Of a DNA stretch of 63,477 nucleotides, positions 1 through 63,477 are shown one piece after another. The stretch is from a virus. The position numbers were made by a program, and so were the translations under genes. The stretch is taken from positions 1 to 63,477 of the IMG/VR virus record IMGVR_UViG_3300009528_000014; one strand, given 5' to 3'. Each line of letters opens with the position of its first letter. Position 1 is the first letter of the stretch. The notes below the pieces were generated by a model. It saw only the letters and a list, made by a program, of their open reading frames with translations, ran no database searches and was not told the DNA's origin.

Positions 1-532
1 CAAAATATAAAATTATAGGTTGTTTACCTTCATGCGCAGCCAATTCAAATCTAACTTTAGCCGAATTAAGAAATGTCAATGATGGATAACCTTTACATGG
101 ATTAAGAGCAACATCCCATTTGTTACAGGTTTCTTCAAATACACCTTGTTGTGCTTTTTTTTCAATAAATACTTCTGGATAATACGGTTGATTATCCCAT
201 CTATTTTTATGATAACTTGTAGCCCAATTTTTTATTTGTTGTTTTGCTATCCCAGATTCAGTTTCTACATCAGTTTCTCCATAAGCCGTACTCCCAATCG
301 TTTCTCTTTCGTGGTCAACAATAGCCTCAAATTCAAGTAACCCTTCCCACCTCGCCCATATCATTGCATTAACCACTTTTTTATAATGAGGCATATCGTT
401 TGTCATTCCCATTGCTACTAATTCATAATAGATTTCACGAATAGTTATATTACCCTCATAACCTTTAGTAACGGGAATTCCATTTTCAATAATCCATTGT
501 TTTGTAAATCTTGATTTAATGTTTTCTTTCAT
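1..532 (-). CDS. Toprim/topoisomerase-VI-A-like protein, N-terminal part (runs off the window)
   Basis: The gene starts with ATG at 532-530, overlapping the helicase stop (ATGA), and stays open for 177 codons to the window edge. The N-terminal segment reads like a TIREIYYELVAMG / NAMIWARWEGLL region, and a later CKGYPSLTFL segment is followed by KQPIILYF. This matches the order in phage and actinobacterial proteins with a winged-helix N-terminus and a Toprim (Spo11/TopoVI-A type) domain, where YF is normally followed by GDxDPSG. The last base before the edge is the first base of the next codon and is G, as expected for Gly. The remainder is probably the fragment at 63164-63477. Family assignment is by motif memory; the role in DNA metabolism is inferred from the adjoining helicase. 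Confidence 0.6.
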   Translation of the reverse strand, partial: MKENIKSRFTKQWIIENGIPVTKGYEGNITIREIYYELVAMGMTNDMPHYKKVVNAMIWARWEGLLEFEAIVDHERETIGSTAYGETDVETESGIAKQQIKNWATSYHKNRWDNQPYYPEVFIEKKAQQGVFEETCNKWDVALNPCKGYPSLTFLNSAKVRFELAAHEGKQPIILYF

Positions 533-3465
533 TTCTCCCCTTCCTCCGGTGGTTGACACAAATATTCTCTTTTGAATTTCTCTGGGCCCAATTCCTCGTT
601 AAGATGTTCCTTGAGATAGTCACCCCATAGTGCCTCATTTAAGAACCGGCTCGGCAACTGCGTCCTTGCCTTCCCGGTGAAGCCTATCCTTTCCTCTGCC
701 CGAGTAAACAATAATCTTTCCTTTGCCCGAGTAACCGCAACATAAAACAGTCGGCGCTCTTCCTCAATCAAATCCCTTTCGGTCTTTCTGGTTACGGGGA
801 ATGTCCCCTCCTCGCAACCGGGTATGATAACCACCGGCCACTCAAGACCCTTCGCGCAGTGGACAGTCATCAGGGATACCCTGTCCTCGTCCTTCTTGAT
901 TGAATCGGTCGCCTCTATCTGAACCACGCTGTCAAGGAACGACCTCAGGTCAGAGCCCTCTTCCCGCTCAAGGAAGTCGGGGATTTTATACTTCAGGAGC
1001 CAGTCCACGTTCTCAAGTCGTGTTTTAAGTTCCTGCTCCTTTAAGGAGTGAAGGAAACACCCCTGAGTCTCCAAAGACTTATTGATAAACTTCTCCACCA
1101 GGGCATCAACGGACAGGTTCTTTAGATCCTCTTCCCATCCGTAGACCTCCAGTACCTTCGCTGTCAGGGTAGGCTCTATTGATTTAAAGAGGCTCATCCC
1201 CTCTTCTATGGCGATTGACTTCATGGTCTGGAGCTCAACCTTGTCTATGAGCAGATGGGAAATTTTCAGTATCCGCTCCATTATATAGTCATCATCTGGG
1301 TTCAGGATAGTCCTTAAATAAAGCATAATCTCCCTTATTTCAGACCGGTCCCAGAAGCTATCCCTTGAGATAACTTGATAGGGGATGTCCTTCAGAACCT
1401 CCCGGAACTTGTCAATCTGGCTGTTCGTCCGGGTCAGGATGGCTATATCCTTGTATTTATAGCCCTTTTGCTCAATAAACGCCTTTATTTGCCCCTCAAT
1501 GTATGAAACCTCGGAATCCCCGTTATCTGCCACGTATAGCCCAAAGCTCGCTTCTGTAGGGGCTTCTCGCGTGGGTTTGATGATTTTATCCGCCCTTTCC
1601 TTATTATGGGCTATAAGGTTGTTAGCCAACCGGCAGATTTCGGGGACTGAGCGATAGTTATACTCAAGGTTTATAGTCTCTAAATCGGGGTGTCTTTCCT
1701 TGTATTTCATAATATATTCTATACTTGTGCCACGGAAACAATTATGGGTTATTATTCCATTGGCAATTATATGAGGAACACCTTCAATAACCAAATCAAT
1801 GAACTCGGTATCACACTTGATTTTCTCAATCTTATAAATTGTATCCTGTGAAAATTTATTTTCATCAAAGGTAGGAATAATCATACCTTCTACTAATTGA
1901 GTGGCAGGCATTATCTTATACCCATTCCCCGCAATCGATGCTTTGTGTTCGTAAAGAGTGTAATACCCCCGATTTTTCAATTCCTCAAGCAAACGATCCG
2001 ACTTCTGATATAGAACCGATGAGATGGAATTACATGAACGAAGTCGATAATAATCTCCTCGTTTTTTTGCTCCATGATGTACCATGATTTCACTCGCGAT
2101 AGCAGTTTCACAAATTAACTCATTTCCATTCTTTGTTCCAGAAATGATATTTACTTTAATTCTTTTCTTCCTTTCTTCACCTTGCACACAACAATGAGGA
2201 AATGAAAAATCATAACCCCTGTTCTTTAACAATTTAAGACCGCTATCCCCAAAGTCTCGGAATATTTTTAAGTGAGCTCTGTCGGGAAGTGCCATTTTTC
2301 GCCTTTGTTCAAAAACACGGGTTGGAATTTTGTATTTTAGAGATAATAATTCTTCTTGGAGAATAGCTTCCCACGATTGTTCATAATGGTCAATAAGCCA
2401 TATCTTATCTGCGTGTTCGCTTCGCATACGTTTATGAATAAAACCACAGTTGTCAAATCGGGATTGGGTGCCTGAGGTTGTCCCAATCCTAAATCCATAA
2501 CCTTCACGATACATCAGATAAACGAAATACCCAGGCATATTCCTTGGTATTTTAACGATAGCAAGATGATCGCCAGTAACTATTAATTCTCGCCCTTTCT
2601 TTGTCATTATTTTTATTGCGTTGTGAGGTTTGGAAATAACTTTTTTTAATATTCTATCTTTGTAAAGTTTTCTCCCTTTATTAGAAAATATTCGTTGTCC
2701 TACTTCTAAATCTTCAATGTTGATTTTACCTTCAGGAGTCAGTATCTCCGTTCCTTTTTTTATGCAATACACGTTCTGATCAGGATCACCTACAACAAAG
2801 GTATTCTCTATGGCGAGAGTCCGGCACATCTTATCTTCGAGCGAAGCCACGTCATGGAACTCATCATAAAATATGTATCCGTACCGGTTACGGTAGTACT
2901 CAAGGACTTCCGGGTGTTCGTTGAGTACCTGAACCGCAAGCGACAGAATCATATCGAAATCTACGGCGTTGAACTTCTTGAGGCGCCGACGGTATTTAGA
3001 GTCAATGTTCCTCATTTCAACTGCCTCTTTATAACTGCCCTGGGACTCCCCTATTGCATAGAAATGAAGCATTTTCTTAATGCTGACCTTATGCTTCCCC
3101 TCTGCTATTATGCCCTCAAGGATGTCCCTCTTGTCAAACGGGTCGTAGATACTGAAGGTTTCGCTCAGCCCTATCTTATCGTGCCACTTCCTCAGTATCG
3201 AAAGACAAAAGGAATGGGATGTCCCTATGGTCATCTTCTTCATTGTCTCATCATCAGTGAGCTTCTTTATGCGCTCCTTCATCTCCCCGGCAGCCTTCCG
3301 GGTAAAGGTAATGCAGAGTATCCTCAAGGGCGAGATACCTTCGTTTAGAAGTCTCTTTGCCCGATTGGTCAGCACGAGGGTCTTACCGCTTCCGGGTACT
3401 GCAAGTATCAGTATATTCCGGGAATTACTTGAAATTGCCTGCAATTGCTGGTCGTTTAGATTCAT
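529..3465 (-). CDS. UvrD/PcrA-family superfamily 1 DNA helicase interrupted by an intein
   Basis: ATP-dependent 3'-5' DNA helicase of the UvrD/Rep/PcrA type. Visible motifs: Walker A VPGSGKT (residues 23-29), motif Ia TFTRKAAGEM, Walker B FYDEFHDV near 199-206 (DEFH rather than the usual DEQD), motif III GDPDQNVY (226-233), and C-terminal motif VI VAVTRAKERLL. Motif III is split by a 342-residue intein (residues 234-575); splicing would restore NVY-CFRGTS and give a 636-residue helicase, close to the family's usual 650-720. The start ATG at 3465 has AAAGGAGCA upstream. It ends in an ATGA overlap with the Toprim-like gene, so the two are probably co-translated. Likely role: phage DNA replication or recombination. 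Confidence 0.9.
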   Translation of the reverse strand: MNLNDQQLQAISSNSRNILILAVPGSGKTLVLTNRAKRLLNEGISPLRILCITFTRKAAGEMKERIKKLTDDETMKKMTIGTSHSFCLSILRKWHDKIGLSETFSIYDPFDKRDILEGIIAEGKHKVSIKKMLHFYAIGESQGSYKEAVEMRNIDSKYRRRLKKFNAVDFDMILSLAVQVLNEHPEVLEYYRNRYGYIFYDEFHDVASLEDKMCRTLAIENTFVVGDPDQNVYCIKKGTEILTPEGKINIEDLEVGQRIFSNKGRKLYKDRILKKVISKPHNAIKIMTKKGRELIVTGDHLAIVKIPRNMPGYFVYLMYREGYGFRIGTTSGTQSRFDNCGFIHKRMRSEHADKIWLIDHYEQSWEAILQEELLSLKYKIPTRVFEQRRKMALPDRAHLKIFRDFGDSGLKLLKNRGYDFSFPHCCVQGEERKKRIKVNIISGTKNGNELICETAIASEIMVHHGAKKRGDYYRLRSCNSISSVLYQKSDRLLEELKNRGYYTLYEHKASIAGNGYKIMPATQLVEGMIIPTFDENKFSQDTIYKIEKIKCDTEFIDLVIEGVPHIIANGIITHNCFRGTSIEYIMKYKERHPDLETINLEYNYRSVPEICRLANNLIAHNKERADKIIKPTREAPTEASFGLYVADNGDSEVSYIEGQIKAFIEQKGYKYKDIAILTRTNSQIDKFREVLKDIPYQVISRDSFWDRSEIREIMLYLRTILNPDDDYIMERILKISHLLIDKVELQTMKSIAIEEGMSLFKSIEPTLTAKVLEVYGWEEDLKNLSVDALVEKFINKSLETQGCFLHSLKEQELKTRLENVDWLLKYKIPDFLEREEGSDLRSFLDSVVQIEATDSIKKDEDRVSLMTVHCAKGLEWPVVIIPGCEEGTFPVTRKTERDLIEEERRLFYVAVTRAKERLLFTRAEERIGFTGKARTQLPSRFLNEALWGDYLKEHLNEELGPEKFKREYLCQPPEEGEK
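1741..2766 (-). other. Intein in the UvrD-family helicase (motif III)
   Basis: In-frame insertion of 342 residues beginning with Cys (CIKKGTEIL, splicing block A), a TGDHL block B around residue 65-69 of the intein, and ending in IITHN followed by an extein Cys (block G plus +1 nucleophile). It interrupts the conserved DPDQ-x-x-Y / FRG motif exactly, a typical active-site insertion. The central part, with VYLMYREGYGFRIG and several Cys/His residues, shows no clear LAGLIDADG motif. Its beginning is weakly reminiscent of a GIY-YIG-type start, but I cannot assign the endonuclease class. All splicing residues are present, so it is probably splicing-competent. Confidence 0.9.
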
Positions 3466-3809
3466 TGCTCCTTTACCTTCTCCCCCTCTTTTACCGTTCT
3501 CAAGTCGGGCTCTTTGGGCTCTTTGGGTTCCTTATTAAATTCGATTCTTTTTTTAATATCAAATCTATCCATTATTTTTATAATATCTTTTAATGTTGCA
3601 AAAAATGATTCTTCAGATGAGGAACAACAAACTTCTTTATTTTTATCTCTTTCTCTTGTCCACATCCACCACCTATTCCCATCCGTGTTTATTCCTAAGT
3701 CCCAATCATTCTTATGTAAATGCTGTTTTAATCTTGTAGTAAGACTAAATATCATAGAAATTATATACATACTTAAAAATAAAACAAAACAACACATCAT
3801 TAATATCAT
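3462..3809 (-). CDS. Small membrane-anchored protein of unknown function
   Basis: 115 residues. An N-terminal hydrophobic segment (about residues 2-24, Met/Leu/Ile/Phe rich with two Cys) is followed by a charged cytoplasmic region ending in KEPKEPKEPD repeats. GGAGAAT lies 5 bases before the ATG. It sits between the BCS1-like ATPase and the helicase, and its TGA overlaps the helicase ATG. No family recognised. It could tether a partner to the membrane, as the neighbouring ATPase also has an N-terminal membrane segment. Confidence 0.6.
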   Translation of the reverse strand: MILMMCCFVLFLSMYIISMIFSLTTRLKQHLHKNDWDLGINTDGNRWWMWTRERDKNKEVCCSSSEESFFATLKDIIKIMDRFDIKKRIEFNKEPKEPKEPDLRTVKEGEKVKEQ

Positions 3810-3812
3810 TAT

Positions 3813-5018
3813 TTATTCTCCTTTTTTTTTTAAAAAAGTATTTATAATATATTTACTGGAATATCCCATCAGCATTGCTTGTTGAAGGTCGGCTATCGTA
3901 GTATTGTCCACCACACTCGTATTGTCCGGTATTTTGGTATCCTGATAAAATGCGTCCATAAATGCTTTGAATGTTTCCATGGAAACATAACCTATATGTA
4001 CCGTGAGGTCTATCCTTCCGGGACGTGTTATTGAGCCATCTAATTTGTCAAAATGATTGGTAGTGGTTATAAGAATACGCCCATGGGTATCCGCGATTCC
4101 GTCTATGTTGTTAAGAATATCGCTGATGTTAGTTGGGTCAAACAAAAGTTGGAGGTCTGGGGGATTATTATTTTCATTTTTTCTAAGACATGTACTCTGA
4201 TTTGTATCTATATCCTCTATAACTAAAATTACATTTTCCGGTAATAATGGTATGGCTACGTCAAGATAAATCATTTTACATGCAGATAATATATAAATAT
4301 CCCTGTTAAGATAAGAAGCCACAGCCTTAATTAAACTGGTTTTGCCCGTGCCCGGGTTTCCTTCTAAACAAATGCCAAGCCTATATGGTATGCCATGTTT
4401 CAAATACCACTCCTCTTTTTTAGTAAAATTGTTAAAAGTATCAATAATTAAATCTTTCTTGGATTGCTCAATAAACACGGAATCCCAGGGTCTTTTATGT
4501 TGACTCTGAGTTAGTCTCCACGTTTCAGTTTTAAATGTGTATACCTTTATCTTATCCGGGTCTTTATTTTCCATCTCGCGTATAATATCATTAAATATAC
4601 TATGACTTCTGCCGAGTTTTGTTATCGTTAATTTTTCTTTATCATGGAAATCTCTTGACTCTATCTCTGCTAATGACAACAATAAAGGATTTAAAAACTT
4701 ATTTTTATAGAACAGGATGTGAGTTCCGGTACCCATACCTTTCTGCTGTATTTCATCTCCCCATCGACCGTTTCTTAATTTTATGACCCTGAACTTTTTT
4801 GAATATTTATTAACATCAACCCATCTCATAAATAAATGAAAAATCTCATTTGAACTGGTCAGTTCTAATTTGGTTGTAACACGTTTTTTAAAAAATTTAA
4901 GTATCGATGCTGGAACATTCCGTAATAGGTATGTGAGTATACCCAATCCATACAAAGATAACATGCCTGACACAACTTGATTCTGTTCAGATAATTTTAA
5001 TATTGAGGGAATATCCAT
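3813..5018 (-). CDS. BCS1-like AAA ATPase with N-terminal membrane anchor
   Basis: 401 residues. A hydrophobic segment at about 16-34 is followed by a BCS1-type linker and a C-terminal AAA module: Walker A EGNPGTGKTS (219-228), Walker B VILVIEDID (263-271), sensor ITTTNHFDKLD and the arginine-finger region RPGRIDLTVHIG. This is the architecture of mitochondrial BCS1 (a translocase of folded proteins) and of BCS1-like ATPases known in large phages and bacteria, where the substrate is unknown. ATPase activity is well supported; the cellular role is not. The stop lies 3 bases from the next gene. Such proteins in defence loci sense or kill infected cells; here the gene is embedded in a phage replication operon. 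Confidence 0.85.
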   Translation of the reverse strand: MDIPSILKLSEQNQVVSGMLSLYGLGILTYLLRNVPASILKFFKKRVTTKLELTSSNEIFHLFMRWVDVNKYSKKFRVIKLRNGRWGDEIQQKGMGTGTHILFYKNKFLNPLLLSLAEIESRDFHDKEKLTITKLGRSHSIFNDIIREMENKDPDKIKVYTFKTETWRLTQSQHKRPWDSVFIEQSKKDLIIDTFNNFTKKEEWYLKHGIPYRLGICLEGNPGTGKTSLIKAVASYLNRDIYILSACKMIYLDVAIPLLPENVILVIEDIDTNQSTCLRKNENNNPPDLQLLFDPTNISDILNNIDGIADTHGRILITTTNHFDKLDGSITRPGRIDLTVHIGYVSMETFKAFMDAFYQDTKIPDNTSVVDNTTIADLQQAMLMGYSSKYIINTFLKKKGE

Positions 5019-5030
5019 TTACTATCCTTT

Positions 5031-5288
5031 TTAATCGCACAACAGTTCCCATGCCTTCCCGGAACTCAGGCTACTGGGAATCTTTTTTATTATTTCATAA
5101 CACCCGGGGCCTATTCTTTTTAAATACCCCAACCTTGTGAATTGATTTCTGTAATTATTCATGGTGTCTATATGGTAATATTCTTTAAGGCAGATTTTAG
5201 TCATAAATTCATATTTCAAAACAGCATTTTTTTCTTTTAACTTATTTATTATAATCACCAGTCTTTCCCATGTGGTTACATTTTTCAT
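5031..5288 (-). CDS. Small winged-helix-like protein
   Basis: 85 residues. The pattern of a helical N-terminus, then MNNYRNQFTRLGYLKRIGPGCYEIIKKIP, resembles the recognition helix and wing of a small DNA-binding winged helix (recognition helix followed by a YLKRIGPGCYEI beta wing). No named family recognised. ATG at 5288 follows GGAGAAAGCC and overlaps the end of the upstream gene. DNA binding is inferred from the pattern only. Confidence 0.55.
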   Translation of the reverse strand: MKNVTTWERLVIIINKLKEKNAVLKYEFMTKICLKEYYHIDTMNNYRNQFTRLGYLKRIGPGCYEIIKKIPSSLSSGKAWELLCD

Positions 5289-5470
5289 GGCTTTCTCCTC
5301 CCGATTTTTATAATACCCAGTTCGATTTCTCTTGCGAAATATTCCTTTAAAGTTTTCATCGTATACCCTGCGGATAATTTTGAGATAATGTAATACTCAA
5401 GTTTACTCTTGCAGTAAACATCACTATCGAAGGTTATTAATAATTTGCCTGTTTGAAACTGACTGGACAT
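5285..5470 (-). CDS. Hypothetical small protein
   Basis: 61 residues, ATG with AAGGATAATA upstream. Mixed alpha/beta composition with a basic C-terminal tail (IKIGRRKP). No domain recognised. Overlaps its downstream neighbour by four bases, indicating translational coupling in the same operon. Confidence 0.5.
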   Translation of the reverse strand: MSSQFQTGKLLITFDSDVYCKSKLEYYIISKLSAGYTMKTLKEYFAREIELGIIKIGRRKP

Positions 5471-5478
5471 TATTATCC

Positions 5479-5676
5479 TTAATAATCCTCTGGTAAATCC
5501 CCCATTTTTTTAATGGCGTCAAATATAGTAACCCCACCAGTAAACGATGTCCTCATGCTTGAGATGTGATATTCTTTCCGTACCTTATCGTAGCCTATAA
5601 AAACCCCCTCTTCCTCATTCTCTGCCTCTTTCGCTATCTTCTTTAGTCCTGCATGTAATCTTTTTGTATCATCCAT
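5479..5676 (-). CDS. Hypothetical small protein
   Basis: 65 residues; the ATG follows AAAGGGGTAAATA. Charged N-terminus (KRLHAGLKKIAKEAENEEEG) followed by a short beta-rich part. No family recognised. It lies in the operon between the YopX gene and two other small genes. Confidence 0.5.
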   Translation of the reverse strand: MDDTKRLHAGLKKIAKEAENEEEGVFIGYDKVRKEYHISSMRTSFTGGVTIFDAIKKMGDLPEDY

Positions 5677-5679
5677 TAT

Positions 5680-6033
5680 TTACCCCTTTAACAGTTCTGG
5701 GTTAGAATGCATGTTGCCGATTCTTTCTATCCAATTACTTGTGTCTTGTATTTTTCTAAGCGACCACTCATGCCCCTCCTTATTTACAACAGCAAATCTG
5801 AATCGTTCATTGTTCCATTTAACTTTATATATGCCTATTTTATCATCGCCCCAAGTCTGCCGTTCTTCTGTTTTTATTATATCCCCCTCGTATACCTCTT
5901 TTTTGCTCTTGTCTTTTAAGCCGGTGTATTGCATTTCAGGTTTCCATAACATTGATAATTCACTTCCAACTTCAAAAGGACCTATCATTTTATTATTTTC
6001 TTTATCCCAAGCCCTGAATTTATTCTCTCTCAC
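5680..6033 (-). CDS. YopX family protein
   Basis: 117 residues. Begins MRENKFRAWDKENNKMIG and continues with MQYTGLKDKSKKEVYEGDIIK, then a beta-strand-rich VKWNNERFRF segment. This is the classic YopX layout (KFRAWD...; QYTGLkDknGkeIyEGDI). YopX proteins are widespread in phage early regions, including SPbeta, and have no established function. Full length for the family. Ends 3 bases before the next gene. Confidence 0.9.
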   Translation of the reverse strand: MRENKFRAWDKENNKMIGPFEVGSELSMLWKPEMQYTGLKDKSKKEVYEGDIIKTEERQTWGDDKIGIYKVKWNNERFRFAVVNKEGHEWSLRKIQDTSNWIERIGNMHSNPELLKG

Positions 6034-6311
6034 TTCCTCATCCTCCTCTGCATTGACTTCGCTAACTTTTTCGCCTTTTTCTTCTTTGCCCTAATCTTCT
6101 TTGCATTAAAGTAGCCCACCTTGGGTAGAGATACCTCCGATGTCTTTGACTCTCGACCAAATCCGAACCAAGAGAGCACTGCCCAAATATAGCTCGAGAA
6201 TAATCCGGGGGAGGACTTTCTCTCATTCCGACCTCTTACATCCTTGCTCCGCTTCTTTCTTATTTTGAAATCCTGTTTTTCTTTATCGTATAGTATTATT
6301 TTTTTCATCAT
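6030..6311 (-). CDS. Very basic hypothetical protein
   Basis: 93 residues, strongly Lys/Arg rich at both ends (KIRKKRSKDVRGRNERK and the C-terminal KKIRAKKKKAKKLAKSMQRR), with a short hydrophobic middle around SYIWAVLSWFGFG. The charge suggests nucleic-acid binding, but no fold is recognisable. Four-base overlaps on both sides place it in a translationally coupled run of genes. Confidence 0.5.
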   Translation of the reverse strand: MMKKIILYDKEKQDFKIRKKRSKDVRGRNERKSSPGLFSSYIWAVLSWFGFGRESKTSEVSLPKVGYFNAKKIRAKKKKAKKLAKSMQRRMRK

Positions 6312-6727
6312 TTACCCTTCAACTTAAATTCTTCTATCCACGACTGCTTGATATTACCGACTTTAACATTGATGGATTTATCAACAAGCTCATCAATGTT
6401 AGTAATCTTTATGCCAAACAATGCTGATGGGGTAGGGGGAATGTTATTTACTATTCCTTCCACTCCTTTACAATTCCCCTTTACAAATATTACCTCATTC
6501 CCTATCTTAAAATTATCCTCTCCTCTTCCTCCATTTTCTTCCTTAATCTTTAAATTCCCTTCGCAGAAATGCTTAAGGAAAGCCATAAAACTCGAAGCAC
6601 AATTCTTAGGTCTGCATTCTGGATCTTGTTTCTCTATCCATTCGTGGAATTTATCTTGTAAGAATTTTCTATCACTAAAAAACAAATCTTTTAAATCAGT
6701 TTTGAATCCAGCCTTGAAGGCACCCAT
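6308..6727 (-). CDS. Hypothetical protein with a KOW/SH3-like segment
   Basis: 139 residues. The C-terminal half (FKIGNEVIFVKGNCKGVEGIVNNI ... NVKVGN) looks like a small beta-barrel of the KOW/SH3 type. The N-terminal half is helical with a Cys pair around ECRPKNC. No named family. Sits between a basic protein and a small gene in the operon. Function unknown. Confidence 0.5.
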   Translation of the reverse strand: MGAFKAGFKTDLKDLFFSDRKFLQDKFHEWIEKQDPECRPKNCASSFMAFLKHFCEGNLKIKEENGGRGEDNFKIGNEVIFVKGNCKGVEGIVNNIPPTPSALFGIKITNIDELVDKSINVKVGNIKQSWIEEFKLKGK

Positions 6728-6729
6728 CT

Positions 6730-7107
6730 TTAGTTCTTCCTTTGTAATTGCTTCAGTTTTCTTTCAAACTCTTTATTACTTATCCCGCCCTCAGCCAACC
6801 TATCCACCTTGTCCAGATAAGCTTCAGCCTCTTTAAACTCCTTCTTGATTCTTAAGTCCTCTCTTACATCTTGAAAAAATTCCACAACCTCGTTGTCTGT
6901 TTTGAATTTCATCCTTGTTTGATTACCCGACGGATAAGGGAAAAACACCTTCCATATATTTCGCTTCACAAAATAACAAATACTGTAAGTAGTGTCTCCA
7001 ACCTCAACAAGAATATGCGGAACGCACTGATTAGAAAGCCTTGATTTACCGTTAAGAACGGTTTCCATCTTAACTACTTTTTCCATCACAAAATCGTTTA
7101 ACCTCAT
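6730..7107 (-). CDS. Hypothetical protein
   Basis: 125 residues from ATG 7107, preferred because GGAGACAGAGAA lies just upstream; a longer reading frame to 7149 would overlap the ATPase stop. Contains VPHILVEVGDTTYSICYF and FPYPSGNQTRMKF, a probable small alpha/beta fold, then a charged helical C-terminus. No family recognised. Directly downstream of the Rad50-like ATPase gene. Confidence 0.5.
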   Translation of the reverse strand: MRLNDFVMEKVVKMETVLNGKSRLSNQCVPHILVEVGDTTYSICYFVKRNIWKVFFPYPSGNQTRMKFKTDNEVVEFFQDVREDLRIKKEFKEAEAYLDKVDRLAEGGISNKEFERKLKQLQRKN

Positions 7108-7130
7108 TTCTCTGTCTCCTCTCCTTTTTT

Positions 7131-8963
7131 TTATTTTCCCATTACCCATGTCTGATAGTATTCAGCATGGCATTCCTGAATACATCCCGCCATGATAAGA
7201 TTGTCTATTTTTTTCTTGTCTACGAACTTACAGCAGGCATCTATAAATGCGACCCTGTGGTCATCATCCACTGCCTCGATATTGTCAACCAGTAAGACCT
7301 TCAGTTTCGGCTCCTGCTGAAGGATAAGGGCGACCATTATAGCCACTCCGAACAGAGCTTTCTCGCCGTTCGAGAGGGCATGGTAGGGCACGAAGCAGTC
7401 GTTCGCTTTCTGCCACCCGAACTGGAATATCGCCTTCCCGGTCAGCTCGTCCTCGAGCTTGAATTTAATGTTTTTGTTTACGTCAATCTCCTTCAGGAGC
7501 TGATTTATAGTGGCGGTGTAGGGCTTCAAAATAGCCTTTATTATATCCCCGAGTATTCCGTCCTTACCCACGACATCTTGTAAACTCTTAATCGCATCGA
7601 GGCGGGCTTCCATTTTCACACGCTTCAACTTTATGTTTGCCTGTAAAGTCTCGGCTACCTGGATTTTTATTTTCTGCTCGAGTTCTGCCTTTAAGTCCTC
7701 AAGGATTTTACTGATTGAGCCTTCCTGTTCTTTGAGTTCATCGTTGGATACTGGCTTACTGAGGTTCTTCATTTTCTCTTGCAGTTCCTTCAGTTGTTTC
7801 GTCCAGTCCTCGTTATTATATGCGAGTCCTTCCATCCTTTCATACTTGTCAAGTTCCTCATTCCTTGCTTTTAGTTCCTCTTTCACTTCCTGCAAGCTCT
7901 CTTCTATTTTGGGTCGTTCGCTCTTGCGTTTTTGAAGCTCCTCACACTTGATTCCAATGGGACACTGACCGCCGATAACGCTTAATTCAAGTTCCATTTC
8001 GATTATTGCTTTATTAATCTTATATACGCCTTCCTTCACATCTTTCATCTTCACGGTATATTCCTCGAAGGTTATATCCGGGTCAAATTCTTTGGGGAGC
8101 TCGCTAATCCTCTTTAAAATTACTTCAATGTCTTTATTTGTGGTTTCATACAGTTCCCCGGCTCCCCTGTTCCTCTCCATCTCGGCGCTCAGTTTACGCA
8201 GTTCATTCTCGTTCCGCGCTATCTCGGTCTTCAGGGATGGAATGGTCTTGGAGGTCAGATCCTCTTCTTTCTTTTCCTCTATACTTTCAGAGGCTCCCAC
8301 GTTCCCCCGGATCTCGGATGAAGCCTCATTTTTTTCTGTCCGTAGATATTCAAGGATAACTTCAAGGTTGTCTTTAGCGGTCAGGAGCTCGTCCCAGTCC
8401 TCCTCTGTTTGCTTAATAATATCCTCGCACTCTTTTTTCGCATCGCCGATAAGACCCTCGGTATCTTTTTTCATCTTGTCAAATATCTTTTTCTTATCCC
8501 ATCCGACCTCTTTACATTTCCAGAAGAAGAAATTCCTGAATTCTGTATCAGTCATGTTTATAAACGAGTTCAGGTCAAACATCATGGGGAACGAGCCGAC
8601 GAGGTTTTTTATCCGCGCCTCGTAGTCCTTGGAGGTCTGTTCGTCCTCTTTCGGCAGGACGGATACCCCCATCCCAACCGAGCCCTTCCTGTCGCGTTTG
8701 TATACCCTCTTAATCTCACTTACGGTATCGCCATCCTTTACTGTTATAGACACCGATCCCTGGTTCCCGTGAATGTGCTCCATGACCGAGTTCGGCTTCT
8801 TTCCGATTTCGCTATCGTATCCGGTAATGGCGATTTCAACTGTCTTTAACATTCCGGTCTTACCAGAACCGTTGGGCCCGATGATTACGACCTTGCTTGT
8901 AAGATCTAACTCCTTTTTTCCTTTACCCTTTAAATTAGTCGACTTGACTTTTAGAATCTGCAT
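7131..8963 (-). CDS. SbcC/Rad50-like AAA ATPase with coiled coil
   Basis: 610 residues. Walker A GPNGSGKT at 29-36, a long charged coiled coil on both sides of a CPIGIKC zinc-hook-like turn (about residue 330; spacing CX5C instead of the usual CXXC), then the ABC signature LSNGEKALFGVA and Walker B LKVLLVDNIEAVDD (Asn instead of the usual Glu after Asp). This is the SMC/Rad50/RecF head arrangement. Such ATPases tether or resect DNA ends with an SbcD/Mre11 nuclease, but no such nuclease is recognisable next to it. RBS AAAGGAGAAAC precedes the ATG. Confidence 0.85.
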   Translation of the reverse strand: MQILKVKSTNLKGKGKKELDLTSKVVIIGPNGSGKTGMLKTVEIAITGYDSEIGKKPNSVMEHIHGNQGSVSITVKDGDTVSEIKRVYKRDRKGSVGMGVSVLPKEDEQTSKDYEARIKNLVGSFPMMFDLNSFINMTDTEFRNFFFWKCKEVGWDKKKIFDKMKKDTEGLIGDAKKECEDIIKQTEEDWDELLTAKDNLEVILEYLRTEKNEASSEIRGNVGASESIEEKKEEDLTSKTIPSLKTEIARNENELRKLSAEMERNRGAGELYETTNKDIEVILKRISELPKEFDPDITFEEYTVKMKDVKEGVYKINKAIIEMELELSVIGGQCPIGIKCEELQKRKSERPKIEESLQEVKEELKARNEELDKYERMEGLAYNNEDWTKQLKELQEKMKNLSKPVSNDELKEQEGSISKILEDLKAELEQKIKIQVAETLQANIKLKRVKMEARLDAIKSLQDVVGKDGILGDIIKAILKPYTATINQLLKEIDVNKNIKFKLEDELTGKAIFQFGWQKANDCFVPYHALSNGEKALFGVAIMVALILQQEPKLKVLLVDNIEAVDDDHRVAFIDACCKFVDKKKIDNLIMAGCIQECHAEYYQTWVMGK

Positions 8964-9309
8964 CTGTTTCTCCTTTCAAAACCATAAGTAATTTTTTTAC
9001 ATCATCATGGATTGGTGAGTTACTGAGTGAACCTTCCCTTACCTGAACTTCTATACCCTCAATTAATGCGGTTGTTTTCATTATTTTATATTCATCACAA
9101 TCCTTAAAATTAAATGGGCAACCATCGGGGCAACAAAGATTACATACTGGTTCGTCCTGCACCTTCCTTTCGTGAAAATACTCACATTCTTTCTTCTTTT
9201 CAATCTCCGCTATCGCATCCCTGTGCTTTTGGATTAGTAACCTTTCCTGTTCCATATTTCCTTCAATACCCGCAATCCTGTCCTGATAGAACTGAATGTC
9301 CTTATCCAT
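8935..9309 (-). CDS. Cys-rich protein, paralogue of the next gene upstream
   Basis: 124 residues. Helical N-terminus, then a Cys cluster (CEYFHERKV, VCNLCCPDGCPF, CDEYKIMKTTALIEG). The CDEYKIMKxTxxIE segment recurs as CNRYKIMKATEIAEE in the gene at 9312-9764, so the two are probably diverged duplicates. Likely metal binding. Its end overlaps the Rad50-like ATPase start by 29 bases, suggesting coupled expression and perhaps a functional link. Confidence 0.55.
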   Translation of the reverse strand: MDKDIQFYQDRIAGIEGNMEQERLLIQKHRDAIAEIEKKKECEYFHERKVQDEPVCNLCCPDGCPFNFKDCDEYKIMKTTALIEGIEVQVREGSLSNSPIHDDVKKLLMVLKGETDADSKSQVD

Positions 9310-9311
9310 AT

Positions 9312-9764
9312 TTATACTCCTTTCAGTATCCTTCTTATTTCAGTCCCATATCTTCTTACAACTTGAAAATCCGCAGGTGCTCCCGGGGCATGTGTGAAGT
9401 ACTCTTCCAATTCTTCTGCGATTTCAGTTGCTTTCATAATCTTATATCTATTACATCTTTTCCCATTATTTGTTCCGTCAAGGCAGGTCCTGCACTCTGA
9501 CAATTTATCCCGATACTCGCATTCGTTCCTTTCTATCTCGGCAATTCTGTATGCTTTTTCTATTGTTATTTTTAATTTACCTAATCCATCTTGCCAATTG
9601 AATAAATCCTCCCTTATTAAATCATTTGACTGTATTTTTAAAATTGAGTAGTCATGTAAAGTATATGTACTTTGCTCAGATATGGTTCCAGTAAATATAA
9701 CCCTTTTAAGTTCTTTAGTTTGTACATATTCAAGTATTACATCTTTTTCTTTTTCCTCATTCAT
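9312..9764 (-). CDS. Cys-motif protein, paralogue of the downstream gene
   Basis: 150 residues. N-terminal half is mixed beta/alpha; the C-terminal half holds CEYRDKLSECRTCLDG then KRCNRYKIMKATEIAEELEEY, matching the neighbouring gene in order and spacing. The Cys set suggests a zinc site. Two-base gap to the next gene. Function unknown. Confidence 0.55.
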   Translation of the reverse strand: MNEEKEKDVILEYVQTKELKRVIFTGTISEQSTYTLHDYSILKIQSNDLIREDLFNWQDGLGKLKITIEKAYRIAEIERNECEYRDKLSECRTCLDGTNNGKRCNRYKIMKATEIAEELEEYFTHAPGAPADFQVVRRYGTEIRRILKGV

Positions 9765-9773
9765 TTTTCCTTC

Positions 9774-10184
9774 TCAACTTTCCGGCACATCCCCGAACCC
9801 CCGGGACTGCCTGTAATCCTTCTTCCGTTCCCTGTAAATCGTATCAAGGCGCTCAGCTGCTTTGATTATCGCCTTGTAAATCCTTTCCATAGCTTCTTCC
9901 TTTATTCTTAGTTCAGCTGACTCTTTCTTTCCCTGGGCTTCCTTCTCGATGCCCGTTCCTTCGGTAGAACATTGTTTTTCATACTGAACCTTGGCACGCT
10001 CTCCTTTGTATATTCCCGCAGCCCATCCGATATGGATTGCATAACCAGAGAGCTTTCCCATAAGCCTACCTATCTCATCGAGGGGAATATCCTTGCCCTC
10101 TTCTATCCTATCCGCGATCTTCAAGGCGCCTACCACCGCTCCATCCTTTAAGTATTTATCCCAGTCAATTTGATACTCGCTCAT
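9774..10184 (-). CDS. Hypothetical helical protein
   Basis: 136 residues, mostly helical and charged. Contains DEIGRLMGKLSGYAIHIGWAAG and a long basic helix ending RERKKDYRQSRGFGDVPES. No domain recognised. It overlaps the start of the following gene set by the usual four bases and lies beside the possible annealing protein, so a DNA-metabolism role is only a contextual guess. Confidence 0.5.
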   Translation of the reverse strand: MSEYQIDWDKYLKDGAVVGALKIADRIEEGKDIPLDEIGRLMGKLSGYAIHIGWAAGIYKGERAKVQYEKQCSTEGTGIEKEAQGKKESAELRIKEEAMERIYKAIIKAAERLDTIYRERKKDYRQSRGFGDVPES

Positions 10185-11290
10185 TTTTTATCTTCCTTAA
10201 TCTCCTGTTCCTCTATGTTCAGGAACTCGAGCTGTTGGTCAATCTCATCCTTTTCTGAGGTCTTCTTTGCCTTCTTGCGTTTTGCAATGAGGTCAATCCG
10301 TTCTTTCGCTATCTCTTCAAGTTTTTTTAATTTCTCGTTCTTGTTGAGTGCGGGCTTTTCTTTCTCGCCATTCTTTTGAGGAGGTAGTCCCTTACCGTCC
10401 TGCTCTTTCGCTTCTTGTTCAGCATGAGTGATTTCTGCATCCGTGATGTCCTCGGGCTTGGTTTCAATGTTTATAATCTCAACGTCGGAATCAGGATTAC
10501 CTTCCTGAACGGCTTTACATGCCTGCTTCATCTGGGACATAGTTGCTATGTTCTTGAAGTAGAAAGGCTTGACGAGTGCCCTGTGGTATTTTGAGCCCGG
10601 GATTCTTTCCGCTTTGATATTACCCACAGTCATAGACGCCGTTCTTAATAGGGCATTGTTCCGGCAGATTGTGAAAGCCATCCTATCCGCCGTCTTTGTC
10701 CTCTGTATATTCTTCTTCCTGAGTTTTACTATCTCCGGGTCGTTTATGTTAATCCACATCCACATCTGACCCCGAGGGTCAATGCAATATTTTGCACTAT
10801 TTGGGTACGGGGGTGTCATGTTCTCGGTTCCCATTTGACCGGATTCGGGACATTTATCTATTAATTTTGATAGCTCCTCAACCCAGTACATACCGAGGTC
10901 AAGGCACAGGCTATTACTCACCACCTGCACTGCCCCCATCGGTGTATAACCGAACAACATAATAGCCACATACCACCTTGCAATAATTCCATGTTCTTTT
11001 TCGGCGTACGGATTGCTTCTTTGCATTCCATCGATTATCTGATAATTTATCGGGAAGTCGCTCACGCCTGAGATTTGATTCATTTTGTTGCAACCCTTAG
11101 CGCCAATCCCCCACTTAATAGAGTCGCCGAAGCCTATCGGATAAATCTCCCCCAACTCTTCCATTAGCCACATCTCAGCCTGCCCAGATATGAGCTCACC
11201 CTTGTCATTACGCCGGAGCCGGGTGATTTTGGTATCCCCTATCATAACGAGTTCGTTACCTTTAATTGTTAGTGATTTTTCTTTGTCCAT
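10181..11290 (-). CDS. Hypothetical phage protein, possible single-strand annealing (RecT-like) protein
   Basis: 369 residues. The N-terminal two thirds is a globular alpha/beta domain with a segment KTADRMAFTICRNNALLRTA, reminiscent of the Arg/Asn-rich helix seen in some RecT/Sak-type annealing proteins; the last third is a charged low-complexity tail (DITDAEITHAEQEAKEQDG and Lys/Glu-rich helix). This tail pattern is common in phage annealing proteins. Location beside an SbcC-like ATPase fits a recombination pair. The family call is weak; it may be something else entirely. Confidence 0.35.
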   Translation of the reverse strand: MDKEKSLTIKGNELVMIGDTKITRLRRNDKGELISGQAEMWLMEELGEIYPIGFGDSIKWGIGAKGCNKMNQISGVSDFPINYQIIDGMQRSNPYAEKEHGIIARWYVAIMLFGYTPMGAVQVVSNSLCLDLGMYWVEELSKLIDKCPESGQMGTENMTPPYPNSAKYCIDPRGQMWMWININDPEIVKLRKKNIQRTKTADRMAFTICRNNALLRTASMTVGNIKAERIPGSKYHRALVKPFYFKNIATMSQMKQACKAVQEGNPDSDVEIINIETKPEDITDAEITHAEQEAKEQDGKGLPPQKNGEKEKPALNKNEKLKKLEEIAKERIDLIAKRKKAKKTSEKDEIDQQLEFLNIEEQEIKEDKK

Positions 11291-11667
11291 TATTTACCTC
11301 TCATTTCTTTAATAACTTTATCAATCTTTTCTTTCGCCTCAAGCATAACCTTTCGTGTGTGCTCAAGTCGTTGGAGTAAATATTCCTTAGCCCATTTCAA
11401 TCTTTCGATTTCATTATACATGTCGAATTCCTTATCCGACATGCTCATAAACTTGTCGACATGGTCGCAAAGTATCGAAACGCCAGGCTTGCGAATACCC
11501 TTATGCTCCCTTGAACTAAAAACTATACCATGCCCGCTATCGGTAAACTGTATCTTCGGAATCTTGTTAAACTTCTCGGCTATCTTAGGGCTTGAGGTAT
11601 AAGATCTGTACCTTATATCTTCTGAATGTCTACAATCGGTATTGTAACCAACCAGTTCGTAGACCAC
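11290..11667 (-). CDS. Hypothetical protein
   Basis: 125 residues; GTG start at 11667 chosen because AAGGAGGGAACG precedes it. N-terminal mixed fold with DSGHGIVFSSREHKG, then a C-terminal coiled-coil-like helix (IERLKWAKEYLLQRLEHTRKVM). No family recognised. One-base overlap with the following gene. Confidence 0.5.
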   Translation of the reverse strand: MVYELVGYNTDCRHSEDIRYRSYTSSPKIAEKFNKIPKIQFTDSGHGIVFSSREHKGIRKPGVSILCDHVDKFMSMSDKEFDMYNEIERLKWAKEYLLQRLEHTRKVMLEAKEKIDKVIKEMRGK

Positions 11668-11677
11668 CGTTCCCTCC

Positions 11678-12052
11678 TTATTTTATAATTCTAATTTTAT
11701 AAACAATATCTTCCTTTTGGTCTTCGGGTGCCAAAGTGTTCGTTCTGATATAAACCTTTTCACCCACGGATGGCCTATTATCGATATGTTCCCAATAAAG
11801 CGGATGGGCAGTACTGAATAAGTCTCCAGGCTGTAAGTCTTTAGCTTTTATCTTTGGCTTTCTATCGAGCTCAGGATAGCTACATATTTTATCTATTCCA
11901 TCTACGGCTTGGAGTATTTTTTCAAAATGTTTTTCTGTTTTTGGGAACGTACCGTACTGCTGAAGTAACTGCGTGTGAGTTTTAATAACGGTAAGTGAGT
12001 TTCTTATTTCTCCTGCGAATGTTTCTCGACCTTCCTTAAAAGACTGGCTCAT
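11678..12052 (-). CDS. Hypothetical protein with small beta-rich C-terminal domain
   Basis: 124 residues, RBS GGAGGTGATGA. The N-terminal helix pair (RNSLTVIKTHTQLLQQYG) superficially resembles a histidine-kinase dimerisation helix but lacks the phospho-acceptor His. The C-terminal part IKAKDLQPGDLFST ... VYIRTNT is a small beta barrel commonly seen in phage hypothetical proteins. No function assigned. Confidence 0.5.
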   Translation of the reverse strand: MSQSFKEGRETFAGEIRNSLTVIKTHTQLLQQYGTFPKTEKHFEKILQAVDGIDKICSYPELDRKPKIKAKDLQPGDLFSTAHPLYWEHIDNRPSVGEKVYIRTNTLAPEDQKEDIVYKIRIIK

Positions 12053-12055
12053 TCA

Positions 12056-12262
12056 TCACCTCCACCAATAAATTATAACCGTCGCCGGGCGGGTCATGTC
12101 AATGCCGATATGCTCACGAAAACCCATATTATTTATCTTCATCATATAAAAGATTTCATATTGAATACGCTCATGTAGCATAAAGCATCTGAAATCACCC
12201 TTCCTTAATGCTTGAGCTTCCATAACCTCAAGATAGACTCGTTCGAGTTGCTTAAAATTCAT
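12056..12262 (-). CDS. Hypothetical small protein
   Basis: 68 residues, GGAGAATAG before the ATG. Contains FMLHERIQYEIFYMMKINN, a Met-rich amphipathic helix, and a Trp-Trp-Arg C-terminus. Overlaps the next gene upstream by four bases. Not recognised. Confidence 0.45.
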   Translation of the reverse strand: MNFKQLERVYLEVMEAQALRKGDFRCFMLHERIQYEIFYMMKINNMGFREHIGIDMTRPATVIIYWWR

Positions 12263-12504
12263 CTATTCTCCTTATCATCCATCTTTGGCGAGGCAGGGGG
12301 ATCACCCCTGTTTAACAGCCGTGCATATTGACTGCCTCGCATGCCGTCATTTCGTAAAACGGCATTCGTCCTAATCTCCTCTGCAACACCCGGGAGTATG
12401 GGCTGGACTACGGTTGCACTTAGGCGATCGCCACAACTTGAGTGATGAACTCTTGTGGTTATCTCCCCGCCAGAGATGGATGACTTTAGTTTTTTAATGT
12501 TCAC
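12259..12504 (-). CDS. Hypothetical small protein
   Basis: 81 residues, GTG start with GGGAGTCAA upstream. Low hydrophobicity, with a single Cys and Arg-rich stretches (GMRGSQYARLLNRGD). No motif recognised. It overlaps the 3' end of the regulator gene by 11 bases and should be co-transcribed with it. Confidence 0.45.
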   Translation of the reverse strand: MNIKKLKSSISGGEITTRVHHSSCGDRLSATVVQPILPGVAEEIRTNAVLRNDGMRGSQYARLLNRGDPPASPKMDDKENR

Positions 12505-12982
12505 TTGACTCCCTTTCGACCACTTCTTTCAATCTATCCCTTTCGCACTTCAATTCTTCAATCTCCCTTTCCGCTTCTTCAAGCAGGGAGTTATCAATTT
12601 TCACTTTTTGAAAATGCTGATTTATTTTATGTGCTTCCTGCTCCCTCGGTATGCTTTTGCCCGTTGCCCAATTATGAATCGTCTGTCTTGACACTCCGGT
12701 TGCATTCTGTATTTCAGTAAGCTCAAGAAGGGCCCAGTTCCCTACCCTATACAACCTTTTCATTATGTCTGCGATTTTCTGCGAGTTTATTGTAGGAACT
12801 CCATGAACATAGGAAGGATTCTTTAAAATAAACTTTTCCATTTTTCTTTTCGTTCTCTTGCTTGGGTTGGACTTGCCCGAGAGAATCTTGGATACTGCCA
12901 TCGGGGTTAGCTTAAATTCATCGGCAAGCCCTCTTTGGCTCATTCCTTTATTTATTAGTATGTTCTTAATTTCATTTATCAT
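12494..12982 (-). CDS. Double helix-turn-helix (XRE-type) transcriptional regulator
   Basis: 162 residues. First HTH at about 9-40 (GMSQRGLADEFKLTPMAVSKILSG); second at about 85-112 (LTEIQNATGVSRQTIHNWATGK); then a C-terminal coiled coil (about 125-160) likely to dimerise. ATG preceded by GGGGGAATACT. Directly upstream lie a 21-bp palindrome overlapping a candidate -10 element and a terminator-like hairpin, the usual arrangement for an autoregulated phage repressor or Cro-type switch protein. It heads the DNA-metabolism operon. Whether it maintains lysogeny is inference. Confidence 0.85.
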   Translation of the reverse strand: MINEIKNILINKGMSQRGLADEFKLTPMAVSKILSGKSNPSKRTKRKMEKFILKNPSYVHGVPTINSQKIADIMKRLYRVGNWALLELTEIQNATGVSRQTIHNWATGKSIPREQEAHKINQHFQKVKIDNSLLEEAEREIEELKCERDRLKEVVERESSEH

Positions 12983-13161
12983 AGTATTCCCCCAAAAAGA
13001 AAGCGGGGCAATCGTTTGACTGCTCCGCTTGATACTACCACATAATGTATGGCATTATGTAAGACACACAAGAGGTATACAAATGTATGTCCTATAAGAT
13101 ATATTATGTTTCCACTTGTAAAAAGCATATACTCATAAGACGGTATTTCCATTCCTGCCAT
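12979..13161 (-). CDS. Possible 60-residue membrane protein (doubtful)
   Basis: An open frame of 60 codons with a reasonable RBS (GGAGATGGGCAG) and a hydrophobic middle. However, its second half coincides with the palindromic operator, a candidate promoter and a terminator-like hairpin upstream of the regulator. The frame may therefore be fortuitous and the stretch may be regulatory DNA. Confidence 0.25.
   Translation of the reverse strand: MAGMEIPSYEYMLFTSGNIIYLIGHTFVYLLCVLHNAIHYVVVSSGAVKRLPRFLFGGIL
12994..13030 (-). terminator. Terminator-like hairpin just upstream of the HTH regulator
   Basis: On the minus strand AAGCGG-A-GCA pairs with TGC-C-CCGCTT (13030-13021 with 13010-13001), followed by TTCTTTTT and then the regulator's GGGGGA ribosome-binding site. 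The position between promoter and start codon suggests an attenuator, or a terminator for transcription arriving from 13444. Confidence 0.6.
13040..13060. promoter_or_regulatory. Candidate operator: 21-bp palindrome
   Basis: ACATAATG and CATTATGT form perfect 8-bp arms around a 5-bp centre. One arm contains the candidate -10 (CATAAT) of the promoter at 13054-13082. It lies 58 bp upstream of the HTH regulator start, consistent with autoregulation. Confidence 0.55.
13054..13082 (-). promoter_or_regulatory. Candidate promoter of the regulator operon
   Basis: TTGTAT (13082-13077), 17-bp spacer, CATAAT (13059-13054). The -35 is weak (3/6), the -10 good (5/6). Support comes mainly from overlap with the palindrome at 13040-13060. 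Confidence 0.4.
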
Positions 13162-13444
13162 CTGCCCATCTCCTTATTATCATGGTAGTTACGAAATCCA
13201 GAAAAGTCGATAAATCCATCTTTATATCCTGCCCAGTATTTTCCTTAAAATCTTTTTCCCAGTTCTTTATCGCCTTTAATAATGCCCGCTTTTTCTCCGG
13301 TGTTACTCTCATGTTTATCTTCTCTGTCTTTCTGTTTAATAAGAAATTGTCCCTTAGGAATATAAAGAACTCTTCTCTCCCGTTGTCCTCTTTTTCCAGA
13401 TACTTGAATATATGTTCAAGTGTTCTATCTTTCATAAAATCCAA
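13133..13444 (-). CDS. Ribbon-helix-helix-like small protein
   Basis: 103 residues. The start is TTG at 13444, 9 bases after GGGGGA; the internal ATG at 13435 lacks an RBS. The middle reads TEKINMRVTPEKKRALLKAI, a beta strand followed by a helix as in RHH (Arc/MobC/ParG-type) DNA-binding proteins, then a long helical part. First gene after the structured leader at 13475-13561. DNA binding is inferred from the strand-helix pattern; the specific role is unknown. Confidence 0.5.
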   Translation of the reverse strand: MDFMKDRTLEHIFKYLEKEDNGREEFFIFLRDNFLLNRKTEKINMRVTPEKKRALLKAIKNWEKDFKENTGQDIKMDLSTFLDFVTTMIIRRWADGRNGNTVL

Positions 13445-13608
13445 ATTTCATTATCCCCCATAAAGTGGAGAACACCACCGAGATGAGGACCTGACAAGTC
13501 AGGTTCCCGGTGGCGCCCTCCTGAGAAAAGAAAAAAACCGATACAACTAATTTGTATCGGTCTGATTTTTCTTCTTACTATTACTTGTTTTATCCTCATC
13601 TTACTCAT
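13432..13608 (-). CDS. Possible leader ORF (58 codons) at the 5' end of the 13618 promoter transcript
   Basis: ATG at 13608 lies about 3 nt after the predicted transcription start and the frame runs through both the terminator and the nested hairpin to a TGA at 13434-13432, just inside the next gene. No RBS is possible, so translation would be leaderless. A ribosome on it would disrupt the terminator. Codon content is unremarkable; this may simply be an open frame. Confidence 0.2.
   Translation of the reverse strand: MSKMRIKQVIVRRKIRPIQISCIGFFLFSGGRHREPDLSGPHLGGVLHFMGDNEIWIL
13475..13513 (-). ncRNA. Nested hairpin in the mRNA leader
   Basis: Inner stem ACCTGA/TCAGGT (13489-13494 with 13499-13504, loop of 4) inside an outer stem CCACCG/CGGTGG (13475-13480 with 13508-13513). 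It lies between the terminator at 13537 and the RHH-like gene, so it belongs to the leader of that gene. Could act with the terminator as a regulatory leader; no known riboswitch class recognised. Confidence 0.45.
13531..13561 (-). terminator. Strong intrinsic terminator
   Basis: Perfect 10-bp stem ACCGATACAA/TTGTATCGGT (13537-13546 with 13552-13561), 5-nt loop, followed on the minus strand by a run of seven or more T residues. It ends the lipoprotein/PH-domain unit, but also lies only about 50 nt downstream of the consensus promoter at 13618-13646. Confidence 0.85.
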
Positions 13609-13617
13609 CGCGTTTTC

Positions 13618-13646
13618 ATTATACCACAGGGTCTTTTATTTGTCAA
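13618..13646 (-). promoter_or_regulatory. Perfect-consensus sigma70 promoter
   Basis: TTGACA (13646-13641), 17-bp spacer, TATAAT (13623-13618), 12/12 matches. Predicted start near 13611. Transcription would meet the terminator at 13531-13561 after about 50 nt, so the product is either a small RNA of about 80 nt or an attenuated leader for the control operon. Confidence 0.85.
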
Positions 13647-13671
13647 GCAAAAAATGAAAATATTTTTTTTC

Positions 13672-14145
13672 TTACAAAACCTTCAGCTTGGTAATTTCAT
13701 TTTTTATTTCTTCTGGATTTTTAATTCCTTTAAAATTTACTTCTAATCCTCCTGTTGCCGAAGAACCCATTTCTATATCTCCTATTCGCAAAATACGCTG
13801 CATAATTGTTTGATTTAGATTTATACCTTTAATATCCTTTAATTCAATCTCTTGAGTTCTTTTAGAAATAATTCCCTTTTTCTCAATTACTCTTTTATTA
13901 GTGACAATAAATTTGAAAGACATTTTTTTTAGGACTGCGGAGAAAGTAAAAATTAATCCAAGTCCAATTATAAGACCAACTGATGCTAACATTTCAAGAA
14001 GTTTTAAAAAATCAAATTTTATTCCGTACCATATTAAGCCTACATTAAGTCCAATCAGAATAATCCATCCCAAAATTAATGAAGGTATCCAATTCAACCA
14101 TGATGGACTTAAATCATAAATTGTTTTTTCTTTCTCTTTTTCCAT
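13672..14145 (-). CDS. PH-domain (bPH2) membrane protein
   Basis: 157 residues. Two transmembrane helices (about 17-40 and 48-72) followed by a bacterial PH-like domain with FIVTNKRVIEKKGIISKRTQEIELKDI, a hallmark of YdbS/bPH2 proteins, and the closing GSSATGGLEVNFKGIKNPEEI. Function of this family is generally unknown. It lies 32 bases downstream of the lipoprotein gene, under the same leaderless promoter, and both look like cell-envelope morons (lysogenic conversion or superinfection exclusion) rather than virion genes; that role is inference. Confidence 0.8.
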   Translation of the reverse strand: MEKEKEKTIYDLSPSWLNWIPSLILGWIILIGLNVGLIWYGIKFDFLKLLEMLASVGLIIGLGLIFTFSAVLKKMSFKFIVTNKRVIEKKGIISKRTQEIELKDIKGINLNQTIMQRILRIGDIEMGSSATGGLEVNFKGIKNPEEIKNEITKLKVL

Positions 14146-14177
14146 GTTTCCTTCTTATTTTTTAATTTGAAATAAAT

Positions 14178-14822
14178 TCATTGCAGAACTATTTTATAAT
14201 TGGAGATTGAATTGCTTCCCATTCTGGAATAAATCTTAATATATAAATCTTGCCGAGGATTTATGTCTCCAGTTTCAATATATTCGTCATTATTGTCGAT
14301 TTCATGGGATTCCCCGATTTTATTATATTCAGAATCGTATAATTCAATATCATAATTGCAAGTTGATGGAATCTGAATTAAATAAATTCTCAAAATTCCC
14401 AACTGACTTCTTTTGTAATAATCAACATCATTCAAATTATGAATTGTCCCTAAAATTACAGAGGAAAAAACAGCAGAAGCAGATAAAAAAGTATCATTGT
14501 ATTCATACATATCACCTGGCAAGGGTAATAATTCAAAATCCGCCCTTATCACTTTACCGAAAAATAGACACATGTCTTTAAACGATTTATGATAACCTTG
14601 CTTATCTGCTTTTAAAAGATAATTCGCGGGGTTCAACTCATCAATGATGTAGAATCCTTCCGAATCCGTCAAGGTACTTCTCTCCCCCATAACTATGCTG
14701 ATGGTGGCACCCTGAATAATATAGTCTCCGCTTTTAACATACCCCTCCACACTCTTCTCACCACAACCACAACTTGGCATAAGGAAAATGAGGAGAGAGA
14801 AAAAGAGTAACCGTCGTTTCAT
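14178..14822 (-). CDS. Lipoprotein with carboxypeptidase-regulatory-like and beta-sandwich domains
   Basis: 214 residues. Signal peptide MKRRLLFFSLLIFLMPSC with Cys18 lipobox. Residues about 25-95 form a CarboxypepD_reg-like domain (VEGYVKSGDYIIQGATI ... TLTDSEGFYIIDELNPANYLLKADKQGY). Residues about 105-214 resemble a pre-peptidase C-terminal (PPC) beta sandwich (YEYNDTF ... DVDYY). The start ATG is the only plausible one, and the -10 element ends just 6 bases before it, so the mRNA should lack a leader. Probably an envelope-anchored, phage-encoded surface protein expressed independently of the late operon; an exclusion role is possible but unproven. Confidence 0.8.
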   Translation of the reverse strand: MKRRLLFFSLLIFLMPSCGCGEKSVEGYVKSGDYIIQGATISIVMGERSTLTDSEGFYIIDELNPANYLLKADKQGYHKSFKDMCLFFGKVIRADFELLPLPGDMYEYNDTFLSASAVFSSVILGTIHNLNDVDYYKRSQLGILRIYLIQIPSTCNYDIELYDSEYNKIGESHEIDNNDEYIETGDINPRQDLYIKIYSRMGSNSISNYKIVLQ

Positions 14823-14828
14823 GTTTCT

Positions 14829-14857
14829 ATTATATTTATAGTTTACATGTTTGTCAA
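14829..14857 (-). promoter_or_regulatory. Perfect-consensus sigma70 promoter (leaderless lipoprotein mRNA)
   Basis: TTGACA (14857-14852), 17-bp spacer, TATAAT (14834-14829), 12/12 matches. Six bases AGAAAC separate it from the ATG at 14822, placing the expected +1 at or within a base of the start codon. Confidence 0.9.
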
Positions 14858-14941
14858 GTAAATAATCAATAAACTTTGTTTTGTCAGTTTTTTTACTGGT
14901 TTGTAAAAAATCAGAAAGATATTCTACGAGAAGGAAGGGAA

Positions 14942-14964
14942 GGCGGGCTAATTGAAAGCCCGCC
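14942..14964 (-). terminator. Terminator at the end of the late operon
   Basis: GGCGGGCT/AGCCCGCC stem of 8 bp with a 7-nt loop directly after the holin-like gene, followed by TTCCCTTCCTT on the minus strand. The U-tract is imperfect, but the GC stem is strong and position fits the end of the late transcript. Confidence 0.6.
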
Positions 14965-14972
14965 CATTTGTG

Positions 14973-15257
14973 TTAAGCGGATTTTTTCTTAATCAAATCA
15001 AGCACGAACTTGACGGCTCCCGACACGATACCGGCAGCAAGTACACCGGTGATCAGAGCCGTTGGTATGTCCGTAAACATCTTGACCAGATAACCGAGAT
15101 ATGCAAACCCCAACCCCAGTACCTGAGCAAGTGCCATGATGATTTTGTTCTCAATCTCATCCGGCAGGAACGCCTTCGCACATTCGGTGAATGAGAAAAC
15201 AAGTACACCGATTACTAAGATGTTCTTAATCCCAACACTCGTCAAAAGCTCTTCCAT
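14973..15257 (-). CDS. Holin-like membrane protein
   Basis: 94 residues with hydrophobic segments at about 10-28, 42-62 and 66-88, and a basic C-terminus DLIKKKSA. Size, topology and position next to two cell-wall peptidase-like genes fit a phage holin, which permeabilises the inner membrane to release endolysin. No specific holin family recognised. Last gene of the late operon, followed by a hairpin terminator. Confidence 0.65.
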   Translation of the reverse strand: MEELLTSVGIKNILVIGVLVFSFTECAKAFLPDEIENKIIMALAQVLGLGFAYLGYLVKMFTDIPTALITGVLAAGIVSGAVKFVLDLIKKKSA

Positions 15258-15272
15258 AACTACCTCCTTGTT

Positions 15273-15878
15273 TTATTTTAAATATTCTCCCCATACCTTG
15301 AAGAGCAGATTACTATTTATACAATTATTCGGCGACGGAAGCGGGTCGTTTATGCCTTGTGAACTCAATATTATATCCTCAACTCTCGCCGAATCAAAGA
15401 CAATCTCATGGCAATGATAATGCGATCTACTCCCCAGCCCTATTCTAAAGATAGAAAACAAACAGAATATTAAGGCATACCAATCGTACTTCGCACCTAT
15501 GAATTGCTTTTTACGCTTGTTCCATTTAAAACAAACTAATCGGTAAAACTCGTCCGTTATATGATTTTGACGTTCCTCACTGATTTTCTCTTTTAGTCTC
15601 CATACTTCTATGTCCATTCTTTTTGTTTGTTTTTTCCACCACTTCTCATCAATCCTGTCCCTCGTAGCCCTCGGGGGATGGGCATGTATAATATATGATG
15701 GGTCTTTATCTATCATTCCGATATGGTTATACCCGTTAAGAACATCCGTGTTGTTTATCTTGCAGATTCGCTCATTCAGTTCTTGGGTATGACCCCCGAT
15801 ATTTTTAAACCAGCGGGTTTTACGATTGGTTTTCCATAGTAAATAATCCCCATGCTTTAAAATCCCGGAAGGTATCAT
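15273..15878 (-). CDS. YiiX-like permuted NlpC/P60 (papain-like) protein
   Basis: 201 residues. The N-terminus LKHGDYLLWKT and YNHIGMIDKDPSYIIHAHPP supplies the GD and catalytic-His segments first, while the Cys comes later in SHYHCHEIVFDSA: the circularly permuted order of the YiiX/LRAT-type NlpC/P60 group. These are predicted amidases or peptidases. Located between the NlpC/P60 gene and the holin-like gene, so it is probably part of the lysis cassette or an envelope modifier. It overlaps the upstream gene by four bases. Confidence 0.65.
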   Translation of the reverse strand: MIPSGILKHGDYLLWKTNRKTRWFKNIGGHTQELNERICKINNTDVLNGYNHIGMIDKDPSYIIHAHPPRATRDRIDEKWWKKQTKRMDIEVWRLKEKISEERQNHITDEFYRLVCFKWNKRKKQFIGAKYDWYALIFCLFSIFRIGLGSRSHYHCHEIVFDSARVEDIILSSQGINDPLPSPNNCINSNLLFKVWGEYLK

Positions 15879-16462
15879 TGTTCCTCCTTTAGGAATGGAT
15901 TGAAATAACCGGCTAATTTACGATCTGTCCGGGGATAAGGCCGGACCTTAATAAACGCATTATGCTTAATCGCATCCTCGACAGTCTTGGTGTTTTTTCC
16001 TCCGCCACTCGCCCCGATAGATAGCTTATCGTTTATGCAGTACTCCACATGACCCACGATTTCATTCTTTGGACCTCTCCAGTAGCAGACAACACAACCC
16101 TCAGACGGGATAGCCACCCTTTGCTTTTCAAATCTCTTCCATAACTGGTCAGCCGTCAGATCCTCATTCCTTCCGATTACCCCATTCATTCTTAGCTCTT
16201 CCACAATTAGTCCCGAGCAATCAAACAAAGGCCCATCGCCACTCCATCTATAATAGTTCCCCACAAACTTCATAAGGTAAGCCGTTGTGGCCGGGATCCT
16301 TATATCCACCTCGTTCCCGTTTCCATTGAAACTCTGAGCCACATCCATCAGCTCCTTAATCTCGCCCTTGAGGTAGGTAATCAGATCCAGAACCTTACCC
16401 AATGCCTCTGATAACTCATCCCCTATGTGTTTGACTGCTTCCATCCTTTTTTTCTTATCCAT
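15875..16462 (-). CDS. NlpC/P60-family cell-wall peptidase (putative endolysin)
   Basis: 195 residues. A helical N-terminal segment (1-50) precedes the peptidase domain: catalytic Cys in PLFDCSGLIVEEL (about residue 81), catalytic His in IVGHVEYCIND (about 138), and a third polar position in KHNAFIKVRPY. NlpC/P60 enzymes cleave peptide bonds in peptidoglycan stems. No signal peptide, consistent with holin-dependent release. Neighbours are a YiiX-like protein and a holin-like protein. Confidence 0.75.
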   Translation of the reverse strand: MDKKKRMEAVKHIGDELSEALGKVLDLITYLKGEIKELMDVAQSFNGNGNEVDIRIPATTAYLMKFVGNYYRWSGDGPLFDCSGLIVEELRMNGVIGRNEDLTADQLWKRFEKQRVAIPSEGCVVCYWRGPKNEIVGHVEYCINDKLSIGASGGGKNTKTVEDAIKHNAFIKVRPYPRTDRKLAGYFNPFLKEEQ

Positions 16463-16463
16463 T

Positions 16464-18656
16464 TCAACCGTCCTTTCTGAAGGGATTCTCCCAGCATGAA
16501 GTGAGCTTTATCCTATCTATAAACTCCCGGGTCAGCCTCCTGTCCTCTTCTGTCTCATCCGGGTGCTTGGTTATGAAGCTCCCCGCTATCCTGACCCCGA
16601 ACTCCTGGCACCACTCCCCCACGCTCAAACCCTGCTCAACTGTGGTCTTTTTGTTAAATATGTCCAGAATTCTTTGAGAACCGCTCTCAAAGCCTATATA
16701 CAGCGCTCCACAGCCTGATTCTGCCATTATTCTGACCATCTCCCTGTCTAATGAGTCAACCCTCGATTCACAGTTATGAACCAACCCTGACTCTGTTACA
16801 TAGTTATTATTTTTTTCAACTTCAATATTAAAGACAGTCTCATTTAATTCAATCTCCTTGATGCTCCTTAATCTGGGATATAAAATATCATCCTTCAGGA
16901 TTGCCATGCTTTTCTTCCTATTATAAATTGAAATTCTATATATAATACCATTTGAAAATGAATCTTTTCCTTGAAAATTCTGACAAAAAGTAGAAATCTG
17001 CCCCAAGCGAAGAAGTATGGCTTGAACTTGAAGTGCAAGTTTTTTGGATGCTGTCGTGTAAGTCCTTATTATATCGAGATTTATCGAACGTTTTTCCCTA
17101 CAAACACAACCGTCGCCTCGCCACATAGATTCTATAATAATTTTTTGTTTCCACTTCGGTAAATACATAATAGATTGGACAAAATGTTTCTCCTGCGAAT
17201 GGTTATTAATGCAATATCTTTGAATAAAATTTGCCATCTTAACTGAATTTACCCTAACATAACGACTATTTATTCCTTTGTCAATATTTGATTTATTAGA
17301 TGAATTAGCTTGAAATTCTCGTTTTGCCAATTTCATTATTTCTTCTGCGAACTGAATTTCTTTATGATGTAATGAAAAACGCACATGATAATATTTAATT
17401 TCTCCATTTACATTCCTTTTGGTACTTAAATCCCCTTCAGCCATAAAATATCCCAGAAGCTTGCATCTATTCTCATTAAGCTCGGGGATGTCAGTTTCGC
17501 GATTGGAAATAGGTATCATAGTAAAAAACATTTTCTTAGACCATCTGCTTTTCAATTTCATATTCAAGTTAAATTTTTTAAATAATGAAGAAACTTTCAT
17601 AAAACAAGCCGAGGCTGATTCTAAAATCTTATAGCTTGAACCGGATTTTCTATATTTTCTCATGCTTTCTTTTCCTTCAATTATATAATATGGATGGTCT
17701 CCCGTAATCGTTATTGATGGAAGATAAACAAATTTTAGCTTATATACCTTATTTTTGTTTGGTATACGGATTAATTTTGTTACTTGTTTGTACTCAAATA
17801 AATTATCTTTCTCAGAATAAGATAATACCTTGTCACCCATTTTTATTTTCTGAATTTCACAAAATCCATTTTCTGTTCTTATTAGGGTATCTTTTCTCAA
17901 GCAAGCCCATTTAAGCCCTAAATGGCCTATTCCCTCGCTTATACCCAGAACCCTATCCCTATTCAATGTGAAGTTATCCTCCCGGAAGTACACCCCATCT
18001 ATACTGTATTTATTAATAAGACATTCTATATCCTTTATTACTTTATGGGCTGACATGTGGGTATACGTCCTGCCCCATATCTTCTTGACAGAACAGAACG
18101 AGCAGCTGAAGGGGCATCCCCGGGATGTGTTCATATTAAAGACCTTCCCCGGGAACCACGAAACGCTTGTCATATAGGGTTGACTTATGAAGCTCTCGTA
18201 ATCCGGCAGTTCAATAGCATCCAGATCTTTTATGCGCGGGGTCTTGATTATCCGCTCCTTTATCCTACCCTCAACCATGTCGCATATAACATCCTCGCCT
18301 TCCCCCTGGACTATATAATCGACTTCACTGGGTATCATGCCAGGGAAGACTGAGGCGTGAGGACCTCCGACCGCTATTTTAGTCATTCGCCCATTCCTTT
18401 TTCTTTTGGTATACTCAAGCAAATCCATAAACCCCACATAACAGGGAGTGTTCGCGTAAATGCCTATGAAGTCAAAGTCGTTAGGGTCAAAGCTGAAATC
18501 CCTTTTGAGATACTGGTCAATGAAAGTCACCTCATGCCCTGCCTTCTTCAGTATGGTCAGGAGAAAACCGATCCCTAAGGGAAAGCGCTTCTCGGTCAGT
18601 GAGAAGCCCGAGTTATTTACTTTCGGTTCCGGGGACGTCATCATCAAAACTCTCAA
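16464..18656 (-). CDS. B12-binding-type radical SAM protein interrupted by an intein
   Basis: 730 residues including a 377-residue intein (252-628). The exteins total 353 residues: a cobalamin-binding-like domain (1-150, GIGFLLTILKKAGHEVTFID ... VGGPHASVFP ... VQGEGED) and a radical SAM core with the 4Fe-4S motif CPFSCSFC (181-188) and GFESGSQRILD. Such enzymes carry out radical methylations or rearrangements. The protein stops soon after FITKHPDETEEDRRLTREFIDR, earlier than typical 450-550-residue family members, so the C-terminus may be truncated. It belongs to a cluster with glycosyltransferases, a second radical SAM protein and a tandem methyltransferase; glycan or small-molecule modification is likely, substrate unknown. 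Confidence 0.85.
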   Translation of the reverse strand: MRVLMMTSPEPKVNNSGFSLTEKRFPLGIGFLLTILKKAGHEVTFIDQYLKRDFSFDPNDFDFIGIYANTPCYVGFMDLLEYTKRKRNGRMTKIAVGGPHASVFPGMIPSEVDYIVQGEGEDVICDMVEGRIKERIIKTPRIKDLDAIELPDYESFISQPYMTSVSWFPGKVFNMNTSRGCPFSCSFCSVKKIWGRTYTHMSAHKVIKDIECLINKYSIDGVYFREDNFTLNRDRVLGISEGIGHLGLKWACLRKDTLIRTENGFCEIQKIKMGDKVLSYSEKDNLFEYKQVTKLIRIPNKNKVYKLKFVYLPSITITGDHPYYIIEGKESMRKYRKSGSSYKILESASACFMKVSSLFKKFNLNMKLKSRWSKKMFFTMIPISNRETDIPELNENRCKLLGYFMAEGDLSTKRNVNGEIKYYHVRFSLHHKEIQFAEEIMKLAKREFQANSSNKSNIDKGINSRYVRVNSVKMANFIQRYCINNHSQEKHFVQSIMYLPKWKQKIIIESMWRGDGCVCREKRSINLDIIRTYTTASKKLALQVQAILLRLGQISTFCQNFQGKDSFSNGIIYRISIYNRKKSMAILKDDILYPRLRSIKEIELNETVFNIEVEKNNNYVTESGLVHNCESRVDSLDREMVRIMAESGCGALYIGFESGSQRILDIFNKKTTVEQGLSVGEWCQEFGVRIAGSFITKHPDETEEDRRLTREFIDRIKLTSCWENPFRKDG
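16773..17903 (-). other. LAGLIDADG intein in the radical SAM protein
   Basis: 377 residues from Cys (CLRKDTLIRT, block A) to VHN, followed by extein Cys. Block B TGDHPYY is present. Two LAGLIDADG-like motifs are visible: CKLLGYFMAEGDLS and IIIESMWRGDGCV, so it is probably a full-length intein with homing endonuclease. It splits the conserved segment KWA/CESRVD of the radical SAM core. All splicing residues are intact. Confidence 0.92.
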
Positions 18657-18657
18657 T

Positions 18658-19878
18658 TTATTCTCCCTTCTGGAATATCCCTACATAGGTATCAAGCTCG
18701 CCTTTTCTTTCGTAATGTTCGACTTGGTCATGCAGTAACTTCAAGCCCAGTAGCTTTGCACTTTCGTGAAAAAAATCCTGATTGATGGCTATCTTGTGAC
18801 CTTTCCAGATCTGGTCGGGCTTCCTGATCTCCACATTTATAAACAGCTTGCCCCCGGGCTTGAGTATCCTAACCATTTCCTTCATGCACTGATTGGCATC
18901 CCGGGTGTGGTCAAGGACGTTCATGGTACATACGACATCCGCATAATTAGGGGGCAGGGGTATGTTCTCCCCGGGAGCATTAATCGAAATATAGTTTGGA
19001 TTCTCATCTATCCATCCCATCTCGATATATTTGTTGGACAACGAGTCGACCGCAATGCCTATCCTGCAGGTAAGCCCCCTGATTATTCCCCCCAGTGGGC
19101 CTGAGCCGACATCAACAACGATTTTGTCCTTGCAGGAATCCTCCAGTTCCTTCTTTATTTTTTCGTCCTTCGACATCTGGGGAACGCCTATCTGGGGTTT
19201 GCCGATTCTTTTCAGGACTTTCACCCACCAGCCATGCTCGAATTTTTGGCAGTTGTGCCACTCCTCTTCGGAAGTATCCATTATTAGATTGTCATTTTTT
19301 TTTACGCTCAATTTTCTGACAATACAACTGAAAAAGAAAGTGTTTTGCAGATAGTCTGCTCTTACTTTAATATCGCTGGGATCCTCTGTTAATACACAGA
19401 GAGTTTTTGCAAGACCTTCTTTTGAATAACAACAAGGATGCTCATTGCTCTGAAACTGATTTTCGGAATTATTCATGTGCGGGGTTGAGCCCACAAAATA
19501 CCCCCCATCCTTTATTATCCTTCTGACCTCCTTTAAAAAGAGGATTCCCTCATCCTCGTTGATATGCTCCAGCCCTTCAAAGCAGAGTATAACATCAAAG
19601 GTGTTATCTTTGAACGGTAAGCGTTTCCTCATGTCCCCCTCAACTATGTCAAGATTATATTTCTCTTTAGCGTATGTTCTGAGCTCGGCATCCATCTCCA
19701 TGCCTGTGACATTATAAGAAAAGTGTTTGCAGAGCATTATCCCCAGACCACTGCCACAGGGCACGTCCAGAACCGCATTATTTTTGATATAGTCGAAAGC
19801 ATACATATACCGGTTAAGAAAGTTTTTTAATGCTCTCTTGGTATTCTCGTTGTAAACATCCAGGCAGATTGCTTTCAT
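18658..19878 (-). CDS. Tandem SAM-dependent methyltransferase
   Basis: 406 residues with two class I methyltransferase domains. First domain: motif I VLDVPCGSGLGIML (about 39-50) with downstream DVILCFEGLEHINEDEG. Second domain: motif I VVDVGSGPLGG (about 255) with DVVCTMNVLDHTRDANQ and LKPGGKLFINVE. Both nucleotide-binding loops look intact. Two-domain methyltransferases of this kind occur in sugar-decoration clusters. It overlaps the upstream glycosyltransferase by four bases and lies 2 bases from the radical SAM gene. Confidence 0.85.
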   Translation of the reverse strand: MKAICLDVYNENTKRALKNFLNRYMYAFDYIKNNAVLDVPCGSGLGIMLCKHFSYNVTGMEMDAELRTYAKEKYNLDIVEGDMRKRLPFKDNTFDVILCFEGLEHINEDEGILFLKEVRRIIKDGGYFVGSTPHMNNSENQFQSNEHPCCYSKEGLAKTLCVLTEDPSDIKVRADYLQNTFFFSCIVRKLSVKKNDNLIMDTSEEEWHNCQKFEHGWWVKVLKRIGKPQIGVPQMSKDEKIKKELEDSCKDKIVVDVGSGPLGGIIRGLTCRIGIAVDSLSNKYIEMGWIDENPNYISINAPGENIPLPPNYADVVCTMNVLDHTRDANQCMKEMVRILKPGGKLFINVEIRKPDQIWKGHKIAINQDFFHESAKLLGLKLLHDQVEHYERKGELDTYVGIFQKGE

Positions 19879-21287
19879 GGGGAAAATCTCCTTCTTACCT
19901 CATTCTGATGTTCATTCGCAAGTTTTGACCCGAAGCTCGTATTCGACGCATGTTGCCTGTACTTCAGTATGGGCTTATTTATAAACTTAAATTTCTTTCC
20001 GGCTCTATGTGCCCGCAGATACCACTCATAATCAAGGACTCGCTCAACGGAAGGATCGTATTTCCCCACTTCAATGAAACACTGCCGGCTCGTGAGTGAG
20101 CAGTCCTGGGCTATATAATTCCCCTCTTTTATCATAGCATCGAAATCAAACGGCTTGCCGAGCGTCTTGCCTTTTGTGGTTAGATCCTCATCATACACTT
20201 CTACGGTACCGTGGACTATGTCCGAGCCATCAATATTTTCAATCCTCGTCTTGAGTGAGTCAGTATACATCACATCGTCACTTGAAAAGGTGCAAATATA
20301 TTCCCCCTCAGCTTTATCGAGAAGGAAGTTGACGGTCTTTCCGAACCCTTGATGGCTCAGGTCGAAGATTTTTATCCGTCTGCTCTTCCCATATTTTTCC
20401 AGTATCCTGGAGGTTTCATCCGTGCTTCCGTCATTACCGATGAGGAGCTCCCAGTTTTTGAACGACTGTGCTTTTACGCTCCTGATGGCCTCTTCGATAA
20501 ACCCGGACTGATTGTAAGTTGCCATGATTACAGAGATGATGGGCTTAACCTCATAAAGATTTATGAGCATGTCGTTCTTTTTCAAAGACATTCCCCATTT
20601 TTCTTTGAACAACTTATCGCCGTATGAGATGTCAGTATTTTCCCACCCCTTTGCTTTTAGGTGGATTAGCTTCACATCCGCCACGGCAATGTCATATCCT
20701 GCCCTCACAAGCCGGAGGTTATAGTCCACATCCTCACCCCCGTAGGTTGTGAAGTCCTCGTCCAGTTCGCCTATCTCATCGTATACACTCCGCCTGAGCA
20801 TAAGGCAAATCATATTAAGGGGTGTACCTATTTTGATAAAATCAAAGTCCTTAACAAAACTGGACTCTTGCATTTCAGGATTCCCCGAAGCACCATCGTT
20901 TACATAAGGGCTTACGGCGCCGATCCGTTGCTCATCCAGTACCCCCCTCATCTTCTCAAGCCATCCGTCCTCGCAGACAAGTGTGTCATTATTCATAATT
21001 AGCAGGTAATCTCCAGAGGCAGACCTTATGCCCTTGTTTATCGCCTTGGCAAAGTTAAATCTCCCCCCTCCATAATCGATTACGGTACTCCGTTCCGAAA
21101 GCCACTCCCTCGCCTCGGGGATAACCTTATCGGCTATGATGATTAATTCATAATCCTTTGAGTTCCGTTCTATGCTCTCGATGCAGTCTTTTGTGAAATG
21201 AAACTGTGTCTTGAGAGTCCATCTACTGCCGTCATAGACATTCATCTTCCCTGTTTTTATAATGACCGGCATTATAATACTGACCAT
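19875..21287 (-). CDS. Two-domain family 2 glycosyltransferase
   Basis: 470 residues. The N-terminal GT-A-like domain (1-230) has DYLLIMNNDTLV and GEDVDYNLRLVRAGY. The C-terminal GT2 domain (250-470) has SVIMATYNQSGFIEEAIRS, LLIGNDGSTDET, YICTFSSDDVMY and DYEWYLRAHRAGK. DxD-type metal sites are present in both (NND, SSDD). Likely a bifunctional sugar transferase adding two residues. Part of the glycan cluster. Confidence 0.88.
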   Translation of the reverse strand: MVSIIMPVIIKTGKMNVYDGSRWTLKTQFHFTKDCIESIERNSKDYELIIIADKVIPEAREWLSERSTVIDYGGGRFNFAKAINKGIRSASGDYLLIMNNDTLVCEDGWLEKMRGVLDEQRIGAVSPYVNDGASGNPEMQESSFVKDFDFIKIGTPLNMICLMLRRSVYDEIGELDEDFTTYGGEDVDYNLRLVRAGYDIAVADVKLIHLKAKGWENTDISYGDKLFKEKWGMSLKKNDMLINLYEVKPIISVIMATYNQSGFIEEAIRSVKAQSFKNWELLIGNDGSTDETSRILEKYGKSRRIKIFDLSHQGFGKTVNFLLDKAEGEYICTFSSDDVMYTDSLKTRIENIDGSDIVHGTVEVYDEDLTTKGKTLGKPFDFDAMIKEGNYIAQDCSLTSRQCFIEVGKYDPSVERVLDYEWYLRAHRAGKKFKFINKPILKYRQHASNTSFGSKLANEHQNEVRRRFSP

Positions 21288-21298
21288 TCCCTCTCCTG

Positions 21299-22351
21299 TT
21301 ACAGAAAATTTACATGTTCCTTCTTCTGCTTAATGTTCCAGAGAATCACGTTGAACGTATCGCACCTGCAAAGTGACGGGCAGTCCCTGAAGTCGATGGC
21401 CTCGTACACCTTTCTACGTTGACCGGACTCCCATATTTCTTTAAGTGAGTTCTTACTCAGGTCGCCGAGGCAGTACTTCCCCACCCCCCTCATGTGGCAG
21501 CATAGGTACATTTTTCCATCGGCACATATCGTGGTGGCAAAGTGATGCCCGTAACACTTCCCGTAGGGTCTTTTGACTGTATCGTTTTTTATATTATCGT
21601 ATTTATGCTGGGAGTACAGTACCTTAAAGTCCCCCTCGCTGTATTCCTGGCAAAGGCGTTCTATAAACTGAACGGACTCCCCAGTATCGTGCTCAATGTC
21701 CTTAACATCAAATGACGGTAGGTAAGGTCTGAACTGAACATAATCAACCCCGAGGTTCTTACCCATAATCACGAAACGCCGCATGTCCTCAAAGTCAGAT
21801 GGGGTCAGGTACCCGAGCCCCACGGTCGTTCGGAAGCCCGTTAATTTTTTCATCTTTACGAGGTACTTTATATTCTCGACCGTCCTCCTGAAATCCAGCT
21901 CGCCCATCCCGTGGCTCTTGAGATAGCCTTTCGGCGATCCGGCATCGAGGCTGACCCTGACCCACAGGACACTGCCCATTACGGCGACGGCAATCCGTTC
22001 ATTCATAATACTGCCGTTTGTTATCACTCCGACATCAAGCCCCAGAGCACTGGCGTACTCTATAAGCTCCGGGGTGTACTTGCAGCAGAACGACTCCCCG
22101 CCCCCGGTGAAAGTAACTGCCTTCCCACCACAGTCCTTTATCTGTTCAAGGATTGAAATTGTCTGCTCATGCGACAGGGTTACCTTGCTTTTTTCTTTGA
22201 AGCCAAAACACATGGGACACTTGTGATTACAAATATTAGTCATGTCCAGTTCATAAGTGATGGGCTTTGTTATACCATCCCTGACCCATTCGCTTATCCT
22301 GTCGGTATGTGCGAGTATTTTATCCGAGCTGAACTGTTTCACGTGAAACAT
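21299..22351 (-). CDS. Radical SAM protein with SPASM-like C-terminus
   Basis: 350 residues from ATG 22351 (GAGAGGAT upstream). Radical SAM CxxxCxxC motif ICNHKCPMC near residue 45, then VTFTGGGESFCC, ITNGS and VRVSLDAGSP. The C-terminal Cys cluster (YLCCHMRG ... YCLGDL ... DCPSLCRC) suggests an auxiliary Fe-S cluster as in SPASM/Twitch enzymes (peptide or sugar modification). The first codons coincide with a perfect parS palindrome. Lies between glycosyltransferase genes; substrate unknown. Confidence 0.85.
   Translation of the reverse strand: MFHVKQFSSDKILAHTDRISEWVRDGITKPITYELDMTNICNHKCPMCFGFKEKSKVTLSHEQTISILEQIKDCGGKAVTFTGGGESFCCKYTPELIEYASALGLDVGVITNGSIMNERIAVAVMGSVLWVRVSLDAGSPKGYLKSHGMGELDFRRTVENIKYLVKMKKLTGFRTTVGLGYLTPSDFEDMRRFVIMGKNLGVDYVQFRPYLPSFDVKDIEHDTGESVQFIERLCQEYSEGDFKVLYSQHKYDNIKNDTVKRPYGKCYGHHFATTICADGKMYLCCHMRGVGKYCLGDLSKNSLKEIWESGQRRKVYEAIDFRDCPSLCRCDTFNVILWNIKQKKEHVNFL
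22335..22350. promoter_or_regulatory. parS: Canonical parS (ParB-binding) palindrome
   Basis: TGTTTCACGTGAAACA, a perfect 16-bp palindrome identical to the conserved bacterial chromosomal parS sequence bound by ParB/Spo0J. It overlaps the start codon of the radical SAM gene (encoding MFHVKQ). I saw only one copy, and no parA/parB gene was recognised in the window. Confidence 0.75.
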
Positions 22352-22352
22352 A

Positions 22353-23186
22353 TTACATCCTCTCAATTTTCCATTTCTTTTTCAATGCTTCGTCTGACGA
22401 GGTGATGTTTGACATATCGCGCCTTACCCTTCCGTATTCTGTTGTCTGGTCAAACGAGGGAAAATGAAACATAACAGCAAGTGGGCAATACTTAATCCTA
22501 TAACCCTGCTTCCTTGCCGAAAGCATAATATCCCAGTCCTCGTGGTGGTAGAAGTTCGAGTCAAATCCTATATCTTCTAATAGTTTCTTCCTGTAAATCG
22601 TCGCCCCACCAGGAGCGATGTCTATTTTGTCCGGGGACATATATCCCCTTGAGTCCGGGATCTTCAATTTGTCGTTGGAATAGTCTATCCTCAATCTGTT
22701 TTTTATTAAAACAATTTTCCTGCCTCTTGTTATCACATGGTCTTTTTCCATAATCTTGGAAAAGACCACGCCCAGCTTTTCATCTGAACTAATTTCATTA
22801 TAAAGACTCGTAAGGAAGTTTTTCGATACCGTGCAGTCATTGTCAAGAAATAATACATACTCCCCTGCGGAGCTTTCAGTAAGCACGTTCCTTCCCCTCC
22901 CCACGCCTAAATTCGCGGGGCAGAATATAAGGCTGATAATGTCGTTCCCATCCGCCAATTTTATAAGCTCACTCCTTGTCGCCTCATCCGAATTGTTGTC
23001 AAGGACGACTATCTCAAAATCGCAGGGCTTGAAAGCCCGCATTAATGATCGGATACATTTCTTTGTTTCCTCAACCCTGAAAAATGAGAGTATCCCTATC
23101 GAAAGAATGGGATTAAATTTCCTTTTTCTCTTATACCTCTTGCCTATGAGCTCTGTTTTTATAATATATTTCTTTGCCTCAATCAT
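22353..23186 (-). CDS. Family 2 glycosyltransferase
   Basis: 277 residues. SIGILSFFRVEETKKCIRSLM, FEIVVLDNNSDEATRSE, and the metal-binding VLFLDNDCTVSKNF identify a GT-A fold GT2 enzyme, with ATIYRKKLLEDIGF and HHEDWDIMLSARKQGYRI downstream (the ED-type acidic acceptor motif). No membrane segment. Overlaps the upstream glycosyltransferase by four bases. Donor and acceptor unknown. Confidence 0.88.
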   Translation of the reverse strand: MIEAKKYIIKTELIGKRYKRKRKFNPILSIGILSFFRVEETKKCIRSLMRAFKPCDFEIVVLDNNSDEATRSELIKLADGNDIISLIFCPANLGVGRGRNVLTESSAGEYVLFLDNDCTVSKNFLTSLYNEISSDEKLGVVFSKIMEKDHVITRGRKIVLIKNRLRIDYSNDKLKIPDSRGYMSPDKIDIAPGGATIYRKKLLEDIGFDSNFYHHEDWDIMLSARKQGYRIKYCPLAVMFHFPSFDQTTEYGRVRRDMSNITSSDEALKKKWKIERM

Positions 23187-23881
23187 AACCCCAAGTCCTC
23201 AATTATTTTATTGGCGCATTTCTTTTGTGCTTTGAGATTTGCAATGCTAATTTGTTTCTCATGCACCCGCCAGTAATAAAGGATTTCACCGACTGATTTG
23301 ATTTTCCATCCCGCTTTTCTTGCCCTCGCCCATAAGTCAAAGTCTTGGGCGTAGTAACAATTTTCATTATATCCATCGAGCTCCTCTATAACTTCCCATC
23401 GTATCAGTGGGCTCCCGCCTGCGAATACACCCGCAAGTTTTCTATCTGGAATGGACTCGGGATTATTACAGGACTGGCTTATCTCATTCCCTTCTTCATT
23501 TATAAGCATATACCAGCAGCCGACTACTCCGTTAAGATTTACGGACTCAACCATCCTGAGTTGCTTTTCTATCTTGAAAGGATGGGCGATGTCGTCCGCG
23601 TCCTGCCGGATAATATTCTCGCCCTCGCAATGATTGAGCCCGTAGTTCAGAGCCCGCGTGAGCCCGATATTCTTCGTGGTATGGACGAGCTTTATTCTGG
23701 GGTCTTGTTCGCTGTATTTTTTGATTACCTGAACTGAATTGTCCGTCGATTTGTCGTCAACTATCACGAACTCGAAGTCGCCGAAGGACTGGGTTAGAAT
23801 GGACTGGATGGCTATGTCGAGCCAGTAATTCCTGTCCCCGTTGTGAACGCACATGAGAACGCTTATTTTTGGACGTTTCAT
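23183..23881 (-). CDS. Family 2 glycosyltransferase
   Basis: 232 residues. KISVLMCVHNGDRNYWLDIAI, FEFVIVDDKSTDNS, IIRQDADDIAHPFKIEKQ (metal-binding DADD) and AQDFDLWARARKAG give a complete GT2 GT-A domain. First gene of the glycosyltransferase/radical SAM cluster, 17 bases after the small coiled-coil membrane protein gene. Substrate unknown. Confidence 0.88.
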   Translation of the reverse strand: MKRPKISVLMCVHNGDRNYWLDIAIQSILTQSFGDFEFVIVDDKSTDNSVQVIKKYSEQDPRIKLVHTTKNIGLTRALNYGLNHCEGENIIRQDADDIAHPFKIEKQLRMVESVNLNGVVGCWYMLINEEGNEISQSCNNPESIPDRKLAGVFAGGSPLIRWEVIEELDGYNENCYYAQDFDLWARARKAGWKIKSVGEILYYWRVHEKQISIANLKAQKKCANKIIEDLGL

Positions 23882-23898
23882 TTATTCTCTGGGATTTT

Positions 23899-24204
23899 TT
23901 ATCCCAAAAACTCTTTTCTGATTATGATTACTGCTATTCCCAGAATTGCTACTAAAACGAACCAGATGATTTTTCGATTTATACCGCAGAACTCTTTTAA
24001 CCGCTGAACGCAGGCAACCAGTCCGCCTTTCGCACCCGTTCCCTGTAATACTTTTTCGTGGTTAGAAACCGTTTTCCAGTATTGTTTTGAAATTTCGTCG
24101 TGATGTTTTTTAAAATCAGTAAACGATTTATTCTGATGTTCGTTCTCTGATTTTATAAGGTTTTTAATACCAGTAAACGCGTCCTTTAATTCCTTTTCCA
24201 TCAT
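23899..24204 (-). CDS. Coiled-coil protein with C-terminal membrane anchor (XhlA-like layout)
   Basis: 101 residues from ATG 24204 (GAGGAAGAA upstream); a longer frame to 24279 would invade the upstream gene. N-terminal amphipathic helix (KELKDAFTGIKNLIK ... HHDEISKQYW), then one C-terminal transmembrane helix (KIIWFVLVAILGIAVIII). This layout resembles XhlA/hemolysin-type phage lysis accessory proteins, but no specific match is claimed. Confidence 0.55.
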   Translation of the reverse strand: MMEKELKDAFTGIKNLIKSENEHQNKSFTDFKKHHDEISKQYWKTVSNHEKVLQGTGAKGGLVACVQRLKEFCGINRKIIWFVLVAILGIAVIIIRKEFLG

Positions 24205-24701
24205 TTCTTCCTCTTTTTCTTTAAGTAAGCACGCCTTGCAATCCAGGCGGTACCCAATCCTATTAAAATAATGTTCCACGGGAAAGGCACGAACATAATG
24301 ATAGCGATTACTGCTGTTATAAGTAAGAGTACTCCAGGCAGAGCGAATCCACCTTCGCCCATCCCCATTCCTGTGGATTTATCTACTTCGTATCTCGGAT
24401 ATATTATTGTCTTACACTTATTACTTCCTGACTTTATTCTTTTTATCTCTTCAATAAGACTTACCTTTTGATTAAGAAAAGGTTGCCCTATTTCCTCGTT
24501 GGGATTTTTTGCAAGTTCCTTGTTTAACTCGCTTATCTTTTCTGTCCTGCTAAAATCCTTTATTCTGTCTTTGACTTCGTTTATGTATATTTGCGTAGTT
24601 GTTGGCTCTATTAATACAGGTTCAGTTACTGTTCCTGTTGAACTATCTTGTGCTTGAATTGTGCCTGCAAACAATAATATGATTAATATTTTAATTAACA
24701 T
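24201..24701 (-). CDS. Exported protein with signal peptide and two membrane helices
   Basis: 166 residues. Signal peptide MLIKILIILLFAGTIQAQ, a charged helical ectodomain (KDRIKDFSRTEKISELNKEL), then hydrophobic hairpin helices (about 113-137 and 139-157) and a basic C-terminus RRAYLKKKRKK. Likely Sec-inserted in the inner membrane. Adjacent to other signal-peptide proteins. No family recognised. Overlaps its neighbours on both sides. Confidence 0.6.
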   Translation of the reverse strand: MLIKILIILLFAGTIQAQDSSTGTVTEPVLIEPTTTQIYINEVKDRIKDFSRTEKISELNKELAKNPNEEIGQPFLNQKVSLIEEIKRIKSGSNKCKTIIYPRYEVDKSTGMGMGEGGFALPGVLLLITAVIAIIMFVPFPWNIILIGLGTAWIARRAYLKKKRKK

Positions 24702-25437
24702 GAACCTTTTGTCCTTTTGTATAAATTTCTTTTATTTCAGCGGCTGATAAACATCTATCTATATAAAATATTTCATCTAATTGTCCAATAAGACCATAGG
24801 GTGAAGCATGAACCAACCCGCTTATATGTAAATCTACATCAGTATTAGTTCTTGTTCCTGCTTCAGCGTCACTACCAATACTACTACCATCAACATAAAC
24901 CGTTGTGATAGGGGTTGAGGCATTAAAAGTCCCTACCACATAATGCCAAGTATTTGCCGAAAAATCACCATTAAGATATATGCCTGTAAAACCACCCGCA
25001 AAAGAACCATAAATTCTCCAGAGAACATTGCCCGTACTATAAATCGCAAGAACCCAATTGTAAGCACCTACATCACTTATTTTAAGAAATATGAAACTAT
25101 TAGCGGCTGGTGGCGAAACATCCAAATTTACCCAATAACCAACTGAAAAATCTGTTGTGGTATTGAAATCTGCATGTTTAGTTATTTCTGACATATCACC
25201 GCTATCATAATCTGCCATTCCTCCGAATTTCCCACCACTCACCAATGTTACACTGCCTGCTTCTTCAACTGCGGTATGTCCATGTCCAGAATCATCTGCC
25301 ATGCTATCTCCTGTTTCTTCATTACAATGTAATAATATCTTCAAATCAGGGTCATCTCCTAACTGAAATACAGTTACTTTTTCAGTAGCATTTACTGTTG
25401 AGCATACAAACAATAATGTAATTAAAATTATTTTCAT
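24691..25437 (-). CDS. Secreted LamG/concanavalin A-like lectin-domain protein
   Basis: 248 residues. Signal peptide MKIILITLLFVCSTVNA, then a LamG/laminin-G-like jelly roll: LLHCNEETGDSMADDSGHG, FSVGYWVNLD, WHYVVGTFN, TTVYVDGSSIG and GQLDEIFYIDRCLSAAEI. These segments match the order of LamG-3 carbohydrate-binding domains. Such domains occur in phage receptor-binding proteins, but a Sec signal on a virion protein is unusual. It overlaps both neighbours, so it is co-expressed with the fibre-like genes. Confidence 0.8.
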   Translation of the reverse strand: MKIILITLLFVCSTVNATEKVTVFQLGDDPDLKILLHCNEETGDSMADDSGHGHTAVEEAGSVTLVSGGKFGGMADYDSGDMSEITKHADFNTTTDFSVGYWVNLDVSPPAANSFIFLKISDVGAYNWVLAIYSTGNVLWRIYGSFAGGFTGIYLNGDFSANTWHYVVGTFNASTPITTVYVDGSSIGSDAEAGTRTNTDVDLHISGLVHASPYGLIGQLDEIFYIDRCLSAAEIKEIYTKGQKVHVN

Positions 25438-26627
25438 CTTTCATATCCTTGTATAGAAATATGAACATCATTGCCAGGATAACCAACAGTTGTTCCATGA
25501 CTTGATATTCCTATTTGCCACCTTTCGCCTTTATCCCACGTTGTAGAACTTAAATTAACCGCCAAATCAATTACTGTTCCTGTGCTTCCTGCTGTTAATG
25601 TAAATAAACTATTCCCATCTTCATCTAAATAACTCCAAGAAGGAGGGCTATCTAATGCTCCTTTATAACCATTCCAGTGTATTTCTATGTCCTCTCCTTC
25701 TGCCGGTGTGCTACACCATATAGTCATACTTGTCAATTCTAAATCATAAGGTATAACAAAACTCCCATCCCAATAATAATCTGTTGAAATAAATACATGA
25801 CCTGAACCGTTGAATGTAAACGTATGAGTTGATTTTGGGATGGTTATTGTTATTCCTGTCAAATTACTTCCATCCCCGTAATGCGTGGCTGTTATTGATG
25901 TTGCTGTTGCGTCTATGCAGGTGAAATCATTTTTAACTATCAAGTCATTTCCTAAATTCCAATTTCCTGTTGCGTGTGTATATGTGGATTTCTTTGTACC
26001 GTAACCAAAATAAATATAATCCATATAAAAATGGTCGGCTATTTCTGCATGACCATTTGTTCCAGATGACCACCCTTCTATCAGGTGCGTGCCACTTACA
26101 TCTAACTGAACCCAATTCGCCTGTCCAAAATCAAGTTTATGTCCACCGTCTACACTACTTAATATTTCATCTCCAATAGTAACATCATTTGTAGCAGTTA
26201 CGTTAGTTCCATAAATTTCATCTCCGAAATGATAATCTGAATATATGTAAGTTCCTGTTATACTTGTAGCCGTGCTATCTCCGTGAGTATAACTATCCCC
26301 GTGATTAATAAGACCACCAACGGTATAAGTATCGGTATGCACTATTTGATTGTTTCCTACCGCACCTATGGCGATTGTACTTACTATCACAGATGTCATT
26401 ACTCCATCAGGAAAAACAAGATAGATTAATTCAAGTGTTCCCGTGCTTAATATCCTGACCTTTGTATCAGCCGTCCCAGTGCTTATCCCTATCCTCATGT
26501 CGCCCCGCAACCGCCAGTCCGCTTTTTCAGTTGTTGTGCTTCTTGTAAAATCATAATATTTACCCGCCTCTGCAAGTGAAATAAAAGCAAGTAAAATTAT
26601 CAAAACCATAATTAATTTTTTATACAT
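25434..26627 (-). CDS. Fibre-like exported protein with signal peptide
   Basis: 397 residues from ATG 26627 (AAAGGAGAATGAA upstream). Signal peptide MYKKLIMVLIILLAFISLAEA, then a beta-rich Thr/Ser/Gly/Asp repeat region (HGDSYTHGDSTATSITGTYI, YGDGSNLTGI) typical of trimeric phage fibre shafts, and a compact C-terminal beta domain from about residue 290 (TFTFNGSGHVFIS ... DVHISIQGYER). Probably a receptor-binding or surface protein. Why it carries a signal sequence is unclear. Confidence 0.65.
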   Translation of the reverse strand: MYKKLIMVLIILLAFISLAEAGKYYDFTRSTTTEKADWRLRGDMRIGISTGTADTKVRILSTGTLELIYLVFPDGVMTSVIVSTIAIGAVGNNQIVHTDTYTVGGLINHGDSYTHGDSTATSITGTYIYSDYHFGDEIYGTNVTATNDVTIGDEILSSVDGGHKLDFGQANWVQLDVSGTHLIEGWSSGTNGHAEIADHFYMDYIYFGYGTKKSTYTHATGNWNLGNDLIVKNDFTCIDATATSITATHYGDGSNLTGITITIPKSTHTFTFNGSGHVFISTDYYWDGSFVIPYDLELTSMTIWCSTPAEGEDIEIHWNGYKGALDSPPSWSYLDEDGNSLFTLTAGSTGTVIDLAVNLSSTTWDKGERWQIGISSHGTTVGYPGNDVHISIQGYER

Positions 26628-26638
26628 TTCATTCTCCT

Positions 26639-27322
26639 TTATGCTATCTGCCATCTACTGCCATCATATCTATATGCTTGTTTTTCAGCATAATTCCAAT
26701 ACACATCCCCGGACTCTGCGTGCCATGAGGGGTCAACTGAATCCACCCACGTCCGCCTTATGAGTTCACCCAGAGAAATGGGCATCGCAGTCCTCGGGGG
26801 CTCTGTCCCGGGAACGAGCACTGCCCCATCAAAGTAAAAATCCCCCGCCGTATCGGTGGGTCTCAACTCCGCACGAACCCTCGTAGCCGAGGCATCAATC
26901 GTTCTTGCGATATATAAAAATTCCCATGTATTTGTTGAGGTATTCGCGGATGAGTCCGTTGACCCCACTCCATCGGATATTCTTAAAACCACGTTCGTAT
27001 CGGGAGCGTAAACCCAGCATCCCAGGGCAACGCTCAACCCCTTGAAATCGGCAAAATTTATTATGTCCTGATAGGCATGGTGGGCTATATTAGACGGTGA
27101 CATCTTAAGCGAGTAATCCCCGAATTTCTTTTGAGTGCTACTCCTCGCATTGACCACCCCGGACTCCTGCCAGTAATCGCACTGCAAGTCACCGTGAGTC
27201 GTCCGCTTAAAATTACCGTTCGCCAATAGGTTAATAAAGGCATTGGATTTTACATTCGTGATCAAAGCATTAAAGTCATCTTTCGCTACGCTCTCATTCT
27301 CTGCTGTTGGGAATCCTGACAT
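26639..27322 (-). CDS. Tail-fibre-like protein with carbohydrate-binding-like domain
   Basis: 227 residues. FINLLANGNFKRTTHG ... CDYWQESG ... YSLKMSPSN and VALGCWVYAPDTNVVLRISDG follow the pattern of a CBM/galactose-binding beta sandwich found in phage tail fibres. The C-terminal part WVDSVDPSWHAESGDVYWNYAEKQAYRYDGSRW resembles a small end domain. Located in the fibre module. No signal peptide. Confidence 0.6.
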   Translation of the reverse strand: MSGFPTAENESVAKDDFNALITNVKSNAFINLLANGNFKRTTHGDLQCDYWQESGVVNARSSTQKKFGDYSLKMSPSNIAHHAYQDIINFADFKGLSVALGCWVYAPDTNVVLRISDGVGSTDSSANTSTNTWEFLYIARTIDASATRVRAELRPTDTAGDFYFDGAVLVPGTEPPRTAMPISLGELIRRTWVDSVDPSWHAESGDVYWNYAEKQAYRYDGSRWQIA

Positions 27323-27323
27323 T

Positions 27324-27704
27324 TTATTCTCCTTCTATTATCTTTTTTTCCTTCAGTATTTCTATCAGGGCATTTAACTTTTCTTTGTCAGTTTTATTTT
27401 CATTATTTATGATAGAGGTTTTTAGATTAATTCTATTCTTCTTTTCTTGTGCTTCAAGTTCTGACCTGCTTTTTCGTTCTTCTCTTGCTTTCTCATAATC
27501 TGATATTTCTTTATCTGACCTTTTGACTATTTTCTTTTTATTAAAATCATATACATAGTGTTGCATGGGTCTTAATTCTCGTTCATCATATACAATCAAT
27601 CTTCCATTAAATTTATTGTTTTTATCTACTGGCAGAGTCCCCGAACTATTGCCAATCACGCTTCCATCATTTGGTTCAATTTCATAATAATTATATGTTT
27701 TCAT
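27324..27704 (-). CDS. Small tail-fibre-associated protein
   Basis: 126 residues from ATG 27704 (AAAGGAGAACTT upstream). Beta-rich N-terminus (YYEIEPNDGSVIGNSSG ... RELRPMQHYVYDF) and a helical coiled-coil C-terminus. Could be a fibre assembly chaperone or adaptor; no family assigned. One base from the fibre gene on each side. Confidence 0.5.
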   Translation of the reverse strand: MKTYNYYEIEPNDGSVIGNSSGTLPVDKNNKFNGRLIVYDERELRPMQHYVYDFNKKKIVKRSDKEISDYEKAREERKSRSELEAQEKKNRINLKTSIINNENKTDKEKLNALIEILKEKKIIEGE

Positions 27705-27714
27705 AAGTTCTCCT

Positions 27715-28410
27715 TTATGATACATAATATACTACTGCCCATAGTGTAGAAGAAAAAGTTTTTATACTATCGCCATAGTTAAATTGAAGAACATCCCCAG
27801 CATCTTGTTTTATTGCGACAACATTATCTGAATTATCAGGATAAGCTCCTCCTCCACTTTCAAATACTCCCGAGAAATACGCACCTGCTGCTATGTATCT
27901 GATTTTATTAGCGGCTATGGTAGAGGTCATTTGTTTGAAATTATTTCCGCTGTCGACCGCAACAGTATATAGTTTCCATTTCAATCTACTATCAGTATCT
28001 TTACCATTATTTGCTTCGTTTCCGGGGAAAAATTCTCCGTTTTTACTAAGTCCACCAAATATGACTCCATCAACTCCAAATCCCAACTCTCCATTAGCTT
28101 TCATTCCAATATAAGTATCATTTGCAGTGGTTGCATAAAACCTTATTCTTTCATGCCCCGTATCATCTTTTATACCTTTACCCGTTTCATCTTGTAGAGT
28201 TAAATAATCATTTAAAACAATCCGATTAAATGTAAAGTTTTTTGCTATCAAACCTGCATCGGTTTCATCAATCGCGGCTCCTAATATTCGTGGTGCTCCA
28301 CCTGCCCCTTCCGCCAGAGCTTTTAGATTCGCACCAAGTTGTGATATTTTAGTTGAGGTTAATAAACTATTAGCCGCGTAAGTTAGGGCTGCTTCAGTCC
28401 AAGTCGCCAT
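27715..28410 (-). CDS. Tail-fibre-like protein
   Basis: 231 residues from ATG 28410, chosen for AGGTGG six bases upstream. Helical N-terminus (TYAANSLLTSTKISQLGANLK), a Gly-rich beta region (IGMKANGELGFGVDG), and a C-terminal beta domain ending ALWAVVYYVS. Sequence style matches minor tail or fibre proteins. Between a small zinc protein and the fibre-associated protein. Confidence 0.5.
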   Translation of the reverse strand: MATWTEAALTYAANSLLTSTKISQLGANLKALAEGAGGAPRILGAAIDETDAGLIAKNFTFNRIVLNDYLTLQDETGKGIKDDTGHERIRFYATTANDTYIGMKANGELGFGVDGVIFGGLSKNGEFFPGNEANNGKDTDSRLKWKLYTVAVDSGNNFKQMTSTIAANKIRYIAAGAYFSGVFESGGGAYPDNSDNVVAIKQDAGDVLQFNYGDSIKTFSSTLWAVVYYVS

Positions 28411-28411
28411 T

Positions 28412-28627
28412 TCAATCCACCTCTTTCTTTCTTCCCAGAATAAAATCACTTATTGTTTTGGTACATTCAGGACATAACAAAGCATATTTACCGTTTTCAT
28501 CCTGTATCCATAATATATGTTGCCAACCTATCGCACCATCACCGTAGATGTGTTCTGTATGAGTATTATTACATCCTTTCCTGTCGCATTTCACAGTCCG
28601 TGGTTTCTTTATTTCCTTGAACGGCAT
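28412..28627 (-). CDS. Small zinc-ribbon-like protein
   Basis: 71 residues with KCDRKGCNNTH and LLCPECTK, two CX2-4C pairs that probably bind zinc. Found between tail genes. Similar small Cys proteins occur in many phage tail operons; function unknown. Confidence 0.55.
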   Translation of the reverse strand: MPFKEIKKPRTVKCDRKGCNNTHTEHIYGDGAIGWQHILWIQDENGKYALLCPECTKTISDFILGRKKEVD

Positions 28628-28639
28628 CTTTACCTCCTC

Positions 28640-29986
28640 TCAGAATAAAGGATTATAGGCTTCATCAAGTAACCCATTCACTGCATCATCTAAAATAAAA
28701 TATTGCTTAAAACCAACCTGCTTTAGTTTCCAACTGCATAGCCCAGTCATAACATCCATCGTGAGTTCTTTTAATGTGTAACCTTCCGTATTACTGAAAT
28801 AAACTCCGAATAAAGGATAGTTTACCCGCAGGGCATCCGATAACTGGTGAGGGAATCCCGTAAGTCCGGCATTAAATTCAAGTTCTTTTTTCGGGTCTTT
28901 CCACCATAAAATAATCCGCTCGCCAAAAGAATCCGCGGCAGCAGATGAAGGAATCCAAATTACTGTATCCTCATAATTTTTTGGTCTTAATCCATAAGTT
29001 GATTGAGAATCAGTATCTGCCAGATTAGCATTTTCATCAACGCCCCTATGTCCAGCCCATGTCGGGTCTGGCGGAGTCCCTGCTGTATCAGGGTCGTAGC
29101 CATAAAAAATAGTAACCCTGTTAATTATATCATCCACGCCCTGATTAAGATTAGGCTTTGAAAGAATATTATCTACATCAAAGTCATCCGAGCCGCCCAG
29201 GTCGGGTGAATAAATAATCTCCTCAAGCCAGTACCGACAGTATATAAGACCATCCCCCTCGGCAAATATTGTTGAATGAGAATAGGTCATTATCTTTTTT
29301 AATATGTTGCCTATGGTCTGACCGGTAAAGTTCCCCTGTAAAAGAAAGCCGAGTGAGGTCATTTGAGTTTTCCATGTAGACCATTCGGTATAATTTATAT
29401 CTACATTTGCACTGGAAGCAGTGTTATCAAGGTCGCCCATATCCGGGTCTGTGAGCAAGTACCAAACCATATCCGCTGGATTTATCCCGCTTGAATAATC
29501 TCTTGCTAACCACCCCGTAGCGGAATAAAAATCAATAGGAATATCTTTCGTGCCAATTTTTCTGTCAAATAAGTATCCCAATTTATCCCTGAAAACTAAA
29601 AATGCCTTGTCTCCCCTAAACTTAAAATCGTCAAGTCTGCCAGTAAATATATTCAGGGTCTCCCCGGAATACCATTTAAGCTCATCCCATTTTTTATTAC
29701 CCCACCTGTTCAGATACTGAGAGTCATTGGTTAGTATCTCAAGGCTGATTACTCCTTCCTGCCTTAAATACGCTTCGGGGTTATCTTTTAATTTATTCCA
29801 GTACTTACCCCCATTATAAACCTCAACCGTAGCGTAACCGGTGGAGACCTCATCCGCCTGCCTCGTTATTGAGGGCAGAACCTCGCATCGGTCAGTCTCG
29901 TCCACACCGTTGAAAGTAAACTTCCTTTTAGGATGAACCGCCTGTTCTGATAATTTCCCGAGTGTATCGGAATTAAGGCTTAACAT
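28640..29986 (-). CDS. Putative baseplate/tail-tip protein
   Basis: 448 residues. N-terminal beta domain (KFTFNGVDETDRCEVLPSITRQ ... TGYATVEVYNGGKYWN), a central domain with SGETLNIFTGRLDDFKF, and a C-terminal beta region (TLKELTMDVMTGLCSWKLKQVGF). The order and position after the tape measure and distal tail gene fit a tail hub protein of siphoviruses (gp27-like), but no motif is decisive. Confidence 0.5.
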   Translation of the reverse strand: MLSLNSDTLGKLSEQAVHPKRKFTFNGVDETDRCEVLPSITRQADEVSTGYATVEVYNGGKYWNKLKDNPEAYLRQEGVISLEILTNDSQYLNRWGNKKWDELKWYSGETLNIFTGRLDDFKFRGDKAFLVFRDKLGYLFDRKIGTKDIPIDFYSATGWLARDYSSGINPADMVWYLLTDPDMGDLDNTASSANVDINYTEWSTWKTQMTSLGFLLQGNFTGQTIGNILKKIMTYSHSTIFAEGDGLIYCRYWLEEIIYSPDLGGSDDFDVDNILSKPNLNQGVDDIINRVTIFYGYDPDTAGTPPDPTWAGHRGVDENANLADTDSQSTYGLRPKNYEDTVIWIPSSAAADSFGERIILWWKDPKKELEFNAGLTGFPHQLSDALRVNYPLFGVYFSNTEGYTLKELTMDVMTGLCSWKLKQVGFKQYFILDDAVNGLLDEAYNPLF

Positions 29987-30351
29987 TATAACTCCCTCAA
30001 AATTAAAGTGCCTCTAAACTTATCTTCCCAATTAGGCACTCCAAAACTTGATAAAGGTTTTTCGTCATTATGAATTCTGACTGTATATGAAACCGAAGGA
30101 GCATTAATCATATCATCATAAAAAGTTAGTTGCGCTAAATCATCCCGCCAATCATTAAAAGTCGTAGCATCCGCTGTTGCTATATTTTCAAGCGGAATTT
30201 CCCACCTTCGTTTTTTTGAGAATTTATAAGAATATTCTTTCCCGGAAATAGCCGAGTGTCTTATAACATCAAAATCATCTGGCTTAATATATCCCGCTTC
30301 AGGTGAAAAATTAATTATTGTAACTCCATCTGTAATTTTCATTGAGGGCAT
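29986..30351 (-). CDS. Putative distal tail protein
   Basis: 121 residues, beta-rich (VTIINFSPEAGYIKPDDFDVIRHS ... SYTVRIHNDEKPLSSFGVPNWEDKFRGTLIL), immediately downstream of the tape measure gene. Length and position match a short Dit-like or minor tail protein. No definitive motif. One-base overlap with the next gene. Confidence 0.5.
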   Translation of the reverse strand: MPSMKITDGVTIINFSPEAGYIKPDDFDVIRHSAISGKEYSYKFSKKRRWEIPLENIATADATTFNDWRDDLAQLTFYDDMINAPSVSYTVRIHNDEKPLSSFGVPNWEDKFRGTLILREL

Positions 30352-30352
30352 T

Positions 30353-32716
30353 TTATATCACAAATCCTTCCCTTGCTAAATCCTGTAAAGCTGGCAGTAT
30401 GTTTCTTCTCGTAACTTCTTTTATTCTTGTTGGACTCGCTTCTTCCCAATCACTAAAGGTCGTTACATTTGGAAATTGAATATTAATAATAATCGAGGTC
30501 GGTCTTGCTTTTATTTTATTCAAGGGAATAGCCAGTTCCGGTCCCTTTTCTGCAATGGTTGTAAGTGCCGGCCCCATAAAAAGTTTGCCTTCAGCGGCAG
30601 ACTGTATTTTAGAAATTTGACCTACTATATTTGGAACTATCAAAGCCGTCTGAGCGATAGCCAGAATCGGACCAAGAGGGCCCGCTCCGGCAGCCCAAGC
30701 CCATATTTTAGAAATTGCGATTCCCTGTTCAACTAATACTTTCGCTACCGCGAGTGCTTTGCCTTCCTTTGATTCCTTCCCGAAAATAGCCATCGCAGCT
30801 TCAATTCCTGCAAGTGCTATTTGTTGTTTTATCTCTTGGGTCTGTTGTGCTAATACCTGTTTTTTTGTTTCGCTTTCCTCATCTGCTTTGAATTCTGCTT
30901 CTCTTATTGCATTTTTTCGTTCTGCTTCTACCTCATCTCTTTCCTTTTCTCGCTCTATTCTATACTCGTCTATAAGGTCTTTATCGGCTCCGGCTTTTTC
31001 GTATGCCTCAACTTCTTTTTCAAGTTGCTCTGTTGCCTTCTCGTAATCAGATAATCGGATTTCGTCTAATTTCTCGGCAAGTTCTTCCTCAGCTTTTATT
31101 TTTTCTTCTGTGGCTTCTATTGCTGCTATTGCTGCCGCTGCTTTTGCTTCTGTCTCTTTAGCTGCTGCTTCTATAATTGCATCTGAAGCTGCTAATTCAG
31201 CCTCCTCCTTTTCTTTTAACTTGGCGATCCTTAAATCAAGGTTCTTAATGTCTTCCGATGTCTCCTCAGCACCCCGCTGGAGTAATTTAGCTTTAACCAA
31301 TAATAAAGCCTTATGTGTTCCTTCCCACTCCTGCATTTTTCCAATCTGTTTATCAACTTGCGCAAGATTTTCTTCTGCTGCTTTCTCAAAATCCTTAGTC
31401 GCTCTTGTTGCTTTAATCATAGTTCCTATGAAAAGAGCAAAAACTATCGCAAGAGCAGCAACAGGCGGATGAATAGCACCCAGTATCGGGGCTAATTTAG
31501 TAAAGATAGAAACCATTTTCAATGCAGTGCCCACGACTTTAAGGAAAATTCCAGAAAGTAAAGTTATCGCTGGAACGAGAATCGCAACACTTTTAACAAG
31601 CCCCTCGTTCTCTTTTACGAAATCCCTGAACTTATCTATGTTCTCAACAACCTTTTCAGCCAGGTCTTTTATAACCGGGATAAGAGTAGTCCCTACTTCA
31701 ACCATTAAGATATTAACAGTCTCCCTGAGCTTACGCATTTGAACATTCAGATTATCCTGTCGCTTTGCTAACATCTCGTCAGTCTTGCCAGCTCGTTCAG
31801 AAATCGAAATGGTATCTTCCATAAATTCATTTCTTTTATCCAGGATAGTTAGCAGTCCGGTAAGGGCTGTTTTTTCTTCTATTAGTTTTGGTAGTCTGGC
31901 ATCTTCGACTTTAGAAAGTCTCTTTAGAACCTCCGTTAGACCGAGCTGTTGCATTGCGGCTTGAGCCGATGCAAATCCCCATCCCCCCTTTTCCATTCCT
32001 GTTAATGCTGCAAGTTCTTTCGTAGGTTTCAGAAAAGCACCCATAAGTGCCTTGAGAGAAGTAATTGCGATATTAGTTTTAATTCCCCCTCTGGTCATTA
32101 CTGTAAGAGAAGCACCGACTTCTTCAAGGGAGACTCCCAGTGCCTTTGAAAGTGGTAGAACCAGTCCGATAGTAGGAGCTAATTCTGCCATCGTGGTTTT
32201 ACCCTTTTCCACAATAGAGAAGAACCAATCAGAAATATCCCCAGCTCGGTCAGCAGCTAATCCATAAGCGTTGACTACGGTAGTTAATGCGTCAGCTGTT
32301 AAACCGGCTTCAACAAAACCTGCCTCGGCAGCTCTAACCGATACTTCCAAAAATGCTGTAGCTTTTTCTGCGGAAATTGAAGCGGAGAGAATATCGTATA
32401 AACCTTTAGAGAGGGTTGCTGTTGATTGTCCATAAGTTACCGCCATTTTCTTGATAGCCGACTCAAAGCCCGGCATATACTTTTCGCTCTGTTCACCGAG
32501 CATGGTTGCAACATAGCTCATTTGCTCCTGGAAATCCCCCGCCTTCTTTATTGCGAGACCAAGCCCGGCAGCCATTGCAGTACCAGCGATAAGGAATTTA
32601 CTCCCTGCTTTGGAGACGGACTCCCCAAGACCCTTTAACTGTTTATCGGTAACCCCAAGAGTCTTAGTAGCCTCGTCTCTGGCGCGAATTATAATCTGTA
32701 AAATGTTCTCTGGCAT
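30353..32716 (-). CDS. Tail tape measure protein
   Basis: 787 residues. The N-terminal part has the TP901-type core (VSYVATMLGEQSEKYMPGFESAIKKMA; TAELAPTIGLVLPLSKALGVSLEEVGASL). It is followed by coiled coil, hydrophobic segments around 378-395 and 418-436, a long Ala/Glu/Lys coiled coil, and a C-terminal domain. Tape measure length sets tail length at roughly 0.15 nm per residue, giving an estimate near 115-120 nm. Upstream is a chaperone-like gene and an unusual hairpin at 32734-32782. Confidence 0.85.
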   Translation of the reverse strand: MPENILQIIIRARDEATKTLGVTDKQLKGLGESVSKAGSKFLIAGTAMAAGLGLAIKKAGDFQEQMSYVATMLGEQSEKYMPGFESAIKKMAVTYGQSTATLSKGLYDILSASISAEKATAFLEVSVRAAEAGFVEAGLTADALTTVVNAYGLAADRAGDISDWFFSIVEKGKTTMAELAPTIGLVLPLSKALGVSLEEVGASLTVMTRGGIKTNIAITSLKALMGAFLKPTKELAALTGMEKGGWGFASAQAAMQQLGLTEVLKRLSKVEDARLPKLIEEKTALTGLLTILDKRNEFMEDTISISERAGKTDEMLAKRQDNLNVQMRKLRETVNILMVEVGTTLIPVIKDLAEKVVENIDKFRDFVKENEGLVKSVAILVPAITLLSGIFLKVVGTALKMVSIFTKLAPILGAIHPPVAALAIVFALFIGTMIKATRATKDFEKAAEENLAQVDKQIGKMQEWEGTHKALLLVKAKLLQRGAEETSEDIKNLDLRIAKLKEKEEAELAASDAIIEAAAKETEAKAAAAIAAIEATEEKIKAEEELAEKLDEIRLSDYEKATEQLEKEVEAYEKAGADKDLIDEYRIEREKERDEVEAERKNAIREAEFKADEESETKKQVLAQQTQEIKQQIALAGIEAAMAIFGKESKEGKALAVAKVLVEQGIAISKIWAWAAGAGPLGPILAIAQTALIVPNIVGQISKIQSAAEGKLFMGPALTTIAEKGPELAIPLNKIKARPTSIIINIQFPNVTTFSDWEEASPTRIKEVTRRNILPALQDLAREGFVI

Positions 32717-32733
32717 TTTATTTCCCTAAAAAA

Positions 32734-32782
32734 AAGGCTCAACAGTCCCTCAAAAGATAGAGGTCTTTTAACTGCGAGCCTT
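32734..32782 (-). terminator. Terminator-like composite hairpin between tail chaperone and tape measure genes
   Basis: On the minus strand AAGGCTC pairs with GAGCCTT (32782-32776 with 32740-32734), enclosing CAGT/ACTG and CCTC/GAGG inner pairs, followed by eight T residues and the tape measure RBS AGGGAAATAAA. It has the form of an intrinsic terminator inside the late operon. Confidence 0.55.
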
Positions 32783-32818
32783 CGTTCCTACCTTAATTTA
32801 TTTTGGATATTTAATTAT

Positions 32819-33124
32819 TTACTTATCCGAAGAAGGTTTAGGCTTTAATCCTCCTCCGAAAACCACTCCTTTATTTATGGATTGCATTGTTTCCTCAAAT
32901 GATTTATCCGTCGGGACTAAAAACGAACCGACTTGTTTTTCCGTTAAACCCGGGTCGGATTTTCTTACAAGTACCCAAATCAACATTCTGGCTTGTTTGA
33001 AAGTTAATGGAGTCCCATTTTTGAATTGTTTAAGGTCTCCAAGCCGTTCTTCCAATTCAATTAAATCATTCACATCCAACGCACTCATTTCATAATCTTT
33101 CCCGCCAAGTCTAACCTTTTCCAC
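32819..33124 (-). CDS. Putative tail assembly chaperone
   Basis: 101 residues from GTG 33124 (AGGAGGTAAGA upstream). Contains VNDLIELEERLGDLKQF, FKQARMLIWVLVRKSDPGLTEKQVGSFL and a helical C-terminus, the pattern of small tail assembly chaperones (gpG/TAC type) found just before the tape measure gene. I see no frameshift extension; a stop is followed by a strong hairpin instead. The TnpB element lies immediately upstream of its ribosome-binding site. Confidence 0.6.
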   Translation of the reverse strand: MEKVRLGGKDYEMSALDVNDLIELEERLGDLKQFKNGTPLTFKQARMLIWVLVRKSDPGLTEKQVGSFLVPTDKSFEETMQSINKGVVFGGGLKPKPSSDK

Positions 33125-33190
33125 TCTTACCTCCTTTTCCCAGAAATCCCCCGACTTTAGCAAATTTTGAAAATAAAACCAAAGTAGTAC

Positions 33191-33219
33191 TTGACATCCA
33201 ATCTAAAATATGATATAAT
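33191..33219 (+). promoter_or_regulatory. Perfect-consensus sigma70 promoter of tnpB
   Basis: TTGACA (33191-33196), 17-bp spacer, TATAAT (33214-33219), 12/12 matches, on the plus strand. Predicted start near 33226. RBS AAGGAT lies 7 bases before the tnpB ATG. Confidence 0.85.
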
Positions 33220-33227
33220 TCTTATTA

Positions 33228-34330
33228 AGGATACGGAATGAAAAAAACTTTTAAATATAGAATATATGCCAACCGAGACATTCTTACCAAAACCGACGGA
33301 GTCCTTAATCTTTGTAGAATCCTTTATAATCTTTGCCTTGAGCAACGAATTGATGCCTACAAATACCACAGGAAATCCATTTCTAAATATGACCAGATGA
33401 AACAACTTCCCGACCTCAAAAAAGGTTTTCCTGAGTTTAGAAAAGTTTCTTCTCAAACACTTCAGGATGTAATTGACCGTCTTGATAAATCTTACCAGTC
33501 CTTTTTCCGTCGAGTAAAGAGTGGAGAGAAAGCGGGTTTCCCGAGATTTAAGGGATTTGATAGGTACGATTCTTTTACACTCAAACAAGCAGGTTGGGAA
33601 CTTGATGATAAATATCTTACCATAAAGAAACTCGGTAAATTCAAGATTAGACTTTCTCGCCCCATTGAAGGTGTAATCAAAACCGTAACTATCCGCAGAA
33701 CTCTTTCCAATAAATGGTTTGTCTGCTTTGCTTGCGATAATGTTCCCGATAAGCCCCTGCCAAAAACGGGCAAAACAATAGGTATTGATATGGGATGTGA
33801 ATCTTTCCTTACTGATTCTAATAATAGAAAGATAGATAACCCTCGGTTTCTTAACAAGTCGCAAGACGTTCTTCTTAAACGTCAGCAGTCCCTCTCGCGT
33901 AAAAAGAGGGGTTCTATCAGGCGAGGCAAAGCAAGGTTGCTTGTGGCAAAGATACACGAAAAGATTGCTAATCAAAGACTTGATTTTCATTTTAAAGTTG
34001 CTAATAAATTGGTCAAGGAAAATGATATTATCTGTATAGAAAAACTCCATAGTTGGAAAACATTCAGAAAAATCAATAGGTCTATGGATGATGTTGCTTG
34101 GTTTAATTTCTTCAATATACTTCAATTCAAAGCGGAAGAGGCTGGAAAAGAAGTCGTTGAAGTCCCCGCCAAGAACACATCCCAGATGTGCTCGTCCTGT
34201 GGGGCAATAGTTAAAAAGGATTTGTCTATTCGTATCCATCGTTGCTCCTGTGGTCTTGAAATAGACCGTGATTATAATGCTGCTCTAAACATTTTAAGGC
34301 TCGGGCAGAGCCTTTAGGTTTCCGTATCCT
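33228..34330 (+). repeat. 11-bp inverted repeat bracketing tnpB
   Basis: AGGATACGGAA at 33228-33238 (covering the tnpB RBS) and its exact reverse complement TTCCGTATCCT at 34320-34330, just after the tnpB stop. Pairing within a full-length transcript would block the ribosome-binding site. Confidence 0.75.
33238..34317 (+). CDS. tnpB: TnpB RNA-guided nuclease (IS200/IS605 family)
   Basis: 359 residues, complete. RuvC catalytic residues are visible: Asp184 (GIDMG), Glu268 (ICIEKL) and Asp343 (EIDRDYNAALN), with a zinc finger Cys318/Cys321/Cys336/Cys338 between the last two. The N-terminal WED/REC part begins KKTFKYRIYANRD. TnpB proteins are RNA-guided DNA endonucleases that keep IS elements at their donor site using an omega-RNA from the transposon right end. 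No tnpA is present, so this is an IS1341-type, tnpB-only element. It is the only clear gene on the plus strand and sits in the tail operon between the tail-tube and tail-chaperone genes. Confidence 0.95.
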   Translation: MKKTFKYRIYANRDILTKTDGVLNLCRILYNLCLEQRIDAYKYHRKSISKYDQMKQLPDLKKGFPEFRKVSSQTLQDVIDRLDKSYQSFFRRVKSGEKAGFPRFKGFDRYDSFTLKQAGWELDDKYLTIKKLGKFKIRLSRPIEGVIKTVTIRRTLSNKWFVCFACDNVPDKPLPKTGKTIGIDMGCESFLTDSNNRKIDNPRFLNKSQDVLLKRQQSLSRKKRGSIRRGKARLLVAKIHEKIANQRLDFHFKVANKLVKENDIICIEKLHSWKTFRKINRSMDDVAWFNFFNILQFKAEEAGKEVVEVPAKNTSQMCSSCGAIVKKDLSIRIHRCSCGLEIDRDYNAALNILRLGQSL

Positions 34331-34371
34331 CAACCTGAGAATCTCATGGCTTTAGCCATGGAGAATGTCAA
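34318..34371 (+). ncRNA. Right end / probable omega-RNA 3' scaffold of the TnpB element
   Basis: A hairpin CTCATGGC-TTTA-GCCATGGAG (34343-34350 with 34355-34363, one-base bulge) precedes GAATGTCAA at the element end. By analogy to other IS605 right ends, the RNA scaffold ends at 34371 and the guide begins at 34372 in the adjacent phage sequence (CTCCCTTTCTTTAATAAC). Confidence 0.6.
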
Positions 34372-34381
34372 CTCCCTTTCT

Positions 34382-36040
34382 TTAATAACTCGATTTCCCG
34401 TTTATCAAATATACCCGGCACATGTGAGCCGCGGTAGCATCATATTTAATCTTCCCGGAAGCTCCCGCCATTATCTCCCCGGGGCCCCCAATGGCAATCG
34501 GGAAGGCTGTGTAGAGAACCTTCGGAAATTCAAAGGTCAGCTCATAATTCCACTTACCGCCAGCCGCGATAACCGCTCCAATAAATGACACTCTCCAAAC
34601 CGCCGAGGTCCAACCGGCGTATAAATCAAACTGTGTTGTATTATCAAGTTTGAAAGTGGGAGCAATCGTTCCCGTCCTGAAAGCATCCCCGATAATCCTG
34701 TCAATGTAGTAAGTGCCGTCAAGAACCGGCTTCGCCACCAATCCGTTTTCAAGTGTCATAGCCAGAGTATCAATTTCTTTGTTGAAGGCATAAATCTCAA
34801 AAGTTGAGGTATTATCGGGAGTTGTTCCCCAAGTTGCAACGGTAATTTCGGTACCAGTATTGGCTGTGATTTTACGGATTTGCCCCTCTCCTAAACCCCC
34901 CGTTATCCGAACATAATAACCTATCAGACCAGTTCCGGTAATTGTCCATGTTGCCCCAGAATCTGTCAGAGTGGTAGCAGCTCCAGCCGTTGCTGTTCCT
35001 GTATCGTAAATCCCTATTCCCAGAACTGTCTGGTTCCATCTCCAGGGTTCTGTCGTTTCCAGACTCGCAGTTGTTTTGGTAATCTGGGCATAGGATTTAG
35101 CAAGCCAGGAAGCAGTAAGAGCCAGAATCTTTGCTCCAACCCCGTAACTAAAAGCCAGAGTATTAGCGCAAGCCCCTTTAATCTGAAAAGCCTTACCGGC
35201 TCCTATATCCTTTTCAATCTCAAGCGTATAAGGATAAGGGTCGCATTTAGCCGAGAATGGAGTATTCGTTGGTGTGAACTTATGCAGGTAGACAGGATAT
35301 TGATAAATCTCAAAAGTTGAGGTATTATCAGGATTAACATCCCAGGTTGCAACGGTTAAGGTATCTTCAGTATTACTTACAATCGCTCTCACTTGCCCAA
35401 TAGCAGCGGTTGCTGAACCTGTTCCCCCTGTAATTTTCACATAATGGGCTTTGTAATCATCTACACCCCAACCAGCTCCAGTTAGAACTAAAATTGTGTC
35501 TCCTGCACTCGTTGCAGTACCTGAAACCTCCAGAGAAGGTTGCGTGGTCGTTGGTGCACCGAACCAAGACCTAAATAAATGTCCCAAACAATTAGGATGA
35601 ACTTCATGGACTGTATCGCCAGCAAGAGTTATCAATCCCTGATAACTCGGTGGCTCATCCCTTCTGCCATCTAACTGTGCAGAAACTACTTCTTCAATCG
35701 TTGGAGAAATAGATTCTGTGTTAAACTTCAAATAATCAGCCTCTCCAAAAAGAGCATCTTTGGAAATCTCATAATCGGAAGTAACATCTGGGGCAACCCA
35801 GGTGTCCACTGTGCAGGTTGTCGCATCATTGTCCGTTATCTTTCGGAGCTGTCCGATTCCCAGTCCGACTGTAATCCTTACATAATAACCGATAAGAGCA
35901 TCAACAGACCAGGATGCAGTTGAATCTTCCAATTTGGTCACCGATGACCCAGCAGTAGCATCTCCTGAATACAAAACCACCGGTGTTCCAAAAACATTTT
36001 CCCTCTTAATTCCAATGTGAGTTAATTGTCCTTTTGCCAT
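34382..36040 (-). CDS. Major tail (tube) protein with three Ig-like repeats
   Basis: 552 residues, beginning MAKGQLTHIGIKRENVFGTP, typical of phage tail tube proteins. Three homologous beta modules are inserted at about 27-94, 174-247 and 347-419, each with the order xYVRITxGLGxGQxRKIT ... TVxTW ... STFEIY. The DNA of modules two and three is also nearly identical in places (AATCTCAAAAGTTGAGGTATT at 34793 and 35307). The repeats probably decorate the tube surface. The protein is large for the family because of these insertions. The TnpB element lies 10 bases beyond its stop. Confidence 0.75.
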   Translation of the reverse strand: MAKGQLTHIGIKRENVFGTPVVLYSGDATAGSSVTKLEDSTASWSVDALIGYYVRITVGLGIGQLRKITDNDATTCTVDTWVAPDVTSDYEISKDALFGEADYLKFNTESISPTIEEVVSAQLDGRRDEPPSYQGLITLAGDTVHEVHPNCLGHLFRSWFGAPTTTQPSLEVSGTATSAGDTILVLTGAGWGVDDYKAHYVKITGGTGSATAAIGQVRAIVSNTEDTLTVATWDVNPDNTSTFEIYQYPVYLHKFTPTNTPFSAKCDPYPYTLEIEKDIGAGKAFQIKGACANTLAFSYGVGAKILALTASWLAKSYAQITKTTASLETTEPWRWNQTVLGIGIYDTGTATAGAATTLTDSGATWTITGTGLIGYYVRITGGLGEGQIRKITANTGTEITVATWGTTPDNTSTFEIYAFNKEIDTLAMTLENGLVAKPVLDGTYYIDRIIGDAFRTGTIAPTFKLDNTTQFDLYAGWTSAVWRVSFIGAVIAAGGKWNYELTFEFPKVLYTAFPIAIGGPGEIMAGASGKIKYDATAAHMCRVYLINGKSSY

Positions 36041-36249
36041 TTCTTTTTACCTCCCTTAGATTTAGTTTCTTTCTTTTTTAATATTTCAGTTTCTTCTTTC
36101 TTTTTTTTTATCACTGGGCGTGCAAATCCTTGGGAAATTAACTGGCTTCCCAATTTTTCATCCACATCAAAAACTTCTCCCTCTTTCTTTAATCCTAAAT
36201 CCGCGAACTGTCTTTCCTCTTTCATTTTAATTTTCATTTTTACCTCCAT
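36022..36249 (-). CDS. Small basic hypothetical protein in the tail module
   Basis: 75 residues. N-terminal KIKMKEERQFADLGLKKEGEVFDVDEKLGSQLISQGFARP is a compact phage fold seen in small head-tail proteins (Rho-like/SH3 pattern), then a Lys-rich tail KGGKKKWQKDN. Overlaps both neighbours. Function unknown; perhaps a small connector component. Confidence 0.5.
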   Translation of the reverse strand: MEVKMKIKMKEERQFADLGLKKEGEVFDVDEKLGSQLISQGFARPVIKKKKEETEILKKKETKSKGGKKKWQKDN

Positions 36250-36704
36250 TGTATGTGTTCTTGAACATCTATCTGTATCTCACAGAAATGACACAGGACA
36301 GAACCGAACATCCTGTTTTCTCTTATATTAACAGAAGCGGGAGAAGCCGAAAAAGCTGTCCCGTCTAAATCAACCATATAGTTTCTGAATTTATCGCAGA
36401 CACTTTCCGTCAAAGTCCTGAAGGTCTTATCCGTAGCGGTTGAATCTTTTAAAGAAAAATATCCGAAGATCTTGATTGTATGAGTCCGCATATTAACCGT
36501 CGGGGAATGTTCAATTTCAGGTGAAGCGGGAGTCGTTATCTCCCATCCTTTTATTAAATCACCCGATTTGAAATAATTTATGAATGTAGCCCAGTCCGCT
36601 GCCCATCTTTCATAATCGTAAACTTTCGTTCCTACCTCGGAAACGGTCAAAAGTATTTCTTTAGTTTTCGCAACTATATTCGTGAGATTACTTACGTCAG
36701 CCAT
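36240..36704 (-). CDS. Putative tail terminator/completion protein
   Basis: 154 residues, alpha/beta (LTNIVAKTKEILLTVSEVGTKVYDYERWAADW ... THTIKIFGYFSLKD ... FRTLTESVCDKFRNYM). Pattern and position between the HK97 gp10-like gene and the tail-tube gene fit a tail terminator (gpU-like) protein. One-base overlap upstream. Confidence 0.55.
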   Translation of the reverse strand: MADVSNLTNIVAKTKEILLTVSEVGTKVYDYERWAADWATFINYFKSGDLIKGWEITTPASPEIEHSPTVNMRTHTIKIFGYFSLKDSTATDKTFRTLTESVCDKFRNYMVDLDGTAFSASPASVNIRENRMFGSVLCHFCEIQIDVQEHIQWR

Positions 36705-37213
36705 TACGCCTCCAATCTCTTAACCACTCTCGCATTTGCCTCGTCAAGAAATTTTATAACCTTTGCCTCATTCTCGTTAAAAGTTTTTTCAAACATCCCC
36801 CAACCTTTTTTTCTATCACGATAGCCCCTTCTGGATATTACTATTGCAATTTTAATAGCTCGCTGTTCAGAAAATTCACTTGCTCCGAATCTACTGTCAG
36901 CCCATTTTCTTATTGCGTCTATATTAGGAAACTTCCCAGCCGGATAACCTTTTTCAATCGCCATTGCGTATTCAGCCGGTGTTCCGATAACCCCGTGTAA
37001 ATTTAGTCCCTTTCCTCTTATCTCCGAAGCAACCGAACCCCTTAAATATCCCGTAACATTCTCAGGCATTTTGGCAGATATTTTACCATGAAGAAATGCA
37101 AGGACTTTTTCAAGAGCTGTCATTATCTCATCTTCCCAAATCGGGATCGCCTTCTCTGGATTCTTTAAGTAAACCCCTTTTACTTCCATTGTTAATTCAA
37201 GAGGTTTTTCCAT
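36704..37213 (-). CDS. HK97 gp10-like head-tail joining protein
   Basis: 169 residues. MTALEKVLAFLHGKISAKMPENVTGYLRGSV, then VIGTPAEYAMAIEKGYPAG and FGASEFSEQRAIKIAIVISRRGYRDRKKGWGMFEKTF match the gp10 family (helix, GtL/ylR, GT...YA..vE.G ..., rPf...). Such proteins join head and tail. Ordered between the connector and the tail completion gene, as expected. Confidence 0.75.
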   Translation of the reverse strand: MEKPLELTMEVKGVYLKNPEKAIPIWEDEIMTALEKVLAFLHGKISAKMPENVTGYLRGSVASEIRGKGLNLHGVIGTPAEYAMAIEKGYPAGKFPNIDAIRKWADSRFGASEFSEQRAIKIAIVISRRGYRDRKKGWGMFEKTFNENEAKVIKFLDEANARVVKRLEA

Positions 37214-37214
37214 T

Positions 37215-37913
37215 CTATCTCCACTTCGCGGGATGGGTCAGGTATTCGCCACCCCATGGGAATGTAGTATCATATTCCCTTATAACCAATGCCGCCGAGG
37301 TTTCATCACGCTTCTCCATAGCTTTATCGTAAAGTGTAAATTGCTCTTTTGCCACTGCTCTGCAAATATCCGATTTCGCCCTGTACTCCACAACATCCGC
37401 GGCGATAGTCGGAGCGGAGGATTGTGTGTATTTGTTCGCCATTGCAAGCAATGTAATAGCCGCCGCCAGATGGCAGAGTGCCTGGAAGTCCGCTTCGTAG
37501 GTCGTGTTATTATCAGCATCCAGTGTATGGGGTAAAGCATAAGCAACGATGAATGTTTCCGATGAGGATGGGCTGTCCTCAGTGAATCTGATTTTTTCGG
37601 TCGTGCCATTATGATATAGTCTGAAAAGCTCCTCGTCCATCATCTGCGGTTCCTGATCGCCCGAGGGGTATTCAACGGATTCTATTTTTGAGAAACCGTC
37701 AATCCAGTCCGAGGGCTTGTCATAATCATAAGTACCATCACCGGTATAAGATTTGTATTTAATATAAGGACGGTCTTTGTCATAGATTAGTTCAACCGCA
37801 TCGGTCAGCATTGCCTTCAGTTCTGTTTCCGTTGCCTCATCCACAATGATATGGGCATCATCCTGAAGGATTATTTTAATTTGAGCTACAAAGTCTTCCT
37901 GAACTTTTGCCAT
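37215..37913 (-). CDS. Head-tail connector (gp6-like) protein
   Basis: 232 residues. Helical N-terminus (TETELKAMLTDAVELIYDKDRP), a central beta insert (GDGTYDYDKPSDWIDGFSKIESVEYPSG) and a helical C-terminal bundle (FQALCHLAAAITLLAMANKYTQ). This matches adaptor proteins located after the major capsid gene in siphoviruses. One-base overlap with the upstream fibre-like gene. Confidence 0.6.
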   Translation of the reverse strand: MAKVQEDFVAQIKIILQDDAHIIVDEATETELKAMLTDAVELIYDKDRPYIKYKSYTGDGTYDYDKPSDWIDGFSKIESVEYPSGDQEPQMMDEELFRLYHNGTTEKIRFTEDSPSSSETFIVAYALPHTLDADNNTTYEADFQALCHLAAAITLLAMANKYTQSSAPTIAADVVEYRAKSDICRAVAKEQFTLYDKAMEKRDETSAALVIREYDTTFPWGGEYLTHPAKWR

Positions 37914-39832
37914 TAGTCATTTCCTTCATAATTAATTGTAAAGTATGTCATTGAACTACCTTGAACAACATATTGGTCTGTACCTGCTAAATGATGACCA
38001 ATAACCCAAACCTTATCGTCCGCCGACAAAGAAATTAAATCTGTGACCATAGCACAAATAGGTGCAGCTTTCCCAGTCTGTACACATTTATAAGTTACAG
38101 GTGTCCCATTGACGACTAATCCAACATCATAAGTTGTATCCTTTACGCCAGGGACAAAATTTATTTTTGCTCTCACAGAATAAATCCCTGTTTTCGGAGC
38201 ATAGTAAATTGAACTGGATGTGTGGTGTAGAAAATTAGAACCTTTATCAAAAGTTTCCGTTTCAAAAGTTATGATTGTCGTGGTAGTGCTTTCTATGACT
38301 TGGCTGCTTCCTGATTTGTATGCTCTTGCTGCGTAGGTATTTTTTGAATCCACATGACCATCTGAATCAGAATCATAATCAGTAGTTTTAACGATTGTCC
38401 GTTCTGTTCCGCCACTCTGTGAAGTTTCCTTAAATTTAAGTGTATCCCCAACACCATACAAAAGCAAAGAATTGGAAGTAGCTGAGGGAACAGTTCCCGT
38501 TGACAAATGAAGTTGCCCAGCAACTGAAGTCGTGCTTATTATACATAAACCCCCATCTATGCCAATGCAATCAGAAGTATTCTGATATATTTTCATAGTA
38601 CCCACATAAACTGAACCACTTGAAGTATGGATATCGTGAAGATATAAATCTCCTTCTGCTGTCATTGTGGCTTTTCCTACCCCAAACCATTTAAATACTA
38701 AACTTCCTGTTCCAGTATCTATATTAAAATTAGTCTTATCGTGATGAAAACTTCCCCATTCATTTGTAAGAGAATCCCAGTCTGTTGCAGAGAAAAAATA
38801 AATTCTGGGATTAATTGAAGCGGGTAGACCGTGAGTCTTTGCCCTGTTATCTTTTGTTGTAAATATTATATTCCCTGAATGGTCTGAGCTATTAACATCT
38901 GTAAAAAACACCAATGAATGATTCGTATTATAAATATCCCATCTCCAACCAGAATCCTCGTCATTACCGACAAAGTTAGATATAGTGTCTGGGTAATTCA
39001 CTCTTTCATAAAAATAAACTCTGCCATCGTGGTATGTGGGACCATCAATTTCTTGTTTTCCACATATCATTAAGTCGTTGGGGCTTGCCAAACCATGATT
39101 TGAAGTGCAAGTACTCCCTATTCTCAAATAAGAACCGATGCCTCTGAAGTAAGGGATGTTGGGAGATGTAAGAGAAACACCTATTTCTATCCCATCGTCT
39201 GATTCGCCATCTGGGTATATTTCAATCGATTGTGAACTTGTTACTGTATCAACATCGACTTCGGGGACTGTTAGCTTTCCTGTCATTGTGTCGCCTGCTT
39301 TTTCAACCAATGACCCAGTGGACTGTTGTAAATTATAGATATCAGTATCATTACTTTCAATATTGGTTTTATTAGTTCCTGTCGCCTGACCTATATTATA
39401 ATCAACTGTGACTAATGCTCCCGTCGACTGCCCAATGTTATATACGTCTGTTACCAGACTTCCTGTTGCTTGTCCAATATTGTAATCGGAGGTAACTAAT
39501 TCGCCTGTCGATTGCTGAAGGTTATAAATATCCGTATCGTTAGAATCGACTCGTCCTTTTAGCGTTCCAGTCGCAGATGCTACGTCTGCTTTAATAGCAA
39601 ATGTGGTTGTCGATATTGATGCGATAGAATCAAAATTACTGAACTTCTCCTTTGTTAAATATCCGTCCTGCGTAGCCGTTGCGGATGGCATGCTCACTGT
39701 GAATGTCTGAGCATTAATTACTATCGGTGCATCGGCTGACATCGTCCTTCCGAATCCGCCTCCGAAACCGCTTTGTGAATATACATTCATCGGAAGCATT
39801 ATCAAGAAAAGTAATATTATTATTTTTTTCAT
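37913..39832 (-). CDS. Exported fibre-like protein with tandem repeats and C1q-like head
   Basis: 639 residues from ATG 39832 (GGAGAACATGGG upstream). Signal peptide MKKIIILLFLIMLPMNVYSQ, a Gly-rich link (GFGGGFG), then four or five about 14-residue repeats of the type QATGSLVTDVYNIG (about 95-180), a beta-rich middle, and a C-terminal C1q/TNF-like jelly roll (IYYAPKTGIYSVRAKINFVPG). The architecture is that of a trimeric fibre. It lies in the head module between capsid and connector genes. A Sec signal peptide on a structural protein is unexpected; it may instead be displayed on the host surface. Confidence 0.6.
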   Translation of the reverse strand: MKKIIILLFLIMLPMNVYSQSGFGGGFGRTMSADAPIVINAQTFTVSMPSATATQDGYLTKEKFSNFDSIASISTTTFAIKADVASATGTLKGRVDSNDTDIYNLQQSTGELVTSDYNIGQATGSLVTDVYNIGQSTGALVTVDYNIGQATGTNKTNIESNDTDIYNLQQSTGSLVEKAGDTMTGKLTVPEVDVDTVTSSQSIEIYPDGESDDGIEIGVSLTSPNIPYFRGIGSYLRIGSTCTSNHGLASPNDLMICGKQEIDGPTYHDGRVYFYERVNYPDTISNFVGNDEDSGWRWDIYNTNHSLVFFTDVNSSDHSGNIIFTTKDNRAKTHGLPASINPRIYFFSATDWDSLTNEWGSFHHDKTNFNIDTGTGSLVFKWFGVGKATMTAEGDLYLHDIHTSSGSVYVGTMKIYQNTSDCIGIDGGLCIISTTSVAGQLHLSTGTVPSATSNSLLLYGVGDTLKFKETSQSGGTERTIVKTTDYDSDSDGHVDSKNTYAARAYKSGSSQVIESTTTTIITFETETFDKGSNFLHHTSSSIYYAPKTGIYSVRAKINFVPGVKDTTYDVGLVVNGTPVTYKCVQTGKAAPICAMVTDLISLSADDKVWVIGHHLAGTDQYVVQGSSMTYFTINYEGND

Positions 39833-39861
39833 CCCATGTTCTCCTTTTCCTTTATTATATA

Positions 39862-40149
39862 TTACCATGCCCAGAGTTTATACGCTTCACCACCAACTGC
39901 CCCTTTTAACCATATAACAGGCGATCTTAATCCTGCAAATGAGGTCCATTCCCCTGCCTCCAAATCCCCCTTATTGGTTGTACCATCAAAAGAGAAATTA
40001 ATCTGTGTGGCAGCCTTATTTACAATCCTGAAATTGTTTGCATCGATATTAAGATCTATCATCTGAAAAGCTGTCGTTAATACTAAATCTGCCTGTGTTC
40101 TATAAATAAGATTTTTTGAGCCTACGGTAATGTATTTTTTACCAATCAT
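39862..40149 (-). CDS. Hypothetical head-module protein
   Basis: 95 residues, mainly beta strand (KYITVGSKNLIYRTQADLVLTTAF ... INFSFDGTTNKGDLEAGEWTSF), ending KLWAW. Located with another small beta protein between the capsid and fibre genes. Could be a capsid decoration or cement protein. No family recognised. Confidence 0.5.
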   Translation of the reverse strand: MIGKKYITVGSKNLIYRTQADLVLTTAFQMIDLNIDANNFRIVNKAATQINFSFDGTTNKGDLEAGEWTSFAGLRSPVIWLKGAVGGEAYKLWAW

Positions 40150-40161
40150 GCGATACCTCCT

Positions 40162-40500
40162 TTATTTCCTTAGCGTTTTGATTTGAAAGGTGAACGACGG
40201 GTTTGTCCCGGCAATGACATAGCTTAGCCGAACATATTTGCCGAACTCTGTTATCGACTCGGGGTAGTTCCCAGCTTTTATTATCTGCCTCAGGTCAGTA
40301 TGGTCGTGCCATGTGGAGTTATCGTAGGATACCTGTACCGTAATATCAAGGGTCGGATTCACACCAGAGACTGCCGTAACATTCACCAGGACAAGGCACT
40401 CCGAGGCATCCCCGAAATCATAACTGTTTGTCTGACCGCTTGAGGACCTTGCCGCTAAAGTTATAATCGGCTGTGGAATTGTTAATTTTGGATTGTACAT
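40162..40500 (-). CDS. Putative capsid decoration/minor head protein
   Basis: 112 residues of beta sandwich type (TLAARSSSGQTNSYDFG ... DITVQVSYDNSTWHDHTDLRQI ... GKYVRLSYVIAGTNPSFTFQIKTLRK). This pattern recurs in short phage head proteins placed just after the major capsid gene. RBS GAGGAGGAATAAGAA. Function inferred from context only. Confidence 0.5.
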   Translation of the reverse strand: MYNPKLTIPQPIITLAARSSSGQTNSYDFGDASECLVLVNVTAVSGVNPTLDITVQVSYDNSTWHDHTDLRQIIKAGNYPESITEFGKYVRLSYVIAGTNPSFTFQIKTLRK

Positions 40501-40563
40501 TTCTTATTCCTCCTCGTTCGTTTTATCTTTCAACCCCATATGGTCTGCGTTACAGTCCATGCG

Positions 40564-40594
40564 GGGTTGGGCGGTGTCACCACCGCCACAACCC
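40564..40594 (-). terminator. Strong hairpin after the capsid gene
   Basis: GGGTTG-GGCGGTG-(GTGA)-CACCGCC-CAACCC, 13 bp of stem with one unpaired base, placed shortly after the capsid stop. No U-tract follows on the minus strand, so it is more likely a 3' stabilising or partial-termination element that sets capsid mRNA levels. Confidence 0.5.
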
Positions 40595-40614
40595 TTATTT
40601 CTTTAGTCCCTAAA

Positions 40615-42969
40615 TTAGGAACCTGCTACTGTGTTTCTGTAGAAACCCCTGAAGTCCAGTAGAACTACCAGCCAGATATGCCTTATCTTGTAGATTATCT
40701 GGTCGTTCGTAAACATCGAACCTACATTCGGCATATCCTGCACAAACAACTCCGGCTCCTCTTTGCCCTGATAGAAACCCACACCAAACATCGGTACCTT
40801 TTTGGGGTCAGCACCAACCATCCAGTTGTTGGTATCTGTCCAGTTCGGTATCACTATCGTCTCAAGACCATAGGTTGAGTGAATGTTAGGCGTTGTTGCG
40901 GTTTCGAGCGCGGAAACCGCCACAGCGGAATGGGTCAGCTTGTAGGCAGGATCTTCCAACTCATTAGGCACCATGATGTATTTTGGCTTATTTGCCATTC
41001 CGAGAGTTCTTGCAGTATTCCCATAAGCTGTTTGACTCATCATCGCTGTCTTCGCGGCAGTTAAACCAGCATCAGACAAAGCGACTGCCCCGAGGTTGCT
41101 GTGGTTGATATGGAACAAAACCACCCCATCGTAAGTCGTAGCAACATTAGCAGTTAATGTTCCAAACACCGCATCGTAGAGGGTCTGTGCAGCCGAAAGA
41201 CCGAGCGCCGGTGGGATTTTCTTGATTAGCCTAACATCGTCGTTTGCTAATGTTTCAAGAGTTATACTTTCAGTCCCACCTCTCTTTGCCAAAGCCGCCG
41301 TATTCTCATCGTCACCCGGTGAGGTCAGTGGATCATAAGGGCCTGACTGTGCAACCACCGGTAGATTGGTGTATCCGCCGAACAGGGTGAATCGCTGAGT
41401 CCTGAAATCGTTGATCGGCAGAATTTCGGAAACAATTTTCCTCCAGTCGTTAAGCTCGGGTGTCTTGTAGTCCATTATCATCCTTCTGGTAACGGAGTCG
41501 CCCAGTATCTGTGCGAAAGTCGTTGTGGTTATTGCTTCCGCTAATCTACCGTTCGATTTCTTGGTATAACCAAAACACGCTGCAAGCATATCGCTGGCGT
41601 CACAAACAGGATCGCCTGTAATTACCCTATATGCTTCCTTGAAGGTCTTGAACCGGGGTACCGTTGGCTTTCCCTCACTGGGAGCACGGTCCCAACCATC
41701 GAAAAAGCCATCCATGGCCAGTTGATGATTGTCCCTCTCCTCCTGTCCAAGTTCAATCGTAGCACCGGGAAGCACCATCTTGCTTTCAGTGAGTTTCCCC
41801 ATGATGTCGTCCTGTTCCTTGATAGCCTTGTCAATATCCTCAACCTTGAAGATTCTATCGACGAACCTTTTCCTGATGGACTCCTTCATGGGTTCGGGAA
41901 GTTTGGACTCTAAGAGCTTCTCCTTAAGGATTACACCGCAGTTTCTCTCCTGAGTTTCCTCCTCAATTTTCTTGATGTTGTCCAGTGACGCTTTAGACTC
42001 CTTAACTCTTGCTTCAGCTTCCTTGGTTTCCTTCTCCTTCTTTTCCCTTTCTTTCTTTTCCCTCGCTTCTTTCTGCTCTTTCGTTTCATCCCCAGCTCCG
42101 TACTTTTCACCATAGCCCTTTATTTTCTTCAGGAGCTTTATGGCGTCAGCTTTCTTGTCGCCTTCGACAAAAGCGATGATTTTATCAATCATCTGGCTGA
42201 GTGCCTCCTGGGCTTTCTCACCGAAAGTTTCCTTAAAAACCTCTTCCTTAAAGTCCTCAATGGAAGCCTCGAGTACCGAGTACTCCTGGTCTTCCGTGAG
42301 TTTAGCGGGGTCAAGCCCCTCAACTATATCGGGAGAGGTTTTCTTCAACATCTCTACCAATCTTTTAAATAGATCCTTCATTTCCGTTCCTCCTTGATAG
42401 CTCGCTACGAGCCTTTGAAATTTCCCGCCTGCTGCGGGAGTCGTGACAACTGTTATCTCGTCAATCACTCCAATCTTATCAACTTTTATACGACCATCGG
42501 CAAGTTGATGCTCCACACCGCCGCCGTCTAAGGAAAGACCAAGAAGATTTTTCTTGCCATGCTCCCACGCATCCCTGAGCATTTTTCTCAACCACTTTGC
42601 CGACTCAAGAATATGGAGCTTCCCAAGTACTCCCTCCTTCATCTTTCCACTGCCGTCTTTAAACTCTCCGTACCTGACGTCCGTGAAGAACCCGACGAGG
42701 TTCTTCGTAAAACTTTTCTTAAAGGAATCCCTGACCGCATCCGGCAGATGGTTATAAAACCTGCTACCGAACTCGTAAGCAAAGCACTTGGCACTCTCAA
42801 AGAGACCTAACGCATCTTTCAGAACGTCCTCGGAATAGTCCTTCTTGTTCAGGCTCTCGCCCTTCTCAACAATGACCACATCCCAGTCTTTGCCTTCCTT
42901 ATCCAGCGATTCCTTCAACGTGCATTTGACAATATCATCTCGATATTGCCGTTTATTCAAAATTTTCAT
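40615..42969 (-). CDS. Prohead protease-scaffold-major capsid fusion protein
   Basis: 784 residues. Residues 1-190 resemble a prohead serine protease (SVRYG-type strand, His74 and His119 in GKLHIL, Ser146 in LLGLSLDGGG, VDEITVVTTPAAGG). Residues about 195-440 form a Lys/Glu-rich coiled coil that would act as scaffold (delta-domain). Residues about 450-784 are a major capsid-like domain with FAQILGDSVTRRMIMDY, LPVVAQSGPYDPLTSPG, VVLFHINHSNLG and VLLDFRGFYRN. All three functions are in one open frame, so autoproteolysis would have to release mature capsid subunits. The stop is followed by a strong hairpin. Confidence 0.8.
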   Translation of the reverse strand: MKILNKRQYRDDIVKCTLKESLDKEGKDWDVVIVEKGESLNKKDYSEDVLKDALGLFESAKCFAYEFGSRFYNHLPDAVRDSFKKSFTKNLVGFFTDVRYGEFKDGSGKMKEGVLGKLHILESAKWLRKMLRDAWEHGKKNLLGLSLDGGGVEHQLADGRIKVDKIGVIDEITVVTTPAAGGKFQRLVASYQGGTEMKDLFKRLVEMLKKTSPDIVEGLDPAKLTEDQEYSVLEASIEDFKEEVFKETFGEKAQEALSQMIDKIIAFVEGDKKADAIKLLKKIKGYGEKYGAGDETKEQKEAREKKEREKKEKETKEAEARVKESKASLDNIKKIEEETQERNCGVILKEKLLESKLPEPMKESIRKRFVDRIFKVEDIDKAIKEQDDIMGKLTESKMVLPGATIELGQEERDNHQLAMDGFFDGWDRAPSEGKPTVPRFKTFKEAYRVITGDPVCDASDMLAACFGYTKKSNGRLAEAITTTTFAQILGDSVTRRMIMDYKTPELNDWRKIVSEILPINDFRTQRFTLFGGYTNLPVVAQSGPYDPLTSPGDDENTAALAKRGGTESITLETLANDDVRLIKKIPPALGLSAAQTLYDAVFGTLTANVATTYDGVVLFHINHSNLGAVALSDAGLTAAKTAMMSQTAYGNTARTLGMANKPKYIMVPNELEDPAYKLTHSAVAVSALETATTPNIHSTYGLETIVIPNWTDTNNWMVGADPKKVPMFGVGFYQGKEEPELFVQDMPNVGSMFTNDQIIYKIRHIWLVVLLDFRGFYRNTVAGS

Positions 42970-42971
42970 AG

Positions 42972-45900
42972 TTAGCTCCCCTTCGTCTTGGGCAGTACGC
43001 CTTTCTTAAATACCGCTATCTCAGCACCCGGGCTTACTCGTTTCATTATCCAATATCCCTTTAACTCCTTACCCTCGAACTTAAACGATGCGAACTCTTC
43101 TGTGTCCTCAATCCAGTTGACTGTTCCTGAGTCTATTATCTCCATGAATGCCGGCAGAACCTTATTCGGGTTGCCCTGCTCCTCCCCACGTTCTTGGATG
43201 TCCCTGTAAATGTTGTTCCGGGGGTCGAGCCATACCCGATCGCCTGTCTTAAATAACTTCGCAAGGGTCGGCTTTGTTTCGAGCTTTTCACCCTTGTCAT
43301 CCTCTACTATAAAGTTATCGTCTACTTTTGAAATTATTTTTACTTTTTTATATGTCCAGTCAACGGATTCGCCCTTCTTCGGGGCGATTGAACCTTCCCA
43401 TGTCATCCACTCTTTGAACGACTTTCCCGACGGTGTGGGGCAGTCGCATTTTTTCCTTGTGGCTGTAGTTACCTCAACTACCAAAGGATTTTTTTCTATA
43501 TTCCATTCATCGATAAAATCTTTGCCTGTATCAATTAATAAGTCATAGTGCTCAACAGGCACGCCTCTCACTACAATGGGTCCCCGCCACCAGTGTCTGC
43601 GTAATAAATATCTTCCCACCGCTTCCTTTAATTTCCTTGCTTTTATTTCTTCCCTATCTACAAGGTCGTTAAATGCCTCATCCATCATCTTTATTTTTTC
43701 ACCCCTGCTTAGTTTCTTTTCCCACCACCTCAATTCAGGCTTGACTTTCTTTTCCCATTCCGGGGGAAGCCCAGACTCCCCATCGGGCGGGGCGTAATCC
43801 TTCTTCTGTCTCCCCCGTTTTGATAATAGATAGGGCTGCTGATCCTCGAGGTTTGTCCAGCACTGCCATATCATTTTCTCTTTTGGTATCTTCTCCCATT
43901 CCTTGCCCACGGGGATAAGGCGCTCAACCATTCGTCCCTTGAAGTGCTTCATGTCAAGGAAGAACTCTTTGAAAAATGGCTTCATCACTCCCGGATACGC
44001 CATGCCATCATCCATTGTGATAAATACCCCAGGCTCAAATTTCGTCGCCCCGACTGATTCAGGCTCAAGGACGACCTCGCGGACATTCAACCATTCCAAC
44101 GGTTGTTTCTCCTTTTGAACCATGACTACCTTTTTATTCGGGTCCATGTCGGGAGTGAACTTTCCTTTCTCCAATAAAACCTTATTCCATTTCCTGCCCT
44201 TTTCAAGAGTATCTACTTCCTCGGTTATCTGATCTTTGTGGGCGTTCATTAAAGTCTCACCCTCTAAAAATCCATTCTGCTTTCTTCTGAAGTCAGCATG
44301 AACAGAGCGCCCGCGAAAATGATTGAGCATAACTGCATAGTTCTTGGGATAATCCTTCGGGTTCTTCTTAAACAGTTCCTTCAGTTCCACAGGAATCTCA
44401 ATGGGCGGGGGTGGCACATTACGAGCGACCTTCAACAGGAACAGAGTCTCTTCCGGGCTGAGTCCTTGCGATTCTGTCATTGACACGAACTCCTCGGTAG
44501 ACATAAAGTCTATATCTTCGTATCTTACAACCGACTCATAAATTATCCCCCCATCTTCCATCACGTGTTTTATCTGAAGAACTCGTTCCTTCCGTGCCTT
44601 CTCCACAACATCCTCGACTTTATCGGGCTGAGTCGGAACTTTCATCTCAACGTTCTCGAGAGGTATGAATCTCGGAGCCCATGCCGATACGGAATAAGTA
44701 TCAGTCTTTTTATCATGGATATAGTTGAACGTCTCGAACTCTATCGCTATGATGTCACCTCTCTCTTTCTTCTTGTCCGTGCTAAAGCTCTTTCCGGTTT
44801 CGAGCCAGTTCTTACCTTTGACCTCTGTGAGGTCTCCGGGCTTGACTGGAAGCCTTCCCGGGTCCAGTCCGTAACGGTAATTGAACGTGGTTGGAACTTT
44901 GGTCGGGATTCTCTCAAGGACTATCCCGAACAGGACGGCGTTGTTATGAAACTTAATCCACGCATCCCGGGCGTTACCGTCAAGGTAATATCTGTCCTCG
45001 CTCTTTTTTAAAACGTTGCCTTCCGAAGCGACAAGCTTTCTGACTTTTTCTGTATGCTCCCGCAGTTCTTTTTTATTAGTTGATGTGAGATTAGGAACGA
45101 GGTTAAGCCTGAATTTCATATTCGGCTTTTCCCATGTCGATTGTTTTATTCCTAATTCTTTTAAAGTCTTCTGTCTTACAAGTTCATCCTCTTTGTGCAG
45201 TGCCTTACCCTCGTAGTAAAGGCAGGTGAATAGATTGGAAATCATCTGGCTATCATCTGGCGGGGTCTTTGCGTGCACATACCCTGCTGAAGCTTCTCTC
45301 GGCTGATGCCTACCTTGAATCCAACGCTCGAGTTCCGCTCCAGCTATAAATGATTTTTTTACCTCCTTTATTTCTTCAACCGTTTTTGGTAATCTTTCAG
45401 TTATGATTTCACCATCTTCGGAGAATATCATAACCTTGCCTTTTCCATCCGAATGAATTTCTATCGCCATACCGTCATATTTTTTTGAATTAAAAACGGG
45501 GTAATCATCTTCATCGATAAGATTCAAAAAACTATCTATGGTCATTCTCTGGTTCGGCTTCGCACCCTTGGTCGGCTTCTGCATAAGGAAGAATCTGAAC
45601 AGTTTAATATCATCCTCATCCGCCGACTGCTTCGCCTGTTTCCTGAGCTCGGGCCCGGCTGCCCTTGGGACCTGCTCCTCAATACTCTGATAAAATCTTT
45701 TCTTAAATCCTTCGTCATCGACTTCGTGAACAGATGTCTCCTTCTTCGGGACAAGGACGAGGTCGTATAATCCCATCCACCGCCAATTCGGGCCCGTGGC
45801 TTCTGCGATAAGATGTGCCGGTTCGCCATATATATCCTGCGATATTCTTTCAAGCTTCATCACGAGGGAGGTCGGAAGTTCCTTTGACCTCACAACCCAG

Positions 45901-47903
45901 TCGGCATCCTCGGGCTTACGTTTTTCCGCGAACATCTTCGAGCCGGTCTGTGTCACAAAGTTCTCAATCCACAGGACCGGTCCGACTTCCTGAATCTTCT
46001 TCATTATCTTCTGGGCCCGCCTGTCAATCTTCTCGCTTTCGGTCAGATCGGACTTCACTATTTTATCAAGCTCATTGACTTTAAAGTTTATGCTCCTCTT
46101 TGTAAGTTCCGAAATCATCAGGGCATCCGCATTTATTACAAGCTCATCGTTCTTTCTACTGCCCCTGCCAACCCATAGATCAAATAACTTATCGTGCATT
46201 TTGATTAACTGTTCCTCGCTTGCTTTCATGTATATCTGGGGAGTCCATTCGTCGGGCTTGAAGTCTATTTGTTCATAAAGATGGACTTTCCTTAACAGGA
46301 AATTTGATATTAGTAATTCTTTCCTTGATACATCAATCCATGGATGTTCTCCGATTTTGTTACCTGCCTTTATGGTCATAAAATTGAAACCTGAAAATTC
46401 TGATTTTATTTTCTCATTATCTGGTAATGATAGAATAAATAATCCCGAATATTTTTTCAGTGCTGATGATAATTCCGATATGTCAATCTGTTTATCTTCA
46501 AAATTAGATGAGTCGGGATAGGGCGGATCGAGATAGGCAAAAGATTCTTTCGAATCATATTTGCTTAGAATATCTTTATAATCTTTTGAGTATATCTCTG
46601 CACTTCTTAATCTCTCTTTTAGTTTTGGTAAGTTTTCAATTCCCTTCCATTCTTGATTTATTCTTAATGGATTGGCTTTATCACCACGACTGGAAAATGA
46701 ACCCCAACGAGTAAAAATAAATTTATGAAATTTTTCTTCCATTGTCTGGGGATTGCTTGCTTTAACTTTTTCAAAAGAATCTTTTGTTAATTTCCAATCC
46801 ATATTTTTTAATGCCTCCACGTCGGATTGGTTTGAATTTTTTATAAACTTATATGCAGAAATTATCCCCGAATCAATATCATTTATAACTTCAATTTTAC
46901 TCGGTTTCTTTGAGAAGAAAACAGCTCCCCCGCCCACAAAGGGCTCGACGTAAATTTTATGTTCGGGAATAAAAGACACAATTTGTTTAGATAAAAATTT
47001 TTCCCCTCCCGGTGACCCGAACGCAGGACGGATACCTTCTTTGAAGTTTCCCTCGTCCGCATTCCAGATATTCGGGTTTGTGTTATCCTTAAAATTCTTG
47101 CTCGCTTCGCTCTCCTTTATTTCTTTAACGGAATTGACCTCGCCCTTCCCGTCCCCCTCAAAAGCCCATGTCTTAAAACAGTCCTCGCAGAAAAACGCGT
47201 GAGCCATGCCCTCAGCCCATAAGACCTCATACACCGGGGGCTTTGAACATTCCATGCACTGGTCTCTTCTATGCCTCGCCTCGGCTATACGTTTCAGTTT
47301 GGTATCAAAGAAAATCTGGACATCCTTTGGGACACTCACGGGTACTGGTTCCTTGAAGCCGATGAAATCTTTTATTGGGTAAAAGAAAAACGACTCCTTA
47401 TTCTTCCACCAGCTTATTCGTTCCTGCTCGCTTATTTGGTGTTTATTTAAAAGTTTCTCAAATTCATCAAGTCCGATTTCCTTCGGCGAGTTAAGTCTTA
47501 TAAACCCGTAAGCCTTCTTGCCGGAAGTCAGTAAGTAGAAGTTCCCCGTTATGAATTTCTTTAGCTTAATAATCCCTTTCTTCGTGCCCTCGGCAACCAG
47601 TTGACCGTGGGGCAGTGTAAGGTAAAGTCCTTTATCTACTATTCGTCTGAAGCCCTCAAGGTAAAGCTCTCTTGGAGTTTCCTTCCACTTGTTTGAATGG
47701 AATTTTATCTTTCCGCGCCTTATCATTTCGGACAGGTTCTTAACCAGAGCGTCAAGGATTTGTTTTTTAGTATGCACGAACTCGCCCTTCTCTTTGAGCG
47801 TAGTCCACCAAGCTCCCAAAATCCTCCAGTCGTCGGCTAACTGCATATCCGTTGACTTCGTGGGGTCAAAGGTTTTAATGTCTTTTATTTCTTTTAATCT
47901 CAT
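42972..47903 (-). CDS. Giant multidomain enzyme: zinc ribbon, Dam-like methylase, NTase-like, DNA-ligase-like and LigD-phosphoesterase-like domains
   Basis: 1643 residues in the head operon. Domains by motif: unassigned alpha/beta N-terminus (1-200); zinc ribbon Cys216/219/239/242; Dam-type (D12) adenine methylase at about 293-535 with YVEPFVGGGAVFF (318-330) and catalytic DPPY (459-462); a nucleotidyltransferase-like segment with TGSKMFAEKRKPEDADWVV (653-671); an ATP-dependent DNA-ligase adenylation motif KKYDG (Lys807/808-Gly811) with SEDGEIITE and IAGAELER (853-860); OB-like region about 1010-1080; and LigD 3'-phosphoesterase-like segments (VHADFRRKQNGFLEGETL at 1201, EHYDLLIDT at 1451, and the C-terminal FEGKELKGYWIMKR at 1609). 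The methylase call is firm; the ligase and phosphoesterase calls rest on short motifs in the right order. Genes of the same operon encode minor head and protease-capsid proteins, suggesting it is packaged or acts on packaged DNA. Confidence 0.65.
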   Translation of the reverse strand: MRLKEIKDIKTFDPTKSTDMQLADDWRILGAWWTTLKEKGEFVHTKKQILDALVKNLSEMIRRGKIKFHSNKWKETPRELYLEGFRRIVDKGLYLTLPHGQLVAEGTKKGIIKLKKFITGNFYLLTSGKKAYGFIRLNSPKEIGLDEFEKLLNKHQISEQERISWWKNKESFFFYPIKDFIGFKEPVPVSVPKDVQIFFDTKLKRIAEARHRRDQCMECSKPPVYEVLWAEGMAHAFFCEDCFKTWAFEGDGKGEVNSVKEIKESEASKNFKDNTNPNIWNADEGNFKEGIRPAFGSPGGEKFLSKQIVSFIPEHKIYVEPFVGGGAVFFSKKPSKIEVINDIDSGIISAYKFIKNSNQSDVEALKNMDWKLTKDSFEKVKASNPQTMEEKFHKFIFTRWGSFSSRGDKANPLRINQEWKGIENLPKLKERLRSAEIYSKDYKDILSKYDSKESFAYLDPPYPDSSNFEDKQIDISELSSALKKYSGLFILSLPDNEKIKSEFSGFNFMTIKAGNKIGEHPWIDVSRKELLISNFLLRKVHLYEQIDFKPDEWTPQIYMKASEEQLIKMHDKLFDLWVGRGSRKNDELVINADALMISELTKRSINFKVNELDKIVKSDLTESEKIDRRAQKIMKKIQEVGPVLWIENFVTQTGSKMFAEKRKPEDADWVVRSKELPTSLVMKLERISQDIYGEPAHLIAEATGPNWRWMGLYDLVLVPKKETSVHEVDDEGFKKRFYQSIEEQVPRAAGPELRKQAKQSADEDDIKLFRFFLMQKPTKGAKPNQRMTIDSFLNLIDEDDYPVFNSKKYDGMAIEIHSDGKGKVMIFSEDGEIITERLPKTVEEIKEVKKSFIAGAELERWIQGRHQPREASAGYVHAKTPPDDSQMISNLFTCLYYEGKALHKEDELVRQKTLKELGIKQSTWEKPNMKFRLNLVPNLTSTNKKELREHTEKVRKLVASEGNVLKKSEDRYYLDGNARDAWIKFHNNAVLFGIVLERIPTKVPTTFNYRYGLDPGRLPVKPGDLTEVKGKNWLETGKSFSTDKKKERGDIIAIEFETFNYIHDKKTDTYSVSAWAPRFIPLENVEMKVPTQPDKVEDVVEKARKERVLQIKHVMEDGGIIYESVVRYEDIDFMSTEEFVSMTESQGLSPEETLFLLKVARNVPPPPIEIPVELKELFKKNPKDYPKNYAVMLNHFRGRSVHADFRRKQNGFLEGETLMNAHKDQITEEVDTLEKGRKWNKVLLEKGKFTPDMDPNKKVVMVQKEKQPLEWLNVREVVLEPESVGATKFEPGVFITMDDGMAYPGVMKPFFKEFFLDMKHFKGRMVERLIPVGKEWEKIPKEKMIWQCWTNLEDQQPYLLSKRGRQKKDYAPPDGESGLPPEWEKKVKPELRWWEKKLSRGEKIKMMDEAFNDLVDREEIKARKLKEAVGRYLLRRHWWRGPIVVRGVPVEHYDLLIDTGKDFIDEWNIEKNPLVVEVTTATRKKCDCPTPSGKSFKEWMTWEGSIAPKKGESVDWTYKKVKIISKVDDNFIVEDDKGEKLETKPTLAKLFKTGDRVWLDPRNNIYRDIQERGEEQGNPNKVLPAFMEIIDSGTVNWIEDTEEFASFKFEGKELKGYWIMKRVSPGAEIAVFKKGVLPKTKGS

Positions 47904-48133
47904 CTTCTCTCATACCTCAACTTTTTTGCAAGTGGTGGTCTCAAACTTAAAACAATTATATTATCGTCAATATATTTGACCTTCTCTACATACTTCCGCT
48001 TGATCTTATGGAAGTCGCAGGCTTCCTGTATTATGTCCTTACCCATCCGGGGAATGGCTTCGTCAATCCTTTCCGTCCCCTGATCAAATAACGGCTTGAT
48101 TCTTTTTAGGTCTGCCCTCGGTTTTATTCTCAT
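47900..48133 (-). CDS. Hypothetical small protein in the head module
   Basis: 77 residues. Basic helical N-terminus (KPRADLKRIKPLFDQGTERIDEAIPRMGKDIIQEACDFHK) and a short beta C-terminus with NIIVLSLRPPLAKKLRYE. Overlaps both neighbouring genes by four bases. No family recognised. Confidence 0.5.
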   Translation of the reverse strand: MRIKPRADLKRIKPLFDQGTERIDEAIPRMGKDIIQEACDFHKIKRKYVEKVKYIDDNIIVLSLRPPLAKKLRYERR

Positions 48134-48939
48134 TCTAACTCCTCAAGATAAGGACCATGCGTACAATTACAGTTTGCGACCTCCTCAACTGGCAACCTCG
48201 GGTCTTTCGGCTCCATGGCTTTGTGCCCACCCACAATAAAAAAATCCTTTACATCAACAACTTGTCCATTTGCTGCAGCATGGGACGGTCTCGGATTAAT
48301 CCCTGTAAACCACTGCTTCTTCAATCCCGGCACTCGCTCTTTCGCCTGCTCCATCCTCAGTTGTGTAGCGATAGATTGTGCCCTTCCTATTTCAGTCCGG
48401 GCTATCCTCATCGCCCTTCCGGTCACACCCTTCCTCTTCGCTATGCCCAGAACAGAATCGACTTCCTTCGCCGCCTGGTATACGTTCTTTTCGCCAGCGA
48501 CCGCCAGGGATACGACACTGTTTATGCGTGTCCTCATGCCCTGAGTGATCCCAGTTATAAGGTCGGCCGAAAAACCTTGTAAAGTTATGAGTTGGGTTTC
48601 TGTCAAAAGAGGCATCGCCGCACTGACCTCCGCAGCAGCCAGTGGATTATCAATCATCTGAACCCCCATCTCCCATGCTCCTGCCTGATTGCCTGTCACC
48701 ATTGCGTTCATCCTTGTCTCGAACCTCCCGATGACTCTTGTTATCTCGTCCCTTATGCCCCGTAAATGCTCCGCCTTAAAGCCCTCGGCTCCTATCATCG
48801 CGGTTCTTATGTCCCGCCTGAGCTCCCGCATAAACCGGACTGTCTCGTTCGCGGAGCGTCTGTCAAGTATCGTAAGCCGTCCCCTCGTCCGCTCAATCTC
48901 CCGTGTCATCCTCCGGCGCCTCGCTGCCAGGCTTACCAT
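48130..48939 (-). CDS. Minor head (Mu F / SPP1 gp7-like) protein
   Basis: 269 residues from ATG 48939 (GGAGG six bases upstream). Long helical N-terminal region, then the conserved C-terminal module IARTEIGRAQSIATQLRM ... KQWFTGINPRPSHAAANGQVV and CNCTHGPY, which is the hallmark of phage head morphogenesis minor capsid proteins (Mu gpF/SPP1 gp7). These sit at the portal vertex. Overlaps the portal gene. Confidence 0.85.
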   Translation of the reverse strand: MVSLAARRRRMTREIERTRGRLTILDRRSANETVRFMRELRRDIRTAMIGAEGFKAEHLRGIRDEITRVIGRFETRMNAMVTGNQAGAWEMGVQMIDNPLAAAEVSAAMPLLTETQLITLQGFSADLITGITQGMRTRINSVVSLAVAGEKNVYQAAKEVDSVLGIAKRKGVTGRAMRIARTEIGRAQSIATQLRMEQAKERVPGLKKQWFTGINPRPSHAAANGQVVDVKDFFIVGGHKAMEPKDPRLPVEEVANCNCTHGPYLEELE

Positions 48940-50359
48940 CCTCATCCTCCATCTTCTTCTTTAATTCGTCCTGCTTTTCTTTTGAGTAGTCCTTATCCGT
49001 TCTCTCCCCGGATACGTCAAGTTCAAACCCGGTCTGACCCGCCACGTGGGCAAAGAACTCCCTCGCCTGTTTATCCGTGACCCAGTCGTTATCAAGTGCC
49101 ACCTGTAAGGAAGTTGCGATCTGGGTCATGGCTGTTGCTATCTGCGAGAAGTCACGCTCAGCCAGGGGCTGCATGTGAATTGTGAATTTCCTGTTGAGCG
49201 GCTTTTCTTTTGTGTCTTTTAGAGTACCGTGAATAATCGCCTGGTCAATCACAAAGTTGAATATGAATTTAAGGATATATTTGAAGTAAAACTGACGGGA
49301 TTTGAAATGTTTATAAGAAGGACCTCCCATCTCCATCGCTGTCGCACGGGTTGTTTTCTCGCCCTCCCCTATCCAGTGAGGTGGTATACCATAACCCGAG
49401 GCAATGTGATTTTTAATGAGCCTTGCATGAGTGCTCATGTCAGATGATTCGAGCTTAGGTGTTTCGGCTTTCCACTCTATGTTCTCATTGTGATACCTAA
49501 TAGACCCGGGCTTAGGGACTTTGAGCCCGTGTTTCTTCACCCATTCCCTAATCCTTTTATCGCTCCATCCCTTGAACGTTACATCCCAAATGAAGACCGA
49601 AAGTAATTTTGCCCTCTCGGCTATGTTGAATAAAAACCGCTCATGAACATCTATCCAGTCCGCCAGGGGCAGCAGATCCGACCTCCCCCGGGTGCCGTTT
49701 GATACCCTGTTCACTGAGAAAAAGAATATCTCCCCGACCAGTCTTCCGTAAGTCTTGGAGTTCATGTCCCGGTCAAAGTCGATTATTCTGAATAAGTCCT
49801 TCTGGGCTCCCGGATGATCTTTAGAACCAGTGACGGGTTTAAGGGATTGGTTAGTCCTGACTGCCATTAACTGCATGGGGTTCATTGGATTCCTCGTGAC
49901 TTCCTTCACGAAGGTGGGATCGATATAACCCAGCTTTACGGCACCGGTATAGTTGTTTACCCACACTGGGTAGAACTGTTCCCCGAAAAGCGAGAGTTCG
50001 GTCGCCTTCATGTACTGTGACATTTCCCAGTTGTTTATGGGGTCATACCAGAACTCGTCAAGGACAGTCTTGACATCCTTATCCTCAGCTTCGTACTTTA
50101 TCCCCTCGCCGATAACGAAGTCCTTGTGCATCTCTATGAGTCTCTTGCCCATCGGCGTAGCTTCGTATAAGTGCATGACTATGTCCTGCATACGTCTCTG
50201 GGTCAGGGGCAACAGGTCCCGGGCTTTCTGGGTATCGGTCAGGGGTCTATATAAGTAATCATCTTTATCTATCTGCCCCATCTCCGGGATATTGGAAAAC
50301 TCCATCAACCTGCTCATTACGCTGCCCACGACTTTCTTCACGGATTCTTTTATTTTCAT
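48893..50359 (-). CDS. Portal protein
   Basis: 488 residues. DKDDYLYRPLTDTQKARDLLPLTQRRMQDIVMHLYEATPMGKRLIEMHKDFVIGEGIKYE, a central beta wing and a C-terminal helical tail are those of Mu gp29/SPP1-type portals, which form the dodecameric DNA channel. Follows the terminase gene and precedes the minor head gene, the standard order. The C-terminus is Asp/Glu rich. Confidence 0.85.
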   Translation of the reverse strand: MKIKESVKKVVGSVMSRLMEFSNIPEMGQIDKDDYLYRPLTDTQKARDLLPLTQRRMQDIVMHLYEATPMGKRLIEMHKDFVIGEGIKYEAEDKDVKTVLDEFWYDPINNWEMSQYMKATELSLFGEQFYPVWVNNYTGAVKLGYIDPTFVKEVTRNPMNPMQLMAVRTNQSLKPVTGSKDHPGAQKDLFRIIDFDRDMNSKTYGRLVGEIFFFSVNRVSNGTRGRSDLLPLADWIDVHERFLFNIAERAKLLSVFIWDVTFKGWSDKRIREWVKKHGLKVPKPGSIRYHNENIEWKAETPKLESSDMSTHARLIKNHIASGYGIPPHWIGEGEKTTRATAMEMGGPSYKHFKSRQFYFKYILKFIFNFVIDQAIIHGTLKDTKEKPLNRKFTIHMQPLAERDFSQIATAMTQIATSLQVALDNDWVTDKQAREFFAHVAGQTGFELDVSGERTDKDYSKEKQDELKKKMEDEDGKPGSEAPEDDTGD

Positions 50360-50368
50360 TTTAAACTC

Positions 50369-52102
50369 CTAAAATATTAATCCCCGCCTTCCGCCCTCGG
50401 GAACATCTTCTCTGGAACTACTATCCTCCCCGACCTCGATCAGGGTCACATCCCCACCCTCTGACTGTATGTCGTTTATTGCGTGCGACACCGCGCCTGC
50501 CACTGCATCGGAAATATCCTTGCTCCCTTTGGCTGGTTTTTCGATTTTCTTGCCATTCAACAGATCCAACCCTTTAAGTTCCCTGTCCAGGACTCTATTG
50601 GGATAGGTCCTGATAATCTCCCGGTAAAGCCCTTCAATCTTAAAGGCGTCATATTGACTTTTCTGGACCGACATGAACTCGACATTCACTCCTCTTTTCG
50701 TGATATACTGCGCGAGTGATGCCGCAATGTAAGAGTCGAACGAGACCTTATTCATATTAGGGAATCTGTCCAGGATGAGTCCAATCAGGACCTTGAGTTC
50801 CTCAAAGTCTATCTCGCTATTGCCCTTGGCAACGACTCCGTAGGCAAGCGGGACACTGATTATTCCACCCTTCTTACCGGCAATCGCCATGCCGAACGAG
50901 CAGTTATTTACGGCTGGGTCGAGATGCATGAAGTAATTGACATCCTCCTCGCCATGGAACGAGTCCTTGAGCGTGCCCTCATCACTAAACGGGTTGACGA
51001 GCCCGGCTTTCCTGCCCGCGACAAACATCTTCTTGATCTTGAGCCTGTCCCGGATATATTTCTCAATAGCCTTGGCCGGCTGGCAGCCGAAGTCCCGCCA
51101 GAAGTCCTCCGGGGACTTCTTCAGCTCGTTCTGCAGGTACTGGCAATCAAACGGCAGGTTCGGGTTGATTTCCCAGGTAGCAAGCCAGAAGCCCAGCATA
51201 CTCGGGATCTCCTTACTCAGGTCGAAAAGCTCGCATATCATGTCCTCCTCATGGATGACTGAGGACAAAGACGCTATCCTCGCGTCGTCCCGGAAGGGCG
51301 CCGTCGACCGGGTCAGTGAGGTATAAACCGTCTTGCCCGAGCTCCGGCCGGTCTTCTTCTCGGTGAACCGCGCCAGTTCGTCAAACAATACAAGCTTCGC
51401 TGTCCTCCCCACAATCGAGGCCGAGTTGGAATGACCCGAGAGCATCTTCGTGTGCGTGTGCGGAAATTCGAAGGTGTACTGCCCCGACTTGAAATCCCTC
51501 TGCGAGTAAAACTTCGAGTTCTTTATCCGCGCCTCGGTCGAGGCAAAGACCGTATCCTTCGCCTGCTCCTTGTCCGTGGCCACGTTGATGATGTAGATCT
51601 CCTTCCCCTTCGGCAGGCCATAGTGTGCCTGGGGATCGCCCAGAAGATAAAGCTTCCACTCCTCCACACAGGACATCGCCGAGATAAGCTCGGTCTTACC
51701 CCCCTTCATCCCGCACTTCAGCACAAGCTCGCTATACTTCTGCCCCGGCTTCCATGTGGTCTTCCCCTCCGCGACAAGCCTGTCCATCATCCCTCGCTCG
51801 GCCTCATCAAAGGGCAGACCATAAAATGCTTTAATGATTAACCTCTGCATCGGGAACATCGGAAAGCCCAGCCCCTCCGCACTCTCAATGAACTCCACCT
51901 CGCTCATCCCCCGACAAAGCCCCTTCGGCTCTTCCTTGAGGCCTATCTGCTTATAGTACGCCACTGTCCGCTTTGAGAGTTTGAACCTCTCGGCAGCCTC
52001 CTGCTCCGTGCGACCCATACGGCAGTACTGCTGAACCTCGGCGATCAGCTTCTCGCGGTTCACTCGGTACTGTGTTTTCCTCTTAGTTTCCATAATTTGC
52101 AC
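50369..52102 (-). CDS. Terminase large subunit with N-terminal HTH
   Basis: 577 residues (an alternative ATG is at 52093). Residues about 12-55 form an HTH (YCRMGRTEQEAAERFKLSKRTVAYYKQ) resembling the DNA-binding part of a small terminase. The ATPase has a variant P-loop KCGMKGGKTELISA and Walker B KLVLFDELARF; the C-terminal RNase H-like nuclease has YFMHLDPAVNN and VSFDSYIA acidic residues. It packages DNA through the portal. No separate small terminase gene is obvious, so the HTH may replace it. Confidence 0.85.
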   Translation of the reverse strand: MQIMETKRKTQYRVNREKLIAEVQQYCRMGRTEQEAAERFKLSKRTVAYYKQIGLKEEPKGLCRGMSEVEFIESAEGLGFPMFPMQRLIIKAFYGLPFDEAERGMMDRLVAEGKTTWKPGQKYSELVLKCGMKGGKTELISAMSCVEEWKLYLLGDPQAHYGLPKGKEIYIINVATDKEQAKDTVFASTEARIKNSKFYSQRDFKSGQYTFEFPHTHTKMLSGHSNSASIVGRTAKLVLFDELARFTEKKTGRSSGKTVYTSLTRSTAPFRDDARIASLSSVIHEEDMICELFDLSKEIPSMLGFWLATWEINPNLPFDCQYLQNELKKSPEDFWRDFGCQPAKAIEKYIRDRLKIKKMFVAGRKAGLVNPFSDEGTLKDSFHGEEDVNYFMHLDPAVNNCSFGMAIAGKKGGIISVPLAYGVVAKGNSEIDFEELKVLIGLILDRFPNMNKVSFDSYIAASLAQYITKRGVNVEFMSVQKSQYDAFKIEGLYREIIRTYPNRVLDRELKGLDLLNGKKIEKPAKGSKDISDAVAGAVSHAINDIQSEGGDVTLIEVGEDSSSREDVPEGGRRGLIF

Positions 52103-52612
52103 TCTCGCCTATTTAACCGTTAGGGATTAACTGCATTTTCGATATAGGGGGTGCGACATGCGTTTTGGGAATATTTTTTTCCTAACTTTTGATTTCAAAT
52201 CCTCGTCGACAAACTCCTGAAACCGTCATTATCTCCCGCCTTGGAACGTCATTCCATTTCCTGTCGACGATAAAGTTTACAAAGTATACACTGCGTCTTA
52301 TAACGTTGATTATGTTGTCATCTCTTTTTTGCCCTTATTAATAACATTATTAATAAAATAAATATTCGTTAACTAAATTAAAAATTTCCCTCCACCCCTC
52401 TTTAGAATATAATAAAGTACATAACGTAGTAAGCAAGTAAGGGCTTTATTAAATATATTATTAACATTACTTTGGTAACTATAAGAACAATTTAAAAAAA
52501 ATAATAAGCAAGTATAATTACTACCTACATAAGAACCTTCGTAATGAATTATTAAAGACTTTAATGTCAATCCGTTATTGTCGTTACAAAACATTTTTTA
52601 GATGACTCCGGT
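52103..52612. promoter_or_regulatory. 510-bp AT-rich non-coding region before the late operon
   Basis: No convincing gene; a 73-codon minus-strand frame lacks coding character. Contains TAAGCAAGTA direct repeats (52430, 52504), several ATTATTAA repeats, two GTCGAC sites (52204, 52263) and TTGACA at 52569-52564 with a poor -10. Lies between the sigma factor and terminase genes, so it probably carries the late promoter and perhaps the packaging or replication start site; no known consensus could be fitted. Confidence 0.5.
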
Positions 52613-53368
52613 TCAGGCTATGATTAATAAAAAAATAAAGACTATCGAAAGGCGGGGGGAGAGGATGGTCTTCAGGGTCCGCAGGGCTTGTTTGAAGAGC
52701 TGGCATATCCTTGACTCGCAGACACCCACGTTCCTCCCGGTTTCCTTTAGGGAGAAACCCTCGAGCCCATGGAGCCTCACTATCCTCGCCGTCCTTTCCG
52801 GGAGCTGCTCTATCGCCCTTTGGAGTAGACCCGCCCTTTCATTCTCCACGGCCTTTACAAAGCCTCCTTCCTCCTGCCCTCTTATGTGGGGGATATGCTT
52901 TGCTGTCTGCGCAGGGCCCAGGACTCGCTCCGGGAAGTGCTCTGAGAGCTTATACGCTATGTCCATGAGCTTTAGTCTCTTCCTCCCTTTTTCCTTCCCT
53001 TCCCCCAGAAGCTTCAGTTCCTCCTTCAGGTACCTGCTTATCTGGTCAAAGTCCCTCAGGCCATCAAGGACCGCCCCCCTTATCCTCGCGCAGGCAAAGG
53101 TCGGGAACTTGAAGCCCTTTCCGGGGTCATACCTCTCTATCGCCTGGAGGAGCCCTATAAGCCCCCATCCCCTCAGGTCCGCGGGTTCCATGAGCCTGTT
53201 GGCCCTCAGGTGCCACATCTTGTGCCTTGATATGGTAAAGTTGATCAGGGGCGTATACATGCCCAGTAGGGCGTCCCTATGCCTCATCTCGCCCTTTTCC
53301 TTGTACCTCTGCCACAGCTGGGCCTCTGATAGGGGCTTGCGCCCTCTTTTCTTTTCAGGCTGGCTCAT
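52613..53368 (-). CDS. FliA/WhiG-like alternative sigma factor
   Basis: 251 residues. Sigma region 2 at about 30-111 with DLRGWGLIGLLQAIERYDPGKGFKFPTFACARIRGAVLDGLRD, and region 4 at about 180-233 ending in an HTH (SLKETGRNVGVCESRICQLFKQ). An RGRKP AT-hook-like motif lies at residues 8-12. The last 12 residues (LSIVFIFLLIIA) are strongly hydrophobic, odd for a sigma factor. Located right before the non-coding region and terminase, so it probably switches RNA polymerase to late promoters. Promoter specificity cannot be read from the sequence. Confidence 0.85.
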   Translation of the reverse strand: MSQPEKKRGRKPLSEAQLWQRYKEKGEMRHRDALLGMYTPLINFTISRHKMWHLRANRLMEPADLRGWGLIGLLQAIERYDPGKGFKFPTFACARIRGAVLDGLRDFDQISRYLKEELKLLGEGKEKGRKRLKLMDIAYKLSEHFPERVLGPAQTAKHIPHIRGQEEGGFVKAVENERAGLLQRAIEQLPERTARIVRLHGLEGFSLKETGRNVGVCESRICQLFKQALRTLKTILSPRLSIVFIFLLIIA

Positions 53369-53370
53369 TC

Positions 53371-53856
53371 TTAGTCCTTTGTTGGCATGTAATCCTTACA
53401 TTGTGGTATTATCCCGCACACCTTCTTATGAAGACAACTGTTGCACTGCCCCTGCCTGAACGGCTCTTTCCCTGTCGTTATCTTTACTTCCTTGCTTATC
53501 TCCTTCTTTTCCTTTGGCGGTCTTCCTACCCTCGCCTTTGGTTTACTTGCTCTTTGTTTCCGCCTGTGCTTCCCTCGCCATTTCGTATTGTAATGTTTCA
53601 AGCAATGTCCTTTAGTAATCGCTATCTCTTCACATTCTGGTTCCTTGCATATCTTCTTTTTCTTCTCTGCCATTGGCTCCTCCTCTTTCGGCTCTTCCTC
53701 GTTTGGTTTTACATCCACCACCCTTTCCCCGCTATCTATCATGGGTTTATCCTCGCTTGTGAACTTCAGCTGACACTCGCTGCAGTAATAATACTTCTCT
53801 CCCGGGATCCTGAAAGCCTTGTGCCCCTCACTACACAGAACATATTCCCTGTCCAT
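53371..53856 (-). CDS. Multi-zinc-finger-like protein with AT-hook
   Basis: 161 residues. Several Cys/His clusters (YYYCSECQLKF; ICKEPECEEI ... KGHCLKHYN; QCNSCLHKKVCGIIPQC), an acidic linker (NEEEPKEEEPM) and an AT-hook-like RVGRPPKEKK. Likely nucleic-acid binding. Two bases upstream of the sigma factor gene, suggesting co-expression in the middle region. Function unknown. Confidence 0.6.
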   Translation of the reverse strand: MDREYVLCSEGHKAFRIPGEKYYYCSECQLKFTSEDKPMIDSGERVVDVKPNEEEPKEEEPMAEKKKKICKEPECEEIAITKGHCLKHYNTKWRGKHRRKQRASKPKARVGRPPKEKKEISKEVKITTGKEPFRQGQCNSCLHKKVCGIIPQCKDYMPTKD

Positions 53857-54025
53857 CCACTCCTCCCTTTGCCGGCTGAATATACCCCATCCTCTCGAGC
53901 TCTTCTGTCTCCTTTATGATTGTTATTACATCCATGTTTAGGGTCTCCATCATGTCCAGGTAGTCAATCTCTTCCTTTGCCTTCAGGAGTATGAGAATCC
54001 TTTGTTGATTAGTGTTGAGTTTCAT
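53831..54025 (-). CDS. Small winged-helix-like protein
   Basis: 64 residues: NTNQQRILILLKAKEEIDYLDMMETLNMDVITIIKETEELERMGYI is a typical three-helix winged-helix/HTH pattern, followed by a short tail. Probably DNA binding. Overlaps genes on both sides, in the run leading to the sigma factor. Confidence 0.55.
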   Translation of the reverse strand: MKLNTNQQRILILLKAKEEIDYLDMMETLNMDVITIIKETEELERMGYIQPAKGGVDGQGICSV

Positions 54026-54146
54026 TTCTCTCTTCTATGGAACATTTCTTACAAAGATTAAGATATGTTTGCTTGTCATTTACTAAGCATTTATATTTTT
54101 TTACCCGTCTCCTTTTTTTCCCACAACATTCACATACTCCTATCAT
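54009..54146 (-). CDS. 45-residue zinc-finger protein
   Basis: ATG 54146 with AAAGGGGAATAAC upstream. Cys pattern CECC ... C ... CKKC (GVCECCGKKRR, YKCLVND, LCKKCSIEE) suggests a single zinc site. First gene after the terminator at 54172, overlapping the following winged-helix gene by 17 bases. Function unknown. Confidence 0.5.
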   Translation of the reverse strand: MIGVCECCGKKRRRVKKYKCLVNDKQTYLNLCKKCSIEERNETQH

Positions 54147-54171
54147 GTTATTCCCCTTTCTCTTTAGACAT

Positions 54172-54212
54172 AAAAAAACCCTGACCAGTCCGTTCTTGGA
54201 CTAATCAGGGTT
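54172..54212 (-). terminator. Intrinsic terminator
   Basis: AACCCTGA...TCAGGGTT outer stem (8 bp) with an inner AGTCC/GGACT stem, followed on the minus strand by seven T residues (54178-54172). It ends the accessory operon that begins at the promoter near 56866. Confidence 0.88.
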
Positions 54213-54240
54213 CTTGTTATCGAATGTCCTGAGTCAACTA

Positions 54241-54396
54241 TTATACTTTACTCGTTAATCCCTCCGTTATCTTGTGTCTTTTGAACTCCTCTATAATAAG
54301 GGGTATGCCGTCCTTCCAGTCTATGGTGGTCTTGCCGGTGAAGCTACTCTCGGCAAGTTTGTCTATGAGTTTATGGAGTATTTCTTTCTTACTCAT
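54241..54396 (-). CDS. 51-residue hypothetical protein
   Basis: Starts in a TAATG overlap with the upstream gene's stop. Helical N-terminus SKKEILHKLIDKLAESSFTG, then TTIDWKDGIPLIIEEFKR. The last gene before the terminator at 54172-54212. Unrecognised. Confidence 0.5.
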   Translation of the reverse strand: MSKKEILHKLIDKLAESSFTGKTTIDWKDGIPLIIEEFKRHKITEGLTSKV

Positions 54397-54701
54397 TAGG
54401 TTATTTTCAATTCCTTCATTTCATTATAGTTCGGGATGGGCTCGATTTCCCCATTCTTTATTTTTTCAAATACCTCGGCAGTATTGCAATCACCCGCTTG
54501 AGACAGACACCATGACGGTACGAAACCATATCGGAACAACTCTTTATATATCTCCCTCGCCTTCTTGATTTCGTTCTTTATCCTTTGAATATCGCAACCG
54601 TAAAAAGGATTCTTAGTTAAGAAACCTTTCCCGTTCTGGTAACCCTTAATGCCTGACATTATCTCAAACTGGAGCCGTTTTATTTTTCTTATTTTTTTCA
54701 T
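54396..54701 (-). CDS. Hypothetical protein
   Basis: 101 residues, basic N-terminus (KKIRKIKRLQ), three Cys (YGCDIQR; SWCLSQAGDCNT). No family recognised. Precedes the last small gene of this operon. Confidence 0.5.
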   Translation of the reverse strand: MKKIRKIKRLQFEIMSGIKGYQNGKGFLTKNPFYGCDIQRIKNEIKKAREIYKELFRYGFVPSWCLSQAGDCNTAEVFEKIKNGEIEPIPNYNEMKELKIT

Positions 54702-54702
54702 T

Positions 54703-54885
54703 CTATTTTTCTTCCTGCAACATCTTCACCTCTCGCACGGTTCTGGTTCCTAGTCCATCTATACGAACAAGGTCATCATCCACGAGACTGAAATCTTTCC
54801 ATTTGTTTTTAAGGCGTCGCTCATCATCTTTCGTGAACTTCTTTATAATACCATTGCTACCTGATATTTTTATTTTAATGCTCAT
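54703..54885 (-). CDS. Hypothetical protein
   Basis: 60 residues. Contains IKKFTKDDERRLKNKW and LVRIDGLGTRTVREVKMLQEE, the latter resembling a helix-hairpin-helix (GLGxRTV). DNA binding is possible but uncertain. Overlaps the upstream gene by four bases. Confidence 0.45.
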   Translation of the reverse strand: MSIKIKISGSNGIIKKFTKDDERRLKNKWKDFSLVDDDLVRIDGLGTRTVREVKMLQEEK

Positions 54886-55061
54886 TCCTCTCGTTCCCTA
54901 CGACTTGCCTCATATTGATTTCCTCTTATTAACGAACTCTCCATGCGGACTCTCTTGTCCTGCTCTGTAAACCAATTATATAAACGATTACGATACTTCA
55001 GCTCTTTATATGTATCACGAATTGTCTTTATTATGGCGAGTATGAAACAGATTATCCTCAT
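54882..55061 (-). CDS. Hypothetical protein
   Basis: 59 residues from ATG 55061, which lies in an ATGA overlap with the upstream gene's stop. N-terminus MRIICFILAIIKTIRDTYKELK is an amphipathic/hydrophobic helix that might be a short anchor; the rest is charged. Unrecognised. Confidence 0.45.
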   Translation of the reverse strand: MRIICFILAIIKTIRDTYKELKYRNRLYNWFTEQDKRVRMESSLIRGNQYEASRREREE

Positions 55062-55231
55062 TTTTTCAACCCTGTTGTTATAACAAACCATCCATCTGTC
55101 CTGACAACCACCTTACCGAATACACTGGCTGGATGCTTAATCACATCAGATACTTTAACGCCCTGGGCTATCTCTCTCGCGTCTATTGGTCTGGCGGATG
55201 GTATGACATGTCTGAAATTAGATTTTTTCAT
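55058..55231 (-). CDS. 57-residue hypothetical protein
   Basis: ATG 55231 within an ATGA overlap. Contains HVIPSARPIDAREIAQGVKVSDVIKHPASVFGKVVVRTDGWFVITTG, a compact alpha/beta pattern. No family. Part of a chain of three overlapping small genes. Confidence 0.5.
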   Translation of the reverse strand: MKKSNFRHVIPSARPIDAREIAQGVKVSDVIKHPASVFGKVVVRTDGWFVITTGLKK

Positions 55232-55401
55232 TTTATCTCTATTACTCTATATGTTCCCCGTTTTGTTGTCCTTCTTAGCTTAACCCTCTGGATGCCATTT
55301 ATACCATGTATCTGATATGTCGCCCTATTAAGCGCTCTCCAATCCCTGAATAATGTTCTAATTGATTTTATGAAAAGAGATATATTTTTGAATAATCTCA
55401 T
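55228..55401 (-). CDS. 57-residue basic hypothetical protein
   Basis: ATG 55401 directly after the Pal-like gene's stop. Arg/Lys-rich (IKSIRTLFRDWRALNRA ... RVKLRRTTKRGTYRVIEI). No family recognised. Overlaps the following gene by four bases. Confidence 0.5.
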   Translation of the reverse strand: MRLFKNISLFIKSIRTLFRDWRALNRATYQIHGINGIQRVKLRRTTKRGTYRVIEIK

Positions 55402-55655
55402 TACTTTAATAGAGTTTCAACTCTTCTATTCCTTGCCCACGCCTTTTCATAATGCCGGATATCAACCGGGCTTTCCTCTCCCCAGCTGACCGTCCTGATC
55501 CTTGAGGCGTCAACTCCCCGGGCAATGTAGTACTTCCTCACCCCCTCTGCCCTTCTTTCCCCGAGGGCTATGTTATACTCCTCAGTACCCCGCTCGTCGC
55601 AATGTCCCTCAATGCTCACTAACATATTATTATCCTTGAGGCTCTGTGCATTCAT
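55401..55655 (-). CDS. OmpA/Pal peptidoglycan-binding domain (downstream half of a split Pal-like lipoprotein)
   Basis: 84 residues from ATG 55655. VSIEGHCDERGTEEYNIALGERRAEGVRKYYIARGV and AWARNRRVETLL match the OmpA-C domain of Pal (residues that bind diaminopimelate: NxxLGxRRA, NRRV). In the same frame upstream of the ATG, without any start codon, lies EAVYFDFDKSFVRNDSKKVLD, the domain's missing first strand and helix. So the real product is probably fused to the lipoprotein at 55726-55875 by a +1 frameshift; the stand-alone ORF would be an incomplete domain. Confidence 0.8.
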   Translation of the reverse strand: MNAQSLKDNNMLVSIEGHCDERGTEEYNIALGERRAEGVRKYYIARGVDASRIRTVSWGEESPVDIRHYEKAWARNRRVETLLK

Positions 55656-55725
55656 GTCAAGGACTTTCTTTGAGTCGTTCCTTACGAAAGATTTATCAAA
55701 GTCAAAGTATACCGCTTCAGGGCTC

Positions 55726-55875
55726 TCATAAACCCTTAGTCACCTTTTCCCTGCCCCTGACCTCTGCCGACTCCTCTTTTGTTTTCGTTATCTCAATCAC
55801 AAAAGATTTGCTTTTCTTGCAACTCATTGTCATCATCAATAAAAACAAAACCATCAACATCATTTTCCTTATCAT
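55726..55875 (-). CDS. Lipoprotein signal part of the Pal-like protein (upstream half)
   Basis: 49 residues from ATG 55875 (CAGGAGGATAAAAAG upstream). Signal peptide with lipobox (MIRKMMLMVLFLLMMTMSC, Cys19), then a charged linker ending VTKGL*. The stop is at 55728-55726, where the +1 frame continues into the OmpA/Pal domain. Together this is the size and layout of Pal, which tethers the outer membrane to peptidoglycan in diderm bacteria. Confidence 0.75.
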   Translation of the reverse strand: MIRKMMLMVLFLLMMTMSCKKSKSFVIEITKTKEESAEVRGREKVTKGL

Positions 55876-55969
55876 CTTTTTATCCTCCTGTTTTGGTTGG
55901 GCGGTCAGGACTCTCACCTGAATATTTGGGGGTGACCCGCCGTTTTATCTTAAACTACCCCCCAGTATT

Positions 55970-56104
55970 TTATGGACTATTTTTCTTATGCCACCTGACC
56001 ATCGTCCCATCTAGCTTAAAGAACGCCCTTGCGTTACCCTCGTCTGTCTCAAGCCATCCGAGCCAGCCTGTCTTCTGTGGTCGCTTGTAGAGTTTAAGTT
56101 TCAT
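55970..56104 (-). CDS. 44-residue hypothetical protein
   Basis: Starts at 56104, overlapping the upstream gene. KLYKRPQKTGWLGWLETDEGNARAFFKLDG is a short beta-rich pattern with several Trp. No family. The 94 bases after it lead to the Pal-like gene with no clear additional feature. Confidence 0.45.
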   Translation of the reverse strand: MKLKLYKRPQKTGWLGWLETDEGNARAFFKLDGTMVRWHKKNSP

Positions 56105-56360
56105 GACCTCTCCTCCTTAATTCCCCCTTTGTTTTTTGATTCAAGAATCCTCCCAAACATATCCCTTTGGCATAAGGAGCTGAGTTTGACACTTCCTCAA
56201 AACCTCCCGGATACTTGGATTTAAAATGGAACTCTGTTCGCTCTGAATTTTTACTTCTAGATAGAAATTCCATCTTTCCATGAACCCAGAGTATAAATAA
56301 AGGCATGCCTATTAAGAGAACGACTCCTGCTACTGAAGCAATAATATATCTAATGGTCAT
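56094..56360 (-). CDS. Small membrane protein
   Basis: 88 residues. N-terminal transmembrane segment IRYIIASVAGVVLLIGMPLFILWV, then a basic soluble part. In the accessory operon near the Pal-like gene and the transglycosylase. Possible inner-membrane component of an envelope module; unrecognised. Confidence 0.55.
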   Translation of the reverse strand: MTIRYIIASVAGVVLLIGMPLFILWVHGKMEFLSRSKNSERTEFHFKSKYPGGFEEVSNSAPYAKGICLGGFLNQKTKGELRRRGHET

Positions 56361-56574
56361 TTTTCTTTTTCTCCTCCTCTTTTCTTTTCTCGTAGTTCTG
56401 CACGAAGTCGATTAGTTTCTTTTTGGTTTCGTTTTGCTCGTCGGTAAGTAAGTCATTAGGTGTGTTCACGAATGAATAATACCTCATGTGTACTTCTTCG
56501 TTGGTTCTCGGTTGGTCAGCGGGTATTCCCATTATCTTGAGGACTTCCTTGCAGATTTTATTTCCGAATATCAA
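56350..56574 (-). CDS. Hypothetical protein
   Basis: 74 residues from TTG 56574 (GGAGGCGAGG upstream, spacing favours TTG). Helical (VLKIMGIPADQPRTNEEVHMRYYSF, then a Lys/Glu-rich C-terminus). Overlaps the membrane protein gene by 11 bases. Unrecognised. Confidence 0.5.
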   Translation of the reverse strand: MIFGNKICKEVLKIMGIPADQPRTNEEVHMRYYSFVNTPNDLLTDEQNETKKKLIDFVQNYEKRKEEEKKKNDH

Positions 56575-56583
56575 CCTCGCCTC

Positions 56584-56679
56584 CTATCTGAATAACTGTT
56601 GCCCCATTGATATGCCAGTAACCAACCATATAAGAGAAAATAAAATTAAGTCTATTATAGAAACTCGTATTTTTTTCAT
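56584..56679 (-). CDS. 31-residue membrane peptide
   Basis: ATG 56679 with an excellent RBS (TAGGAGGTGGGG). MKKIRVSIIDLILFSLIWLV is a single transmembrane helix; the gene ends GQQLFR. Tiny membrane peptides of this kind often modulate host membrane proteins, but nothing specific can be said. Confidence 0.5.
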   Translation of the reverse strand: MKKIRVSIIDLILFSLIWLVTGISMGQQLFR

Positions 56680-56688
56680 CCCCACCTC

Positions 56689-56859
56689 CTAATTTTCGTA
56701 GTTGCTGAACTTCAACGGGTAGTTAATTGTTCTTCCCCTGGCGATATATCTTTGAGGCATGTCTTTTGTTTTGTCAGTTATAAAAGAAAAATCCCGGCGA
56801 GTAATAAGGAATACCCCAGGAGCTAATCTAAATATTTTGATGTTAGTTTTTCGTGCCAT
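56689..56859 (-). CDS. 56-residue protein expressed from a leaderless promoter
   Basis: ATG 56859 (MARKTNIKIFRLAPGVFLIT) is 6 bases after the -10 of a perfect promoter, so translation should be leaderless. A longer open frame from GTG 56877 is rejected because it would include the -10 element. Mixed basic alpha/beta composition (RRDFSFITDKTKDMPQRYIARG). First gene of a transcription unit that runs to the terminator at 54172. Function unknown. Confidence 0.55.
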   Translation of the reverse strand: MARKTNIKIFRLAPGVFLITRRDFSFITDKTKDMPQRYIARGRTINYPLKFSNYEN

Positions 56860-56865
56860 AGTTAT

Positions 56866-56894
56866 ATTATAATACACATTCCATCATTTGTCAA
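56866..56894 (-). promoter_or_regulatory. Perfect-consensus sigma70 promoter (leaderless)
   Basis: TTGACA (56894-56889), 17-bp spacer, TATAAT (56871-56866), 12/12 matches, ATG at 56859 after ATAACT. Predicted +1 is at or next to the start codon. Confidence 0.9.
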
Positions 56895-56897
56895 TGA

Positions 56898-57083
56898 TTA
56901 TTTTTCATTAACTTCTTTCCTCTTTTTTTCGCTTGCTTTATTAAGCGGTAACACCTCGGGATCCTTGTGGGTAAATATTATCTTGTTTCCCTTGATGATT
57001 TTTATTTCTTTCACACCATAAAGGAACTTCGTCTCCTCGTTTGCTCCGTCATCTTTTCGTGTCCATTTTATTTCCAGGTTCAT
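56898..57083 (-). CDS. 61-residue hypothetical protein
   Basis: Beta-rich N-terminus (LEIKWTRKDDGANEETKFLYGVKEIKIIKGNKIIF) and a charged C-terminus. One base from the next upstream gene; ends just before the consensus promoter. Unrecognised. Confidence 0.45.
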   Translation of the reverse strand: MNLEIKWTRKDDGANEETKFLYGVKEIKIIKGNKIIFTHKDPEVLPLNKASEKKRKEVNEK

Positions 57084-57344
57084 CTACAGTGCTCCCGTTC
57101 CAGCAAGTTGCAGGGATCGGATATGTTCTACCCCATTAAATATCCTTATCCCAATCCCACGATATCTCCACCAGCTGAATTGATCCCATTTCTTTTGTTC
57201 AGAGTCACTCGAAAGTGGCAATGGTTTTTTTTCGTCCGACCAACCAGGACTATAATGGTTATACTCCCATTTTTTCTTTTTCTTATTCCACCGCTCCCAG
57301 ATGATGACCCTCCTGATTGTTATTAGTTTCATTTCAAGTCCCAC
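57084..57344 (-). CDS. Hypothetical protein
   Basis: 86 residues from GTG 57344 (AAGGATAGAGT upstream). Basic and Trp-rich (IIWERWNKKKKKWEYNHYSPGW ... FSWWRYRGIGIRIF). No family recognised. Its leader contains two GC-rich hairpins (57365-57389, 57453-57481). Confidence 0.45.
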   Translation of the reverse strand: MGLEMKLITIRRVIIWERWNKKKKKWEYNHYSPGWSDEKKPLPLSSDSEQKKWDQFSWWRYRGIGIRIFNGVEHIRSLQLAGTGAL

Positions 57345-57364
57345 ACTCTATCCTTCTTAATCTA

Positions 57365-57389
57365 CCCCGCCGCCTACAAGACGGCGGGG
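57365..57389. repeat. GC-rich hairpin
   Basis: CCCCGCCG/CGGCGGGG, 8-bp perfect stem with a 9-nt loop, 21 bases upstream of the gene at 57084-57344. No U-tract. Its role (mRNA leader structure or mobile-element remnant) cannot be decided. Confidence 0.5.
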
Positions 57390-57452
57390 CGTTATCCACC
57401 TATCTATTCGATAAATAAACCGTGCTTACTATCGGCATCACCTCCCCTCACT

Positions 57453-57481
57453 CCGGCAATAGAGTGCTAAGAGATTGCCGG
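57453..57481. terminator. Hairpin after the acidic Cys protein gene
   Basis: CCGGCAAT/ATTGCCGG perfect stem with a 13-nt loop directly after the stop of the gene at 57483-57944; no U-tract. A partial terminator or RNA-stability element. Confidence 0.4.
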
Positions 57482-57482
57482 C

Positions 57483-57944
57483 TTATTCACTACTGTCAGA
57501 ACTACCCTCGTTGTCTTCTTTTTCCTTCGCTTCTGCTTTTGCTTCGGCTTCTCTGGTTGCCGCCCCTGCATCCTCTTCTTTCTTTTCCTCTCCTGCCTTT
57601 TCCGATTCCTCGGACCCGGGCTGAGTTGTTTCGGGCAGTGGTTTAGCTACCGTACCCTCATCAACTGGCTTATTTTCCGCCTTCTCTTCCTCTGTCTCTG
57701 CCACAGGGGAACCCAGGATCCCCCATAACCTCGTCTTTACAGCTGTAAGCATATCCTGATTTATCGTGTTCTCTGGAACTTCCTTGGCTTCCTTATACCT
57801 TGCGATACATTCTGGGCATACATCATCACATCCCTGCATTACATTCTCACCTATCCTTACAGATGTTTCTAACTTTTGCCAACCACCAATATCCTCCCCC
57901 TCAGCTGAAATCTTTTTGCAGATTCTACATTCCATCTTAATCAC
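57483..57944 (-). CDS. Zinc-ribbon protein with acidic low-complexity tail
   Basis: 153 residues. N-terminal CRICKKI and GCDDVCPECIA form a zinc site; the C-terminal half is Glu/Ala/Lys-rich and disordered. No family. Four-base overlap with the membrane protein gene upstream. Confidence 0.5.
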   Translation of the reverse strand: MIKMECRICKKISAEGEDIGGWQKLETSVRIGENVMQGCDDVCPECIARYKEAKEVPENTINQDMLTAVKTRLWGILGSPVAETEEEKAENKPVDEGTVAKPLPETTQPGSEESEKAGEEKKEEDAGAATREAEAKAEAKEKEDNEGSSDSSE

Positions 57945-58189
57945 CTCCCCTGTTGTTTATTTTTACCAGTGTCCTTTTCTGCTTGTTCCCTTTGCTTCCT
58001 TAAATCCTCGTTTATTTTCTTGAACCTCTCTGTCCGTCTTTCTATCGCGCCCACATGTAACCGGTTAAGCAGTAAACAAAGCATCCATGCTCCCGCCACC
58101 CATCCCCAGTGCAGACCTATCCTGATCCAGATTATTGAGGTCATTACGCAACAAGTATAAAAACCCAGTAATTCTCCCAACTTTAGCAT
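57941..58189 (-). CDS. Small membrane protein with coiled coil
   Basis: 82 residues. Two hydrophobic segments (LLGFYTCCVMTSIIWIRI; GWVAGAWMLCLLL) followed by a charged coiled coil (IERRTERFKKINEDLRKQREQAEK). Adjacent to the lytic transglycosylase. Could be a lysis accessory; no family match. Confidence 0.5.
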   Translation of the reverse strand: MLKLGELLGFYTCCVMTSIIWIRIGLHWGWVAGAWMLCLLLNRLHVGAIERRTERFKKINEDLRKQREQAEKDTGKNKQQGR

Positions 58190-58206
58190 ATATCCTCCTT
58201 TTTAAA

Positions 58207-58264
58207 GGCTGGCCGGGGCAGGAGAGGAGACTCCCCTGCCCGCTGTAATGGCTATGTACCAGCC
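58207..58264 (-). terminator. Large hairpin after the transglycosylase gene
   Basis: Outer GGCTGG/CCAGCC (58259-58264 with 58207-58212) and inner GGGCAGG/CCTGCCC stems, followed by TTTAAAAA on the minus strand. Located directly after the stop of the transglycosylase gene. Probably a terminator or transcription attenuator. Confidence 0.55.
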
Positions 58265-58265
58265 C

Positions 58266-58880
58266 TTATTCATCTTTTTTGAGTTCATAATATGAAGTCA
58301 TTACCTTTGTGATATGTTCGTATGTTCCGTCCGGGATGTTCTTTCCCTTTACTTTGCTAGCTCCGCAGTTATAAGCCATCAACGCCTTAATTATGTTGCC
58401 GTCAAACATGTCTATCAGGTCCTCTAAGTGCCCGCTACCTATATTTATGCTGAAGAACGGCTTCCTCAGGAGCCGTCTCATTTTCTTATTCGTTATGAGC
58501 CCGGAGGAGATGTATTTGGCTGTTTTAACCTTCATCTGCCATAGACCGATCTCCCCGTGCTTACCCTCGGCCCCGAGTATAAAACCGCTTTCCACCCGTG
58601 CTATCGCAAGATAAAAATACGGGTCTCTTCCGCGCTCCTGGGAGGCGTTCCATGTGTTATTTATTATGCTTAGGGCGTCCTCTTTGGATAGTTTTTTATT
58701 TATCTTTACTATATACCCGTATGCCCTGATTGAGAATTTTTGTCTCTCTTCCGAATGTTCCGAGATGGTCAACTCTGATCCTATTCTTTTGTATCCTCTC
58801 TTCTTGAAGGGGAAGAAGAAAACGACCACAATGATTACGATTAGAAATAGATAGATATAATTTTTCTTAATGAATTTCAT
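58266..58880 (-). CDS. Membrane-anchored lytic transglycosylase
   Basis: 204 residues. N-terminal membrane helix (8-24), then an SLT-type domain with catalytic Glu97 (AIARVESGF), GKHGEIGLWQMK, SINIGSGHLEDLID and IKALMAYNCGASKV. These cleave peptidoglycan glycan strands. The membrane anchor and location in the early/accessory region suggest a role in entry or localized wall remodelling rather than late lysis. Overlaps the HNH gene by 14 bases. Confidence 0.85.
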   Translation of the reverse strand: MKFIKKNYIYLFLIVIIVVVFFFPFKKRGYKRIGSELTISEHSEERQKFSIRAYGYIVKINKKLSKEDALSIINNTWNASQERGRDPYFYLAIARVESGFILGAEGKHGEIGLWQMKVKTAKYISSGLITNKKMRRLLRKPFFSINIGSGHLEDLIDMFDGNIIKALMAYNCGASKVKGKNIPDGTYEHITKVMTSYYELKKDE

Positions 58881-59268
58881 CCTCGATTCCTTTCATGCTA
58901 TATTTTACTCTTTCCTCGTCACTCATATTATCGTATTTTTCCTGTAATTTCTGTAACAGAATCGGGCGCCAATATTTCGTCCTCTTATGGAATTTCTGGT
59001 TGTGGCATTTTTCTTCCGTCAGGTTGCTACAGAGCGGAGACATAAACCTCGGGTCGAACAAGAGCTTGCCCATCCTGCCTTTAGTGTGGTTCACATCCAG
59101 CAGCTTTATAATGTCCTTGTAAGGCAGGAACCCGTAGTACTTACCGCAAATCGTGCAGGTGGAATCCTCTCGTTCCCTGACAAGATAATACACTGCTTTT
59201 AATATCTTACCCTTCCGGTAAGAGGTCATCTTCTTTCTTTTCTTCTTGGCGAATGGGAGATGGTTCAC
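58867..59268 (-). CDS. HNH endonuclease
   Basis: 133 residues, GTG 59268 in a GTGA overlap. CTICGKYYGF, LDVNHTKGRMGK and PLCSNLTEEKCHNQKFHKRTKY give a zinc-supported HNH motif (Cys pairs, His in DVNH, CHN). Phage HNH enzymes can be homing or packaging-associated; here it is far from terminase. Basic N-terminus. Confidence 0.75.
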   Translation of the reverse strand: MNHLPFAKKKRKKMTSYRKGKILKAVYYLVREREDSTCTICGKYYGFLPYKDIIKLLDVNHTKGRMGKLLFDPRFMSPLCSNLTEEKCHNQKFHKRTKYWRPILLQKLQEKYDNMSDEERVKYSMKGIEDEIH

Positions 59269-59438
59269 TTCTTCCCCTCTCTTTCTAATACTGCTATCGC
59301 TTCTTCGGTTTGTTTAATTCCTTTTTTATGTAGATTTATAAAAAAACTCCCCATATTCGTCCCATCTGTTTTAAGTAGTTTTTCAGTAATTTCTTTATTT
59401 GCTTTTAATACTCTTATTGGATAATCAAGCCTTCCCAT
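59265..59438 (-). CDS. 57-residue hypothetical protein
   Basis: ATG 59438 with AGGGAGGAGAATAGA upstream. Helical (YPIRVLKANKEITEKLLKTDGTNMGSFFINLHKKG), possibly a small HTH. Overlaps the HNH gene start. Unrecognised. Confidence 0.5.
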   Translation of the reverse strand: MGRLDYPIRVLKANKEITEKLLKTDGTNMGSFFINLHKKGIKQTEEAIAVLEREGKK

Positions 59439-59459
59439 TCTATTCTCCTCCCTATTTTA

Positions 59460-59630
59460 TTATTTTATGTCTATATTCATATCATCATTTTCTTCCCCTA
59501 AATCTTCTATAAGACCCACTGTTTCATCTGGCTTTAATTGTTTTTCGGCTTTTTCTTTCGCCTCTTCTTCTGTTTCTGCCCTCACTGTTATTCCTATAAA
59601 TTTTTTAATTGTTACATCAAATACTTTCAT
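59460..59630 (-). CDS. 56-residue hypothetical protein
   Basis: ATG 59630 chosen for AAGGGAGGAAGG upstream. Contains KVFDVTIKKFIGITVRAETEEEAKEKAEKQLK, a beta strand then helix, and an acidic C-terminus (VGLIEDLGEENDDMNID). Similar to small phage proteins with an EEAxxxA motif. Function unknown. Confidence 0.5.
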   Translation of the reverse strand: MKVFDVTIKKFIGITVRAETEEEAKEKAEKQLKPDETVGLIEDLGEENDDMNIDIK

Positions 59631-59667
59631 CCTTCCTCCCTTCCTTGATGGGTTAGACCTCATAATT

Positions 59668-59871
59668 CTATGCGTCTTTAACTTGATTTAAGGTTATATT
59701 CTGTTCTTCTGATTTTGTAATGGGTCTTGCTTTGATTAAATTTTTCTCACTACCAAAGAAAGCGGTTGCTCTTCCCCTTGCAGAACTTAAAGCAATTTCT
59801 TTATTCTCTGCTCTTATGTAGCCCAACTCATAAAAAGCAGTCATTGAACCATAGGTAATTTTAAAAATCAT
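59668..59871 (-). CDS. 67-residue hypothetical protein
   Basis: ATG 59871 chosen for AGGGGAATAGAT upstream. FKITYGSMTAFYELGYIRAENKEIALSSARGRA, then a Lys-rich C-terminus; alternating beta and helix. Same overall layout as its neighbour at 59460-59630. Unrecognised. Confidence 0.5.
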   Translation of the reverse strand: MIFKITYGSMTAFYELGYIRAENKEIALSSARGRATAFFGSEKNLIKARPITKSEEQNITLNQVKDA

Positions 59872-59873
59872 AT

Positions 59874-60020
59874 CTATTCCCCTTTCTTGTTCTTGGGTTT
59901 TCTTCTCGGAAAATACCAAACTATGTAATTGTATATTTCAAGGATAATTTCCATTCTTATAATCTTAAACCACTTCCAAAACCATCCTTCCTCTTTAGAA
60001 GATATGGCTTTCCAATTCAT
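59874..60020 (-). CDS. 48-residue hypothetical protein
   Basis: ATG 60020, overlapping the DUF4031 gene's stop. Trp-rich basic peptide (KEEGWFWKWFKIIRMEIILEIYNYIVWYF) with an amphipathic, possibly membrane-active helix. No family. Confidence 0.45.
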   Translation of the reverse strand: MNWKAISSKEEGWFWKWFKIIRMEIILEIYNYIVWYFPRRKPKNKKGE

Positions 60021-60304
60021 CCCTTTACTCTTTTCTTTCGTAACTTCCCATAATTTAATCTTACAAATCTTTTCATTTCCTCAAAATCAAGAGTTATCGC
60101 TCCGTTTTTTATTGCCAACTTCCTTTTGTTTGGAGTTAAATCGTAATGAGGCACTGACTTCGATTGAAACCACTTTCTTTGTAATCCTATTTTCTCAGCC
60201 ATTAGATGTAATTCCATATCCTTGCCATCAGTTAATAAATGACACCACATTTTATATTTCAAGTTTGTTTCGTATTTTTTGATTTCATCTACATAAACAC
60301 TCAC
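60017..60304 (-). CDS. DUF4031 protein
   Basis: 95 residues. SVYVDEIKKY, WCHLLTDGKDMELHLMAEKIGL and RKWFQSKSVPHYDLTPNKRKLAIKNGAI match DUF4031, a small phage/bacterial domain of unknown function with conserved WCHL, ELH and HYD residues. Complete. Four-base overlaps on both sides. Confidence 0.85.
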   Translation of the reverse strand: MSVYVDEIKKYETNLKYKMWCHLLTDGKDMELHLMAEKIGLQRKWFQSKSVPHYDLTPNKRKLAIKNGAITLDFEEMKRFVRLNYGKLRKKRVKG

Positions 60305-60732
60305 TTCTTCCCCTCCTCCAGTTTACTCTTTGGACATTTATGTTTATTTTCAAAGTCATTTAGATACTGACATTTGAATTTAGTATCAAGTTCACATTTT
60401 TTACATTTATCATAAAATATCTTCATTGATTCTGCTTTTTTAATTACTTCGCAAATTGTTTTTTCGGCACATTCTGTTTCCCCTTCAGGTTCTTCATAAT
60501 TGCCCATTATAAAACCTCTCCAACTATCTGAATCCTGATATTCTAATTTCCAACCCGCTTTCATTAATTTTTCTAATCTGTTTATCAGTTCCCTCTCCTT
60601 ACTCCCCTGCTCTTTCAGCTCCGATAATTCTTTTTTTTGTTTCTTAATTATATCCCACAGGTCTTTCTTGTCTTGTTTCAATTTACTTATTTGTTCTTCC
60701 AATTCTTCCGCTAACGATTCTATTTCATTCAT
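60301..60732 (-). CDS. Coiled-coil protein with C-terminal Cys cluster
   Basis: 143 residues. Coiled coil at 5-55, then a CDKCKKCELDTKFKCQYL / KHKCPKSK zinc-like cluster at the C-terminus. Unrecognised. One of four consecutive coiled-coil genes (60301-61827) that look like products of one duplication series. Confidence 0.5.
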   Translation of the reverse strand: MNEIESLAEELEEQISKLKQDKKDLWDIIKKQKKELSELKEQGSKERELINRLEKLMKAGWKLEYQDSDSWRGFIMGNYEEPEGETECAEKTICEVIKKAESMKIFYDKCKKCELDTKFKCQYLNDFENKHKCPKSKLEEGKK

Positions 60733-60735
60733 TTC

Positions 60736-60993
60736 TTACCTCCTATTCAATCTTGATATTACTAATTCGTGTCGCTCCTCTTGCATTAATAATTCTTGTT
60801 TTAATCTTTCGTTATCTTTCTTCAGCTCCGCTATCTCCTGCTTTAGGGTGGCGTTTTCTTTTTTTAAATATTCCGTTTCAAAATAGTAAAGATATATCAA
60901 ACAAAAATCTTTTGACGACTCATGGCAAACTTGTTCTTTTCCCTTAATAATACAAAGTGAATCGTAAGTTAAAAATCTACATTTATCACTCAT
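60736..60993 (-). CDS. Small coiled-coil protein
   Basis: 85 residues. N-terminal Cys/His segment (CRFLTYDSLCIIKGKEQVCHESSKDFC), then a heptad coiled coil (EYLKKENATLKQEIAELKKDNERLKQEL). The LKKENATLKQE segment resembles LEQENATLKQE in the next gene, suggesting shared ancestry. Function unknown. Confidence 0.5.
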   Translation of the reverse strand: MSDKCRFLTYDSLCIIKGKEQVCHESSKDFCLIYLYYFETEYLKKENATLKQEIAELKKDNERLKQELLMQEERHELVISRLNRR

Positions 60994-61009
60994 TCCTTAA
61001 CTCCTTTCG

Positions 61010-61489
61010 CTAATCATTTCTTCTATGCTTATGTATTTTATAGTGAGGTATTTTTTCGCAGCCTTTCCCTCCCCTCAACTCCTCAACTTCATCACAGTAT
61101 TTTTTAGCCCATTTACTCTCTGATTTTAGTTCTTCTTTTAGTTCCTTGAGTTCGGATTGTAACTTTCCTGTTTTTTCAAAACTTAATTTTATTGTTTCCT
61201 GATTTATTTCAAGGCATTTTTTTGCTTTTTTATATTCCTTTTTCAGTTCCTCATTTTCCTCTTTCAACCCCCTGACCTCTACATGTAAGCCCTCTATATC
61301 TTTTATTAGCCCTTTGCCTACTCTTTCTAAGTTCGCTTTCTCTTGCTTTAGGGTTGCGTTTTCTTGTTCTAATCCCATTTTCTTTTTATCAAGGTTGTCT
61401 ATAAACTTAATTATGTCATAAAACAAACTTCCTTTTTCGTGAGTTGTTCCAATCTTTCTTCTTATATCTCCTATATTATCTCCACTCAT
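61010..61489 (-). CDS. Coiled-coil protein
   Basis: 159 residues, almost entirely heptad coiled coil (QENATLKQEKANLERVGKGLIKDIEGLHVEVRGLKEENEELKKEY). Related in style to the neighbouring coiled-coil genes. No family; a phage scaffold or decoy role is speculative. Confidence 0.5.
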   Translation of the reverse strand: MSGDNIGDIRRKIGTTHEKGSLFYDIIKFIDNLDKKKMGLEQENATLKQEKANLERVGKGLIKDIEGLHVEVRGLKEENEELKKEYKKAKKCLEINQETIKLSFEKTGKLQSELKELKEELKSESKWAKKYCDEVEELRGGKGCEKIPHYKIHKHRRND

Positions 61490-61827
61490 TTTTTAACTCC
61501 TTTCCTCAACTCCTTAACTTCCTTCTCCGCCTTAAACCTCAGCCCTATTTGTTTCTGTAAGTCGTTCATAAATACTTTAAGTTCGGATTGTAACTTCTTC
61601 CTTTCTTCTTGCAATTCTTCTACTTGTTCATACGTCGCCTTTAGATGATTATACATTGATTTGTTTTCCTTTACCGTATCCTGTAGGACTGCGAGGGCTT
61701 GCTCAACTTCGTCAAATGGTGTAGTGCATACTATTTTACCTTTATAATCCTTTATAACTAACCTTATGATCTTTACCGCCTCCTCAACGCTTATCTTCTT
61801 ATCCTCTTTCATTTGGACTCCTCTCAT
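61486..61827 (-). CDS. Coiled-coil protein with small N-terminal domain
   Basis: 113 residues. N-terminal segment ISVEEAVKIIRLVIKDYKGKIVCTTPFDEVEQALAVLQDTV, then a coiled coil. One-base overlap with the NUDIX gene; four-base overlap with the next coiled-coil gene. Unrecognised. Confidence 0.5.
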   Translation of the reverse strand: MRGVQMKEDKKISVEEAVKIIRLVIKDYKGKIVCTTPFDEVEQALAVLQDTVKENKSMYNHLKATYEQVEELQEERKKLQSELKVFMNDLQKQIGLRFKAEKEVKELRKGVKK

Positions 61828-62264
61828 TATATTTCTTTTAATATTAATGGCTTTGGTATATCATTGTCTAACGCCAGTGGTATAAGCCATTGAAGATTAT
61901 ATATCGTATTACTTCTCGCTAAAAAATCTAATCGCACTTTTACTATGATTTCATCTGTTGTTTGTTTAATACTATTCCATTGTTTTTTATCCGCAAAGGC
62001 AGTAAAAAAATATACTTTCCAATTCCTTTTGTCCGTTAATTCAATCAACGGGAACCAATCGTTTGGGATTATCTTAACATCTGTTTCTTCTTCAAATTCT
62101 CTTGACATAGCAACAGCAGGATAGGTATGTTCAATATCATTATCTATGTGTCCCCCGACACCATTCAATCTACCTTTTTGCCATTCAGGTCTATTTTTTT
62201 GTATTAATACAACACTCCGTCTTTCAGGATTAAATAAAAATCCACATACATATTCTTGTTTCAT
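61827..62264 (-). CDS. NUDIX hydrolase
   Basis: 145 residues. Nudix box GGHIDNDIEHTYPAVAMSREFEEETDV (residues 37-63) with REFEEE catalytic acids (55-60); spacing is slightly longer than standard and the usual final Gly is Asp. Nudix enzymes hydrolyse nucleoside diphosphates linked to other groups; phage versions clean nucleotide pools or cap-like molecules. Substrate unknown. Confidence 0.8.
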   Translation of the reverse strand: MKQEYVCGFLFNPERRSVVLIQKNRPEWQKGRLNGVGGHIDNDIEHTYPAVAMSREFEEETDVKIIPNDWFPLIELTDKRNWKVYFFTAFADKKQWNSIKQTTDEIIVKVRLDFLARSNTIYNLQWLIPLALDNDIPKPLILKEI

Positions 62265-62287
62265 CCCTTCACTCCTCTTATGTTTCG

Positions 62288-62473
62288 TTAGTTCTCCTCA
62301 TTTAATGATTTAATTTTTTCTTTTAGTTTTTTATTTTCTTCAATTAAATCATCCCTCTGTATCATAGTTTCTCGTATACCCTTCATAAAACTATTCATCT
62401 GACTATCGCTTAGGTTAATACGTTTTCCTTCTTCTTCTGCCATTAATAGCAATTGCTTATCTTTTATGTTCAT
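62288..62473 (-). CDS. 61-residue hypothetical protein
   Basis: Helical and charged (KDKQLLLMAEEEGKRINLSDSQMNSFMKGIR, then a short coiled coil). No family. Located at the start of the NUDIX/coiled-coil run. Confidence 0.45.
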   Translation of the reverse strand: MNIKDKQLLLMAEEEGKRINLSDSQMNSFMKGIRETMIQRDDLIEENKKLKEKIKSLNEEN

Positions 62474-62490
62474 TCCCCTCCCCTATATTG

Positions 62491-62688
62491 TTAATCCTCA
62501 ACCATTTCATCTACAATGTGTTTCATAAATTTATCAGGTTTACCACAACCACGTTCCCATTTGGTATTCTCTTTGTTTCTTCTTATATAACACTCATTGG
62601 CTCTACCGTCTTTTCTTATCGGGGAAAACCAATTACATACTGCTGTATTTGTTGTTCCTCCACATTTAGCACATTCTATTACTGGCAT
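62491..62688 (-). CDS. Small zinc-ribbon protein
   Basis: 65 residues with CAKCGG, VCNWF, ECYIR and GCGKPDKF: four spaced Cys-containing clusters probably forming a zinc site. No family recognised. Overlaps the next upstream gene. Confidence 0.5.
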   Translation of the reverse strand: MPVIECAKCGGTTNTAVCNWFSPIRKDGRANECYIRRNKENTKWERGCGKPDKFMKHIVDEMVED

Positions 62689-62882
62689 TGCGGCTCCCCT
62701 TTTAATCTTAAATATATCTTCCCATACTTCCCATCTATAATATACTGTTCAAAATCCCTCGGAGTTATAGACAATCTATTGGCAATATTACAAAATCTAT
62801 CATATTTTTTTGTTTCAATATGTTCTATTATCCATATTATAAACTTTTTCATTCCTTCCCCTCCCTCTCCAATACCTCTCAA
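62679..62882 (-). CDS. 67-residue hypothetical protein
   Basis: Predicted helical (KKFIIWIIEHIETKKYDRFCNIANRLSITPRDFEQYI) with a possible HTH (FCNIANRLSITPRDFEQYIIDGKYG), a tidy helix-turn-helix spacing. Overlaps neighbours by four to ten bases. Confidence 0.45.
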   Translation of the reverse strand: MRGIGEGGEGMKKFIIWIIEHIETKKYDRFCNIANRLSITPRDFEQYIIDGKYGKIYLRLKGEPQCQ

Positions 62883-63142
62883 TCAAAACAATCTGTGCTT
62901 ACACCATCCGTATCTTTATTAATCTTCTCCATTTCCTCGCCTACCTTATCCAAGTAATCTTTCATCTCTTTGTGTATACTGTCAATATCCTCCTGTTTCA
63001 TATTAGGGTCAGATTCAAGTGCAGATAATGAAATTTTTAGTTTTTTCCCAATACCAACAAATAAATCACCTATCCTTTCAATAAATAATAAAATTGCCTT
63101 TCCTTGTTTAATCATTTTTTTTCTTGAATGTTCACTCCCCAT
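62879..63142 (-). CDS. 87-residue hypothetical protein
   Basis: ATG 63142 with GAGGAGGAATAGTC upstream. Helical (AILLFIERIGDLFVGIGKKLKI ... DIDSIHKEMKDYLDKVGEEMEKINK), acidic C-terminus. Follows the C-terminal Toprim fragment after 21 bases. Unrecognised. Confidence 0.5.
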   Translation of the reverse strand: MGSEHSRKKMIKQGKAILLFIERIGDLFVGIGKKLKISLSALESDPNMKQEDIDSIHKEMKDYLDKVGEEMEKINKDTDGVSTDCFD

Positions 63143-63163
63143 GACTATTCCTCCTCTACCTAT

Positions 63164-63477
63164 TTAATCTAACAAAGATTTAAAATCTCTTTCAAGTATA
63201 GCTTTAAATTCTATCCTTTCTTGTTCTTCTATTTTTTGAAGTTCGTCATATAAATCAGTATCAAAAACATCCCTTATCGCACCTTCTAATATTTTTATTA
63301 TTTTTCCTCTTTCAACTGCATCTAATTCGACCTGCCCTATTCCACCCCAAGTTTTACTTCTCGTGTCTGTTGTTTTTGTCGGCGCGGGCGGAAGTTTCCA
63401 TTTCCTTACTTGATTTTCAAGAAGTAATATTCGTTTTACCTCTAATGTAATTCCTATTTTTTCTAAATTATCACAAA
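63164..63477 (-). CDS. Toprim/topoisomerase-VI-A-like protein, C-terminal part (enters from window edge)
   Basis: Open from the edge to a TAA at 63166-63164, 104 complete codons. The segment contains LLENQVRKWKLPPAPTK, then TDTRSKTWG and QVELDAV. This is the C-terminal signature of the Toprim-like family whose N-terminal half lies at 1-532 (usual pattern: eQv..w.LP.rPtK.sD.Rak.fG...VELDAi). Joining the two ends directly keeps the frame but omits the 10-15 residues that should hold the acidic GDxDPSG Toprim motif, so a few tens of bases are probably missing between the ends. This is the main evidence that the molecule is circular. Confidence 0.6.
   Translation of the reverse strand, partial: CDNLEKIGITLEVKRILLLENQVRKWKLPPAPTKTTDTRSKTWGGIGQVELDAVERGKIIKILEGAIRDVFDTDLYDELQKIEEQERIEFKAILERDFKSLLD

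Follow-up and report, generated by a model that had tools for sequence, protein, structure and literature searches.

The closest described system is that of phage phi29, for which spore trapping reportedly makes use of the Bacillus subtilis ParB/Spo0J protein (PMC9437464, citing Meijer et al. 2005). The virulent phi29 carries, on a 19-kb genome, four identical one-mismatch copies of parS (TGTTTCACGTGGAACA) at 10445, 15903, 17243 and 18760; one of these is found at nucleotide offset 446 of gene 15 and the other three elsewhere. Two further cases bear on the question: SGI1, whose parS-like sites hijack the ParABS system of IncC plasmids (PMC10954446), and the extrachromosomal mycobacterial prophages, which are plasmid-prophages with a ParABS of their own (PMC7157519). 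The window analysed here, a whole stretch of 63,477 nucleotides, follows phi29 in kind. Like phi29 and its relatives (Salasmaviridae), it represents a phage without ParB that carries the chromosomal parS of the host. However, whereas the use of host ParB is reported for phi29 in the source cited above, it is predicted from the sequence for the window phage; moreover, phi29 combines several sites with a spore-forming host and Spo0A control, whereas the window phage is siphovirus-like, unrelated to phi29, carries one site at the start of a gene and probably infects a non-sporulating host. SGI1 resembles the reading favoured below in that a mobile element bearing parS mimics borrows the ParB of another replicon for its stability, but it relies on the ParB of a helper plasmid and on the motif of that plasmid, whereas the window harbors the canonical chromosomal motif. 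By comparison, plasmid-prophages such as P1 and its extrachromosomal mycobacterial counterparts share with the window a centromere-like site on the phage genome, but they encode both ParA and ParB and use their own sites. The window thus displays the phi29-type arrangement, in which the phage carries parS but encodes no ParB, and not the P1-like one, in which ParA and ParB are encoded near parS.

The 16-mer at the center of this analysis (Table 1) is a perfect palindrome and an exact match to the canonical chromosomal parS, taken here as the 16 bp TGTTTCACGTGAAACA with at most one or two changes according to the consensus used in PMC10197239. No other match is found in the window at up to three mismatches, a tolerance at which shuffled sequence yields 0.29, and the number of exact copies expected in the window ranges from 2.3e-5 to 5e-6 under Markov orders 0 to 3. 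A chance occurrence is therefore unlikely, and the initial annotation, which had described a perfect palindrome identical to the conserved parS and rare by chance, is borne out.

Table 1. Coordinates of the parS site and of other features of the 63,477-nt window.
Feature	Coordinates	Strand	Basis or remark
Perfect canonical parS 16-mer TGTTTCACGTGAAACA	22335..22350	.	Exact, single copy; ~1e-5 expected
Radical SAM/SPASM protein, 350 aa (MFHVKQFSSDKIL...)	21299..22351	-	Pfam Radical_SAM E 2.4e-18, SPASM E 1.9e-8; first 17 nt contain the site
Glycosyltransferase family 2 (GT2), upstream gene	22353..23186	-	Domain scan; its stop abuts the radical SAM start
Surface-glycan cassette: methyltransferase, GT2, radical SAM, GT2, GT2	18658..23881	-	Dense same-strand gene run
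Cro/CI-type HTH regulator (two HTH stretches)	12494..12982	-	Domain scan; not linked to the parS site
UvrD-type helicase	529..3465		Weak Hint/intein matches
BCS1-like AAA protein	3813..5018		
18-bp perfect palindrome ATGTTTCCATGGAAACAT	3971..3988		Inside the BCS1-like AAA ATPase gene
TnpB-like gene	33238..34317	+	OrfB_IS605, Cas12f1-like TNB
1643-aa ORF	42972..47903		Methyltransferase and ligase domains
Sigma-70-type factor	52613..53368		Regions 2 and 4

On the minus strand, the ATG at 22351 opens a frame that reads ATG-TTT-CAC-GTG-AAA-CAG (MFHVKQ), preceded by a Shine-Dalgarno-like GAGAGG and directly following the stop codon of the upstream glycosyltransferase gene (22353). The parS site occupies bases 2-17 of the radical SAM/SPASM gene, beginning at the T of the ATG; the earlier description of the site as covering the start codon is right as to the overlap and has to be corrected in that the site sits one base inside the coding sequence. 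The surface-glycan cassette to which this gene belongs leaves almost no intergenic space, with tail genes not far away, so that the variable N-terminus of the radical SAM protein may be one of the few places able to accommodate a DNA site. A similar placement at a gene start is seen in Listeria phage P100, where parS (3001-3016) overlaps the start of gp159, the GTG start codon lies inside the motif and the protein begins VKQ.

The position of the site exactly at the start of a gene in a glycan run also lends itself to a different interpretation, whereby host ParB binds the site for purposes other than segregation, either as a decoy that titrates ParB and disturbs host division or as a ParB-dependent switch on the expression of the glycan cassette. 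In Streptococcus, promoters close to a single parS can respond to the ParB bound there (review PMC7022226), and many parS-carrying phages are virulent, with no known dormant state to segregate. We nevertheless regard such a role, the main rival to partitioning or tethering, as rather improbable, because one site per genome would titrate weakly until late infection, no promoter is shown at the site, the radical SAM gene lies in the middle of the run, and the neighbors of parS in other phages are unrelated genes.

In a scan of genome contigs, Elusimicrobiota, Omnitrophota and Sumerlaeota yielded relatives of the radical SAM protein with 47-51% identity, and several of the Elusimicrobiota relatives have a GT2 gene at the same upstream position. 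This resemblance to gene pairs in Elusimicrobiota and related phyla is what speaks for the other origin that the initial annotation had envisaged, namely that the site entered together with a host gene picked up close to a replication origin. The bacterial loci do not follow suit: none of the ten relatives with a readable start (47-51% identity) has parS there, the best parS match in their loci has three or more mismatches, and none of the parS-like sites of their genomes was found in the loci around the radical SAM gene. Judging from these relatives, the gene did not bring parS with it, and capture along with the site is a highly improbable origin. The proteins of these bacteria start with MISVNQFSS, MKVSQFSS or MDVRQFSS, and up to 11 of the 16 parS bases match at their gene starts; the ATG and the GTG-AAA-CA of the motif coincide with their semi-conserved M-x-x-V-x-Q start, which leaves only about six parS bases fully free. 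Such a head start is an argument for pure coincidence, in which an M-x-x-V-K-Q start and two free codons happened to spell the palindrome, and it is compounded by the many features screened in the first reading of the sequence; set against the number of copies expected in the window and against the scarcity of control palindromes described below, this coincidence has very little probability. The best reading is that parS would have arisen in the phage lineage, at a place where the M-x-x-V-x-Q start already supplied part of the motif.

Among phages, the only relative found to carry the site is a near-identical contig (99.987% over 38.9 kb), and no close known relative emerged when phage records were searched with 20 kb of window DNA. 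The MFHVK peptide is absent from all relatives found except this near-identical strain. The exact site is likewise absent from eight distant phage relatives (structural proteins 32-49% identical), several of which are fragments; either the trait is not ancient in the group that shares this capsid and portal, or the fragments miss the site.

The recognizable portal, head morphogenesis, capsid-protease, tape measure, minor tail and terminase proteins show the window, an IMG/VR virus record, to be a long-tailed phage. Among the window proteins scanned with PHROGs and/or Pfam, some of which went through one library alone, there is no ParA, ParB or integrase, and no match to the ParB_N domain appears in the window even at E<=10, in agreement with the initial annotation, which had recognized no parA/parB or integrase. 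The AAA protein is BCS1-like and not a ParA. The suggestion that the ends indicate a circular molecule is upheld in part: once joined, the ends give a continuous open frame of about 300 codons, but they show no terminal repeat or overlap. Since the ends join in frame and since the near-identical second contig stops exactly at window base 1, the genome is probably complete or nearly so. Several other genes deserve mention. The UvrD-type helicase has its weak Hint/intein matches between its two helicase parts, and the insertion there is probably an intein; the 1643-aa ORF, located between the portal/head and capsid genes, combines D12-class DNA methyltransferase and ATP-dependent DNA ligase domains; the TnpB-like gene lies in the tail region, opposite to the other genes; and the phage-encoded sigma-70-type factor points to a bacterial host.

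As the window encodes a regulator with two HTH stretches, the 16-mer might be the operator of a phage regulator, for instance this CI-like protein, and merely resemble parS. The 18-bp palindrome within the ATPase gene has the same arms (TGTTTC...GAAACA) as parS, which speaks for this reading, but its core is different and it is in-frame coding sequence of the AAA ATPase. A window search for TGTTTCN4GAAACA at up to three mismatches gives 50 occurrences against 39 expected, which is not a clear enrichment, and the repeats sought near the CI-like gene include no copy of the site. Neither search supports an operator, and identical copies of the 16-mer exist in unrelated phage groups; we judge this explanation very unlikely.

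What specialists may find surprising in these results is how widely lone parS sites are distributed among phages. Exact copies were sought, with the 16-mer padded with Ns, in 50,697 annotated phage records totaling 2.3 billion bases, in which about 0.5 matches would be expected for any given 16-mer. The canonical site occurs in 286 of these records (824 strand matches, or 412 places), many of which are close relatives of one another, 87 being Listeria phages. Two control palindromes of identical base composition, one of which also retains the CACGTG core, are not found at all in the same records. The carriers listed span roughly 20 groups, apparently unrelated by name and taxonomy, and comprise Listeria P100-like myoviruses, Lactobacillus Herelleviridae, phi29-like phages, Vibrio phi 3 and Roseobacter DSS3P8, together with Gordonia, Arthrobacter, Microbacterium, Clavibacter and Butyrivibrio phages, microviruses and inovirus-annotated genomes. 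In IMG/VR, the site is present at no fewer than 120 loci, compared with 7 and 5 for the control palindromes, whose frequency in viral contigs is thus at least 17-24 times lower; when the motif is extended to 18 bases by G/C flanks, at least 120 loci are again reached, though such flanks occur on only 4 of 146 sampled sites. A rough extrapolation from the matches listed, whose sampling may be non-random, puts the IMG/VR sites in the thousands. Some of the IMG/VR carriers may be plasmids or pieces of host DNA; Terminase_6N, which is one terminase family only, was matched in 17 of the 50 carriers of about 15 kb or more. Some genomes hold several copies: bajarodino virus 6 (annotated as Inoviridae) has six exact copies in 5.9 kb, nearly all intergenic, and bajarodino virus 69 (also annotated as Inoviridae) has ten strand matches, that is five copies, in 5.8 kb, one of them directly after a stop codon. 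In Gordonia phage Woes, the copies at 3001 and 3422 are each centered in a longer palindrome whose outer arms differ between copies.

Most carriers have parS without ParB, as a ParB_N domain (E<=0.01) is found in only 5 of 85 IMG/VR carrier records, many of them fragments, and in 1 of 15 named parS-bearing phages, the other 14 lacking ParB. Lone parS avoids coding sequence: at the 120 IMG/VR loci listed, 61 of 146 sites (42%) fall inside an ORF of at least 100 codons versus 84% of random positions. Short gaps and gene edges are frequent locations in the named phages, some of which have the site within genes. One such coding site allows conservation of the DNA to be distinguished from that of the protein, since B103 and Chedec 11 carry the exact TGTTTCACGTGAAACA at the same gene 15 offset as the phi29 copy. 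Between these two phages the codon is shared at only 105 of 195 identical residues of gene 15, yet all codons across the site are identical, which points to conservation of the DNA site itself in phages devoid of ParB.

Evidence on the host comes from the structural genes and from the parS sites of the candidate phyla. A capsid search gave only weak matches in Elusimicrobiota, confined to 1 of 248 genomes, and one good match among 237 Omnitrophota genomes, in a 67-kb contig that has a related portal, a related capsid and two neighboring structural-region genes, and is without parS. Exact canonical parS is present in 39 of the 237 Omnitrophota genomes (the reversed control has 0 among the matches listed), in several cases as paired copies about 80-200 bp apart, whereas in five Elusimicrobiota-type genomes the parS-like sites, clustered in some, differ from the canonical one by a single base (TGTTTCATGTGAAACA). 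The presence of both the portal-capsid module and the canonical parS makes an Omnitrophota-like host plausible, and these sequences point, if weakly, to the host being probably of this kind.

With one perfect parS and no ParA or ParB of its own, the phage most likely borrows the ParB of its host. That the 16-mer is, in some form, a selected site for host ParB is very probable. We further consider it likely, with somewhat less assurance, that it is a putative loading site for host chromosomal ParB, which evolved inside a tailed phage lacking ParB and serves partitioning or tethering. In this mechanism, the ParB of the phage's own host would bind the phage-borne parS, form a closed CTP clamp and spread; the cell would then handle phage genomes as it does its own origin regions, and they would be tethered, positioned or segregated by ParA, with SMC possibly loaded onto the phage DNA. 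The benefit to the phage would arise while its genome stays in the cell without lysis, as a carrier state, an episomal lysogen or a delayed infection, partitioning or tethering in such a state being less certain than the predicted binding. The single copy, the relatives without the exact site, the overlap of part of the motif with the M-x-x-V-x-Q start and the coding start, which is not the commonest location for such sites, all count against this mechanism. The initial proposal that the phage persists as a plasmid and borrows host ParB is strengthened in its second half by the enrichment of parS in ParB-less phages and by the phi29 precedent; its first half is not established, since a virulent phage could likewise lack an integrase and have joinable ends, and since virulent phages are numerous among the carriers.

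On a wider scale, the odds appear evenly divided as to whether a host chromosomal parS without ParB is a widespread and repeatedly evolved phage trait, letting phage DNA ride the host segregation machinery in non-lytic periods. It could equally hold or fail that this proposed trait spans large virulent myoviruses, actinophages, phi29-like phages, filamentous and microvirus single-stranded DNA phages, and uncultured phages like that of the window. A survey of parS in ParB-less phages was found in none of the open papers searched, and the counts suggest that lone parS sites are common in phages and largely unreported in the open literature. If the proposed role is true, a phage would exploit the chromosome-segregation machinery of its host through one 16-base site and no extra protein, and the parS 16-mer would be a simple sequence marker for such phages. 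One question that thereby becomes testable is whether virulent phages have a non-lytic, partitioned state for which they need host ParB.
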